64,000 nt of DNA from Odiellus spinosus (Eukaryota > Arthropoda > Arachnida > Opiliones > Phalangiidae), in NCBI GenBank assembly GCA_963920705.1, contig OY987240.1, positions 6,784,766 to 6,848,765 on the forward strand, read 5' to 3'. Positions 1-64,000 of this stretch are shown here, in pieces (position 1 is the first letter of the stretch; every line of letters starts with the position of its first letter). The notes beneath the pieces are model-generated. The model was not told where the DNA came from. It did not search any database and saw only the letters and a list, made by a program, of their open reading frames with translations. The translations under genes and the position numbers were made by a program.

Positions 1-216
1 AAAACACGGGAACTCCATTCCCGCCTATGGCCAGGGAACCGTCGTCTGTTTTCGGGTCTCATGGTGACGTAAAAATCGCCAGCCAATGAAACCTCTTAAA
101 AAAAACTTGGCTTTTTGGCCCGATCCAGCAAACCTTATATAGCGGATTTCTACTAACCTTGAGTGATGGTGTCTCTTACTATGGCGACGGGGGCGGAGCT
201 TAAGGGTAATGTAAAC

Positions 217-1029
217 CAGTCCTGGAAATAAACAATTTTTTTAAACTAGTCCTCAGGATTAGTGACCCTTCGGTCTAAAAAAATAAACTGGTCCTTAGGA
301 CCAGCGACCCCTACATTAATTTTTTTTCTACTGGTCCCATGACTCCCATTGTAAAATATTTTTTTGAGGAATGTGGAATAACTGTTAGGCTGGTACGCCT
401 ACAATATGAAATTATGAATGTTCAAATTTTAAAATTGTCTTTAATAATAGGGCGGTTACACTCTCACATTTTTTTGGCATCACAAAAACGTTTTGTGTCA
501 CGAAATTATTAAATATTTAGTTTGCATTTTATCACGAAATTATTAAACCGAGTCGAAACACGAGTTCAGACTGCGCGTTGCCGCGGACTAGTTTTCGAAG
601 GGGCTAGGCGAGTTACCGAATACCGAGTAGCCCTTCTTAAGTTCTCAACTCTTCTCAGCGGCAGCGTGGAGCTCCCGAAAGTCGTCGCGCCCGCTTGCGA
701 GAAGGTGTGAATTGTGCCGTGCTCTGCCGCGTTCTTTCTACGACAATATTCATTTTAACTTAATACTAGTACCGAACGCTGGTAACAAGTTGGTAAGCTA
801 GGCTCTAGAATCTAGATGACGGTTTTGTGTTTCAAAGAAAAAAGTTTGGAGTGGAAATTTGGAAGAAAGTTTGAATTTTTAAACTGGTCCCGGCTCAATT
901 TCCATCAAAAACCTTAATTATTAAACTGGGTCTACGGACCAGTAACCCCTAAGATTTGAATTAAAAAACTGGTCCGAGCAATTAATAAACTGGTTTTGGA
1001 CCAGTGGACGTGTGCTATTTCCAGGACTG
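217..1029. mobile_element. hAT-like non-autonomous DNA element upstream of BRCC36
   Basis: The ends are inverted copies of CAGTCCTGGAAATA. The flanking 8-mers ATGTAAAC and ATGTCAAT agree at 6 of 8 positions, which fits an aged hAT-type 8-bp target duplication. The body carries repeated short dyads of the form CTGGTCC..GGACCAG and a GC-richer patch at about 545-715. No transposase is encoded; the 62-codon frame at 522-710 has no recognisable domain. The inverted ends are seen directly; the superfamily is inferred from end sequence and duplication length. Confidence 0.55.
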
Positions 1030-1088
1030 ATGTCAATGCTCTATAGAGAAGTTAGAGAAGGAACTCCTTGTTCATCGTCAATAGTCTG

Positions 1089-1333
1089 CAGGGACGGAAA
1101 TAAACACAAGTCACTGGACATTGTCCGATAAATTTTCCAAATCTCCCATAACTTTTTATTTTTGAGAGAAGATCACTGGACAATTGTCTGACAAGAAAAA
1201 GTACTTATTAATACAGTAAATCTGGGAATCTAGCAATGTCTGGTATTTTTTTATGTGTGCGATAACTTTGAATTTGTTAATAAGGGTTCCTGGACATTCG
1301 TCCAATAAGAAAATTTTCATCTTTCCGTCCCTG
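1089..1333. mobile_element. hAT-type MITE with perfect 8-bp target duplication
   Basis: The element starts CAGGGACGGAAATAA and ends with the inverse TTTCCGTCCCTG. It is flanked on both sides by ATAGTCTG (1081-1088 and 1334-1341). Perfect 8-bp duplications and CAGGG...CCCTG ends are the signature of hAT insertions. The interior holds inverted GGACATTGTCC-like motifs and no coding potential. The unchanged duplication suggests a fairly young insertion. Confidence 0.85.
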
Positions 1334-1395
1334 ATAGTCTGTGTTCAAGAACTCTGAATCTAACCAAAAGGGGATAGAAAGTCGCAGACGATCCA

Positions 1396-1530
1396 GAGCA
1401 CGGAAATAAGAAAATTTTCTTATTGGACAAATGTCCAGTAGCCCCCTTAAAAATTCAAAAGTTATTGGACATTTAACAAAATTACCAGACAATGCTACAT
1501 TTCCTGTATTAAAAAGTACCTTTTTTATCT
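1396..1530. repeat. Truncated copy of the CAGGGACGG MITE family
   Basis: This stretch repeats the interior of the MITE at 1907-2145, including the GGACAAATGTCCAGTA motif and a long run ending in TTAAAAAGTAC. It lacks both intact termini, so it is a remnant of an older family member. The 71-codon reverse frame across it is a by-product of the repeat. Confidence 0.6.
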
Positions 1531-1799
1531 TATGACGTCAACGCTCGCGCTCCGAGGACCTTGGAGCGGTCTCGAAGCGACCTCCCAAAGGAAGACGACG
1601 TTTTCCAGAGTTACTCTTTTCGCGCAGAGGCACCTGGGCCTGGCTACCGGTGGTTCATTACTTTCTTATTCATTAAATTTTTTTCAATAATTGTCTTAAT
1701 CTACTAGTCTCATTTTAAGCTAATTTCTCACTAATTTTAGCTTAATTGATAAATTTGCTTAGCAAAATAAATAAAATTATTATTATTATTATTTCTATC

Positions 1800-2237
1800 T
1801 TCCATTGGAGATCGGAGTGCTCCGAAATCACTACTCCGTCTCTCAAGCTGGAGCAGTTCGGAGTGCTCCCCGAGAGAGTGAGCGGCGCAATGGAAGACGT
1901 TACTTCCAGGGACGGAAATAAAAAAATTTTCTTATTGGACAAATGTCCAGTAACCCCCCCTTTAAAATTCAAAAGTTATCGGACATTTAACAAAATTACC
2001 GGACAATGCTACATTTCCTGTATTAAAAAGTACTTTTTTTATCGGACATTTGTCCAGTGACCCCCTCTTAAAAATAAAAAGTTATCGGACATTTGGATAA
2101 TTTATTGGACAAATGACCAGTGACTTGTGCTTATTTCCGTCCCTGGTTACTTCATCTCGGGAGTGCTCCTTTTTCCCCAATGGAAGACAAAAAATATTCA
2201 GAGCACTCCCGGACCTCGGAGTAGCCCAATGGAAAAC
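1800..2237. mobile_element. Outer foldback element hosting a hAT MITE
   Basis: TTCCATTGG followed by GGAGTGCTCC motifs at the left (from about 1800) is mirrored at the right by GGAGTAGCCCAATGGAA (ending about 2237). Between the arms lies the complete MITE at 1907-2145. The arms are imperfect and no target duplication was found, so the family is left open. Confidence 0.4.
1907..2145. mobile_element. Second hAT-type MITE, perfect 8-bp duplication
   Basis: It has the same termini as the copy at 1089-1333 (CAGGGACGGAAATA and its inverse TTTCCGTCCCTG) and is flanked on both sides by GTTACTTC (1899-1906 and 2146-2153). It carries tandem GGACATTTGTCC-type dyads. It sits inside another foldback and about 300 bp upstream of the BRCC36 start codon, so it may lie in or near the promoter. 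Confidence 0.85.
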
Positions 2238-2245
2238 GCCATTAA

Positions 2246-2449
2246 AAACGATTAAAAAAAAAAAAAAAAAAAAAAAGGTCTAGGGACTAGAGTACTAGAC
2301 ACTGACAGTAGACAACCAATCGTTGTCATTCTCCCCAGGTTATGGTTGGATTTCTTTGTAATTTTGTTGTAACTTGAAAACAACAATTAAAATGTAAATT
2401 AATTTAATATTTCTTAAGTTCCTCACTTAATTAAAATATATTAATCAAC
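2246..2449 (+). promoter_or_regulatory. BRCC36 5' flank (putative promoter/5' UTR)
   Basis: This is the only stretch between the upstream MITEs and the start codon. It holds a 20+ base A run near 2255, a CCAAT-like motif near 2317 and AT-rich DNA up to the ATG. No TATA/initiator pair with good spacing stood out. Calling it a promoter rests on position alone. Confidence 0.3.
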
Positions 2450-5400
2450 ATGAGTACTTCAAAAGTTCTCTTATCCTCTGATGTATATTTTGTCTGCCTT
2501 ACACATGCATTATCTACCGAAAAAGAGGAAGTCATGGGTTTGCTTATAGGGGAAGTGAGTATTAAATTTGTATTTTAATAGTATAATGTAAAGATATTGA
2601 CACGTAAATATGTCCTACTTATTAAGGTCGATTCATCCGACATCTTGAGAATATCCTCCGCAATTCTTTTGAGACGATCGGACAAGAAGAAGGATAGAGT
2701 AGAAATATCGCCTGAACAACTAACAAACGCTTCAATTTACGCCGAAATATCCTTTCCATTAATTCGTATAAATGTACTTTTAATACTCCGTCTTCTTTAA
2801 CGTACATTCTTCTCACACCTTGACTGAAAATCTTAATCGACCGATGAGAGTATTGGGGTGGTACCATTCTCATCCTCATATTACAGTTTGGCCATCTCAC
2901 GTTGGTAAGAATAGATCTATCTAACCAGGAGCAGAAGCGGATAGAAACTATAAGAAGTCTGGGACGTAAGCGTTTCCCCAACATTAGCTGTAACCACCAT
3001 GAATTCGTTATGGAAAAAAAATCGTCCCCTCACGCCCATGGAAATATGCCCAATCAGAGATGAGTTGGACGAGCATTACAATGGGTACAAATGCTCACGG
3101 AACTATGGTGGAACACCAGCTCTCCAAATGTTGATCTTCAAGCGTGTTCGTGGTACTACGCCCCTCATTCATAAGCATCTGCCAAAGGGGGTAGGTTAAA
3201 AAGAGAATACATTGAGCCCCGTAGGGCTTACGTCCCAGACTTTTTATAGTTACCATGGGTTTCTGCCACGAGTAAGGTAATAAATCTCTTGGGCATAAGA
3301 GTGTACAGTGGTGGATAAAATCAATCCTAAAAAAATTCAGTACCTCCTTGTTCTGTCAATTTTAAATACATTTTAAGTATTTTGTATTTTATTTCAAATA
3401 CTTTTAAATAAATGTATTTAGTATTTTATTTTAAATACATTTATTTTACTATTTTAAAAAAATACTGAATATTATTAGCGAAATACTTTTTATCAAAAAA
3501 TCTCCGTACAACTAAATTATCCGTGAAAAACATCATCAAGATGCATGCTTGAAACATTTCGGCTATCGCCAGTAGGGTAGGGTCGCCTATCTCTGAACGC
3601 TTTTTAAGAAATCCGAGATCTCGATTGCTCTGGAATTATTAGCGATGAAATGAAGTATCTAATATTAAGTTTGTATAGTCGTGCACCCATTGCGCTAGTT
3701 TTCATCATTCCATGAAGAGTACTTTTGACGCGGATGCGGTTTTAAAACGGCGGACAAATTGAAGAATAGGTCCCGGTAGCCAAAATTATAAATAAAATAC
3801 TTTTTCTAAAAGAGAAAAATGCGAGAAAAATTATGGTGTAAAAATTATTTGGGACCGACAATTATTAACAAAGATATGGACGTTTCAATTTCCCCGTGTT
3901 GCGCCATCGTGGTGCAAGGGAGGAAACGGCGGTAGACAGAGGGATACAGCTAGGAGAAAGGGGAAGGGGGTTTGACGGTGAAGGTTGGTGGTCGAAGCTT
4001 ACTTTAAAGGGTAGGTGACTTGAAATTAGAAAATGTTTTTTTGTTTTTTTTCCAAAAAAAAAATATTTTTAGGTTAGGTTTGGTTAGGTTTGGTTAGGTT
4101 TGGTTAGGTTTGGTTAGGTTTGGTTAGGTTTGGTTAGGTTTGGTTAGGTTTGGTTAGGTTAGGTTAGGTTAGGTTTGGTTAGGTTAGGTTAGGTTTGGTT
4201 AGGTTAGGTTATTCCAAAAATTTGTCTGCTTTCCTTTAAAATAATCCTTCGTTATTTTTACGAACCTTGGCGGTATCCCTCTAATCTACCGCCGTTTCCT
4301 CCCTTGAACCGCAATGGCGCAAAACGGGAAAATGGCAAATTTGAAACGTACATATCTTTGTTGATAATTGTCAGCCCCAAATAATTTTGACACCATAATT
4401 TTTCTCGCATTTTTCTCTTTTTAAAAAAAAAAAAAAAAAAATAAAAAATGGCTACCGGGACCTATTCTTCAAAACTCCCAAAACGGCAATAGGCGCTTCT
4501 ACTTCTGAACGAACGATTCGAATTCTGAACACCCCCTGCTTCTAAATCTGACTATCTTATAGCCTATATAAAAAATCCCAGATTTGCAAAAAAAAAAAAA
4601 CTTGCGCACCTCGAATCGAGAAATGAGTGTCACCAATGGATTTCTTGGCTGAATTTACCTAGGATGAGGCGGAATTAGCGCGCTCTAGCCAGTATTTGGA
4701 AGTTATCGGCTATTTAAAAATTAGGCATTGCTTGTGCGTAGAAACCATAAAGGAATCCTTATTTCAAAGGAAATCGTCGATAACTTCGCAAATACTGGCT
4801 CGAGCGCTAATTCCGCCTTTCCCTTGGTAAATTCGGCCAAGAAATCCATTGGTGACACTCATTTCTCGTTTCGATATGGTTCCTTTAACAAATTTTGCAC
4901 TTTCTCAAATATATTAATGCGTGTTCCCAAGTTCGATTTTGCACAGTTCTGAATTTGAAATTCTTGGATATATTTTAAAATTTGAGAAGTTTATTTTGTA
5001 GCGAGAAACTCAAACTTTACGACCAAATCGAGCGCGTAGGCTCACGATTTTTTCCGAAATTCGTAAAACCTTATTTCCTGGACCGTAAAGGGAAACATTC
5101 CCTTAAAAATGGTCTAATTAATTAGGCTCATTATACGCGGTTGGCTAATTAGTGTCGTATATTCTTCGGGTCTTTTTCTAGAGTGTTGAAGTTGTGTTCC
5201 GCGAACAGCCCCATTCTTAATCTACAAAATGAGCTCTTCCATCTTTAAACAGACCCAACCAAATTTAAGTTATACATTTTTAAATGAAAGTGTTCAGAAA
5301 TAGAAGCGTTCAGATTTAGGAGGACTGACCATAGTGGCATTGAAGTAGCAATAAGAATTCCAGTGCTACGAGGATGTAGAGTCGGTCTGGGACCGTGCCT

Positions 5401-8400
5401 TTCGCTAGGCCTTAGCATTGCAGTATTTTAAGTATTAAGTATTTTAAAATACTTTATTTTAGTATTTTATTTTAAAATACATTATTTTAGTATTTTATTT
5501 TAAAATACATTATTTTAGTATTTTATTTTAAAATACATTATTTTAGTATTTTATTTTAAAATACATTATTTTAGTATTTTATTTTAAATACTTTATTTTA
5601 GTATTTTATTTTAAATACTTTATTTTAGTATTTTATTTTAAATACTTTATTTTAGAATTTTATTTTAAATACTTTATTTTAGAATTTTATTTTAAATACT
5701 TTATTTTAGTATTTTATTTTAAATACTTTATTTTAGTATTTTATTTTAAATACTTTATTTTAGTATTTTATTTTAAATACTTTATTTTAGAATTTTATTT
5801 TAAATACTTTATTTTAGTATTTTATTTTAAATACTTTATTTTAGTATTTTATTTTAAATACTTTATTTTAGTATTTTATTTTAAATACTTTATTTTAGTA
5901 TTTTATTTTAAATACTTTATTTTAGTATTTTATTTTAAATACTTTATTTTAGTATTTTATTTTAAATACTTTATTTTCGTATTTTATTTTAAATACTTTA
6001 TTTTCGTATTTTATTTTAAATACTTTATTTTAGTATTTTATTTTAAATACTTTATTTTAGTATTTTATTTTAAATACTTTATTTTAGTATTTTATTTTAA
6101 ATACTTTATGGTCGGAGTATTTAGTATTATATTTTAAATACCGAAAGTGCAGTATTTTACCCAACACTGCTTTTAGTTAATAAAAGGAAAAAACTTCTGA
6201 CGTACTTAATTCAGGGTTGCCACGGTTTTTTCAGATTCAAATTCCCTGATTTTTTCCCTGACCTTTTCAGCTAATACTAGCAATTTTTAACTTTTTATTT
6301 TTTATATAATCGCGTTCACGAAACTTTTTGCACGCGTGTCTTTGTTCTAATCTATACAACTGACACGGTCAGCTTCAAATCTTTTCTGCAGACTGATTGT
6401 AATTTCCTGTGTAACCGGCAGTTACAATTCTAATTTTTGGCTAAGTCTTTTTCTCCTAGACTTAACCTTCCCAGGTTCTGCCCGCTTCCTCCTTTATTGT
6501 ATGATCACTCCAATAATCCAGACCCTTTATTTTCCTTTTGAATAGCTATACCGACTGATACTTAATTGCTTTTATTCCGGTTCACTTTAATAGTTACAAA
6601 TGCGTTTTAACAATCGCGTGACTTTGCGAGTCAGTCCATGATCACGCTAACAATCACCAACCATAATCCCAATCACTTTCGGTTACAAGTATACAAATCT
6701 TGATAGAGATTAGAATTCTTAATAAAACAAAATTGACGCGGATCGTCGACCGGCAAAAGTTTTTCTTTTTTGTTTTACTTGGTCCCTAAAATTCTAGATA
6801 TCTAAATCTTTGGGGGAGACAACCCTTTTGTCTCAATTTAGTCTAATCCTAAATCTCTTCTGCTCAAAATTTTCTTAACTTTCAAATTATAACTTTGAGT
6901 AGTCTCATTCTGCAATGGGCGCCACACCGCGAGTAAAATTGACTTGTTCTGGGGTACGTTTTTTCGGGTAATCCTGGTGAGATGGGTTTTTTTTATTAAG
7001 GGCGTGACATCAGAATTTTTTTTTTTTTTGGGGGGTAAAATTCGGCTAGCGTGTGGGGCGCTCGTTGCATTCTCCCCCGCAAAATTTTGTTATGGAAAAA
7101 TATGATACTTGAGTTCGTAACAAAAATTGTTTGATGAAATCTTTGGAAAGTTTGTTAAATCGATTGAGCAGGGGCTCCTCCACTAGGTGGATCTCGTGGA
7201 TTATATTTATTTGTCCCTTATCTAAGTTTAGTTCCCCCCTATCCCTTTTATATATTGCTTCCTTAAAACACCTTTTATACCAACTCGTTGCTTCATCTAA
7301 TACCTTTGTCGTCCCCCAGTCTATTTCATGAGTTTTTTTTTAGTTTAATATGTGCGGCTAATCCATTAAATTCATCTCCTTTCTTTACACAATTTTATGC
7401 TCGGTCAATCTCTTTTTAACTTGTCTTTTAGTTTGTCCTATGTATATTTTATTACATTTACATTTAATCTGATATATTACTCCCGCTTTTTTTAATTCTT
7501 CTATTTTAGGTTTATTTTTAATCACGTGCGATTTTTGGGTATTTTTAGTTTCACTAACTAATGTGACGTTATATTGTTTAAATTGTCTCGCTGTTTTTTC
7601 CGTTATACCGTTTAAATATGGCAACGATATTATATTTTCCGGTTTTTCTTTTTTTACATTATTTTTAACTTCATTATTTTTAAATATTTGTTCAATGAGT
7701 TTTTTGGGGTAACCACTGTTTAAATATTTGTTCAATGAGTTTTTTGGGGTAACCACTGTTTACAAGTTGTTTAGTAAATATATCTTCATCTTTAATTGGT
7801 TCATCTGATTGTAATTCTATTTTCCCTTTAAACGATTTTACTATCCCTGTTTTAATTCTATTATTGTGTGACGATTGGAAATTTAAGAAAGTTTTTGCAT
7901 GCGTGGGTTTTTGATACACAGAGCATGTTAACTGTTTATTGTTGTGTTTTAATAAAATATCTAAAAATGGTAAGTATTTGTTTAGTTCCCCCTCATATGT
8001 AAATTGAATGTCTTTCAAAATTTTTTTCACTATTTCTAATAATTTATCCTCTCCCAATAATTTGCTTTTGATAAGAAACACATCATCCATAAATCTCCTC
8101 CATAGCTTTACATGTTTTTTAATAATTGTTTTTTTTTCAAAATACTATTTTCCACATGTTCCATGACTAGATTCGCTATGGGTGCTGATAATGGATTTCT
8201 CATGGCCAGTCCTTTTTCTTGTGCATAAATTTCCCTTCAAACACAAAATATGTGTCTTTTAAGCAAATCTCCGCTAACTCTAAAATTGTTTCTAAACATT
8301 AAAAGATAGAACCACATTAAAATTAGAAACAATTTTAGAGTTAGCGGAGATTTGCCTAAAAGACATATATTCTGTGTTTGAAGGGAAATTTTATGCACAA

Positions 8401-11400
8401 GAAAAAGGACTGGCCATGGGAAATCAATTATCAGCACCCATAGCGAATCTAGTCATGGAACATGTGGAAAATAGTATTTTGAAAAAAACAATTATTAAAA
8501 AACATGTAGAGCTATGGAGGAGGTTTATGGATGATGTGTTTCTTATCAAAAGCAAATTATTGGGAGAGGATAAATTATTAGAAATAGTGAAAAAAAATTT
8601 TGAAAGAAAGGAGATGAATTTAATGGATTAGCCGCACATATTAAACTAAAAAAACTCATGAAATAGACTGGGGGACGACAAAGGTATTAGATGAAGAAAC
8701 GAGTTGGTATAAAAGATGTTTTAAGGAAGCAATATATATAAGGGATACTGGGGAACTAGTCTTGGATAAGGAACAAATAAATATAGGGGGGGGGGGGTGG
8801 GGAAATTTTCGGATAAAAAAACCAAAAGGGTAGTGACTGTTTTTTTAATTACGAATCAATGTAAAAAATGTGATAGTTAAGTTCAAAATTTATTATTGTT
8901 AATATTTTAGCTGAGGAAGGGTCACGGCCCGAAAGCTCCTAATTCTAGTTCAGAAAAATAAACTAGTTTTAATATCCATGAAGTAGCAGTTCTTTTTTCA
9001 AATAAAACCTTTTAATCTGGTAATATAGTCGATTGGTCGGTTCCAGTTTTTGGTAAAGGTATATCTTTTGCTAAAGCTAGTCCTGTTAGCGGAAGGTCAT
9101 CAATTTGTTTTGGTATAGTTCCTTTTTGTTTTTTCAATTTTGCTGTTCGCTCCTTTCCTGTTTCGTCATCGCTACTGGTTGCTGAGTCAGAACTCTCTTG
9201 ACGTCTTCTATGGAGTACTTCTGGGCTCCGTTGCTGGGGAATTCTTGGAGTTTTTTCCACCTTCTTAATAACAGGAGATGGAATTTCGTTCCGATGATGA
9301 AGAAGATATGTATCGACGTGGTCTCTTCTTTGGTAAATGTCGACGAGCACGTTCGCTCGACTGAGTGGTAGGGGCTTTTCTTCTTTCTTGAGGTTTTGTT
9401 CCTTCCGTTTCGCAGTTCTTGAGACAGGGATCCTGAGGATCTTTTTTCTTCATCTTTATCAGATATTCGAGGATATTCTATATCACTCTCCATCTGTTCT
9501 TCAGGAGGAAGAACTTCCGGTTCCTGAGCAGCAGGTAAAGGCTGTTCCGCTTCCTCGATTTGAATATCTTTCGCATGGTATAGTTTTAATTGGGCAATAT
9601 TTATTGGTCCAATATTTCTTCCAGATATTGCATCTTCCAAAATGTATACCAGAGGATTTCGTTTTTCGATTATCCTATAAGGACCTGACCATTTCGGACA
9701 TAACTTTGCCATTCTTCCGATATCCGCTCTCGATAGAGGATGAGTCATTTTCCAGACTAGCATTCCTGGTTCAAATTCGAGATCCGCTCTCCGTTGGTCA
9801 TAATATTTCTTTTGTTTTTCCTGGGCTAGTCTTGAAAAGTCTTTAGCTAATTCCCATTGTTCTCGTAGAATTCTTGAAGTTTCTGATCGATCTTCAAACT
9901 CCTCTACAGGCATTCCGATGTCTAAATCCCATGGAAGCCTGGGTTCTCGTCCCATATTTAGGTAAAATGGAGAACGTCTCGTTGTATCATGAGGGGTGGA
10001 GTTTATAGCGAAAGCTAACGAATTAAAGGTTTCGTCCCAAGTGCGATGGTTATTGCCGACGTAAATAGAGATAGTTTCTCCCAGAACTCGATCGATTTAC
10101 TCATTCAGTTAAATCCGATTGTGGATGATACGGAGTAGTATATATAGGAGCTATCCTTCTTCCATAGCGTTGAGACAAATTGAGTTCCACGATCACTAAG
10201 TATTTGCTTGGGAACACCCCATCGACAGATGACCTTTTTCAGATCTCTCGCGCATGCGTCAGCCGTCATGGTGACTAGTGGGACCAGTTCGACGTATTTG
10301 GTCATATAATCAGTGAATACGATCAAGTATCGATATCCCTTTCGACTAATCGGGAATGGACCAATTATGTCCACGCCAATTTTGTCCCATGCAGCTGTTG
10401 GTTCGGTCGATTTCATTAATCCTGGAGTACGGGTATTTCGTATCTTATACTGCTTACACAATAGAAATTCTTTGATATATTTCGTGACATCAACTCTTAA
10501 GGTGTGCCACCAGAATCTGACTTCTATTTTCGCTATGGTTTTATCTCTTCCACGATGACCAGCGAGGGGATGATCATGAAGTAAACGTAGAGTTTCTGGT
10601 CGTAATCTTGTTGGGAGATATATTCGTTCAGGATGTCTACCCGTTTCTCTTCTGTATACAAGATTATTTCGTAGTATATACATTCGATCTCTAGAAGCAT
10701 TATCTCTTGATAATCTTTCAATGATTTCTTCCATGCTTGGATCTTCTCGTTGTGCGATAATGATGTCGTTTCTATTAAAAATGTGGTAATTTGCATGTGG
10801 GAACGGCGGAAAGATATTCTTCCTGGGATATTCTCTATCTTCGTTGTTTGAAATTTGGAGGATTCTTCAGAGGTAGATAATGTATGAAGAGGCATTATTA
10901 GTAGTCCAAGTGGGGCTCGAGACAAAGCGTCTGCTACGACGTTTTCTACTCCTTTTTTGAGTAGGATTTTGAAATTGAATGTCGGTAGGTACATAGCCCA
11001 CTTTACCAATCTTGAATGTGGTTCCTTTAGGGTGAATAGCCACTGTAAGGCCTTGTGGTCCGTAATTACGGTAAACGGAAGCGTTTCCAAATATGGTCTA
11101 AAATATCCAACAGCTCAATAGATTGCTAGACGTTCTCGTTCGGTGTTACTGTAGTTGGATTCAGCTTTGGATAATCTTCGACTGGCGTATGCTATAGGTA
11201 CTTCAACATTTTCTTGTACTTAAGACAACATTGCTCCTAATCCTGTACTTGAAGCGTCTGTCGTTAGTATACAAGGTAATTCCGCTTTATACGGAGCTAA
11301 AGCTGGAGCCGAGGCAATGGTATCTTTTATCTGTTGAAAAGCTTTTTCTTGATCTTCTCCCTAACGAAATGGTACATTCTTCTTCTTTAGATAGTTGAGT

Positions 11401-14400
11401 GGAGCTACTATCTCTGAGAAATTTCGAATAAAACGATGATGCCAACCGGCCATACCCAAGAATCGTTGCACTTGTCTTAGGGTTTTTGGCCTGGGAAAAT
11501 ATTGAATGGCTTTTATCTTCGATGGGTCGATAAATATCCCATTTTCATTGATGATATGTCCTAAGACAATGGCTTCGGGCTTGGGAAAACGGCATTTCTT
11601 TAGTTGGAGAGTTAATCCGGCATTCTTGAGACGATTCATTACGTATTCCAGAGCGTTTAGATGCTCTTCCCATGTTTCGGACGCGATGAGAATATCATCC
11701 AGATAGACGATTAATCGTTGGAATGTGCTCGGAGCGTTACATAAACCAAAGGCTAATACGTTGAACTCGTATTTACCAGCGTGGGTAATGAAGGCAGTCT
11801 TTGGTTTTGCTTCAGGTGCCAATTCGACTTGCCAATATCCGCTTTTTAGATCCAGAGCTGTAACTATAAGCTCTCTTATTGATCGGTTTCGCTTCTCCTG
11901 TATGGATTTCGTGTACTACGAGACTTGTATGTCCTAATTTGTCACTGAAGAGATCCTTTAATTCCTTCTTCTTTGTTCTGGTAGTTCAGTTGCTTCTACA
12001 GCTTCGGTCACGTTCTTTACCATGATTGGGGACGGCCGGGGGTCCTTTATCTTTGGACCATCCAATGAACTTTAAGTTTCTCCTTGAATCGAACAAGTCA
12101 ATTTTTCAAAATCAATCTTCATCCCCCAATCTTCCAAGAAATCTTGACCAAGAATGGCATCGCATAATAGAGACGGTACGATATGGAATTCATGATTGAA
12201 CATCCGGTTCTTTTGATTCTCAAAAAACAATTTCAAAATCCAAGAGAATGGATCCTTTGGTGAAGGTGTATCTTCCATCACCCATAACAATACATTCGGA
12301 TATCTTCTCATAAGGGATATATGACTCGCCTCTATTTCGTCGTATTTTCATCCATTGGTCAGCGCTAATCATGGAGACTTCCGCTCCATTGTCTATCCTG
12401 GTATTTAGTTTTCCATGTTCGAAAATTGTTGTAATAGTATGAGGTTTTCTTCTCTGCAAGCTTCTCTGTATTGCTGATAATTGATATGCTTGGGGCCTTG
12501 TAGCTGTACGACGGACTTTCGGTTGGGCTACTGATTTGGCGCGGGAGGACGTTGCCCCTGCTGTTGACCTCCCGCTCCGCGGTTTTCCGGACGAGTACTC
12601 TTGGTACTCTGACTGATGGACAGTCTCTTAAGAGATGACCCATAAAACACCTGAGATTCGGGTGTAGGACTGAAGGTCTTGTTGGATATGGTTGTCCTTG
12701 CGGTCGAGTTGATGAAGGAGTAATTATTAGCGGTGACATTGAGAGATTTCTTTGAGATCCTTGAGGATTTGATGGTCCTGTTTTTGTTCTAGACGGCTGA
12801 GATTGAGTTTGTCCTCCTCCTTGTTCTGCTATTGGATATATGGGAGGGACTGGTTGTGGTTGAGCCGTATATCCTTTCTGATATTGCAGTACTTGTTCAA
12901 AGGGACCAGGAATGGTTGGTCGAACTTATGCCCTTACCAAAAAAAGTTAGTCTTAAGAGCTCTTGGGGAAGTCTTTCAGGTGTCTTATGTAGTCTTAAGA
13001 GGTCTTGGGGAAGTCTTCCATTACGTCAAGAAGTCTTTGGGAGGTCTTAAAGACTTCCCCAAGACTTTTGTAGCGTTCTTGAAGACCTCTTCAGATCAGA
13101 CTAATTTTTTTCCGTAAGGGTGGGAACATACTAGACGGTATGTTCAAAAGTGGTTGCTGATAATTTAACCATGATGCTCCAGGTGTTGGTAGTTGTGGAT
13201 TTCCAGTAGGAGTATATATTTGTGCTGGTAATCCTGTATATGGAAAACTTGTCTGAAGGATTCCTGTGACAGGATATTGTATTTGAGGAGTCCCTTTTGG
13301 CAGATAAATAGTTGGAGATGAACTTGGTATTGTTGGAGTAATGATATTCTATGTCACTGAAGGAGGTTGATTTGCTGATATTGTATATTGAGGAGTCGTC
13401 GTGAATTGTTGATAAGGAAACGATTGAACTAATGGTTGAGGGACCTGCGCAATCATTGGACCTTGAGATGTCATTTGAGCTGGATACATTCCGTATTGTG
13501 GTATTGTTGTTCCATAATATTGGAATATAAACAATATAAACAACCTTTGACCTGTTCACCTTTTGACCGCGAGTGGGGCGCCACCTATGATTAACTTGGT
13601 TCTTGATTGTTTTTTTACTTACATCTATGTCAGTCTGCCAGGATCAGCTGTGGTGAACAGTTCATTTTTAGGGTTAGCTAGTCTCTCTTCTTTAATATTA
13701 TTTATGTTTAACTATGTGGGTCATTTAGGCCCACATAGAGTTTTTGTAGTATTTATTAATATACTAATGTTAAGACTAATAAATAACGAGTTATAAGAAA
13801 GACGTTTTAAATGCATTCCACGGACTAAACAACGACCACAAAACGCTTTAGTATTAATGAACATGGTAGCAGATGCGTACGCCCGCCCCGTGGGGTTTCT
13901 TCTCGGTTTGTGATTGGTCAGCCAAACGGACGTTGATTTTTCGGCTCTCAAAAGCGACTACGTACCAGAAAAAATATTAAAAATTCAAAATGGCGGAATC
14001 TCAACAAGCAAGTACGTTTACTTTTTCAAAATTGACGGATGAAAACTATACCCAGTGGAAACAAGACATGAAGATGTGTCTTTGTGATTATGCATTATGG
14101 GGTTTTGTTGATGGAACTGAACTTGAACCAGCGGGGGATAAGGTCGATTATAAAGATAAGAAGATTTATAGCGAGCGCAAACAAAGGGCCTTGTCACGAA
14201 TTTATTTAGCAGTAGATGCCCAGCATAAGAAAATTATAGGATCGTGTTCCACGGCAAAAGAGGCTTGGGATCTCTTACGAGACACGCATGAACCGAAATC
14301 GCGCGCTAGAATAGCCGCTTTACGAGCTGAATTTATGAATCTTCGATTTACGCCACCAGAATCGATGTCGGGATATGTCGCTAGAGTTTTGGATGTAGCG

Positions 14401-17400
14401 AATCAATTGGTTTTGGCTGGCAAGAAGTTAGATGATGACGAAATCGCATACCAGCTAATCCATCGTTTACCGGCTAATTATGAGAACACCGTAGTCAGGG
14501 CTTATGCACTAAGTGATAAAGAGTTTATTCCAAAGAACGTTAAGCATCTATTATTATCGGAATTTGAGCGACAGAAACAAGTAGCCCTCACAGAAGTAAA
14601 TGAAGCCCAAGATCATGCTAGTTTTGCTTCTCGCACTATCACACCTAGCAGAAGAGTACAAACCCAATCACGAGCATTAGAATGTTTTAAATGTCACAAA
14701 CTTGGACATATGGCTCGGGAATGCCATTCACACAGCCAGGACGACGTTCAAACCTGTTCCAATTGTAACAAGAAAGGTCACACTTCACAAGATTGTTGGG
14801 GAACGAACAGACCAAGTAAAGGTCGCACTCAGTCGAGGGGAAAAGGTTATAATTCCAGACATCGTGGAAGTGGTTCTAAATCTTTTTTCGCTTCAGCTTC
14901 CTGTATGTTGGCAGCTGCCGACCGAGACTGTTTTGTATATGACTCCGCAGCCACACACCATTTCACACATAGAAGGGAATGGTTGTACAATTATAAGGAG
15001 ATGGACACACCAATCGACATTGCTCAAGGTCGAGCAACGGCTGTGGGTTCCGGCGATATAGCATTTATTGCTCGTCAGGATGGAACAGACACCCAAATAT
15101 TCCTGAGAGATGTTATTTACGTTCCTAAATATTCACGAAATTTATTTTCGGCCCGACGCGTGGATGAAGCAGGCTGCAAAGCAATAATAGATTCGCGATG
15201 TATAAAAATCTACGATGGATATAATCAAGTATTTATGAAGGCGTCTCTACAAGAAAATAATCTCTATATTATTGATGGGTACGTTCGAACGGATTTGGCG
15301 TCGATCCCTCCAGAAGATGAAGGGATGATAGCAAGTTTTGTAAGCATCAACGAAGAAACTGATTTATGGCACAAACGTTTGGGACATCCCAGCCACCAAC
15401 GAGTACTCGAATTACAACGCTATAACATGGTAATTGGACTACCAACCATGAGTAACGAATTGGCGGTATGCCATTCATGTCGTGTATCGAAAGCAACAAA
15501 GGTGCCATCGAGAGCCATACCGGAAATTACAACAACTCGCCCTCTTCAGCTTGTTCATAGTGATGTGTGGGGGCCAGCTCCAGTGGTCTCACAGGGCGGA
15601 GCAACATACTTTATTTCGTTTATCGATGACTATTCAAGGAAAGTCTCGGTTTATACGATGGCTAAGAAAAATGAAGCGTTCGCGAAGTTTAAACTGTTTC
15701 AAGCCTGGTCCGAAAGACAGACTGGTGAGCAGATCCAACGCTTGCGTACCGACAATGGGTTGGAATATTGCGCCCATATTTTCCAAGACTATTGCTACAA
15801 GCTCGGAATTCAAGTAGAACGTTCAAATGTCTATACTCCCGAGATGAACGGGTTGTCTGAGCGATTAAATCGCACCCTAATAGAAGGAGTACGAACCCTA
15901 CTCGATGATGGTGGATTACCCCAATATATGTGGGGCGAAGCATTGCAATGTCAAGTGCACTTGATTAATCGCTTACCACATTCGAAAATAAAGGAAGAGG
16001 TCCCGGAACAAAGATGGTCAAAAAGAAAACCTTCCATTCGACATTTGAAGCGTTTCGGAAGTCTTGCCTACACGTTTATCCCTAAACCTTACAGAAACAA
16101 GTTGGCAAGAAGAGCCAAGCCTGGTATTCTGGTAGGATATGCCATTCGCACCAAAGGTTACCGGATATGGTACCCGAGAGAAAGACGTGTCGAAGAAACA
16201 AAACACGTCAGATTTGATGAAACGAAATTGGGAATAGCTACGCTGAATGAAACGAAAGACGCGATATATGAACAAGTTCATAACGAACTTTGGGAAGCCT
16301 TACCCGTAGAAGAACCGAAAAGGGCTGAAGATGAGAAGAAAGAAATTCACATTGGAACGAAACAAATTGCTAAACCTATTGAGGATTCAAGGAAAGATAA
16401 AACAGTTGGTAAAGCAGTCGAGCAAAAAGCACCTGAAGAGACTGACACCGATACAGACAGTGTACTTGATGAAGAAGATAAGGTCACTTTTCGTATTCCA
16501 GCAAATAAAAATGTAGATATGAGCACCTGGGAAAGAATAGAAAAACCTCGTACGGACGGAAAGCGAACAGACGTATATTATACAAAGGGTTCAGTCACGT
16601 TACGTTCGAAAAATGATGTCAAGGCTCATTATAGAGACAGTGATTTAGTTTACGATCTTGATAAATTTGATTTCTCAGACCCAACGACGAAGAAGAATAG
16701 AGTAACTCCAGAGATCCATTGCCTAGAAATTCCCCGAAACTATCAAGAAGCCATCCAAAGTAAAGCTAGGGATAAATGGCAAGAAGCAATGACCAAGGAA
16801 TACGAGACTATTGAACAGCGCGACGTTTGGAAGTTAGTACCGAAACCGCATGAAAGAAAAATAATCGGCAGTAAATGGATTTACGATATAAAATGCCACG
16901 CTGATGGTGAAATCGCCAGATATAAGGCGAGATTAGTCGCACAAGGGTTTACGCAAACGTACGGATTGGATTTTTTTTCACACCTACGCTCCGGTGGTGA
17001 ATTTCACACTTATCAGATTATTTATTCTGATCTTCGTCGTTTCTATGGGATGGATGCATCGCCATTTGGACGTAAAGGGCGCATATTTATATGGAACCCT
17101 AGAAGAAGACATATACCTTAGACAACCACAGGGTTTCGAAGTACCTGGCAAAGAAGATTATGTCCTACACCTACAAAAGGCAATTTACGGCCTAAAACAA
17201 AGCGGAAGACAATGGTATACCGAACTGGATAATACCTTAGTTGAGATGGGTATGAAAAGACTCGAATGGTGCAATTGTATATACTTATACGGAAAAAGGG
17301 GGATTATCATCGTATACGTGGACGATATGATCGTGTTAACGAAGGAAGCCAAAACGATGCACGATCTTATTCAAAACTTGAGCAACCGCTTCGAAATTAT

Positions 17401-20400
17401 TGATTTAGGAGAACTAAAATACTTTCTTGGGATAGAATTTGATTTTACCTCGGATGGCCAAGTAAAAATACATCAATCAGGATATATTACGAAAATCACG
17501 AAGGAATTCAACATTACACCAGATGATAAGAATAATATCCCATTAGCTCCAGGATTATCGTTAACGAAAAGAGACTGTGAAAAAGGGGGTATACTCGAGA
17601 CCCCATATAGAAAGATTGTCGGAGTTTTATCATTTCTGGCACAACGAACGAGGCCAGATATCGCGTTCGTCGTAGGCACCTTAGCCAGATTTTCGTCAAA
17701 TCCAGGACAGAAACATTATAATTACGCGACACGAGTATTAAATTATTTGTGTTCTACCAAAGACTATGGACTAACATATCGAAACGTAACAGCATGGTCA
17801 CTGGAAGCTCATTCGGATGCCTCGTATGCCTCGGATGAAGACGATAGGAAATCAACGAGCGGTTTACTAGTACACATACAGGGAAATCCTGTTTACTGGA
17901 GATCGGTGAAGCAAGACATAGTCGCATTGGCATCTATGGAGTCCGAATATATAGCATTGTCAGAAGCCTCCAAGGAACTAATATGGTTATCGAACATTTT
18001 ACTAGAGATTCAACCAATGTTAGATATAAAAAAACCATTTATTAAACCTGTGTTAAAATGTGATAATCAAGCGGCAATATATTTTTCTGAAAATCAAATC
18101 GAAAATAATCGTACAAAACATATTGATGTTAGACACCATTTTGTGAGAGACTGTATAAAAAAGGGTTTATTTAATTTACAATTCGTACCAACTAATAGTA
18201 ATTTAGCCGATGTATTCACAAAATTATTGCCTCGTAGAAAAATTGTTGATTTTTGTCTGAAGATGCGACTAATTTAAAAGATGTTATAAGAACTACTTAA
18301 TGAATTCTCCCTAGATAATTATATAAATAATTTAAATTAATACCAGTAACTTTGTTTATAATTTAGGGATAAATTGTTAATTTCAAACTTTAAGAATATT
18401 TAAAATTACAGGGGAGTATTGGAATATAAACAATATAAACAACCTTTGACCTGTTCACCTTTTGACCGCGAGTGGGGCGCCACCTATGATTAACTTGGTT
18501 CTTGATTGTTTTTTTACTTACATCTATGTCAGTCTGCCAGGATCAGCTGTGGTGAACAGTTCATTTTTAGGGTTAGCTAGTCTCTCTTCTTTAATATTAT
18601 TTATGTTTAACTATGTGGGTCATTTAGGCCCACATAGAGTTTTTGTAGTATTTATTAATATACTAATGTTAAGACTAATAAATAACGAGTTATAAGAAAG
18701 ACGTTTTAAATGCATTCCACGGACTAAACAACGACCACAAAACGCTTTAGTATTAATGAACACATAAGTTATAGTCCTTGTTAGCCCAAGACTTTCTTCT
18801 AACTTGAGACAATGATCATGGAGATCTCTGACGGTAGCGGCGCTCATGAAAGTTAGGAAACCTCTAAATTCGGGACGAATGTTTCTCCTTATCATGTCTT
18901 GTAATTCCTTATCCGGAATCGGAGGTGTTAAACTTTGGTTAACTCTAGCATAATAACTGAAGAATTCTATTGTTTTGTTTGGACCTTGGAATCTGAGGTT
19001 TAGTTCGGCTTTGGGTAAAGCCTCTTTCTGTTCAGCTCGATAGTGACGTTTTATTCTTCCTTCAAATTCACTACATCCCATTGGTTGTGGTAATCCCCTA
19101 TACCAGGTTTGAGCTTGAGCTTTTAATACCATCGGCAGGAGTCCCATCTTTTGATTTTCTGTCAGCTCGTTGAATTTTGCGAATTCATCTAGATCCCGTA
19201 GGAATTCTGAAACTTTTTCTAAATGCCTTCCATAGAAAACTAGTCGGGCAGGTGGTTCTTTTAAACTTCGGCCTTTATTCTCCTTCATGACTTTAGTCAT
19301 TGTTCTCAGCATGGACGTCGATCGAGGGAACAAAGGAGGAGATGATAGTTCTTGACCTTGTCCTGGAGTTCCTTGTATAGGAGATATTCCTTGAATTCCT
19401 GATGGTTGAGGAACCGAAGGAAATTGTGAAGGAGGACCCTGTTGATAGTGAGCTTGAGTTGGGAACCATCCCGATTGAGGTTGAGCTGAGTATACTTGTT
19501 GTTGAGGTAACGGCACTTGCGGTTGAAACCATCCTTGATATACTTGTGCAGGTGTAGATGTAATAGGTGGTCCCTGGTGAAACGTGCTTGGTGCCTGGGG
19601 ATTAAATCCAAGAGGATACGTAGGTTATTGGTTGGTATTGTGGCTGTGTAACGCTAGGAATTTGGTACTGAGCCTGAGGTGGAAGTTGACCTTGAGGATG
19701 TCCAAGTGTTGCACTGGTTGAAGGTATTCGTCCGTAACTTCCGGCTGGTTTAATTGTTTGTGTAATTGATGGTAGTTGGAATACTTGAGGACCAGAAATT
19801 TCAGAAGCGCTTTGTGTCATCGTAGGAAGAAGTGAAATTCCCGATGGTTGAATGAAGGCGTTGTCATGGTTCCGGTTACCATAGTAGTTGTAGTCGTTGT
19901 AGTCAATATCGCTTGTAGCGAGCCAATAGGGTTGGCATGCCTAGAGGCACTAAGTATAGACATACCTAAACCCAACTGGATGTTCCCTATTGTACTACCA
20001 AATGGTAATCCCGTAATGGGAGTTTGTAAGTTTGGAGAGCCTATACTCCCTGTAGGACTTTTTAAACTTGGATATGATTTAACCCGTATTAAACGTCTTT
20101 GGGTCTTTGGTGGGGAACTCAAGAGCGGATATACTTGCTACAGAGCTTTGTGGACTTACTATCCCAGCTACAGTTAAAGGTGGACTTATTGCTGGAGTAT
20201 GTGGGGATAGTGGTGGACTTTTTACTAGAGTATGTGGTGATGGAGGTGTCATTGTAGTAGGTGTAAATATAGTAGGGGGTGATGACGTTGCCATAATAGA
20301 ATCTCCCTTGTTTAATTGTAACCTTGATGGGCGTATAATATTTTGTATATTGTAAGTAATTAAAAGGGAGGATAACTCTGCCAATTGTTCTTCAGACTCG

Positions 20401-21387
20401 TTTGGTTGTAAACTCTCCCAATTTATACTAATCTCAGACCCAGAGGATAAAGAAGGGGTTCTATCTTGCGGGGGAGTATTTCTTTTCAATAATGTTACTA
20501 GTTATTGGTCAGAAAATGTTACAAATATCAATATTAAAATGCAAAAGTAATAGGTTAAAATGGTATGTAATGGAAAATTTCCAGTAACTGTATGACGAAG
20601 CCGTCAAAAAATTAGGCGAGATAACGCCTATCACCACCCCCACTGAGAAAAAGGCAGGTCAAAAAAAACGAACGCAGACGAAAAGATGGCAAACGGGCGA
20701 CGGGAAGAAGGCGAAGGCGAAAAATGCGACGGAGCGAGGCGGGAAAACGGGAGAGGGAAGGGCCGAAAATGTAGCGGAGGCAAAGGGGGAAGGTCACGGC
20801 ACCAATTCTGTAACCGGCAGTTACAATTCTAATTTTCGGCTAACTTTTTTCTCCTAGACTTAACCTTCCCAGGTTCTGCCCGCTTCCTCCTTTATGGTAT
20901 GATCACTCCAATAATCCGGACCCTTTTATTTTCCTTTTGAATAACTATACCAACTGATACTTAATTGCTTTTATTCAGGTTCACTTAAATGCGTTTTAAC
21001 AATCGCGTGACTTCGTGAGTCAGTCCATGATCGCACTAACAATCACCAACCACAATCCCAATCACTTTCGGTTACGAGTATACAAATCTTAATAAAACAA
21101 AATTGACGCGGATCGTCGACCAGCAAAAGTTTTCTCTTTTTTCTTTTACTTTGTCCCTAAAATTCTAGATATCCAAATCTTTGGGGGAGACATCCAAGAC
21201 AACCCTTTTGTCTCAACTTAGTCGAATTCTAAATCTCTTCTGTTCAAAATTCTTAACTCTCAAATTATAACTTTGGGTAGGCTCATTCTGCAACGGGCGC
21301 CACACCGCGAGTAAAATTGACTTGTTCTGGGGTACGTTTTTTCGGGTAATCCTGGTGAGATGGGGTTTTTTATTAAGGGCGAGACAT

Positions 21388-21425
<38 letters not shown>

Positions 21426-24400
21426 GGGTTAAATTCGGCTAGCGTGTGGGGCGCTCGTTGCACCTGGCTTCTTGAAAAATCTTTAAATTCCCTGACCTGT
21501 GGCAACCCTGTAGTTAGACAAGACTGTTAAGATTGCGAAAATGTTACGTCGAGTACCTTAGCTTAGTGGCCAAGCTGAGTGTTATTCAGGGCTTTTACAT
21601 GGACCTGGAAAACCAGGGGAATTTGCCCAAAAGTTTGAAGTAGGCGAATTTGAAAATGAGCCCAAAGGGTCAGGGAAATTAAATTGGCACATGTAAATTA
21701 GTTATTTATGATTGTATGACCAAATTATCAGAAGTGGATCACATAGGAAGTTTACATCTCCGCTCCGCTTCAAACCCGTCTTTGACTGGTAATCTAGATT
21801 TTTAGGCTACAACTCGCAAAATTCGGCACCGATTTCTAGGGTTGCCAGCTAGCGAGAGAAACGAGAACTAAATCAAGGCGTGTCTTAATTCTATAAGCCA
21901 ATCATGCCCTAACTAAAATTTCACTCCCCCTCTCTCTTAGAGGAAACGAGACTCTAGCTGAAGATAGACTGCGCTGCGGCGGCAGCGGCGTGACCGTGTG
22001 TTTTCAGTTTCGGCGGCGGCACACCTAGTTTTTTTACCAGGCTACGGCGTAAGCCATGAACTGCGGGGTTTATCGGCGTTTGTCGCGTCTCTCAGCTCTC
22101 CCATAAACGAGCCTGAGCAGAATTTTCAATTTTACTTTACTTTTGTGGTTTCCCACGGACCTAAGGTCTCTCACCCAGACTCACCGTACCTGCACTTCGT
22201 GGCCAGTCGACAGCCACTTACCCATGTTGGCAGAGTCACGTTAAACTTTTTTAAGTCTTACGGAAGTTATGGAACATATTTAAAAGTTAAACTGCGCGTA
22301 ATCGGTGGTGTCCGAGTCTACACCGGAATACAAGTCACGTGCTCAAACTGTTAGTCATTGGCCGAGATATTTGTGGGCTGGCCTTATATGCCCCCTCTGC
22401 AACTCCCCCTACTTTAGAATTTCACGAGAGAGGAAAAACGAAAAATGCAAATTTTGAAGGGGTGCTGAAAATTTAAACCCCTTCACGCAAATCTTTCCGT
22501 CAAAGATGGTTTTATAGAAAGCATTACAGATGTAAACTCCCTATGTGATCTGCTTCTGAAATTATAAGTTATTCTAAACCAAAAATATTTGCTCACGTTA
22601 ACAAAACTTATATTAGATAATTAACACAACTAAATTAAAAAAAATTGGGAAACAAGTAAAAGTCACAGCTTTCATATAATGCTGCGCCTGATTTCTAGAA
22701 TTTCTTCAACAGCCTGGATAAGTCCAATTTTTTTCCTAGGAATTGACAAAGTCTTATACCTATTTAAATTTTAATTTAATAATATAGTATATAAATTAAA
22801 TCTAATTATGACTCGTTTTTAACAATAACTTAAGTATAATGAAATAAAGCTAAGCTTGATAATACTCGACTAGACTCGAAACACGTCCCGATACTCAATA
22901 AGCAAAATTTTCAAGACTCTGAAATTTTTTATTTCCAGAAATACAGAACACTTGCAAGTGGCTAGCCTCTTGTATTATTTATACTTGACTAAATTATCTT
23001 TATTTCCAGATCTACGTACGCAAGCAGCCTACCAAATGATGGACAAATCATTTGTGGGAGTTATTTTTTCCGTATTCAACCAAGATAGTGGCAACGCTAA
23101 TTCCAAAGTAATTTGCATTGCTATAGGAATGAAAAATGAGAAAACCATAAACTAAATAAATTCCCCATACAGGCTTCATCCAATCAGATTCAGATAACGT
23201 GCTTCCAGTCTGTTAATCCAAATCCTGAGGGTGAACAACCCCAGTTAGTTTTTTACATCTCTCATGCGTCTGTACGTACAAAATCGTTATCCACGGAATT
23301 CATTTTTTTTTTTTTTGTCAGGTACGAAAGGCTAGAAGTACCGATTTGTATCGTTCCATCTGAAAAGCTCAACGATCACTGCCTTGACAGGCTTCTAGAA
23401 TTGCCAAAGATTTTAGTTTTAGAAGAAGAAGAATTATACAAATCTGCGCTAAATTATTCAAACCAAGATCTTTTAGCCAAGCTCAGCAATGACGCTGGTA
23501 AGAAAATGCTTATTTTTTCTTCTGAATTCTACCAAATTAGTAGTTTTACTTTGAGCGTCCCATACTAAAAAACTATGGTTTTTGATTGATTTAAAACAAC
23601 TGTTCAAATGTTGGTTTGGGGTCATCACTAAAACTTGACCTCAAAAATATAAGTCTTCAACTACTCTAACAATTAAAAAAATAAGATAAATAAAAAATAA
23701 CGAAAATTAACTAGATTACAATTATCTTATTGATTAGTAGATCCATAATTATTGGAGCTTTGTTGATTACAAAAAATAATTATTACTATTAGCTAGTAGA
23801 ATACAATCCGCAGCGAAAGAGGAGTCGAACTCCTTTTCTTACCCTTTGACACACTCACTCTATTTATGTGGTAACTCCTTTTAAGGAAGAAATAAAAAAT
23901 ATGGTGCATACGGCTTTTGTTGCGGATTAAAAAAGTGACATGGAGGTAGTATATTGCTATAAGAAAAGTTTGTTCATTTAGAGCAGACGACCCAATTATT
24001 TTTTAAGCGGACGGGACTGACATTCGAGTGGTATGTCTTTAACGTTAATCTATGGGGATTTTAACGTAATTTTGGAAGTTTGTAAATTACACTATATTTA
24101 CCGGTATTCAAAAAACTATATTTGAATTGGTGATTTTTATATTCGGAATTTCTCAAATCTTATTTATGACTAAAAATAACCTTACACTTGTGAGAAATGA
24201 AATGTTGTTCATGATGCGCTTAACCATTCAGTGACTCGGACATGTTGTTAACGATGCCAAGCACTACTGATTAAGAACTCAATTAAAGCAACTGGCGGCG
24301 CCCCTGTGAAAGTCTCTTCCCTGATGCACGCCAAATATGCCTTGCCAAAGGCAGGAGCCAATGGTACCCACATACACTTAAATCCCTCTTTCCTGCCATT

Positions 24401-24806
24401 GGTTAAGTAAATTAATTGTGTAGCAGGAAAGCGGGCATTTTGGAGAAACTAGAACCGCTAGTTGCTTTAAAATTGAAACTTTATTATATTTTTTTTATTA
24501 AACTTGCGGCGAGGTTAAACCATCATTTTTGAACTCTCCAGGTTTACATCTTTTAAAATCTACTGTTTTTGTTATGGTACACTAAAATCCTACCAATAGG
24601 AAGAGTCAGAGTTGAAATAATGGCCGTTAAATATTTCAGCTTTTAGTAGAGCTCTTTGCCGAATAGTAGAAACCGTAAGTGCTCCTCTACATCAAACCCT
24701 GATTGGAATAAACCAAAGAAAAGATGCTGAGATTTTACGCAAAGAAGAAAAAAAAGAACTATTGGTGCGAGAGTGTAAAAATTTTTGTCAGAATAATTTG
24801 AATTAA
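2450..24806 (+). CDS. BRCC3: BRCC36 / BRCC3 Lys63-specific deubiquitinase (7 exons)
   Basis: BRCC36 is the JAMM/MPN+ zinc protease of the BRISC and BRCA1-A complexes and cuts Lys63-linked ubiquitin. Exons read from the sequence: 2450-2554, 2627-2746, 2817-2904, 23010-23107, 23173-23243, 23322-23497, 24640-24806. They total 825 nt, giving 274 residues plus TAA, close to the length of insect homologues. Family landmarks in order: EVMGLLIGE (residues about 27-35), LRRSDKKKDRVEISPEQL, the catalytic HSHPHITVWPSHVD with both His, Ser and Asp, YQMMDKSFVGVIFSVF, YERLEVPI, LELPKIL and a Lys/Glu-rich helical tail. The start ATG is the first in the reading frame and gives the family N-terminus. Intron 2 is U12-like and intron 3 is about 20.1 kb. 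The exon 5 donor (after 23243) was chosen because it restores phase before YERLEV and is the least certain junction. Homology is by recall of the family, not by search. Confidence 0.93.
2747..2816 (+). other. U12-type AT-AC intron (BRCC36 intron 2)
   Basis: The donor is ATATCCTTT directly after the GAA codon. A branch-site-like TTCTTTAAC lies at 2793-2801. The intron ends in CAC at 2816, 16 nt past the presumed branch A at 2800. These three signals match the minor-spliceosome AT-AC consensus. No AG lies between codon 40 and the conserved RPMRV codons, so no ordinary GT-AG intron can work here. Removing these 70 nt restores phase and gives exactly the seven residues that human BRCC36 has between AE and RPM. 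Confidence 0.85.
3365..3475. repeat. AT-rich TATTTTAAATAC-type repeat
   Basis: Several degenerate copies of TATTTTATTTTAAATAC occur here. They are related to the 27-bp array at 5430-6110. The two patches flank the foldbacks between them and could be ends of one older element, but no boundary is clear. The preceding stretch from 2905 to 3364 is intron DNA without a recognisable feature. Confidence 0.5.
3759..4472. mobile_element. Foldback element with telomere-like core
   Basis: Left arm 3759-3950 starts TTGAAGAATAGGTCCCGGTA and is mirrored by the right arm at about 4257-4472 ending CCTATTCTTCAA. The arms share GCGAGAAAAATTATGGTG-like stretches, a GGAGGAAACGGCGGTAGA motif and a poly-A/T patch, with many substitutions, so the element is not very young. 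The loop carries about 145 bp of TTAGG-type repeat. No protein is encoded and no clear target duplication was found. Confidence 0.75.
4069..4213. repeat. Interstitial TTAGG/TTTGG telomere-like tandem repeat
   Basis: Mostly (GGTTAGGTTT)n with stretches of plain GGTTA units, in an uninterrupted run of about 145 bp. Arthropod telomeres are typically (TTAGG)n. Here the unit alternates TTAGG with TTTGG and lies in the loop of a foldback element inside a gene intron, so it is interstitial and not a chromosome end. Confidence 0.85.
4611..4876. repeat. Foldback with ~103-bp arms
   Basis: Left arm 4611-4713 (TCGAATCGAGAAATGAGTGT onward) is inverted at 4773-4876, with a loop of about 60 bp. The arms match well apart from scattered substitutions. 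The 74-codon frame at 4728-4952 runs through the hairpin and is not a gene. Confidence 0.7.
5430..6110. repeat. 27-bp AT-rich tandem array (~25 copies)
   Basis: The unit is TTTTAGTATTTTATTTTAAA followed by TACTTTA (27 bp); the first copies are 28-bp variants with AAAATACATTA. Each unit contains an AGTATTT...AAATACT dyad, so single strands could form many small hairpins. There are no spacers and no coding frame. Confidence 0.9.
6410..7069 (-). repeat. Gypsy 3' LTR
   Basis: 660 bp, nearly colinear with 20809-21462 apart from three short indels. Both end in the terminal motif TGTAACCGGCAG / GCGCTCGTTGCA on the + strand. Preceded at 6406-6409 by CCTG. Confidence 0.9.
7100..8995. mobile_element. 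Penelope-like retroelement fragments forming a palindrome
   Basis: On the - strand, 8090-7385 encodes reverse transcriptase (FMDDVFLI-type catalytic motif, YLPFLDILL, VYQKPTHAKTFL) followed by a GIY-YIG endonuclease (GVIYQIKC, IYIGQTKR), the diagnostic Penelope combination. On the + strand, 8374-8631 repeats the reverse transcriptase piece (GLAMGNQLSAPIANLVME, FMDDVFLI) and continues with an AAHIKLKK tail matching the sequence near 7200-7390. The two halves are head to head with arms 8011-8295 and 8323-8606 and a 27-base loop. The right half lacks the middle of the element. It lies inside the Gypsy between its purine tract and the end of its pol region. Confidence 0.82.
8911..8951 (+). ncRNA. 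Hammerhead-ribozyme-like motif of the Penelope element
   Basis: CTGAGGA is followed by a GGGT/GCCC stem-loop, then GAAA, then a short AGCT/AGTT stem and a C at the expected cleavage position. This echoes the CUGANGA...GAAA hammerhead core known from Penelope-like elements. One extra A lies between CTGAGGA and stem II, and stem I pairs poorly (mainly A/T pairs after two mismatches), so it is probably a degenerate copy. Confidence 0.35.
9012..12459 (-). pseudogene. Gypsy pol region (protease, RT, RNase H, integrase), fossil
   Basis: Read on the reverse strand from 12459 downward. A protease-like segment (ILGQDFLEDWGMKIDF) is followed by reverse transcriptase (VYLDDILIA, near 11700), RNase H (TDHKALQWLF, VVADALSRAPL), an integrase zinc finger (HPLAGHRGRDKTI) and integrase core (GVDIIGPFPISRKGYRYLIV, LSDRGTQFVS). 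A long C-terminal region with GREPRLPWD and PKWSGPYRI closes the series. The order is that of Gypsy-type elements. The region is broken in several places. Confidence 0.88.
12931..13120. mobile_element. CCCTTAC-ended foldback MITE, copy 1 (in the Gypsy)
   Basis: 190 bp with ends CCCTTACCAAAAAAAGTTAG and its inverse CGTAAGGG, flanked by TG on both sides (12929-12930, 13121-13122). The body is built of alternating AAGTCTTGGGGAAGTCTT-type segments and their inverses, so nearly the whole element can fold on itself. Other copies lie at 38611, 41191, 41559, 56421, 61779 and 63051. The reading frames through it are products of the repeat. Confidence 0.88.
13518..13863 (+). repeat. Copia 5' LTR
   Basis: 346 bp, matching 18417-18762 base for base as far as I can read. 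A GTGGG...CCCAC dyad (TATGTGGGTCATTTAGGCCC) lies at about 13714. The 77-codon frame inside it occurs identically in the other LTR and is not a gene. Confidence 0.93.
13990..18277 (+). pseudogene. Copia gag-pol coding region, about one break
   Basis: The parts come in Copia order (integrase before reverse transcriptase). An N-terminal Gag is followed by two CCHC knuckles (CFKCHKLGHMAREC, CSNCNKKGHTSQDC) near 14680-14800. Protease (VYDSAATHHF) follows, then the pre-integrase motif (DLWHKRLGHPS), integrase (HSDVWGP, FIDDYSRK, RTDNGLEY, NGLSERLNRTL), reverse transcriptase (RYKARLVAQGF, VYVDDMIVL) and RNase H (DASYASDEDDRKSTSG, KHIDVRHHFVRD). The protease has Ala where the usual D(S/T)GA motif has Gly. 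It is close to intact for a fossil. Confidence 0.93.
18417..18762 (+). repeat. Copia 3' LTR
   Basis: Second copy of the 346-bp LTR, preceded by a purine tract and followed by the CATAA duplication. The Gypsy gag sequence resumes directly after it. Confidence 0.93.
20809..21462 (-). repeat. Gypsy 5' LTR
   Basis: 654 bp, partner of 6410-7069, with a long T run (about 30 bases) near 21391-21424. Relative to the other LTR there are about 25 substitutions and three short indels. Followed by CCTG at 21463-21466. Confidence 0.9.
21729..22558. mobile_element. Non-autonomous DNA element, 7-bp target duplication
   Basis: Inverted ends of about 30 bp: CAGAAGTGGATCACATAGGA at the left and its imperfect inverse ending GATCTGCTTCTG at the right. 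Both sides are flanked by AAATTAT (21722-21728 and 22559-22565). The interior is much more GC-rich than its surroundings at about 21955-22110 (GCGGCGG runs). The 118-codon frame at 21998-22354 matches no family I know. The duplication length suggests hAT or a P-like superfamily. Confidence 0.65.
22559..23009. other. End of BRCC36 intron 3, no further feature seen
   Basis: AT-rich intron DNA ending in TTTATTTCCAG before exon 4. Apart from the acceptor and a pyrimidine stretch I see no recognisable gene or repeat boundary. Confidence 0.5.
24287..24466. mobile_element. TTAA-flanked MITE with AGCAACTRGCGG ends
   Basis: It lies in BRCC36 intron 6. The left end AGCAACTGGCGG and right end CCGCTAGTTGCT are inverted copies. 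TTAA lies immediately outside both (24283-24286 and 24467-24470). The ends share the AGCAAxTxGCGG core of the 10.1-kb element at 26026-36128, so this 180-bp unit looks like its internally deleted derivative. A short TGCCAAAGGCA dyad and inverted CAGGAGCCAATGG/CCATTGG-type pieces lie inside. Confidence 0.7.
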
Positions 24807-24859
24807 AGCATGCACAATTGCTTTTCACTCATTTTTATCTGATCAGTATTTTTTCTTTA

Positions 24860-24865
24860 AATAAA
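24860..24865 (+). terminator. Polyadenylation signal of BRCC36
   Basis: AATAAA, 54 nt after the TAA stop codon, in AT-rich DNA. It is the first canonical hexamer downstream of the stop. Confidence 0.6.
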
Positions 24866-24869
24866 GTTT

Positions 24870-26021
24870 TCAAACACCAAATTATAAATTATTGTACAGG
24901 TATTTTTCACCATTGAATAAAAGTCATTTGTAAGATGATTTTGTCTCAAAAGTGATTTTTGTTAAATTTACGTACGGGATTAGCTTTTGATGCATTCTTT
25001 TTAAGCAGAAGTAAAACGGAGGAGGTAGCTAAGCCCCGCCTTTAACTATAATAATAATGTATCTCAACTATGTTGTAGGAAAACCACGGAGACAGCCTGT
25101 AAAATGTGGTTGGAGTTACAATACACAGTGCACAAAAATTTGATATTAGTTAAACTTTAAAGTGGAAGTCTGAGTTTACGAAATTAAGTTTTTAATGTGG
25201 TAGCTGACATGTTATTAGTGGAGTAGTACAGGCTTCGAATCTTAAGAGATTCATATACACCAACCACCGATGGTGAACACTTAACAACACACCCACAGTA
25301 AAAGAAACAAGTTGGGAAACCAAAATATTACCTCTCCTCGTACCAACTCGAAAGCTAAACAAGACGAAAATTAATAAAATCATGTTAAGGTTTGTTTTTT
25401 AAATTTTTTGCTTAAAATAAGGAAAAAAGAAATAGGCACACTTCTTGCTATATATGGTTACTTTTGGGGCTACACTATTATACCATGAAAAGTTTTCTAA
25501 AAGTTCGAGGCTACAAAACTAGCGTCATCTACTGGTAGAAATCAAAGTGGCATATTTCATAATATTCCATTAAAATAACTTGTGAAGTTCCAAAGACACT
25601 TGAAAGCGAAATGTTTACATTTTTCCCATTGCCCTTTAAACTTAAATTAAATAATTTTTTTTTTATCATTTTTGATGTTAATACCTCCGGCAGCCGCAGT
25701 TGAGGCAGGGAATAAATAAAATTTATTTCCGAGGAGGTGGCCAAATTTAGAGACCACCTTGCACCTTGGGTGCCAATCCCTCAAGATACGCCACTGCTCT
25801 AGCCTGATTATATAGAAGATATCTATGGTTTCTTTAGGATCACGTGGCCTAAACAGTGCTTATTAGACTAATACCTTTTCGTAAATTCAAGCTCAGGAGT
25901 CTTTTCACGGTAGATGAGACTAAGTCCACAATTTTTAAAACATTTTCTACCATATTTATGAGATGCTAAATTTGATATTCTTATGTTTTACGATAATGTA
26001 GATTTATCGTTCAGAGTCTGG
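24870..26021. other. Intergenic DNA with a degenerate repeat at 25825-26020
   Basis: No coding exon was recognised. From about 25825 to 26020 the sequence is a diverged relative of the right arm of the TTAA element at 45627-46403, sharing TTTAAAAC, ATATTTAxGAGATG and CGATAATGTAGATT-like stretches. It abuts the left boundary of the 10.1-kb element. Short frames at 25192 and 25529 show no family features. Confidence 0.4.
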
Positions 26022-26151
26022 TTAAAGCAACTAGCGGGCCATGCTTCTGAATTTTTCCTCACTAGGTAACTATTCGCAGTTTTGAATGACGGGGCTAAAG
26101 AGCGTATCAGTTACCATTGGTCAATAGTTAAACCAAACCCAAACCCTTAAA

Positions 26152-26310
26152 CTTCGCCCGGGAAATACAAAACGAACAAGAGGTTTGAGAGGCAAGTAAT
26201 TTCGCCCGGGAAATACGATCAGGAGTTTTTAGAGGCAGGGTAATTTCGCCAGGGAAATACAAACAAGAGTTTTCAAAAGGCGTTTTAATTTCGTGCGGGA
26301 AATATAAAAC
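26152..26310. repeat. Subterminal direct repeats of the 10.1-kb element
   Basis: The motif TTCGCCCGGGAAATAC occurs at about 26153, 26201, 26244 and 26290 (the last two with one or two changes). Spacing is 43-48 bp, and each copy is followed by AACAAGAG-like sequence. They lie 130-285 bp inside the left end. Subterminal repeats are often transposase-binding sites; that role is inferred. Confidence 0.7.
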
Positions 26311-26872
26311 GGGAGAGCGAGCTTAGAATCGAATTACGTTACGTTTTTATTTTAAATATGTATTTTTTTGCCGTTGATTATATTACTTTTCTATGCATTA
26401 CTGTGGGAAATTTCAAAGTTACAAATGATGTATTGTTTTATAATAAAAGGCCGAAAAAGATGGATATAGGTATAGGCCTAAACCTTTTCCCCATCTAATT
26501 AACATTGATTAATTAAGGCTATAATTAATTTTCATTAGGGGTAAGTTGAAAGTTATCAAAGAAAGAATAGTTCCGTAGTATTCAAATTAGTGGAATTACC
26601 TCCAGGGATCTTTTCTAAATAGTATTCAAGCCCTCCTAAAATCCTCATATCCTAATTTTGAACGCTTATTTTAGATTAGAACTTATTTTATTATCATCTT
26701 TGATTGGAACATTTCACTGTTCCACTGGAACCAATTAGTGAATAGAAAAGATGAATTATAAGCGTTTTAAAATATAATTTTTTAGCTTACTAAAATTTAG
26801 AACTTATACTATATTTATAACAAAATTGGCATAAGATAAATATTTAACATGTGTATTATCACATAGTTTTTA

Positions 26873-29800
26873 CTATCCACAAAACAAAATTTTACCCAAA
26901 CTAATCATTGTAGAAACCCCTTCTAAAGCCCTTGTATATGCATCAGGGCTAGGAAAACGCCACCTAATACTCAAAACGCAGCATGCTGGCAAAACTAATC
27001 TGTTGCCCACCCCTAACCTCCCAAAAAGCCAAAGACACTGGTTCGAATAGGCAGCGAACCAAAGCCTATTATTTTCAATATTTAGCATATCACGATCTAA
27101 TAAAAGTTCATTTCTCATCCTCATATTGAGAACAAGCACGAATGGCTCTAAGCACAAAAGGCGAAATTCGGGCAAGTTTGTAAGGCAGTCATCATCTCTA
27201 CAACATTTATTTTCATCCTCTCTTGGCATAGAAGCGCAGTTGCGGCAAATACATTTCCTCAAATTTGAGGATGGTTTTGCCCTTGGTGGGCTTGGATCCT
27301 TCGTGTAAGTTGGCATTATATTACACATAGAGCTTTGGGCGGCTGCGGAATACAAAGGTTTTTGAGAGTGTGGAAGTGTTGACACAACTGGTAATGCCAT
27401 TTTTTTCTTGCAAGTCCGGAATTTCTTCAGCACAACTTTCAATGACATTCATAGCTATTAGAAATATTGTTAGAGAGTATTCATAGCTATTAGAAATATA
27501 GTTATACAAATTATAGGTTTAACATTGTTTGAGGCTTAACTTCTTTTGCCATAGTTACAAACTCTGGCAACAACTTGCCAAGACGCAAGAGAAGCCGATC
27601 TTTCGCATTAATTGACATCTTTGTGACAATTTCTTAAAATTAGAAATGTTGATTTTTCCTATAGTCTATAATTCCCCTTAAAATAAGTAGGTATAGCCAA
27701 AATTTAAAAAATTTGGACACTAAGTGCTGCTACTATTTTATATCAATACACATACCCAAACCTTTTCCACAAAAATTCTAATCAAATACAGATAGGAGTG
27801 TAGGTTTTCATGGAGGTTCTAAGCTTGTGAAAGATTATAAATAAACTGACCTGAACATTAACAGCGTGTTCTTCTAAACTTCTAATTAAATTGTCCATAT
27901 AATGAGGATCAATTTCAGACATGGCATCGGGTAGCACTTTGTTGCCTTTAGACATTTTCTTTTTTTTTTTTTTTTTTTTTTTTGCGTGAAGGGTTTCTTT
28001 CTATAGCGCTGCAATTTCGGTTGTTGAGAGTCCTCCTACAAAAATTAGGCTCAAGTAATTATTGCTACTACATAGCGAACGGATCTAACCAAAAAATTTA
28101 AATTAAGATTTCAACAACACTAATTTATAATAACGTAGAAACTGGAAACGCCAAAAAAACGAACTCAACAACTACGCAAAGGACTCATGCTAAATCGTTG
28201 AAACTTACCTTAAGTGTATTTTTTCGTATGGTCAGTAGTTTCTTTTTCTTCTCACTAACTTCCGCCTCCTAAAACAAATTTATTATAAAGGAATATAATT
28301 AAAATGTGGTAGCTTAAACTCACATAATTGTCTGAAGAACAATTTGTTTCAACTCTATGGTGCTTCCTAAGTGGCACAAATTTTTCAACAAAATTTTCCT
28401 AATGATAAAACGGTTTTGGTTAGTCATAATATACCAGAAAAATAATTACGTTTAAATAAATGTTTTTACCTGCTCATATTCAGTTAGTTCAACTTCATGG
28501 TAGTCATTTTCGACATACTGAATTATGTCTTCTGTCTAAAATACAGTTTTAATATGTTAGGACTTGCAACAAAATATTATGCTAATAAAGTTTACAGGGT
28601 GTTTTACTGTTTTAGAAAGGTCTGGAAAAAATGAAGGGGGTTTTTCGTGGGGTCAGACTGAGTGAAAAAGGTTCATGAACCTTTAGTCTCACGCATTGGA
28701 ACATCACATATATCGTATGTATTATCAAACCCAGGAAAAGCTCTATAGAAAGTTGAATGAGGACTTATTGGGGTAGAAAAGCTCTATAGAAAGTTGAATG
28801 AGGACTTATTGGGGTAGAAATTATGCAATAGTAGTTTGGTGCTGGTATATTGTAATCAGGCTCCCGCTCCAGAAAGCATACTTAAGCTAATATTTTGTAA
28901 ACGCAATTCCACTAACTGTACAAAAGTATGCCCATGTAGAAAATACGGAAAGATATGCCCTGCTATGTGCGGAGAGTGAATGGAATATATTGCCTTAACT
29001 CTTGCCGCGAAGTTAATGATACTGATGACGAAGATATTGACTAATGTCAGCTAATACAGGGTGTTTTAGAAAGGTCTGGAAAAAATGAAGGGGGTTTTTC
29101 GTGGGGTCAGACTGAGTGAAAATGGTTTATGAACCTTTAGTCCCACGCGCTGCGTTGCGTAGTTATGAGCCCTTGAAAATAGTCCTCAAAAATACGAAAA
29201 ACGACCGTAAGGTGTAGGTAAGATTGTGCCTTTGACCATTATTGTTTTTCAATTTAATTGTGCATAAGCTAATTATCGAGAGATAAGTGAAACAAGGTGT
29301 TTATTAACTAAAAAAAGCGTATCAACATGTTTAGGAGTGTCAGAAGTACTTGAACTCAAAGTGTGGTTGTTACGTGTGTTTCGGGTGTTGAAAAGGGAAT
29401 TTTACAAGACACCATTATTAATTACCATAATTATCAATTGTTTAATAATAGGAATCAGAAGTATTTACAAAAATTGTTCGAAATGCATTCCGTCAGCTTT
29501 GATACACACTTGAGCCCGTCTAATAAATGATTGTCTAACTCGTTCGAAGATCCCTGGTGTGTTGCGTATGGTTTCGCAGGCGTCAATAATCCTTTGACGT
29601 AGATCTTCCACGTCACGCACTTCACTAACATAAACTAAGTCCTTAAGGTGGCCCCAAAGAAAGAAATCATAAGGGTTTAGGTCCGGAGATCTGGCTGGCC
29701 ACGCAACCGTTCCGCCACGGCCCATCCACCTCAAAGGGAATGTTTCATTAAGGAAGGCCCCAACTAGGAGAGAAAAATGAGGTGGTGCACCGTCGTGCAT

Positions 29801-31925
29801 AAACCACATGTCTCGTCTCAAGGCCAATGGTTCGTCTTCAAGAAGCTCGAACAGATTGTCTTGAAGAAACGGGAGATGCGCCTCACCATTAAGCCTTGGC
29901 TGCAAAAAGAATGGTCCAATTAAATGGTCACCAACAATTCCGCATCAGACGTTTAAGCTGAATTGAACTTGGTGAGCCCTAACACTTGCAGCGTGGGGGT
30001 TTTGTTGCGCCCACTGATGCTTGTTGTGCATGTTCAATATGCCATCACAGGAAAAATTGGCCTCATCCGTAACTAAAAGGCTTTGGGGTAAGTTGATGTC
30101 TTGATGTTGACATCGTTAAGGGCTTGGACCTTCTGTAGATGGTAAGGGTGAAACTGATGAACTCGGAGTATTCACCAGATAAGAACGTGACTTACTCCTA
30201 ATTGGCGTCCAACTCGCCTAGTGCTTATTCCTGGATCTTCGTCGAAAATGGTGAGTACTTGTTCCTCCACCTCTTCAGGAACGTCTGGAGCTACAGCACC
30301 TCGTCCCGCCAGTTGGATATGTCCACCTTTCCTCAAACGTCTGTCGACAGTTTGGATAGTTTGTTCTTTTTGCAACCAAGGCTTAATGGTGAGGCATATC
30401 TCCCGTTTCTTCAAGACAATCTGTTCGAGCTTCTTGAAGACGTACCACTGGCCTTGAGACGAGACGAGACATGTGGTTTATGCACGACGGTGCACCACCT
30501 CATTTTTCTCTCCTAGTTAGGGCCTTACGGATGAGGCCAATTTTTCCTGTGATGGCATATTGAACATGCACAACAAGCATCAGTGGGCGCAACAAAACCC
30601 CCACGCTGCAAGTGTTAGGGCTCACCAAGTTCAATTCAGCTTAAACGTCTGATGCGGAATTGTTGGTGACCATTTAATTGGACCATTCTTTTTGCAGCCA
30701 AGGCTTAATGGTGAGGCGCATCTCCCGTTTCTTCAAGACAATCTGTTCGAGCTTCTTGAAGACGAACCATTGGCCTTGAGACGAGACATGTGGTTTATGC
30801 ACGACGGTTCACCACCTCATTTTTCTCTCCAAGTTGGGGCCTTCCTTAATGAAACATTCCCTTTGAGGTGGATGGGCCGTGGCGGAACGGTTGCGTGGCC
30901 AGCCAGATCTCCGGACCTAAACCCTTATGATTTCTTTCTTTGGGGCCACCTTAAGGACTTAGTTTATGTTAGTGAAGTGCGTGACGTGGAAGATCTACGT
31001 CAAAGGATTATTGACGCCTGCGAAACCATACGCAACACACCAGGGATCTTCGAACGAGTTAGACAATCATTTATTAGACGGGCTCAAGTGTGTATCAACG
31101 CTGACGGAATGCATTTTGAACAATTTTTGTAAATACTTCTGATTCTGATTATTAAACAATTGATAATTATGGTAATTAATGGTGTCTTGTAAAATTCCCT
31201 TTTCAACACCCGAAACACACGTAATAAACCACACTTTGAGTTCAAGTACTTCTGACCAAAGTTAATGATTGCACACTCCTAAACATGTTGATACGCTTTT
31301 CTTAGTTAATAAACACCTTGTTTCACTTATCTCTTGATAATTAGCTTATGCACAATTAAATTGAAAAACAATAATGGACAAAGGCACAATCTTACCTACA
31401 CCTTTTCGTATTTTTTAGGACTATTTTCAAGGGCTCATAACTACGCAACGCAGCGCGTGAGACTAAAGGTTCAAAAACCTTTTTCACTCAGTCTGACCCC
31501 ACGAAAAACCCCTTCATTTTTTCCAGACCTTCCAGAAACACCCTGTATAGGTAGATGGATAAAAACAGGCTACTGATTAGGTTTTGGACTTTCACACTCC
31601 TGTAGTCAATTTTGATTGCCAAGAGTATCAGCATTCAGCAAATGGTCGGAGCGACCAAAAAAATGTTTCAGACATTTCCGAAATATAATGACAAAATAGT
31701 ATTAGATTTTTTTTACCTTTTCTCTTCCATTATCCATATATGGTTCAGAATCTGAATCTTCCTTTGAGGACAGACCCGTAGAGGCCTCATCCAACTCTTC
31801 TTCGGAATTCGGTTTTTACATTCCAGATGAATTTTTCCGACAGACCCACACGAGCATGAATCACTACAATTTTTACCCATTGCTTTACAAGTGCAAACAT
31901 TTCTACCTTTCATTCTGTCACAGTT
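26873..31925 (-). CDS. P2X7 ballast-domain (P2RX7_C-like) protein gene, multi-exon
   Basis: Seven reverse-strand coding segments are supported: about 31717-31925, 28470-28535, 28324-28398, 28209-28268, 27851-27958, 27542-27619 and about 27395-26873 (stop at 26873-26875). The five middle ones have GT..AG borders and all are phase 0. The last carries the zinc-ballast signature of the P2X7 receptor tail: KCICRNC, NKCCRDDDCLT, NNRLWFAAYS, GRLGVGNRLVLPACCVLSIR and a closing FPSPDAY. No channel or transmembrane part is present. The first segment has a Cys-rich block (CTCKAMGKNCSDSCSCGS) and then an acidic EEELDEASTG run in a different frame, so its 5' structure is uncertain and may be broken. The mariner lies in the intron between segments 1 and 2. 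Function is unknown; DNA or nucleotide binding is only a guess. Confidence 0.62.
28595..28707. mobile_element. Solo mariner end
   Basis: CAGGGTGTTTT...AGAAAGGTCTGG and the following GTGGGGTCAGACTGAGTGAA match the terminal 110 bp of the mariner at 29057-31545, with an 8-9 base internal duplication near the tip. It stops at about 28707, where unrelated DNA begins. It is the remnant of a separate copy or a deletion product. Confidence 0.7.
28736..28818. repeat. 40-bp tandem duplication
   Basis: AAAAGCTCTATAGAAAGTTG...TTGGGGTAG occurs twice head to tail with no visible difference, which suggests a recent duplication. Confidence 0.85.
28856..29034 (+). pseudogene. CXC-type cysteine-rich C-terminal tail, fragment
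   Basis: A forward frame reads APAPESILKLIFCKRNST, then CTKVCPCRKYGKICPAMCGE; after a one-base frame change it continues NGIYCLNSC and an acidic EVNDTDDEDID end with a stop. The CxCRKxGxxCxxxCxxC layout resembles tesmin/TSO1-like CXC tails that close many invertebrate transposon-associated proteins. It lies between two mariner ends and has no upstream exon that I recognise, so it is a stranded fragment. Confidence 0.5.
29465..30414 (-). pseudogene. Mariner transposase, left copy
   Basis: The N-terminal helix-turn-helix region (VEEQVLTIFDEDPGISTRRV) lies at 30172-30414 and the catalytic half at 29465-29905 with FMHDGAPPHFS and ARSPDLNPYDFFLWG. There are 41 residues between HD and the Asp of NPYD, as in the DD41D lineage of the Tc1/mariner group. 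The reading frame is not continuous between the halves and the first N-terminal helices are missing. The ORF ends MHFEQFL plus stop. Confidence 0.8.
30692..31132 (+). pseudogene. Mariner transposase, right copy (3' half)
   Basis: 146 residues nearly identical to the left copy, with changes such as GAPPHFSLL to GSPPHFSLQ. Upstream, 30386-30690 holds a rearranged duplicate of the same segment (QPRLNGEAYLPFLQ) and the preceding ASVRAHQ region, so the N-terminal half is absent on this side. Confidence 0.8.
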
Positions 31926-32104
31926 GTGTTTGCAAGCACAATTTACTGCCCAATGGACCCTAATTTCGTTTCCATTATTTTACGAGACTTTAACAACTTC
32001 CAGAAGAGAGAGTTGTTAGGATGAACTTTGTACTTTGCCCCAATTTCATAAAGTTACCACTAGGGGCGCTATACATAGAATGACGTCATACCCAAGTAAA
32101 GGTG

Positions 32105-32134
32105 TATATACACTGCTGTAGATAGTGGTCAGTT
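32105..32134 (+). promoter_or_regulatory. TATA/initiator core promoter in the 10.1-kb element
   Basis: TATATA at 32105-32110 and an arthropod-type initiator TCAGTT at 32129-32134 place the presumed +1 A (32131) 26 bp after the TATA start. A TGACGTCA CRE-like site lies just upstream at 32081-32088. It points toward the transposase-like gene and sits between the two divergent genes, so it may serve both. Activity is inferred. Confidence 0.5.
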
Positions 32135-32896
32135 CTCTCCCAGTTCTCAAGCTAGACAGGCGTCTGCTCTGATAGTTATAGTTTTTATGAGGTGTTAATC
32201 CTCTTTTATTAACAATGTTTCCTGAAGTTATATATTAATTAAACGTGAATTATTTGAGAAACCCGTTGTATTTATTGCGGAATTTAATTAATATTCCAAC
32301 AAGAGTATAAGTAAAATGGCCGCCGTAAGCTGATAAAGAAGTTTTCGGACCTTTCTGGTAAATCCTAAAAGTAAAGTCTTGAAGAACTTGAGTGGGAGCT
32401 TGGTCACGTGATATGACCTTTCTAGGAAATGGGAATTGGGCTTTGAGCAGCTGCGAATAAAAGAAACCAGTCAGAGGTCCACCTTCACGTTTGTTCGAGG
32501 TATTGGACAGTACAGGCACGCTAGGGCATGGCTAGGGGTAGCAAAAAAGCTCCTTTCCTTCAGGTTTTCTACAGTTTAAAAAATATTTGGCAATTTTGCA
32601 CTTGAAAAAACTAGAATGGGGGGGGGGGATGCAGGGTAAGAAGAATATAGACTTTTTTCGAAACGAAAAATAAAAAGTAGAAATCCCCCTCCCTCCCCCC
32701 CGTTTCTCAAACGATACACTTGAACTTTCTCTAGAGACTAGTGAGGCTAGCGAGTAGCGAATTCTCGAAAGCAGTGTACGATGAAATAAAGTGGCCAGGT
32801 ATACCTGATTCGCGGAACAAGGATACGCTGGACAGTGGACTTCAGGTTTGTTCTAATGGGTTGCAGGTGATGTACTGAAAAATAACCGTCTTGGAT

Positions 32897-35256
32897 ATGG
32901 CAGCTAAAAGTAAGTTTATATTTAAATAAATTTATGTTGTTATGCCTATAATATAATGAATTCGTGAATCTTTATGGTACTATTAGGTAGAAAATCCAAA
33001 GTAAGCATCGGAGATGCATTTCCTTTGTGGCAATTGGAGCGTGGCAAGCGTGGAGTGACAAATGAACGTTTTGCTCAGTTACTACTTAGAAAATTGTATG
33101 TTTCCCTTTCCCATGTTATAAAAATTATCTATCTCTTGTTGAGAATATTTAAATTTCAAGGTTAAGGGTGTCAGTATCCACTAGTTCTGTGGAGGAGTCA
33201 CAACCAAAGCCATGCTCGGTCTCATTTGGTAGGCAAACAAACATTATTCATAAAATTGATACTTCAACAATGGTAGATATTTCATTCCAAAACCCAGCTA
33301 CTTACACTCGTACATCAAAAGCTCGTAAGTTATAGTATATTAATCTGATATTTAAGATATTTCATTTACTATTCTATTACAGCATTGGTGAAACATTTGG
33401 AATTGGGTGTTTGTATTGAATCAGACTGTGAAACTCCTGAAAAGGGCGTTCAATGTGGTTTATCAACTCCTTTCAAAACACCCAAGAAACGTAAGATATT
33501 TTTGGATGAAATTGATTTTCCCCTATGTAAGCATTTATTTCTTACTTCCATCTCATTCCCCTTACAGTATTTTCATGACCACGTTTTCCCACCCCATTTG
33601 GCTAACTGTAGGCTCCCAATATCCATAATCATTTTATTATATTTTAAACAGAATCAAGTCAACAGAAAAATGTGATGTTGAATTAGAAAGTGGGTTGGAA
33701 ATAATGGGTGAAAATGAATTAAACTTTTCAAACAGTTTTACGGATGGTGGCGAAATAGATAATGAACTTCAAAAGGTTTAAATTTAACAATATCTTTTTC
33801 CTTCTAGTGATTACTTTTTATTAATCGTTCTTAACAGACACTGACAGATTTTCCAGATAGAGACGATTATGACTCCCTCATAATCGAGAAAACTGAGGTA
33901 TTTTACATTAACATTGAGTTATTAATAATCTTTGCACTTTCGATTTTGATATTATTAAAATATTTATTAAAACTAATTGAGTCGCCCTATTGAACAAACT
34001 TCTGTCGAAAGCACAATTTCAGACTCTTTGACCCTTGTCCACCTGCCTACGCTAATTCAGTTGGTAAAGAAGGCCAATGGTTCTAAGTGTTCAGGATGTA
34101 AGGAAGAGATTGAGTACACTACAAAAAATTTGGGAACAGCTGTTTTAATTAATTGAACTTGCAAAGGGCCTGGGAGTGATGCCAAAAGACATACAAAGGT
34201 AGTCTAAAAAATTTTGGAATATTATATATTTTAATTTTTATTCAAATTTAATTAGGGTAATTGGGCCAGTCAGCCATTTGTCAATGGAATTGCATCTGGT
34301 AATTTAATTGTAGCCAGCAGCATTCCATTATCTGGAAACATGTTTGGGAAGATTGCTTTATTTATGAGGCATGCAAAAATTTTGTTTTTCAAGAAGGATA
34401 CTTACAATAAGTAAGTTCAAGTTTTTTTTTTTTACTTCCTCTAGCCCTTGCACCTGACAAGGAGACTACCCGAGGTGTTTATCGCCGATTTTGTCTGCTA
34501 TAATGTAAGATATGAAAATCCTCGAAAGGAGACGACGCACTACCCATTAGTTTGGCCATGGCAACCGAAAACATTTTTGGCCATTTCAATCGAAAAAATC
34601 TCCATTGAAAAAAGCATGGGATTTTCTCGGTTTTACAGGGGGCTACCTGTGAAACATTTTTAAAAATTTTCAAATTGTTTCGAAATTGTCAAATGGGCCA
34701 AATGGTTCACATCTAGGTAGAATTCATCTAGTTTGGGTAAATTGGGACTTTGTTGGGCTAAAATTGGCATCATTTATGGGAAAAATATTGAAAAGAAATT
34801 TCTTTTTTTCGACGAAGGCGCTTAATGGCCAAAAACGTTTTGGGTTGCCATGGCCAAACTAATGGGTAGTGCGTCGTCTCCTTTTGGGAATTTTCATATC
34901 TTATATAGGTCTACATTATAGCAGACTTTGGACAAAATCGGCGATAAACAACTCGGGTAGTCTCCTTGTAAGTTTTAAAGTTTATGACACGCGTGCTAAA
35001 CTTGCTGCAATTGATCACAATTATCACGTAGGAAGGCCTCAAGCTAAAACGAAAGAAGGAGTTTAATGGTAATTAGTAATAAGTTTGCATTTTCTTGACT
35101 TGACCTATCTAATAATATTTAAACCGTGTAAAGTGATAGCAAAGCCTATAGCAAAAGGAGCAAAACCTGGCATATTGTCCCAGTTTACGAACCAAAACCA
35201 TACATGTATATTGACAAACTAATGTTGAAAATCTTTGAGAAAAGAATGAATTTCAA
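32897..35256 (+). pseudogene. Kolobok-like transposase gene, decayed and lacking its core
   Basis: Exons from ATG at 32897: 32897-32909, 32987-33095, 33161-33324, 33383-33490, 33666-33775 and 33838-33897 join in phase (MAAKSRKSKVSIGDAFPLWQ start). Later pieces are about 33980-34199 (CSGCKEEIEYTTKNLG), about 34256-34410 (WASQPFVNGIASGNLIVASS), about 34979-35060 (RAKLAAIDHNYHVGRPQAKT) and about 35129-35256 (YSKRSKTWHIVPVYEPKPY). The SQP..GNL and LAAIDHN blocks are hallmarks of a widespread invertebrate and fish DDE-transposase-like family. About 350 residues that should lie between them are gone; a foldback sits in their place. TGA replaces an expected Trp after VLIN, and the acceptor near 33985 is out of phase. 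The Kolobok assignment is tentative. Confidence 0.6.
34457..34969. mobile_element. Foldback element inside the transposase-like gene
   Basis: Left arm from 34457 (ACAAGGAGACTACCCGAG) is mirrored by the right arm ending 34969 (CTCGGGTAGTCTCCTTGT). Each arm is about 150-170 bp and shares GGAGACGACGCACTACCCAT and its inverse. The short frames at 34448, 34479 and 34869 all run through the arms. No target duplication was recognised. It lies where the catalytic exons are expected. Confidence 0.75.
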
Positions 35257-36132
35257 GGTATAGAACAATTTGATCCATTAGGGTTGACGATAGTATTCAT
35301 AAAAATACTAAAAAGTTCATTTAAATTTGTCGAATTTTATATCTGAATCGGGAGATATGAAAACAAGATTAGAAATGATGGAGGAAGATCCAAAAAGAAT
35401 TCACCCCAAATAGAGGAATGGATGACTGCCCAGAAAAAAGTACGCTCAGAGAACTTCAACAAAGTCGGTTCTTAGCTTCAAATAAGAGCCGCAGATTCAT
35501 ATCCTACTCATCAGATGAAATTTAGGCCTGATGTTATTTTCTCATAATATTGATTTGTGTACAATAAAAATTTAAATATTAAAATTAAGGCTTGAAAATT
35601 TATTACCGATTAAAGCCAATACCGCGTCAATTATTAAAAACTATCAAAGAAAAATGTTTAACACCTGATCTAACAATCCCACTATGGCATAAAAATGGTA
35701 TTTTGAAATATACCTTTGATAATTTTTCAACGTTATTCTAATGAAGTATTTATAGACTCTATTAACTCTATTAATTCATGTTAGAGAGTGAAAAAGGTTT
35801 AAATCCATCCATTCTAGTCGCCCAATCTAGTTATTCACCATGGTACATGATAAACTCTTTTCAATTAAATTACAAAATATTATATTAAATGTTGACTATA
35901 TGGAGCATTTCAATTTGTTACGTTTATAATATCTACTTTCTGAGTCGTGTGTGTCACAGGTTGGCGCAAAAGGGATTAAAGGGTGGGAAATTGAACTGAA
36001 TTCAAGATAAGCAAACTCAAATTCGGCGGTAAATTTTTCTACTCACAAGAGGGCAGCACCTCTTGAAGACTTTTTTTGGTGCTAAGAGGGAAAGTGTCTA
36101 AGGGTGAACTCAGGACCCGCCACTTGCTTTAA

Positions 36133-37618
36133 CCGCTATGCATGCCAGTAGAATTTTTACTACCAAAAATAAGGGTAAGCTCTCTGTACTATTCGTATCT
36201 TCCATTCCACATTACTACTTTAAGATTACACTACATTGAACTCTGTGACCATGTTCCTCCAGACATAATATACTAGTTTGAAAATCAGTAATTTTGTAAA
36301 TTGGTAAATTAAGTGGTAATTTGGTAATTGCGTAATTTACTGGTATTCATAAGATGATTTGTATTTCAATTTGTTATTTTAAATGCAGAATTCCTTTTTC
36401 AATCATTTCAAATTTATTTTTCTGACTAAACAACCCTACTCTAGTGAAAAAGGCATGGTTTTTCATGATACGTTTGACCATCTGAGTTCGTAATGACTGA
36501 GCTTAGTGACTCAGATATGATAAAAAAAACATATGACATGAATAACTAGTGAAAGGAATACTCTTAGACGATTTAGTACGTTGACCTCTTTTGTTCACTT
36601 TTAATCCACCAAAAAGATTTAAATTATAAATCATAATTCCGGTAATTTTACCAAAGCAGACTGTAAATTACCGATTTAGATGTCTAATTTTTATATCTTA
36701 ACTCCAACAAAGGTTATTAAAATGAAACTTAATTTTAAAGAATTTACTGTTGATCATCAAAGTACAGAGGCAATGAAATGGATTAATCACTGGGCAATTA
36801 TTTACCCCATTTTGAACTATACAAGCACTATTACATGATAGAGATGTAAAGGGCAAATATCTTTCATTGTTTCAGTACTGAATCTATTTGAAAGCTTAAT
36901 ATTTTACCGTGATTCTGTATTATTAAATTACAGGCTTAAGCTTAAAGTGCACGCAACCTTGATTTAATTCACAGACGTGGTCTAATTGCTCTCGCACCAA
37001 GCTGTTTTTGCCTATTGCATGACGTTGGTCCTACTTTTCATTTGATGCGCTCCCACAGAATAATGAAAGAAATCAGCTTACCCAGCGAGGAAAATTCTAA
37101 TTTGGTCAAAAATATAATTAAAATTGAAAAATTCCAACAGAATTTGAAGAAACGAAATAACCAACCAAAGTGGACCAAAAGACATTCTAAATTTTGGCCT
37201 ACTTTTATTGAATTTGGTCAATTTAGTTGAATTCTGAAGGCATTTTGAAGCTTGAACAATTTTTGACTAAATTAGACGATTTTTCCTCATTATGAAAGTC
37301 AATTTTCTTTTTTTTTTTCATTATTCTATGCCAGCATATTGAAATTAAAACGTATCATAAAACAGCCTTGCTTGGCACAAGATCGACTTGACAAGACCTG
37401 AATCGAGTCGGATTGCGTGTCAAATTTAACAAATTTTATCAAAATTATGCCAGCAAAGAGGGGGAGACCATATGCACTTAAAAACAATGTTAAATTATGA
37501 AAATTACATTGTTGACGTTAAATATTGAACTGATGTATGTAGGTAAGGATAGAAACAAAAATTGTCTAATGTTGTTTTGTCCTAAATTATTTTAACAGGG
37601 TAAACGTATATTTCTTCA
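36133..37618. other. Intergenic DNA between the 10.1-kb element and AHSA1
   Basis: AT-rich. The part at about 36960-37350 (TCCTACTTTTCATTTGATGC onward, ending ATATTGAAATTAAAAC) recurs in diverged form at about 40786-41120, so it is a dispersed repeat of unknown type. No exon was recognised; the 71-codon frame at 37015-37230 lies in this repeat. Confidence 0.4.
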
Positions 37619-40600
37619 TTAATATAGAAGACTTCCAAAGCCGAATGTCCTTTTCATACTGTCCCAATAATATCTTCTCCAACCTTCTCTAGTACATTCC
37701 ATTTCGCTTTTTGGAACGTTTGTTTGCGTTAGTTGAACAACCGTACTATCTTCCATTTGGTTAATTTCTATAAGCACTTGAGAGAAGTGACCATCCTGGA
37801 AATAAAAAAATTAGTCTACATCCACTTCCAAAATTAAAGGGGAGGATTACATCATTAAAGGAACCAGGAAATCGGTTTTCCAAATGTCTTAATTTAGATC
37901 AGGTAAAATATACGTTAGTTCAAATCAATAAGCTATTCAATGGCCAATCACCCTTAAAACCAAGTTTAAAGCCAATTCAATATTCGCTTCCACTCTAGTG
38001 TAACCGCGGCAACGCTCGCTCCAACATTCTTTGCTATCAAACAGAATTGGTCGCTTTGCTTAAAATCAAGCAGAAGGGTATTTTCCGAGTGCATAAGTGC
38101 ATTATATTACAGGTAATAGCTAGAATAATATCTTTTTTATTTATAATTAAATAGCTAAAAATGAACTCTTCAACATGACACCTCAAGATAACTAATTAAG
38201 CTTGGCTATAGAATTCCTTTTCAAAATGACCAAAACGACCTTTACTTGTATCATAAGCCTATTAATTAACCCGTAAGTTAAAAACGAGAGTCGTTTTAGC
38301 GTTAAGATTATGACTGGCTAATCTCGCGACTCAAATCCATCAGGCGGCGGTAGCTCGAAACTCTTGGGACATCCTGTTTCCTCTCAAGAGGAATGACGCG
38401 GTGGTAGGGAGAACTAACTAGATTTTTCCGCGAGGTGGCGTAGAGCTTCAAATTTCTATCTCTCCTGTTTAGTGCCAAATACGAAGGGCTCTATGCGAAC
38501 TCAAACATACGGGTGAAGAATTAATAGGCTTATGCTTGCATATAATTACTGGACACCTCCATTTTAGATGTTTTTTCCATTTTTTTCAAGTGATTATATG
38601 CCTTAAAACTCCTTACAGAAAAAAGTTAGTCTGATCTGAAGAGGTCTTCAAGAACGCTACAAAAGTCTTGGGGAAGTCTTTAAGACCTCCCCAAGACTTC
38701 TTAACGTAATGGAAGACTTCCCCAAGACCTCTTAAGACTACATAAGACACCCGAAAGACTTCCCCAAGACCTCTTAAGGCTAACTTTTTTTGGTAAGGGC
38801 TGTTTCATTTTAAATCCTCAAACTCAGGTTTACTGGTCTCTTTAACTAAAAATTGGGGGCCTATTTAGAGCCCATTCATCAATTGATCATAATTAAACTC
38901 ACCGGCCAAGATTTAAACCTCCAGTTTTGAACTATTTTCTTGTTGGGAATCTAAAAAAAGAAAAATAAAAGATCAAAAAGACTTGAAAGATGTCAAAACT
39001 AATAATATGATAATCTAAAACAAAAACGTTTTAGAGCAACTATGTGCCTTCGATTGCTTAAGATGGTTTAGTTTGTCTATGAAGTTTTTCCACATCAAGA
39101 TAAATGACGTCCACCCGATCCCCCATCATCGCAAAAGCCTCAAAAAGGAGGGTTTGGGAAATCCACAGTCACAAACCTCCTTTCAGCTCTTTCAAGCTGG
39201 TTTGAGGCTTACAATGATGAGAATTGGGTGAACATCATTTATCTTGATGTAGTGAAAGCTTTTGAGTCCATTCCCCACCCTCCAATCTTATGGGATTGAG
39301 GGTTATGTTTATGACTGCATGGAGTTCATACTATTTAACAGGTACAGTCCAGCGTGTTCAGGTAGGCCCTGTCCTAAGGGTAGTGTGCTTGCCCCTTCTT
39401 TTTATGATTTACATTATCGAGTTTGTCCACTAGCTCGCTACTTGATCTCTACCATATGGACACTGGAATAACATATCGTGACTATAATCCAAAACAAAGG
39501 ACCAAGGCTTAGCAAGCTAAATAAGTTTTAATTTTCTAAAATGATGTAAATATTATTTTTACCTTTTGAAAATTGATGTTTCGTTTAAAGCACAACTTTT
39601 TTAACACGTTTAAAGACGATTTAATTCCCTCCTCTTAAATAATATTTAATAGAAAACTTTTTGTTGGCCGAAGCGGGGAAATTCGCGAATAGCATTATAG
39701 CAGTAATATGATTTTAAATTGTTCATCGCGCGCGTTCTGACTGGCTGACGATAAAATACTCTTACTCGCTCGTGATTGGCTACTAGTTTTTATGCAAATT
39801 TTAAAAAAATACAGGTCATGCTCGCTGATTTCACCAAGCTAGGCAGCCAAGGCTTAGCATCTGCAAGTTTCGGAACTTTGGAAATTGATTATAAAATAAT
39901 GAAACATTTTTGGTGAGTTATATTATATTTTCTCATTATTTTAGCATTCTTTATCGATTAAAAATAGGTTGTTTCCGCCTTTCATTCTCCCTTTAAGGAG
40001 ATATGACAATTCTTGTATTGTGACCCGGCTCTATCACTGGATTCATGCCTATGCCAGCCGAATTCTGTAAACGTGTAAGCCAAATGAGGGGTAATGGCTA
40101 AATCCTTGTATTTCCACAACTGGTGCATATTTTCTGCTAATATTTTTGATATGCTACTGCCAGAAGTGTGTGTAAAATTTGAAAAAAAAAAAAAAAAAAA
40201 AAAAAAATCCTCCAGCCAATGGTAACATCATTGCTTGATCTCAAATGGAATCACCCATTAGGAACGTCGTAATGAACGTAAAACTTGTTGCTTGAAAGAC
40301 CGCGGCTGATGATGCTAAGACTTCACAGTGATGGAATAATTTTTTATTTCCCACCCGGGTTAAAAACAAGAACACTGAATACACCACTTTGCTCTTCCAC
40401 TGTGCGCATGCCCGCGCTCGAAACGCTTACTAGTGGCGAAAAAAAAAAAACGTTCACTTGGTGAGGCCCTCGTAGTATCCCGCGTATTACCCCATGCAGG
40501 TTTTTTCCCCTGCCATTTTCACCAAGTGTAAGTTCGCCCTATGCCGCTATGGTGCCCCAAGTAATGGTGTATTATTTTAGCATGCATTTTTTTCCTGGAA

Positions 40601-43600
40601 AATGCAACAAGTCTCTGGAAGTCACTTTCAGCAAAGACATCAAAGAGGTGATTACGCCTTTTGATTTTTTTGAAGCAGACGAGCAACATGACTCAATTCG
40701 GGCTATGACAAAATGATCTCGCGCCAAGCTTGCAGGTATAATCACAAGAAATTGGATAAAATCGAGGACTGTTGTTATATACATTGGTTTTACTTTTCAT
40801 TTCAAAATGCTTCCATAGAATTAAAAAAAAAAAAAAATAATCGTCTTTTTCAAAAAAAAAAAAAAAATTAAAAAATAATAATTTGGCCAATACGGTCCAA
40901 ACTGGAAAATACATACAGAATTCGACCAAATAGACCAAATGAGGAAAACTGTTGTTACAGCATTTTACATTTTGATACACTTTTAAGTCAGGTTTTTACA
41001 TTGGATCAAATTCTATTAGTATTTCTTAATTTGGACCTTTTTTTGGCAAAATTGGAAGATTTTCTTGATTAGGTATGCATATTTCCTTGGTTATTCTAGA
41101 GGAGCACATTGAAATAAAAACTGACATCACGCGTATGTATAGTAACAGCGGCGAGAATTTCTTGTGATTAAATTGGTGAGCTTGATGCAACCCTTAACGA
41201 AAAAAGTTTGTCTGATCTGAAGAGGTCCTCAAGAACACTACAAAAGTCTTGGAGTCTTTTAGACTGCCCAAGACTTCTTGACATAATGAAAGACTTCCCC
41301 AAGACCACTTAAGACTTAAGACACCGAAAGACTTCCCCAAGACCTCTTAAGACTAACTTCTTTTTGGTAAGGGTTAGTATTTTTAAGTTTGTAGCTTTTC
41401 TAATTCATTATAAACTAACGATATTTTTTTGGTGACTTTTTTCTCAATATTTTATCATTCTTCATTTATAAAAGTTGTTTCACTCTCCCTTTAACCCCGC
41501 TTGCTAATTGTTTGACAGTGGCATACAAAAGGATTCTATTCACTTTAAATGAAGACATCCCTTACGAAAAAAATTAGTCTTAAGAGGTCTCGGGGAAGTC
41601 TTTCGGGTGTCTTATGTAGTCTTAAGAGGTCTTGGGGTCGTCTTCCATTACGTCAAGAAGTCTTGGGGAGGTCTCAAAGACTTCCTCAAGACTTTTGTAG
41701 CATCCTTGAAGACCTCTTCAGATCAGACGAACTTTTTTCCGTAAGGGATTAGACAGATGCCAGATTCAAACTGACTGTTTATAAAGTTATTATCATATCA
41801 TACCAGCTCTGTGAATATTCCCGTAATGTTTCCTCCTAATAGACTGAATTTTCCATTCTTTTCCAGTTCTATGACGCAATTTCCTTGGGTGAATGCTTGG
41901 ACCATCTAAAAAGAAAAACGAGTCTATTAAATAGTTAAACTAACTGGTCAATGAGTCTTATATTCTACTATATTAAAATTTTAATTATGGTGGTGGCGGG
42001 TAATTCCGTCCGCTTTTTATAAAGTCACCAAGAAAACTCTCCCAATGATAACTGTGTCCAATTTTGGTATATCTTTTTATAAATTGAACTTTCCATAACT
42101 TTGATTAGTCTAACAGACACGAGACATTTTTCAAAGACAGTAGACGTGGCCAATTCCGTCCGGTCTGAGTCTAATCGCCGGACAGTGGAGGTAATGTCCG
42201 TCCACCCGTACATAATCACAGAATATAATTATTCTGTACCCAAAAATTTCAACTACCTGCCCTATCTGGATAAAAACCACCGTTGTAAAAGTTAAGAGCT
42301 ACCAAAATTCATTTTCATATTGCACGTTTTTTATTACAAAATAAATAACAAATTTCAGCTTTAAATATTCATATTTTTCAAAGGCGACTAAAACATCTTA
42401 AATTTTTACACAGTCAAAAACTGAGACATATTATGTTCTAAGCCATTTTTAAAGAATTGTTATGAAACACTACCGCCCTCTATACTGAATTCGCGTTATA
42501 ATATTTACGGCCCTGAAAAAGGTGGGAAAAACAGGCTTTCTGCTTTGAAATTATGGAATTGTCTGCAATCGTCAATGATTTTCAAGCTCGAAAATTCGCG
42601 TTTTAATTAGGTATTTTGAAGTCAACGTTGTTTCGAGTGGACAGAATTGGCCTCTGTCGGTAGTTTTTTCTAAAATTCCATAAATAATTAAGTAAACGTC
42701 AAGATAAGACCGGAGACGCATATTTTGTAGCTAAAGTTCTGGGTTTTCTAGTACTATCGGGTTCGTATCTGTACAATTTCAGTGATTGTTTTTAATCCTT
42801 ATTTCGGGACCTATAAAAAACTTCATCCCCTTAAAATGGCATTAAATTAATGGGAGAAAATGGCTACTTGGTTAACTATAGTTGTATATTAGCCGAACCT
42901 TTTCCAATCGTCTTGAGATTTTTTTTCAGATGGGGCGTTTATCAGTGCCTAAAATAAGTCCTAATTCATTTAACTTGAGCAACCCAAACTAAAGATTCAT
43001 ATTTTTTAACCAAGGTGGACGAAATTAGCTTTGGACGGAATTTCCCGCCACCACCCTAATAATAATAAATCGTGAAATAAAGTGCGATAGTTGATGTATT
43101 TTATAAATTAATTTTCATTTTAGTATTGCTGCTTTTTAAAGTTGCTTCTCTATTGAACGATAAAAAGTCCCTCAAGGATTTGTGACAATTATTGAAAAGG
43201 AAATAAAATTAATTGATGAGGCGCCCAAAATTAGTCATGTCTACTTTTTAAAGTGAGGCTGGTACGAATTTTTCATCAACTCCAATAGGCCATATTATAA
43301 ATTCCCATGGCATGCTGGGTAACTTTTCTAGTTCGGTATAGTTCAGATCCGTTAATCAGAACTGCCAGTTGGGCTGTTTTCCGCCTAAATTGGGCTTTGT
43401 ACGTTTGGATTGGGCGAAAATTTCAAAACGAATCTGGCAACTTTTAGATCTACTAATAACCTCGTATGAGGGATTACCTAATTTATTTTTAGCATAACGA
43501 AAGTTTACATTGAAATCTTTCCGTATTATTTTTAAACCTATATGTTACGTTTTATTATACAAATAAGCTTCTAAACCCTAATTTTGTTTATGAAATAGTC

Positions 43601-46600
43601 CTGGTCGATTTGCCGGAAATGGGCCCTTGTCTCATAGCCGCGCCGCCATCTTTTTGTAGTAACAGGTTGCCAGACTATTTCTAATTTTATTTTCCCAGGG
43701 CTCCCAGCGCATAGCCAAGAAAAAATTATAGGTATTATAGGTTTTAAAAGTCAAAAATATAGGTAATTTATAGGTCCATAAATATCAATTTATAGGACTT
43801 TTTATAGGTTTTTAGTTTAGAAAAATAAAGGTTTTATAGGTAGATTTCGCAATATAGGTTCTATAGCCTCTAGACCTGTCCCTCTGCCTTTCTTGGCACT
43901 ACTAGCTACTCACGCCCCTCTCGACAGTCTACCTAACCTCTAAAAAAATAGAGTAATAATTACCAATTACCTAGGAGAGGAAACCTTTCTGCCACAGCTT
44001 AGTTCTTTGCAATCATTTGCACTTTTTCAAGCAAAAGTATATTTTTTATAGTTATATAGTTCATTCCTTTCGAATTTTATCACCGAAATTGAACAAATTC
44101 CCCACAAAATAGGTATTATAGGTTAAAAAGTGAAATTATAGGTTTTTATAGGATCACTTCAGAATTATAGGTAATTATAGGTATTATAGGTGGTCTGGGA
44201 GCCCTGTTTTCCACAAACCAAATTCAAGTTGTTAGTCCAACGCTTCCTATATGATAAAGTATAGGAGGCGTTGGTTAGTCTGTAGCTATTTTCACACTAC
44301 AAAAAGATGGTGGACGATCACGTGACAAAAAGTTTTCCCCGCCAAAATTTTCGCGAGGTTCTCTAGACTTCCGGTTTTGGAAATCGACCAGGACTATAGG
44401 TTCGTTTTGAAAAGATTTCTCTAACCCTTGGTTTGTTGCGAAAGTATAAAGCCTATGTTTAGTTAAAATTACATTATTAAACCTCCTAAATATTGTTATA
44501 AAACAATACATTACCTCTATAATTTTTCGGATAACCCTAATTCCATTTTCGACTAAATATTTTAATTGAGAACTTCAATGCATTAATTTAAAATATACCT
44601 GTACTTCTAAATTTAGCACTATTCGGCTCTTATTAAAACCAGAATAAACTAGCAGTAGCAGACGAAAAAGTAGGCTTAAAAATCGGTGGCACCTACAGCT
44701 CGGAAGTGCAGCTTCCCTGTTATGCTTTTTGTGACGTGTTTCCGGGAAAATATTAACAAGTTGATCAAGACCAAAATAATTTATAATACGGCCTATTGTA
44801 AATGAAGTAACATTTTCCGAAAGATTGTTAAAAATGGTACAAAATATATATTGACACGCCACATTACAGGCAGCCAAGTTGTCCTATAATTTCTATCAAA
44901 TTCTATATTTTCAAAGTTGTACTATATTTCCTTGAAATGTCCTATAATTTTGACCTAGACCATTTTTCTTGAGTACTTATTTATCTAAGGGCACATTTTG
45001 CGATCCATAACTTGAATGTTGCTCATAAGTAGGCCCTATTAGCCAATTTTGACAGTTCTTAAAAGGAAATCAAATTAACGAGGCGCCTGAAATTCTTCGT
45101 GTCTACATTAAAGTCAGGCTGTCACGAATTTTTCATCAACTCCTATTGAATATTGAGTTGCATTTCCGAAAGATCATCAAAAATGATTCAAAATATATAC
45201 TGACATGCCATATTACAGGCAGCCAAGTGCTCCTTTAAATGTCCTATAATGTCGCATAATTTTGACCTAGACCATTTATCTATATACTTATCAAAGGGCA
45301 CATTTTGCAATCGAAAATTAAGATTTGTATAACCTTTCACTGCATTACGTTTCTAGAATCCTAAAAGGGTGGGTCGAAATCATACCGAACACTTAAAAGT
45401 TTCGGTAAATTGAGTAGCATTTTCCGAAAGATTGCTAAAAACCATTCAAAATATATATTGACACGCCACATTACAGGCAGCTCATTGGTCCTATGATTTC
45501 TATAATCAGAGTTTACACTTGGGTAAGAAAAATAGCTTTGCATTAATTATTATTTAATTTGTATGTGAATAATTCTAGGTGTAAGCCGGCATATAGGTTT
45601 TACACTCTTACAAAACATAGCTTTAAAGGGTAAATGAAAACTGCTATATCACTTTCTTGATTTTACGTTTTTCTGAATCTACGTTATCGAAAATCTAAGA
45701 AAAATATCAACTCTTATTTTTAAGAATCTCCTAAATATGAAATAAAAGGTTTTAAAGATCGGACTTAGTTGTCTGCTACAAAAAAGCCTGGAGCCCCTGT
45801 GTTTCAATTTCCGAGGTAAGTACCCGACCAATAGGGGCCGTTTAAAACACGTGACCCCAGAGAAACCATATATATCATATATATAATCAGGCTAAATACC
45901 TTTGATAGCGAAATAACTGCTCGAAATTGTGTTTAACTTTATTTAAAAAGCATTAATTCATCTAAATAAATTTATTTAAGTCGCAACGCCCGCTTAAGCG
46001 TAGTAAAAATGAATAATCTCTTAAAAATGCTAAGCCTAAATCAAACCTAAAACGTAAATGAATTTCAAACTCACGCGCCTTTATTCAATTTAAAGTTCTA
46101 TATCACGCGCTTTGGAGGCGGCGCTCGCGTTTCTAGGAGGCTATGGTAATATAAACTATACTATACACGAGCACGCGGGATTTCGCGAGAGCGCCTATTG
46201 GTCGGGTACTTACCTCGTAAATTGAAACACAGGGGCTCCATGCTTTTTTGTAGCAGACAACTAAATCCGATCTTTAAAACCTTTTTTTATCATATTTAGG
46301 AGATGTTTAAAAATAAGAGTTGATATTTTTCTTAGGTTTGCGATAACGTAGATTCAGAAAAACGTAAAATCAAGAAAGTGATATAGCAGTTTTCATTTAC
46401 CCTTTAAGGTTGAATAAGAGAAAAATACTTGTATCTTACCTCTTTAATCGTAAAAGCATTGTAGAAATCTTCCGCTGTACATTTAAAAGATTCACTCATT
46501 TTAATCTCACCAGTATCTAGTTTAACACCAGGAGTAGACACTGGACTCTTCTTTCCATTTTTTAACTAAAATATGAAAATTTTATGTAATATTTTATAGA

Positions 46601-49600
46601 AATACATTGACCAAAATATGATAGAAAATTACACCAGAAATCATGAAACACATATCAAAGCATATTATTGGCTTTTGAAACTTATCTCCTCAATGCGAGT
46701 GGCATTAAGTGGAAGGATTGGGCCTACACTAAAAAGAGTTAAGTGAATAGTGTAATTTTCTATCACATTCTTGGTGCCAGGAGTTTATAAGAAACCCCTT
46801 GTTTTAGGGGTACTAGTATGAAACATTGTGAAAAACGGTAAACAACAAAGTTTCATCGTATAACTCTGTAAATTGAGACATCGCTTTCCTAGCATTCAAA
46901 TATTTCCACCTTTTTTTACATGCCCAAACATTATCCTACACTATCTTCCTGAACTATTTTCCGTGTTGTTATTCGAAAACTGCGGCACTATGCAGCTCTT
47001 TTTAACACATACGCTTGAAAGTTCAAACTATAACAGTTGAGGAACTTTTATAGACTTCTGGTTTTCATAGTTCAATCACGTAAGTCACTCGCGGAAATAG
47101 TTGTGTTTGGGTGTTCACCCAGTAAAGATTGCCCATTTTTTGGTTACAATAAAAAAACATAGTTTTACAACTTCATTCAACAAAGACAAGTCTCTTTAAT
47201 AATTAATAAATATAATTAATAAATATTTTTATTTTAAAGGGATAGAACCAAGTTAATTACTGGTAACCAATCCGCAAAACAATTGATGAAACTGATAGAT
47301 TTCCAAACGAGGAGTACAAAAATATATATATAATTTGTTTTTAATTTTAAAATTAAATTTAAATGTGTTGTTTTTCGACACTGGCGCTAGCTGCTGGCAA
47401 ATCCGCGAAACCTCGTACAGACGTCAAAATGGCGTTTGATACCATCCTCCTTTCAACCTCCCCCTATGACCCATTAAAGGTTTCCACCTAACCGTAGATT
47501 TTATCCCATTCCAGAATTTAAAGCTTTAATTAGCTATTCCTCTCCTCTTCTTGTTATGTTGTCTGTTCGTTAATCATTTAAAATTTTCTTGTTTGGAGGA
47601 CATCTGATTAATTATAGAAGTTCACATAATATTGTGTTTCAAATAAGATTTTTCCAAATAAAAACCCTTTCATGTGTTTGCGAGTGTCTTACGATTTAAT
47701 CTAGACCCTAAGCCTTTTTTAGGTGGCGATCGAGCTACGAGCCCGAGCTTTGCGAAGACTCTCGGCTGCCACTGAGTCTCCCTGTCGCCGATCATCGGTT
47801 GTTCGTGTGAGAACGGCGAACGGGAGAGCGTATGTGCCACGGATTACGCCTATGCATAGTACTGAGAAAGTTTTTTAAAATATGGCCACTATCAAAGTTC
47901 AGGCGGGAAGGTGAAAAAATATAAATCCAGTTTAATTATAATTCAATAAGAGATTTCTAAGCTCCTCGATGACGGCGATAGGTGAATCCCAAACACGCCG
48001 AAGCTCTTGCCATACACACGCTTGATGGTTTTTTCACTCCTATACACCCCCATATTCACTACTAAAATCCTATTTCTCTTCGACAGGTTCCCTGTTGGAT
48101 AATGTCCATTACACAGTTTGAATTTTTAAACTTCTAACTTTTTTTCTCTTAATTTTATGAAATTTTTTGGAACTTTTAAAGGTCTCCACATTTAGGCATA
48201 CTTTTCTTTACGTAAACACCTCATGTTTATACACGTTGGAAAAACTTGGTTCTATCCCTTTAAGAAATTATATTTGCGGATTCAATAACATAAGACAGAA
48301 AATTGTGGAGTACAGCCAAGTTATGAAGTTGGTGACTTCGATAATGATGAAAAATTGTTGTTAGTGATTGAGTTTTAACGTTGCTAGTGTAGGCTAGCTC
48401 TTTTTCCCATGTGGGACTGTCCATAAATTACGTCACACGATTTAGGGGAGAGGGGGTTTTTCTCTGTGATGCAAGGAGGTAGCGGCATGGAATAACAACA
48501 ATGGGAAGGTTCGTGTAACGTTATAACTACGGTCGCCCAAACATCTCCCGTTGCTGGCGCTGATGCACTAATGCGCATTTTACTTGCGGGTAATTCCAGC
48601 ACTGATTTTACCACCTGGTCTACCCTACTTTCTGCAATTTGAATGAAAACTTGTACCTAGGGTTTTTTGGACCGTAGAACTCGGACTTTCAGTTTTGAGG
48701 AAGATCTGTTCAGTACTTTTGGAGACATGAATTGTCACTTTTTGGAGATTTGACCTTCACCCCCAACAGTAACCCCTGTTTTTTTTCAGCTACTAGTTTA
48801 GATAAAAACACTCAAAGGGTCTCATTTTAAAGGTAATGGCGAGCTCTTTTCAAAAAAAAAGAAAAAAAAAAACCTCGTTTTAATCTGTCTCAAAATTAAC
48901 AATGACCTTTGACCTTGAAAATAGCTCATCATTGATTTTCAAAATTATATTTTTTTCTGAATTTTCTGCCTACGGTTTAGTAGCGTACCAAAAATAGCGA
49001 GGTAAAATTTCTCGTTTTCGAGAAAAAAATAAATTCTACCCCCTAGTGCAAAAAAACCATATAAAAAAATCTTACATAAAATGAAAAATATATATGTACA
49101 TTATTTATTTAATTTTGAACAAAATGTTGGAATATGCTTATTCAACCTTTAGGTTATCTTCATCTGGCAGGTTCAAAAGGAGATATCCGCCTTTGGCAGA
49201 TCTTCAAACTCCAAAGAATTATTCAACCCTTTTACAATGTAATACTCTCCTTCATAGATAGAAACCAAAAACACTGACTTCGCAAACCTCTCGTTTTCAG
49301 TTTCGGCTCTATCCCAGTTTTGAGATATTGTAACCATGTCTTTCAGTTCCGTAACTAAGGCCACTTTAAGAGACAAAATTGTTATGGGTATGAAATTATG
49401 AAACCTTTGTGCCTCCTTTACAGTTTAAGCTTATTCAAATAGATCTGCCAAAGAAATAGTTGTTTCATTTATTTCACAGTCTGACACTAATATGAATTCA
49501 GTGATTCAACATTGATAGAAGAATCTTGGCAAAATTCAAACACCTCGTGCAGTATTTGGCTTGAATTAGTATTAGTGTCAGAAAACTATTTCTTTAGCAG

Positions 49601-52600
49601 ATCGATACCCTTAATAATTATATCTCTTAAAGTGGCCTTAGTTTCGGAAATAGAAGACAAGTGGTAACAATGTCTCCAAGCTGGGATAGAGAGCTGAAAT
49701 TAAAAATGAAACAGAAAACGAGAGGTTTGCGAAGGGAGAGTTTTTGGTTTCCATCTATGAAGGAGAGTATCAAGCTGGGTTTTCAAAGGAGCGGGCAAAA
49801 ATCCAGCGGGCGCGAGAAAAAACTGAAATATCTCGCTCCCGCTAAGCAAAAGACCGTTTTCATTAAAGCGAGTTTTTGCGCGAGAGAGTGTAAATCGCGG
49901 GAAAGAGGGTAAAAAAAAAAATCGCTACCCGCTCCGATCTAACTCGATTAGATATTCTCGCTCCGCTTTCATTTTCTCGCACCCGCTGGATTTTTGCCCG
50001 CTACCCGCTCCTTTGAAAACCCAGCTTTACAGTGTAAAACTGTTGAATAATTCTTTTGAGTTTGAAGATTTGCCAAAGGCAGGTATCTCCTTCTGATCCT
50101 TCCAACAGTTCTATATAAGCCCAAAAAATTGCTTCGTATATCTAAATACTGTCTAAAAGATAAGGAAAACCTTGTAACGGGGATGGTAAAGGGATCCCTA
50201 GGTATGGGGATAAGGGCTTATTTCCAGCATAGGTTCCTGTGGCTTTCCCTAGGAGATTTATCCCTAGGTGTTGCCGCGGGCCTCCATCTACCCTAGATTC
50301 TCGACCCTGTGAGACCAAGTCACCTAGGATAAAAGGAAGACATAAACCCAGCCTCGGGGCAGATTCCCGGTCGATGCCCAGGATACCAGTTCTACCCAAT
50401 GCTTAGTTCTGTACTTAAAAGTCCTGTTGATAATTAAATTGCTTTTTTAAACTAGTTAACTGTCTGATTAATGAGTAAATAGATTAGCGCACAGTTACAA
50501 CCTTAAGGTTTAATAAGCATATACCACCATTTTTGTCAAAAATAAAAAAAAATAAAACATATTTATTCATTTTAATTAAGATTTTTTTATATGGTTTTAT
50601 TGCACTAGGGGGTAGAAAAGCCCCGTTTTTTTTTGTTCTCGAAAACGAGAAATTTTACCATCGCAATTTTTGATACACTACTAAACCGAGGGAAGAGAAT
50701 TCATAAAAAAATATAATTTTAAATCGATGATGAGCTATTTTCAAGGTCAAAGGTCACGTGTTAAAAACCACTATTTTTCATTGTTTATTTTAAGACAGTT
50801 TAAAACGAAGTCATTTTACGAAAAGAGCTTTGAGTTTTTCATCTCAACTAGTGGCTGAGAAAAACGGAGGGTACTGTTTTGGGGGTCAAAGTCAAATCTC
50901 CAAAAAGTGACAATTCATATCACCAAAACTACTGAACGGATCTTCCTCAAAATTGAAAATCCGAGTTTTATGGTCCAAAAAAACCCTAGGAACAAGTTTT
51001 CTGTCAAATTGAAAAAAGTAGGGTAGACCAGGTGGTAAAATCTGTTCTGGAATTACCCTAACTGATGTTAGGCGATTTTATGGCCGTATTTTAAAGCTTT
51101 TAGCTACGGTGCTACTTGTTTTCGATTTATTCGACGAAGTATCTCTGACTTTGCTCGGGCGCGTGGCTGACGGAAACTACATAATAAATAATTACTTTTT
51201 TAAAAATAATAAAAATACTGAAGTTTAATTTTCAAAGTTTCTCATGACGAGGAGCGTTTCCATTTTAGATGTTTCTTTCTTAAACTCTCATAATCATAAC
51301 CAGAATGCCTCTTTTCCTCTCGCTTTCTCACATGAGTGAAAAGTTCCAGCTCACCCTTTTTTGACCACATGTATATCACTTTTATATATTCCCCTACAAT
51401 CCTTTAAATGGAGGTGGTCCCCTATATGTTTATAGACCGTTGTATGATGTATTGCCCACCGATAATGCGCAGTTATAAACTAACGCCAGCCAACACCGAA
51501 AATTAGTCACGCGAAGCGAGATTTCTATAGTATCGAACCTTCCCGTTGTTATTCCATGGTAGGGGGTACGTCACATTTTTTTTATTTTATACAAAAATAT
51601 TTTCTATCCATTTTAGAAAAATGTGTTCCCACGTTATCCTCCCATTACGCGTGGGAAAGGCGTCGTTTTTATTATTAGTTTGTAAGTCAGGAATGCATCA
51701 TCTAGGAAGATTAAGGGGGATGGAACGGCAGCCAATATAACTGAACCCATCCGTGAAAAGTCTGAAGATGACGTAGTTTCTTCTCTCGCTTGTGTAGCCC
51801 AAGATGTTAACTGCGCAATTTTTGTCCGCACCATGTGACATACCTAGATCATCGTGTCAAATTACAGAAAGAAGAGAAGAAAACTACATTATCTTCAGAC
51901 TTTTAACCGAGGTATTCAGCTAGACGGGCCGCTGTTCCATCCCCCTAAATATTCCTCCGTTCTCTCCTTCTCTAGCATGCGCGAAACTAGGCTGCGCATT
52001 AGAAAATATAGTAACAAGCATTGCTGGGGATGGGGGAGTAAAATATAGTTTTAACAACTTTGGTTTCAACTGTATCAATAAAATATAAATCTACTGTAAA
52101 TTCATTGTTTTCATATTTTAGGGGGTATTGGTGGTGTTTGTGTGACGTACACTCTATAAGCGGGGGGTACGCTGCTTCGTGACGATGGGGAAGGGCGGTA
52201 AAAAATTTGACTTTTTCCCGTGACAGTTTATAGACAGTCCCTAAACGTTTTTTCCTATAAATTCCAAGTGATACCAATAATCCATAGAAGCTAACACACA
52301 AGAACAGTCACATACTGGTGAGTGTGGTCTACTCTGAATTTTAGGGAAAAAATTGCAAAATTATACTAATGCAATATGGATTAGCAACTGACGTGTCTGA
52401 TGTTGCCGCTGGGGTAACCCGTCTCCGATGGTTCTTGCTGTTAAGTGATCATGATTGTAGCATATAACCAATTTTCTATAATGGAAAGTCTTTTTTCTTG
52501 TTTTCATTTCTGTGCGCTTTTCTGGATTATTGGTGCTAACAGGAATTCATATTTAAATATAGACAGAATATGTTAAGCTATCAAGAACAAAACCTACATT

Positions 52601-52722
52601 ATTCACAATCGTGGAATCAACAGGTGATTTATCCTTCGTTGAGGAATTAATCGTAACGCTTGAATTAGAATGGGCATCTTTAGTTGGCAGGATCATTCCA
52701 TGAGAAAACTCTTTTTTCAAAC
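37619..52722 (-). CDS. AHSA1: AHSA1, activator of Hsp90 ATPase (last five exons)
   Basis: AHSA1 binds the middle domain of Hsp90 through its N-terminal half and stimulates its ATPase; its C-terminal half carries the AHSA1/START-like fold. Exons in coding order: 52598-52722 (KKEFSHGMILPTKD), 46440-46565 (TPGVKLDTGEIKMSESFK), 41804-41905 (MVQAFTQGNCVIELEKNGKF), 38903-38950 (KKIVQNWRFKSWP), 37619-37795 (DGHFSQVLIEINQ to REGWRRYYWDSMKRTFGFG, stop at 37619-37621). All borders are GT..AG; the first exon begins with two bases of a split codon and the rest are phase 0, giving 191 residues. Human AHSA1 ends RFKSWPEGHF...GWQRYYFEGIKQTFGYG, a close match. The Hsp90-binding N-terminal ~150 residues were not found, so those exons are probably beyond 64000 or hidden in diverged DNA. 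Introns here are large and full of elements. Confidence 0.92.
38611..38799. mobile_element. CCCTTAC-ended foldback MITE, copy 2 (AHSA1 intron)
   Basis: Ends CCTTACAGAAAAAAGTTAGT and GGTAAGGG with CT on both sides (38609-38610, 38800-38801). It has the same self-complementary AAGACTTCCCCAAGAC body as the copy at 12931, in the opposite orientation. It lies about 100 bp from the AHSA1 exon at 38903-38950. Confidence 0.88.
39130..39450 (+). pseudogene. LINE reverse transcriptase fragment
   Basis: Forward frames read GFGKSTVTNLLSALSSWFEA, IIYLDVVKAFESIPHP and later VCLPLLFMIYI. These correspond to the TNLL, LDxxKAFDxVxH and PLLFxxYI motifs of non-LTR reverse transcriptases. Pieces fall in different frames and both ends are missing, so this is a short dead fragment. 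The exact clade cannot be told; it is in an AHSA1 intron, opposite strand. Confidence 0.7.
39480..41190. other. AHSA1 intron DNA with dispersed repeat, no gene seen
   Basis: AT-rich with A runs near 40180 and 40850. About 40786-41120 is the diverged copy of the repeat at 36960-37350. No exon-like block with splice sites was recognised, and the frames at 40572 and 40693 are low-complexity. Confidence 0.4.
41191..41373. mobile_element. CCCTTAC-ended foldback MITE, copy 3
   Basis: Starts CCCTTAACGAAAAAAGTTTG and ends TTTTTGGTAAGGG. It is slightly shorter than other copies through small deletions in the central palindrome. Flanking dinucleotides are AA and TT, so no direct duplication is visible here. 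Confidence 0.85.
41559..41747. mobile_element. CCCTTAC-ended foldback MITE, copy 4
   Basis: Starts CCCTTACGAAAAAAATTAGT and ends CCGTAAGGG, flanked by AT on both sides (41557-41558, 41748-41749). It is inverted relative to copy 3, which is only 185 bp away, and lies 57 bp from the AHSA1 exon at 41804-41905. The 67-codon frame across it is a repeat artefact. Confidence 0.88.
41989..43055. mobile_element. TIR element with GGTGGTGGCGGG ends
   Basis: GGTGGTGGCGGGTAATTCCG at 41989 is mirrored by CGGAATTTCCCGCCACCACC ending at 43055. The interior (1.07 kb) repeats the AATTCCGTCC motif (for example near 42155 and 42640). No transposase is encoded and the target duplication is unclear. It lies in the large AHSA1 intron. 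Confidence 0.65.
43696..44206. mobile_element. TATAGG-rich element with CAGGGCTCCCAG ends
   Basis: The termini CAGGGCTCCCAG and CTGGGAGCCCTG are perfect inverses. TTTTCC flanks both sides (43690-43695 and 44207-44212). Both subterminal regions are crowded with TATAGG motifs (TATAGGTATTATAGG type). CAGGG ends suggest hAT, but the direct repeat is only 6 bp. A similar TATAGGA-rich patch lies at 54310-54385. Confidence 0.7.
44795..45510. repeat. Three diverged direct repeats
   Basis: The block TTTTCCGAAAGATTGTTAAA ... TTGACACGCCACATTACAGG recurs at about 44813-44880, 45165-45235 and 45418-45485. The first two copies are followed by matching TTTTGACCTAGACCATTT and GGGCACATTTTGC stretches. Spacing is about 350 and 250 bp. 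Probably tandem duplication of part of an unidentified element. Confidence 0.7.
45627..46403. mobile_element. TTAA-flanked foldback element, AGGGTAAATG ends
   Basis: 777 bp. AGGGTAAATGAAAACTGC at the left and its inverse at the right, with arms of about 225 bp that align nearly throughout, and TTAA immediately outside both ends (45623-45626, 46404-46407). The core is CpG-rich (near 46100-46200). It ends 36 bp from the AHSA1 exon at 46440-46565, within the donor-side intron flank. Confidence 0.82.
46600..47233. other. AHSA1 intron DNA, nothing recognised
   Basis: AT-rich DNA upstream of the exon at 46440-46565. I see neither coding blocks nor clear repeat boundaries in it. Confidence 0.4.
47238..48259. 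mobile_element. TTAA-flanked element, AGGGATAGAACC ends
   Basis: 1022 bp with ends AGGGATAGAACCAAGTT and its perfect inverse, flanked by TTAA at 47234-47237 and 48260-48263. Beyond the 17-bp ends the arms diverge. A CpG-bearing stretch lies at 47720-47830. No coding capacity. It is a second TTAA family in the AHSA1 introns, with different ends from 45627-46403 but the same leading AGGG. Confidence 0.8.
48589..51058. mobile_element. Large foldback, ~550-bp arms
   Basis: Left arm 48589-49120 (GGGTAATTCCAGCACTGATT) is mirrored by 50480-51058, including AAAAAGTGACAATTCAT and TAGGGTAGACCAGGTGGTAA in both. Arm similarity remains high. The loop holds an inverted duplication at about 49160-49470 and 49600-50100 and a GC-rich patch at 50157-50405 whose 85-codon reverse frame I do not recognise. 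Confidence 0.75.
49773..50029. mobile_element. Inner foldback with GCGGG-rich arms
   Basis: AGCTGGGTTTTCAAAGGAGC is mirrored by GCTCCTTTGAAAACCCAGCT. It interrupts the right copy of the loop duplication, whose left counterpart at about 49230 is uninterrupted, so the insertion point is visible by comparison. The body has inverted AAAAATCCAGCGGG / CCCGCTGGATTTTT segments. Confidence 0.75.
51745..51910. repeat. Small foldback
   Basis: GAAAAGTCTGAAGATGACGT at about 51756 is mirrored near 51905 (ACTACATTATCTTCAGACTT), with arms of about 40 bp around a loop of roughly 65-85 bp. It lies in the right flank of the palindrome nest. Confidence 0.55.
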
Positions 52723-53448
52723 CTATAAACCAGATTTTCTTTAAAAATCTCAACTCAGATTAAACTAAGTACAAGTGTTGGATTTTATCGTATTTAAACC
52801 AATACCAATATCACAATTTTTTTTAAACTAAACCCATACCGATATTTTAACCAATATCACAAATTTTTAAAAACTATATTGATATTTTAACTGATATGGA
52901 AAAGCTTGATCTTATAATACAAACGCACAGTTTTATACTATTTTTCTGAACACTGATAAAAAAATAAGTTTATCGCTGTAACCATTCTAGTTATTCAACC
53001 TGGCCCTTTGCTGATAGTATTAAACTACAGGGCTTTGCTTACTTTTATGGAACAGATTGATGCACTTTTGGAAAAACTATATTTTAAACATGCGACAGAA
53101 GAACCAAAAATTCAGAAAACTTCATTAAGGCATTCTTTATAAGATTCCCAATCAAATCATTGAAAAAAAGCGCTCTCAATCAGTTGCTCTATCGAAAAAG
53201 ACGAGAGTAAAATAACTTGCCTTACGAGAGCTTTATACCCAATGGAATATAAAAAAGTTGTGATCTCTGCTGCTCTGACTCACCCAGATTAAAATCTTTC
53301 CTCAGCAGAGTCGCTAGACATTCAGCACATTTTAAAAAGTTTTAACAGAATATTGCTTGCGCTTTTCAAGTATCAGTTAGAATTCACTTTTAAAGAGATT
53401 TCAATCTGAGCACGATTTCATGCTAATTCTGGGGTTAGCTTGGCTCAT

Positions 53449-54093
53449 GGGCGCCGGCAGAAAATTTTACAAGGGGGGGGGGGGGAGGCAAATGATAATT
53501 TAGGAAAAATGGGGGTCTGGAATTCTTTTATTTTTGGAAAACTTGAACTATAATTGTTTAACGTATCATTTAACCAAGCCTTATTAATGTACCGAAAAGT
53601 AAAACCAATAAGCTTAACTTGCCTAAGGTATACATCTTTCGTATTTTAACAAAAACTGCATGCATATGAGAGTATGACTAAGAGATCGACCGTTCTCACG
53701 TTTTTTTTTTTGACTCTTGTGAAAAAATAACCTTGAAAATTTAAATTAATCAAAACCTAGCATTCCCAGGCTTGGACCAGCTTCCTTAGCTCTGCAGTCT
53801 ACTGTAGAAATGTCTCGGGACTGCCTCTAATACTATTGTAATATTTTTTAACTAAATAAAATTAGAAACTTCATCCTTTAAACAAAAACCCTGTAAAAAT
53901 AATAAAGTTTAAAATATTTGGGATATATCTTTAACAGAAAACGTATTACTTTAATACTTTGCATGCTTTATTTTAAAAATATAAACCTGAAGCTAGACGG
54001 GGCAATCTGTGATCCCAGGGGGGGGGGGGGGGGCATGGCCAGTCCAGGGGGGGGGGGGCAATTGCCCCGTTTGCCACCCCTTGCGGGCGCCCG
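53449..54093. mobile_element. Element with GGGCGCC/GGCGCCC ends and poly-G tracts
   Basis: GGGCGCCGGCAGAAAATTTT at the left is mirrored by TGCGGGCGCCCGTG at the right. Runs of 12-17 G lie just inside both ends (near 53475, 54018 and 54042). The 68-codon frame at 53918-54124 is low-complexity (poly-Gly) and not a gene. The preceding stretch 52723-53448 shows no recognisable feature. Confidence 0.5.
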
Positions 54094-54099
54094 TGTAAG

Positions 54100-55140
54100 C
54101 TTGGCTAAGTTTGAACACTTTTAGAAATACTAGATTTCAAACATGTGACAGAAGAGCCAAAACTTCAGGAAACCTCACTATTATTTAATGAGATTCCCAA
54201 TGTTATTAAAGTTTTAAAATAAAATCAGTGAAAAATGCACTCTCACTTTCAAGTTTTTGCCGGCGGGGCGATGTTTTTTTATTCAAAAATGTCTATTAAT
54301 CAAAATTATAGGATATTTCAAGAAAATACAGGATAATATAGGGCATGTTTGAAGATATAGGATTTTATAGGAAATATAGGACCACTGAGCTACTGGTTAC
54401 TCATTTCCTTCTCTACTTTGCTCAAAGACACTCTTCTGAATGTATGCCCAGTATTTCAGGACTTGGCAAATGTGGAGCATTGAACATCTATTGCAAGCAC
54501 AGCGAACTACTTGCTGGGATTGGTATACCACCCATTGAGAGAAAGCAGCATGGCTGAAGCAGAGAGGCTTATCACTCTGTTCAACAAGTCCAGAGAACCA
54601 ACCTGCAACGATGCCCTTCATGCTTTTTTGATACCATTCAAGGATTTGAACATTTGTCACATATACGTCAGCACATCCTGTGGGCGCACAACCAGACACC
54701 TGTTCGGCATCACGCTCAACATAGTGCGGCTGAAAAGATGAGATCGTGCTGCTTCCCACATCTTCTCTACTTCACTTGATGCATATATGATGACAGTCTC
54801 CTGCAAGTGAAAAAGTCGGTGCGGCACGAGCCTACGCATGTGCAGACGCATCCAATGCCTTAATAAGAACGAAGAGAATGCTGACTTTTTATTGATTTAA
54901 ATATTTTTTGGAACAAAAATTCAACATATATGAATATTTTTTGGTCGATTTTCATAAATAAATGACGGGGAATTTAAATTCCTTATGATTTCCTGCCATT
55001 TTTCGTATCCATGTTCATACCAGGAGGTACTTCCAGTGTCGATTTTGGAGCCATTGTGGGTCCAAATACCATTGATACCTCAGAATATGTTGCTATGTTT
55101 TGTGTGAAAGGTCTGGATTTGTTCTAATAAATCTTGTTTT
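54100..55140. other. Unassigned DNA with overlapping short frames
   Basis: TATAGGA motifs at 54310-54385 resemble the subterminal part of the element at 43696. At 54345-54760 both strands hold open frames of 70-120 codons that resemble no family I know. The GC content rises there, so a decayed coding piece is possible but unproven. The rest shows nothing recognisable. Confidence 0.35.
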
Positions 55141-55908
55141 CAGCTACTTCAGCGACCCAGGCATGATTCTAGTTTTTAAAATGTGGGCGCCATTTTGGCC
55201 ACCAGCATGAATTTTGAGTAAAGGAGCCAAAATTCGTATTTTTTTCTTTTTTTTTTTTCTTTTTCTGATTTGGAAAGGATTAGCTAAGGATGTTGACACA
55301 TCCTTAACAGCTCCGGTACACCTCATTGACACGTTAGGTAAATTGATTGTCCACGAGGAGTTTAGAGAGTTTTGATTTGAATCAAGCGATAGATTTAGAC
55401 TCAACAATGTCAGACTGGAGAGAGTTCCATTTCGGGATGACACGCAGGAAGAAAGAGTTTTTAACCATATTTAGCCGAGCGCGTTGTACAAATAATTTTC
55501 TAGAATGACCGCGCGTTTTGGTGTCGATGGCGGGGACGAAGTAGTGTTGTTGAGGGTGATCTGCGAGGATCTTGTATAAAAGTAGGAGGTCGCATAAATC
55601 CCACCATGTTTGGAGCGTGGACCATTGTAGAGTTTTAATTCGTTCAGAACGCGGAAGAGATCGGAGGGGCAGAGGGGTCTTAGAAGCAGCAAATTGTATT
55701 TGCTCTAGAGCGACCTTGTCCTTCACAAGATGAGGGCGCCAGATGGGGGAGCAGTATTCAAGAATCGGCCGTACGTATTAATTATAGAGGGTGGTAATGA
55801 TTTTATTGTTCATGTAGGAGAAATTCCTTCAGATAGCGCCGACAATCTTACTGGTACACGAGGCTACATAGGCACAGTGATACGCGGAGTATAGATTGCT
55901 GGAGAGTA

Positions 55909-56157
55909 TGTTAGAGGTTTGTAATTAAAAGAAACGTTTCCTTTATAGTAAAGTTTGTTAAATTAAAATTAAATTACCGAACTAAACGTTTTGTTAAACT
56001 GTTACTGATGATAGCCTAAGAGAGAGTGAGGGCAAACGATCTCTACATAATAGTGATGACGTCAGAGGTCATTAGATTTGAACCTGTCGCCCATCAAATG
56101 GCGATAAACTTTGACCCTTGATATAATTTACGTCAAAGTTCATGGTAAAGTTTTTCA
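55909..56157 (-). repeat. Old Copia 3' LTR
   Basis: 249 bp, aligned without gaps to 59337-59585. Followed by the CTCCCCCTCT purine/pyrimidine tract expected beside a 3' LTR. Confidence 0.85.
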
Positions 56158-56420
56158 CTCCCCCTCTTTGACATAATTAGCAATACTACAATTAATATTA
56201 TTTTTCAAATTGCAACATTTTTACACAATTATAGAAATTATTTTTGCATAAACATTTAGTTAATATATCCGCGACATTATCAGCTGACTTTACATATTGT
56301 AAATTAAATTCTTTTCTTTCTAGGTTTTCTCTAATAAAATGAAAACGTAAATCAATATGTTTTGAGAGTTGATTTTCCATACTATTTCTAGATAATACAA
56401 TAGCAGATTGGTTACCACAT

Positions 56421-56614
56421 CCCATACAAAAAAAAGGTAGTCTTAAGATGTCTTTGGGAAGTCTTTCGGGTGTCTTAGGCAGTCTTAAGAGGTCTTGCAA
56501 TGGGAAGTCTTATATTATGTCAAGAATTCTTGGGGAGGTCTTAAAGACTTCCCCAAGACCTTTTTAGTGTTCTTGAGGACCTCTTCACATCAGACTAACT
56601 TTTTTCGGTAAGGG
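56421..56614. mobile_element. CCCTTAC-ended foldback MITE, copy 5 (in old Copia)
   Basis: Starts CCCATACAAAAAAAAGGTAG and ends TTTTTCGGTAAGGG, flanked by AT on both sides (56419-56420, 56615-56616). It lies inside the old Copia, so the family was active after that Copia inserted. Confidence 0.88.
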
Positions 56615-59336
56615 ATAACACGAGAGGTTTACCTAAATGTACATTAAACAATTTTAATTCATCTATAATTGGTTGTAACCATAACAATTCTTTAATGGCT
56701 CTGTTAGTTCAACATATTCTGCTTCGGTTGTTGAAAGCGAGACAGATTTTTGTTTAAAAGAATGCCACGTCACTGGAGTTGAGCCCATATAGGTAAAGTA
56801 CCCACAATGCGAACGTCAGGTGTCTCTATCACTTCCCCAGTCACTGTCACTATATATTATTAGTCGAGGATCTTCGTTGTTTCGATAAATCAGGTTGAGA
56901 TCACGTATCTGGTTAGTTGACACAACCGAGTCCAATGAGAAAAACCAGGGTTGCTATTAAATTGAGAAAGCGCTATTACGGGAAAAAGTATATCGGGACG
57001 TGTTCATTGAGCGAGAAAAAGTAAGCTTCCAATGAGAGCGCGATATGGAATATCCTTCATTTGATCTTGATCTTCTTGAATTACTGGACAGTCCTTTCGT
57101 ATTCGGATAGCGCTCTGTGTAATTGGAAGACTAACTGGTTCCTCTACATTTATACCAAATTTCATTCAAATTTTCTCGTTATATGGTGATTGATGAATTT
57201 TTAGCGTACCATCTTGTCTGAAGTCGAACGTAACTCCTAAGAGTTTCTTGATAGGTCCCAATTATTTTAGATCGTATTTTGTTGATATGATACGAAACGA
57301 GTCTTGGAGTAAATGGTTATATTTAGCTAATACCACGAGATCATCCACATACACTAGAATTATGACTTGAAAAGATATATACAATTAGTTCCTCTTAACT
57401 TGGAGAATCCTAGCTCCTTAAAACTCCTGTCTAGTTCTAAAAACCATTGTCTCCAGCTTTGAGGCAGTCCATAGTGACTTTTGTAGTTTCAAGCAGTATT
57501 TGGATGAATCGTTAGTTTCATATCCGGGTACTTGTCTCATGTATACATCTTCGTGACCATGTACCCAAGACATATTACAAATATCGATATAATCTTACTA
57601 AGGAGAAGTTAATTACTGGAGCGAATGCGTCTTCATAATCTATTCCTTCAGTTTGTTAAAAACCTTGTGCGACTATTCTGGCTTTAAATCTGATGATTTT
57701 TCCATTATGATCCTTTTTAAGGTCATACACCCAACGACATCCTAATATTCGCTTCTTTGGATTTTCGACTACTTTCGTTACATTTCTTTCTTCTAAAGTA
57801 TTAATTTCGCGATCCATAGCTAATCGCCATTCCTTTTCCTGCGCTGATTGCGTGGCTTCCTGATAATTCTTTGGGATTATGATTTCCTTACAATGTGACT
57901 CGAAAATTTCCGAAATATCCCCTGATGTTACGCCTACTATTAGTGTAGTTGCTTCCGTTTTTGCATTTGGTTTTGATTTAACTTCAGTCTTGTTCACAAA
58001 ATCAAATAAATTTGTATCGAGTTTCATACCGTTCTTTAGGTATTTCGCTGCATCATTCTTGGATCGTAATGTCTGTCCTTGTGGAGCGTTATAATAAATA
58101 TCTTTTCTTCCAACTGAAGCCCCTGTTTTACGTGTTCTGATCTCCCTTGTCCATCCGTCTGGTAAACCATCTACTTTTTGTTTCGTAGGTAGATCTTCTT
58201 GTATATCTTCAGGTTCATTTGGCTCCAGTATATCTTCAGGTGGTTTTATGGGATTCGTTACTTCACATAGTAGGTTATTTTCGACCATCTGCTCATTATT
58301 ATGTTCCAAAAGGTTATTTGTCTTATCTTCTAATTCTGATCTCTGTTCAAGAGTTGATTCATCTTCTGTATCATCTGATTCCGATTTCCGTTCGAGAGTT
58401 GATTCATCTTCTATATCATCAACTGACCAAAATGGTACAGTTAATTCTCGTCTCTCTGACATGATCGACTCCTAATTTATATTCTACAAAAGTAACGTGT
58501 TTCGATTCAACAACGGAGTGGTCTTCATGCAGGAAACCATATTTGGTAACCGCGAGTATGTTGCGCGTATCCGACGAGAATTCCTGGTTTGGCTCTTTAG
58601 TGAAATTAACTATTTTGTTTTTCACGAGGTATGTGTTTAAACGCCAAACACACTATATGCCGTAAGTGCCTTGCACTAGGTTTCTTTTCACGCCAAATTT
58701 CTAATGGGACCTTTTCTTGTAGTTGAGTATGTCTAGTACGATTCTTTAATTCCGCCGCTGTATGAACTAATTCTGCCCATAATGAATGAGGTAGCTTAGA
58801 ATCTTCTAAAAAGGCTCGGACTGCATTTAGAAAAGTTCGATTTGCCCGTTCGGCAACTCCATTCATTGCTTGGGAATATACATAAGTCTGTTCATGTTTA
58901 ATTCCATTTTCGTTACAGAATTGAGAAAACCCTTGATTACAATACTCTGTCACATACCCGTTCTAATAGCTTTAATGACTTTCCCTGTCTCCTTTTCTAC
59001 GCTTTTCTTGAATGTTTTGAAATGAGCGAGTACTTCATTTTTTGATGTATCGACTCTTATCATCAATGAATGTGACGTAATATCGTGCTCCCCCTTGCGA
59101 AGTGACAGGACTAGTCATCTGCTTTCTGCCATTTTCGTTAAAAATTCTGTTGCAGTGTTGCCTTCAAAACGTTTTCTTCATCATAACAGGTTACAGCGTG
59201 TATCCCTTGGCTTCAATTTAAATTTTCAAAAAGTCAAATTGTTGAGTTAAGCTCCATTCTCGTCAGGTAATTCCGATTTAATTACTTAATTAATATTAAC
59301 TTGAAATAAACGCCTAAACCACGCTCTGCTACCACT

Positions 59337-59585
59337 TGTTAGAGGTTTGTAATTAAAAGAAACGTTTCCTTTATAATAAAGTTTATTAAATTAAAATTAA
59401 ATTACCGAACTAAACGTTTTGTTAAACTGTTACTGATGATAGCCTAAGAGAGAGTGAGGGCAAAAGATCTCTACATAATAGTGATGACGTCACAGGTCAT
59501 CTGATTTGAGCCTGTCGGCCATCTAGTGGCGATAAACTTTGACCCTTGATATAATTTATGTCAAAGTTCATGGTAAAGTTTTTCA
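59337..59585 (-). repeat. Old Copia 5' LTR
   Basis: 249-bp partner of 55909-56157. The DNA next to it on the internal side reads GGTAGCAGAGCGTGG on the element strand, resembling an initiator-Met tRNA primer site. Confidence 0.85.
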
Positions 59586-59889
59586 TAGTAGTACACCAAG
59601 ATCGCGGTGATGGGGAGTAATTTGTAGGAGTGTTCCAGATAGAAAATAAGGAGAGAGCGAATTATTATGTGCACCCAAGTGTTCGTGGAAATCCTCTGGT
59701 GAAAGGATTTTTTGGGATTAAAAGAGAGGCCGTTGTTGATGGCCCAAGATTCGAGGCCGCGTAAGTCCGATTGCAGAGCCATGATGTCATGAGATCGAAT
59801 GGTACGATGCAGTTTGGCATCATCAGCTTATAAGACAAGAGCGCTGAGTATGTTGGAAGGCATGTCATTGATGCAGCATTCAGATTTGG

Positions 59890-60660
59890 ATTCAGTAAGC
59901 TTTTTACTCTGGAAAATGTGTGTTGCCAAAATGGCTAAAAAAAGGCGTTTAGGTGGCGCTCCCGTCCACCTAATTTAGATGGGGGTCATATTACGACACC
60001 ACAGAATAACAGTGCATAGTGACAAGCTAATATTTTCCAGCTAGGAAATTTTAGCCACATAAAGAGAGTCAAAAATATCTCATGATTTCTTTAATTTATA
60101 AGCCAAGGCTTAAGGTTAAGTATCAAAATATAAATAAATTTATTCCTGAAATCCTGCCACATCTCCACATCTCCATATCATATATCATAAACTTATCTTT
60201 TAGCAAACTGGTTGCAATTTTTTAATGGAAACTTACACTTAGGGTTATACGCATTGAATTCGGTTTAACCTATAAACTTCCATATGCCAGTTGTTCTTCA
60301 ACAGTGTTTGTACAAAGTTTTGGAAGTTAAACTCCAGCTAGAGTTCACTGACCATTTCATTATTTTTTCATGAATTTATTCTTATGAACAAGCTCTTGGC
60401 AATTCCAATTCAAACTTTTTATTTGGCATAGTTTATCAATCAGGGTCAATAGTTTAATCAGAATATGAGAAAAAAATTGGATCTTTAGGAAAACATTTAT
60501 GCATGTTGCATGTGAAATCAGGCAACATTCAGAATCTGCCCCATGGCATCATCACCGGTTTTGATAAACTTTAACAAGTTAAAATATAGATTAATTCATC
60601 GGTAAATTGAGATTTTAAAGCCAAAATTCAACCTAGATTTTAAGATATGAATAATTCGAA
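59890..60660. other. AT-rich DNA, nothing recognised
   Basis: No exon, repeat boundary or inverted structure stood out. If the missing AHSA1 5' exons are in the window, this and 63390-64000 are the places left to look. Confidence 0.35.
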
Positions 60661-60663
60661 AAA

Positions 60664-60900
60664 GCCCTTACATGGGGGAAGGGCAAGAAGACGGCAGACC
60701 GACCCCCCTATGCTATAAAAATCCGTAGTTTGGGCCTTTGTCGACCATTGTTTTTTAAAACCTAACCTAACCTACAGTCCTACAGTGACATGTTTTCAAT
60801 AATAGTCGACAAAGGCCCAAATTCAAGATTTTCATAGTATTTTGATGGGGGGGGGGGGGGAGGGTCGGTCTGCCGTCTTCTCCCCGGGGGAAGGATACTT
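60664..60900. mobile_element. Foldback with TTAGG motifs in its loop
   Basis: Left arm AGAAGACGGCAGACCGACCC onward is mirrored by GGGTCGGTCTGCCGTCTTCT at about 60862; GGGCCTTTGTCGAC near the loop is also mirrored. Arms are about 95 bp. The loop carries AACCTAACCTAACC (three TTAGG units reversed), as in the larger foldback at 3759. Confidence 0.75.
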
Positions 60901-61778
60901 TCCACCCCAATTCAAGCGATTTTGACAGCCATTATTTCCAGATTTTCACATAAAAATTATAAAAACTAATTTTTGGCCAGGCTTTTAGTGAACCCCCACG
61001 ATTTCAACATTGTATTGATATATTTTCCAGCCCTGACTAAAATAACAATAACTCGCTTGTTTTTAGGGATATTCCCGTGAAATTTTCTATATTTATGCAT
61101 TAAAAGACGAGAAATCTGACTTTCATCTTGTAAATCTCTTTCACAGCATGGCGCGTAGCGTCGAGTGGCCCAACTTTTTTTTTTTTATTTTAACATTTTT
61201 CAAGACCCCTAGGGGCATATCTTTCATCTTCTTTATATTTGGTTGAATGTTTTTGTTTCATGTTTAACTGGTAACAGAAAAAGAAAATTTCAAATTTCGA
61301 GAATTTTTAAATTTATTTATTGTGATAAACTTATTTAGAAATTCGAAATAATTGATATTTTTTAGGCTTTTGAGATTTTTCACACATAGAATAACTAAAA
61401 AATAATGCATGCGTCATGCTAAAACAGCGGCAACATATTGTCACAGAAATGTCGTCAAATGAGATATGCATGAATTTTGGAGTTGAAGAAACCACTATTA
61501 CTTTCCAAAGACAGTCTGTATATATACTTAATTCAGTAGTCGTGAGTTTCTCAAAATTACTACCAGTTACGGCCAAAGCTCATACGATGGACAGAGCTTC
61601 ATTAGAACAAACCATTAACACATCAATTTTTCAACTGGCCAACAAAAAGATTATCTCAATAAGTGTTTATCTATTCGAAAGTATAGGTGGTTTCTTCAGC
61701 TCCAAAATTCATGTAGATCTGATTTGATGCCATTTCTGTGGAACAATTATGTTGCCGCAAATTTTGTTAAAATATGCT

Positions 61779-61953
61779 GTTAGTCTGATCTAAAGAGGTC
61801 CTCAAGAACGCTACAATGTCATCAAGAAGTCTCGGGGAAGTCTTAAAGACTTCCCCAAGACTTCTTGACATAATGAAAGACTTCCCCAAGACTTCATGAC
61901 ATAATGAAAGACTTCCCCAAGACCTCTTAAGATTACATAAGACACCCGAAAGC
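61779..61953. mobile_element. CCCTTAC-family foldback, copy 6 (tips lost)
   Basis: The body AGTCTGATCTAAAGAGGTCC ... ATAAGACACCCGAAAG matches the other copies and includes a repeated AAGACTTCCCCAAGACTTC block, but both CCCTTAC tips are missing. The reverse frames of 94 and 120 codons here come from the repeat. Confidence 0.8.
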
Positions 61954-62621
61954 ATGAATTTATACATCCCACATGAATATCCAATTGTAGCCTTACCCCA
62001 TAGTCCATTCCCAAAAGATAATAGGAGGAGCCTAATTTTTCCGCCAAACAAGTGACGTCATATGACGTAATTTCACGAGCCAATAAAAACGTGCTCTTAA
62101 AGACTCGTGCTACATATTTTGTAATACCAAAACTACTAAAGTCCAAACAAACTTCCAAATATTCGAGAATCAAGAAACGTTATGAAAAATTCCTTGAATT
62201 TTCTAAGAAGTCCTGTGGACCACTAACCCCCTCCGATTTAATTTTCAAAGTGGTCCAGGCAAATTTTTAAAGTGGTCATTTGCCCTCTGGCACGCCTTAT
62301 TTCCCACGCTGGTCAACACGTGTTGTACTTTTAAGCGATTATAAAAAAAAATTAAAACGAATGTGAAAATTAAAATAAATATCCTGACTGAAATGAGAAG
62401 TTGAAAACCGGAATCTCTACACTCTACATGTGGATTTAATTTCTGAAGCTTCTAAAATGAACATAAAACCGCCGCGAGATGGCAACGTTTCAAAAATCTA
62501 CTTCTGGATTTGAATCTGTAAGGGAGTGAAATTGAAGGACCGTATAAAATTCTGGCAGCATTGTTTGAAACAAATATTTCAACTACTAGTATAGTAAAAG
62601 GTACCAGAGAGAATTATCCCT

Positions 62622-62758
62622 GTGATTCCACACTTAAACATGGAGGATTCCAAACTTAAACATGTAGGTTCCAAACTTAAATAAACAAAGAGGATTCCAA
62701 ACTTTAAAAACATATAGGATTCCAAACTTAAATAAACAGAGGATTTCAAACTTGGGAG
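62622..62758. repeat. ~25-bp imperfect tandem repeat
   Basis: About five copies of GATTCCAAACTTAAACATG-like units with length variation (AATAAACAGAG inserts). Not coding: frames over it are Leu/Ser-rich repeats. Confidence 0.8.
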
Positions 62759-63050
62759 TGTGTCATGAAAAATGAATTTCACATTTAGGTTAGGTAAAAC
62801 TAACAGACGTAGCTATCTTATGGGTTTGTCCATCTTGTTTTAGTTATACATGTAAAAACCTTAACAGCCTAAAACATATCAATTACTTCGATTTTCCAAA
62901 TAACTTTATCACAATAAATCAATTTAAAAATTCTCAAAATTTGAAATTTAGTTTTTTTTGTTATCAGTTAAACATGTAACAAAAACATTTAACCAAACAT
63001 AAAAGTAGATGAAAGATATGCCCTTGGGGTCTTGAAAAATGTTAAAATAA

Positions 63051-63086
63051 CCCTTACCAGAACAGACTAACTATTTTCGGCAAGGG
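63051..63086. mobile_element. Minimal 36-bp CCCTTAC element
   Basis: CCCTTACC...GGCAAGGG with only AGACTAACTATTTTC-like terminal sequence between. It contains just the two tips of the CCCTTAC foldback family. It lies in the right arm of the 60931-63380 inverted repeat and is flanked by AA on both sides; the left arm has the uninterrupted sequence. Confidence 0.75.
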
Positions 63087-63389
63087 AAAAAGAAATAAAA
63101 GTTGGGCCACTTGACACTTCGCGTCATGGTGTGGGACCCCCACTAAATTTAAATTTATTTTTAACTAATGTTGTGAAAGAGGTAGACATTTTTCAAGATG
63201 ATGGTCACATTCCTCGTCTTTTAATAGATAAATGTGGAAAATTTCCCTAAAAACAAGAGTTATTATTTCTGTCAGGGCTGCAAAAATATTTCGAGGACAA
63301 TATTGAAATCGTTGGGGTTCACTCACAGCCTTGCCAAAAATTACCATTTTATTATTTTCAGGTGAAGATTTGGAAATAATAGTTTTTAA

Positions 63390-64000
63390 GCACATCAACA
63401 AGTGTGTAAAATTTTAAAAGGATCTGCTGACCCTTGGTGGCATGCTTAGGTGAAATCACATAGAATGACCCATTAGTTTTATTTTAGTTATTTTTTGTAA
63501 ACAGGGAATTATTGGGATGGTAATTGGATCAACAGATCAGTACACTAATTCCGTTAGCAAACCCAGAGGAAAGTCGCTCAGGATGGTGTTCAATAACTAA
63601 GTTTTAGGAGGAACGAAGGTGGATTTGAGTTTTTACATCATCCTTGGCTTTTTGATATGTTATAGATTGATGGTACGTACTTTGGCACATATTTCAATTG
63701 TGGTGGTACCTTGGCACGGCTTCAAAGACCACCATGTTTTTACTATTCTTCAATTTTTGGCAATGTTCCAAAATATTGAAATTTTTCAAATTTCATAACT
63801 TTTCCAGGTATATGGCAACAAAGTTCATACATTATCCGTATAAATTTTAAACACGCAATAAAGCTAAGATGATCAAATAATTAAATAATGGCACCGGGCA
63901 TACTTGCGTGAGAGAAGAAATCTTTCACAAAGTGATGTGATTTCTTTAAGTAATTAAAGGTATAATCCTTTTGGTGACAAAACAAGACTTTTTACTTAAG
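63390..64000. other. AT-rich DNA to the window end, nothing recognised
   Basis: No coding exon or repeat boundary was recognised in this last stretch. Confidence 0.35.

Follow-up and report, generated by a model that had tools for sequence, protein, structure and literature searches.

The closest described systems to the locus analysed here are DNA transposons of the Kol0 lineage of Kolobok (Kolobok-1_XT type), which target TTAA, have 5′-RR…YY-3′ ends and encode, besides a DDD/E transposase, a second, ballast-fold protein, KolX (Kojima & Bao 2022, PMC9587614). That study lists Kol0 hosts that include vertebrates, annelids, cnidarians and sponges, concludes that the P2X7 receptor tail was acquired from KolX, and uses 5′-RR ends to tell Kolobok from piggyBac; it also describes a few piggyBac families whose KolX-like proteins are missing most of the seven conserved cysteines. 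Kolobok transposases usually carry a THAP domain (PMC6004289). In table 5 of that paper, all ten full-length copies from Xenopus have AG ends and span 6.8−13.9 kb, with TTAA at both sides in nine cases; the short T2-MITEs it describes are believed to be members of this superfamily too. Among ballast-domain proteins, which include the P2X7 C-terminus and Nanor-like proteins, Arg546 is described as remarkably conserved (Rump et al. 2020, PMC7016195).

Within the window, by which we mean the whole 64 kb stretch of DNA analysed, a TTAA-flanked unit of approximately 10.1 kb very probably represents a Kolobok-like, Kol0-type DNA transposon in a decayed state (table 1). We regard it as an ordinary new copy of a known kind of element and not as a new element type. 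The first-pass annotation had proposed a TTAA-flanked mobile unit carrying a ballast-domain accessory protein beside a transposase-like gene, and our analysis supports this. Its further suggestion that a mobile element is a plausible source of the ballast domain had already been published by Kojima & Bao (PMC9587614). The same paper describes the pairing of Kol0 transposase and KolX, so the idea of an undescribed architecture was rejected: the arrangement is that of the Kol0 lineage.

Table 1. Features of the TTAA-flanked unit and its surroundings (positions in the window).
Feature	Position	Strand	Remarks
180-bp MITE	24287..24466	.	ends as in the unit (AGCAACTGGCGG / AGCAACTAGCGG); TTAA at 24283-24286 and 24467-24470
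Left TTAA	26022..26025	.	target-site duplication
Left terminal inverted repeat	26026..26040	+	AGCAACTAGCGGGCC; 5′-AG start (purine-purine)
Four subterminal direct repeats	26147..26311	.	44-48 bp spacing, around TTCGCCCGGGAAATAC
Ballast-domain reading frame (KolX-type gene)	26873..27448	-	Pfam P2RX7_C; open, 191 aa; domain about 26939-27364
Candidate upstream exon of ballast gene	27541..27618	-	MSINAKDRLLLRLGKLLPEFVTMAKE
Candidate first exon	27851..27955	-	MSKGNKVLPDAMSEIDPHYMDNLIRSLEEHAVNVQ; GT next
Piece of the mariner-like unit's end	28595-28694		
Nested mariner-like unit	29057..31545	.	TA-flanked; two near-identical inverted copies of a transposase fragment
Cysteine-rich reading frame	31713..31979	-	CACKHNC...CTCKAMGKNCSDSCSCG; without Pfam match
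Nested solo-LTR-like insertion	32014..32301	.	288 bp; TGTTAG...CAACA; AGAGT both sides
Transposase-like gene, eight exons	32897..34410	+	exon borders by eye
Exons 1-4	32897-32909, 32987-33095, 33161-33324, 33383-33526	+	
Exons 5-8	33652-33775, 33838-33897, 33982-34198, 34256-34410	+	
Foldback, MITE-like	34455..34972	.	518 bp; between N- and C-terminal transposase parts
C-terminal transposase remnants	34980..35530	+	VYDTRAKLAAIDHNYHVGRPQAKTKEG; KTWHIVPVYEPKPYMYIDKLMLKIFEKRM; LRELQQSRFLASNKSRRF; differing frames
Right terminal inverted repeat	36114..36128	-	minus-strand reading AGCAAGTGGCGGGTC
Right TTAA	36129..36132	.	target-site duplication

The ballast-domain gene

All 52 ORFs of at least 50 aa that overlap the unit were scanned against Pfam, and P2RX7_C was the only family to pass its cut-off, in the ballast ORF (E 9.9e-16; score 58.6 bits, cut-off 23.5). 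This bears out the P2X7 ballast-domain gene of the first-pass annotation, and implies that the unit has no competing piggyBac or other known transposase domain among these ORFs. A comparison of the ballast ORF with PDB matched P2X7 chains (best E 1.7e-6). The cysteines of the CxCxxC, CC, C and CC motifs all align with those of P2X7, and the alignment also yields counterparts of Tyr550, Arg578 and Phe581-Pro582, while Arg546-His547 reads Trp-Phe, placing Trp at the Arg546 position. Judged by sequence, this second gene would encode a protein with the P2X7 ballast fold, as KolX does. A single-sequence structure model of the ORF reached a pLDDT of 39, too poor to use. The Pfam family and cysteine pattern are those of the P2X7 C-terminal ballast and Nanor-like proteins (PMC7016195); unlike these, the gene has no P2X channel part, sits in a transposon and carries the Trp-Phe replacement.

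The ballast ORF begins with ATG and is immediately preceded by a stop codon, where an alternative frame is also coding-like, which hints at a frameshift. Two candidate exons lie upstream, but no in-frame join of the ballast frame to them was found. The cysteine-rich reading frame further upstream is perhaps another exon of this minus-strand gene.

Termini and a related MITE

The unit occupies positions 26026−36128, as first annotated, and is bracketed by TTAA and matching inverted ends (AGCAActaGCGG / AGCAAgtgGCGG); the end motif reads GGTTAAAGCAACTAGCGGG at 26020 (+) and GGTTAAAGCAAGTGGCGGG at 36134 (−). After the TTAA, 12 of 16 bases are identical between the two ends, and the outer arms match well over 16−24 bases only. 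To gauge chance, TTAA sites were held fixed and the remainder was shuffled in 200-base blocks; 61 pairs within 12 kb reached 12/16 in the real sequence, compared with a mean of 45.75 over 20 shuffles that control for base composition only. Many chance arms are equally good over 16 bases once TTAA is fixed, and paired ends by themselves were therefore rejected as proof of an element.

The motif TTAAAGCAANTNGCGG is more informative, with four exact matches in the 64 kb against 0.01 expected, a significant excess. The motif itself was defined from two of these. Independent evidence comes from the remaining pair, at 24283 (+) and 24470 (−), which face each other as the ends of a 180-bp MITE with TTAA on both sides, 1.6 kb from the unit. 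This MITE, absent from the first-pass annotation, is an independent non-autonomous copy, and since it is TTAA-flanked and has the same ends, the ends of the unit belong to a mobile family. Both the unit and the MITE have AG…CT termini, in keeping with the 5′-RR/YY-3′ rule given for Kolobok (PMC9587614), and both are surrounded by the TTAA target-site duplication of that superfamily. The four subterminal direct repeats are possible transposase-binding sites.

A search of the window with approximately 200 bases of each flank joined found no empty site: similarity of the left flank to a local repeat (68% to 45676−45868 and 73% to 46260−46354) stops approximately 20 bases short of the TTAA, and the longest right-flank match was 24 bases, too little to bear on such a site. 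Outside the window, the end motif plus a further G occurs in 33 stretches of the viral_contigs collection, none with both orientations; two of these share a contig, where both lie inside one repeated, coding-like stretch. We took the 33 as probable chance matches.

Transposase-like gene and nested insertions

The transposase-like gene runs on the opposite strand to the ballast gene, giving the divergent orientation first annotated. Its eight exons can be written with GT/AG borders, with a stop in exon 7 and frame breaks at the 4/5 and 6/7 joins. Its reading as a multi-exon gene stands, whereas the name transposase has no Pfam match above cut-off behind it; the pieces are presumably of Kolobok type, given their likeness to Kolobok sequences. 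At E values up to 10, six typed pieces (five transposase-like and the cysteine-rich frame) gave no Pfam match. The best weak match of a transposase piece among the scanned ORFs, a Pgp3 C-terminal domain in ORF 33153−33335 (E 0.0094), was taken as chance. No THAP domain was matched in any of the 52 ORFs, a search that an intron-split domain could escape. Non-animal collections yielded no confirmed relatives of transposase exon 8 (166 pattern-matched stretches in viral_contigs and 364 in genome_contigs) or of the ballast ORF (3 and 63, respectively, and no match in the phages collection).

No catalytic core was seen between the N- and C-terminal transposase pieces, where the foldback occupies its expected place. 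Kolobok phylogeny rests on this core, which in DDD/E transposases of Kolobok type comes with C/DxxH, and on its zinc finger; neither core nor finger was seen in the unit. Much of the 10.1 kb is accounted for by the mariner-like unit, whose DDE_3 match (E 0.15) falls below cut-off, together with the solo LTR. Neither the missing core nor the nested insertions featured in the first-pass annotation.

Probable assignment to Kol0 and alternative readings

The assignment of the unit to Kolobok rests on its ends, its target site and its KolX-type partner. The unit shares with the Kol0 lineage the TTAA target, 5′-RR (AG) ends and a transposase-like gene accompanied by a KolX-type gene with the zinc-site cysteines (PMC9587614), but differs in showing no catalytic core and in being broken by nested insertions. 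Its AG ends, TTAA and size also recall the full-length XKol elements of Xenopus, and its neighbouring MITE their T2-MITEs, although the frog transposases described in PMC6004289 carry a THAP domain and, in some cases, intact DDE motifs; neither feature was found here.

TTAA is also the target of piggyBac, and the unit could conceivably be a piggyBac-superfamily element with a KolX-like accessory gene, moved by the seamless cut-and-paste of a piggyBac transposase. Families pairing that target with a KolX-related gene are described in PMC9587614, but their proteins lack most of the cysteines that are retained here, the ends of the unit are of the RR type that separates Kolobok from piggyBac, and none of the scanned ORFs holds a piggyBac transposase domain. 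We consider this very unlikely.

Alternatively, a host ballast (Nanor-like) gene might by chance have a Kolobok MITE or half-element, flanked by TTAA, on either side, the 10-kb unit never having been mobile as one. Such ends do occur nearby, in the MITE of the same family, the outer arms match only over a short distance, and the ballast gene keeps a 191-aa open frame beside a dead transposase. However, the two ends are correctly oriented towards one another, each with TTAA on its outer side, and N- and C-terminal transposase parts lie beside a gene known from Kol0 (PMC9587614), which makes this very unlikely.

Least probable of all, and in our view barely tenable, is that the host has retained and uses the ballast gene after the death of the transposase, a domestication in progress that would mirror the origin of P2X7 and Nanor: the open, ATG-initiated frame with P2X7-type cysteines next to a broken, coreless transposase fits this, but the stop before the frame and the change at Arg546 make host use less likely, as do the missing in-frame join and the hint of a frameshift, and selection is not demonstrable from one copy.

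As a Kol0-type element, the unit provides one further case of a P2X7-type ballast domain inside a TTAA transposon. It agrees with the published proposal that a mobile element was the source of the receptor tail, and that the ballast proteins seen across animals are parts of Kolobok transposons; annotators of ballast-domain genes should weigh Kolobok KolX before naming a P2X7 receptor. In an intact relative, the transposase would cut the element at its AGCAA…GCGG ends and paste it into TTAA, which is thereby duplicated, while KolX, encoded by the divergent second gene, would be a zinc-binding ballast-fold protein serving the element, perhaps through DNA or transposase binding. Having inserted at TTAA, the unit would have decayed, losing the catalytic core and gaining the stop and frame breaks. 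Invasion by the mariner-like unit, the foldback and an LTR element, of which the solo LTR is left, would have enlarged it from about 6.3−6.8 kb to 10.1 kb. It would no longer be self-mobile, and short copies with the same ends, such as the 180-bp MITE, were probably moved in trans by intact relatives.

Identity and ends of the unit

The transposon-like unit, in which two divergent genes lie between TTAA-flanked inverted ends, is best read as a decayed, non-autonomous Kol0-like Kolobok copy, a reading in which we have considerable confidence. Its left end is TTAA (at 26022) followed by AGCAACTAGCGGG, and its right end, on the other strand, is TTAA (starting at 36132) followed by AGCAAGTGGCGGG; these features return the same bounds, 26026-36128, as were claimed in the first-pass annotation. 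The window is AT-rich, and finding a TTAA opposite a roughly matching inverted arm is nothing unusual there. The unit's own arms match at 12/16 positions, a level reached by 61 pairs against a mean of 45.75 in 20 shuffles (all TTAA sites fixed, the remainder shuffled in 200-base blocks). The case for the ends rests on a longer motif, TTAAAGCAANTNGCGG, with four mismatch-free occurrences in 64 kb against 0.01 expected; two of these are the unit's own ends, which were used to define the motif, and two are independent. The independent copies, at 24283 (+) and 24470 (-), face each other across 180 bp with TTAA at either side. This 180-bp stretch is a MITE of the unit's family, 1.6 kb from the unit, and the ends of this family are thus mobile in the O. 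spinosus genome.

According to Kojima & Bao (2022, PMC9587614), the Kol0 lineage of Kolobok has TTAA duplications and 5'-RR ends, and encodes a transposase plus KolX, a second protein with the P2X7 ballast fold. The authors conclude that P2X7 is a fusion product of a P2X4-like gene and KolX, and name zebrafish Nanor as a likely domesticated KolX. The ends, target site and KolX partner of the unit fit Kol0 and the transposase core is missing, so that membership is likely, not proven. The proposal of a mobile element with a ballast gene was sound and its meaning well guessed, but that meaning was already published, and the architecture supposed to be undescribed is the one reported for Kol0. A few piggyBac families also code for a KolX-related protein (PMC9587614); these lack most of the seven cysteines, a point in which the unit's ballast frame differs. 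The ballast domain was reported earlier in the arthropods Ixodes and Myzus, and in nematodes, molluscs, cnidarians and one sponge (Rump et al. 2020, PMC7016195), in a text that contains no word starting 'transpos'.

State of the two genes

All 52 ORFs of at least 50 aa overlapping the unit were scanned against Pfam (E limits 1 or 0.1). The sole match above a curated cut-off was P2RX7_C, in the ballast frame (191 aa; residues 29-170, E 9.9e-16); neither piggyBac nor THAP domains were matched. Against PDB the frame matches P2X7 chains (best E 1.7e-6), while a single-sequence structure model was too poor for use. Its cysteines, CxCxxC, CC, C and CC, align with those of P2X7 and presumably include the seven zinc ligands. 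Arg546, 'remarkably conserved' in P2X7-ballast-type proteins (Rump et al. 2020, PMC7016195), is replaced by Trp, and His547 by Phe (numbering of the aligned PDB chain). A stop codon lies immediately ahead of the frame, and no in-frame join to the two possible upstream exons was found. The neighbouring frame ahead is also coding-like, so a frameshift just before the ballast frame is possible.

The transposase-like gene has a stop inside exon 7 and frame breaks at the exon 4/5 and 6/7 joins. Its exon 8 (GNWASQPFVNGIASGNLIVASSIPLSGNMFGKIALFMRH...) and C-terminal pieces (AAIDHNYHVGRPQAKTKEG; WHIVPVYEPKPYMYIDKLM) resemble, in our estimation, Kolobok transposases; no Pfam family scored above its cut-off in the transposase-like pieces. 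The catalytic-residue part was not seen between the N- and C-terminal pieces. With the ballast frame open beside a dead transposase, there is still a slight chance that the host uses the ballast gene; however, a single copy cannot demonstrate such use, and two details speak against it.

Features of the unit and a dispersed repeat family (window positions)
Feature	Position	Strand	Remarks
Ballast frame	26873-27448	-	
Possible upstream exon, ballast gene	about 27541-27618	-	open
Possible upstream exon, ballast gene	27851-27955	-	open
Piece of mariner-like unit's end	28595-28694		
Mariner-like unit	29057-31545		TA-flanked, nested
Cysteine-rich frame	31713-31979	-	may belong to ballast gene
Solo-LTR-like insertion	32014-32301		288 bp, TGTTAG...CAACA, AGAGT at both sides
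Transposase-like gene	32897-34410	+	eight exons, GT and AG borders, placed by eye
Foldback	34455-34972		518 bp, fills gap where catalytic part expected
C-terminal transposase-like pieces	34980-35530	+	frames changing
AAGACTTCCCCAAGACCTCTT-type repeats	12930-13120, 38611-38803, 41190-41373, 41544-41747, 56417-56616, 61779-61935		

Nested insertions and other repeats

The mariner-like unit comprises two inverted transposase-fragment copies (95-99% identical) and so is itself a near-perfect foldback (29417-31180), with 656-nt arms, 99% complementary and 452 nt apart. With this unit, the solo-LTR-like insertion and the 518-bp foldback subtracted, the transposon would measure about 6.3-6.8 kb, the spread reflecting whether or not 28595-29056 is counted as nested; full-length frog Kolobok copies span 6.8-13.9 kb (Table 5 of PMC6004289). 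Among the mariner-like pieces lies a short cysteine-rich frame (CKRNSTNCTKVCPCRKYGKICPAMC; 28866-28980, +). This frame resembles the tail of another transposon protein.

Elsewhere in the window, two diverged Copia-type retrotransposons, at 57656-58471 (-) and 13981-17121 (+), carry an MBD-like (methyl-CpG-binding-like) stretch ahead of the reverse transcriptase, through which they align (38% identity, 189 positions). The former matches Pfam MBD (E 1.5e-16); the whole ORF of the latter gave no MBD match at E 0.1, and its aligned stretch, scored alone, fell short of the Pfam cut-off (18.3 bits against 21; E 0.0018). Nothing comparable appeared, by title and abstract, among the literature matches listed for Copia with MBD. 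By analogy with the chromodomain of other retroelements, the stretch may be a chromatin-reading module. An inverted pair at 7202-8785 (about 93% identical) looks by eye like pieces of a Penelope-like element, with reverse transcriptase and GIY-YIG-like frames. A family of approximately 160-200-bp repeats, with units like AAGACTTCCCCAAGACCTCTT, occupies six places and is about 75-96% alike, and a tandem array of GGTTAGGTTT at 4072-4210 (13.9 copies, 96% matches) is reminiscent of an interstitial telomere-like repeat.
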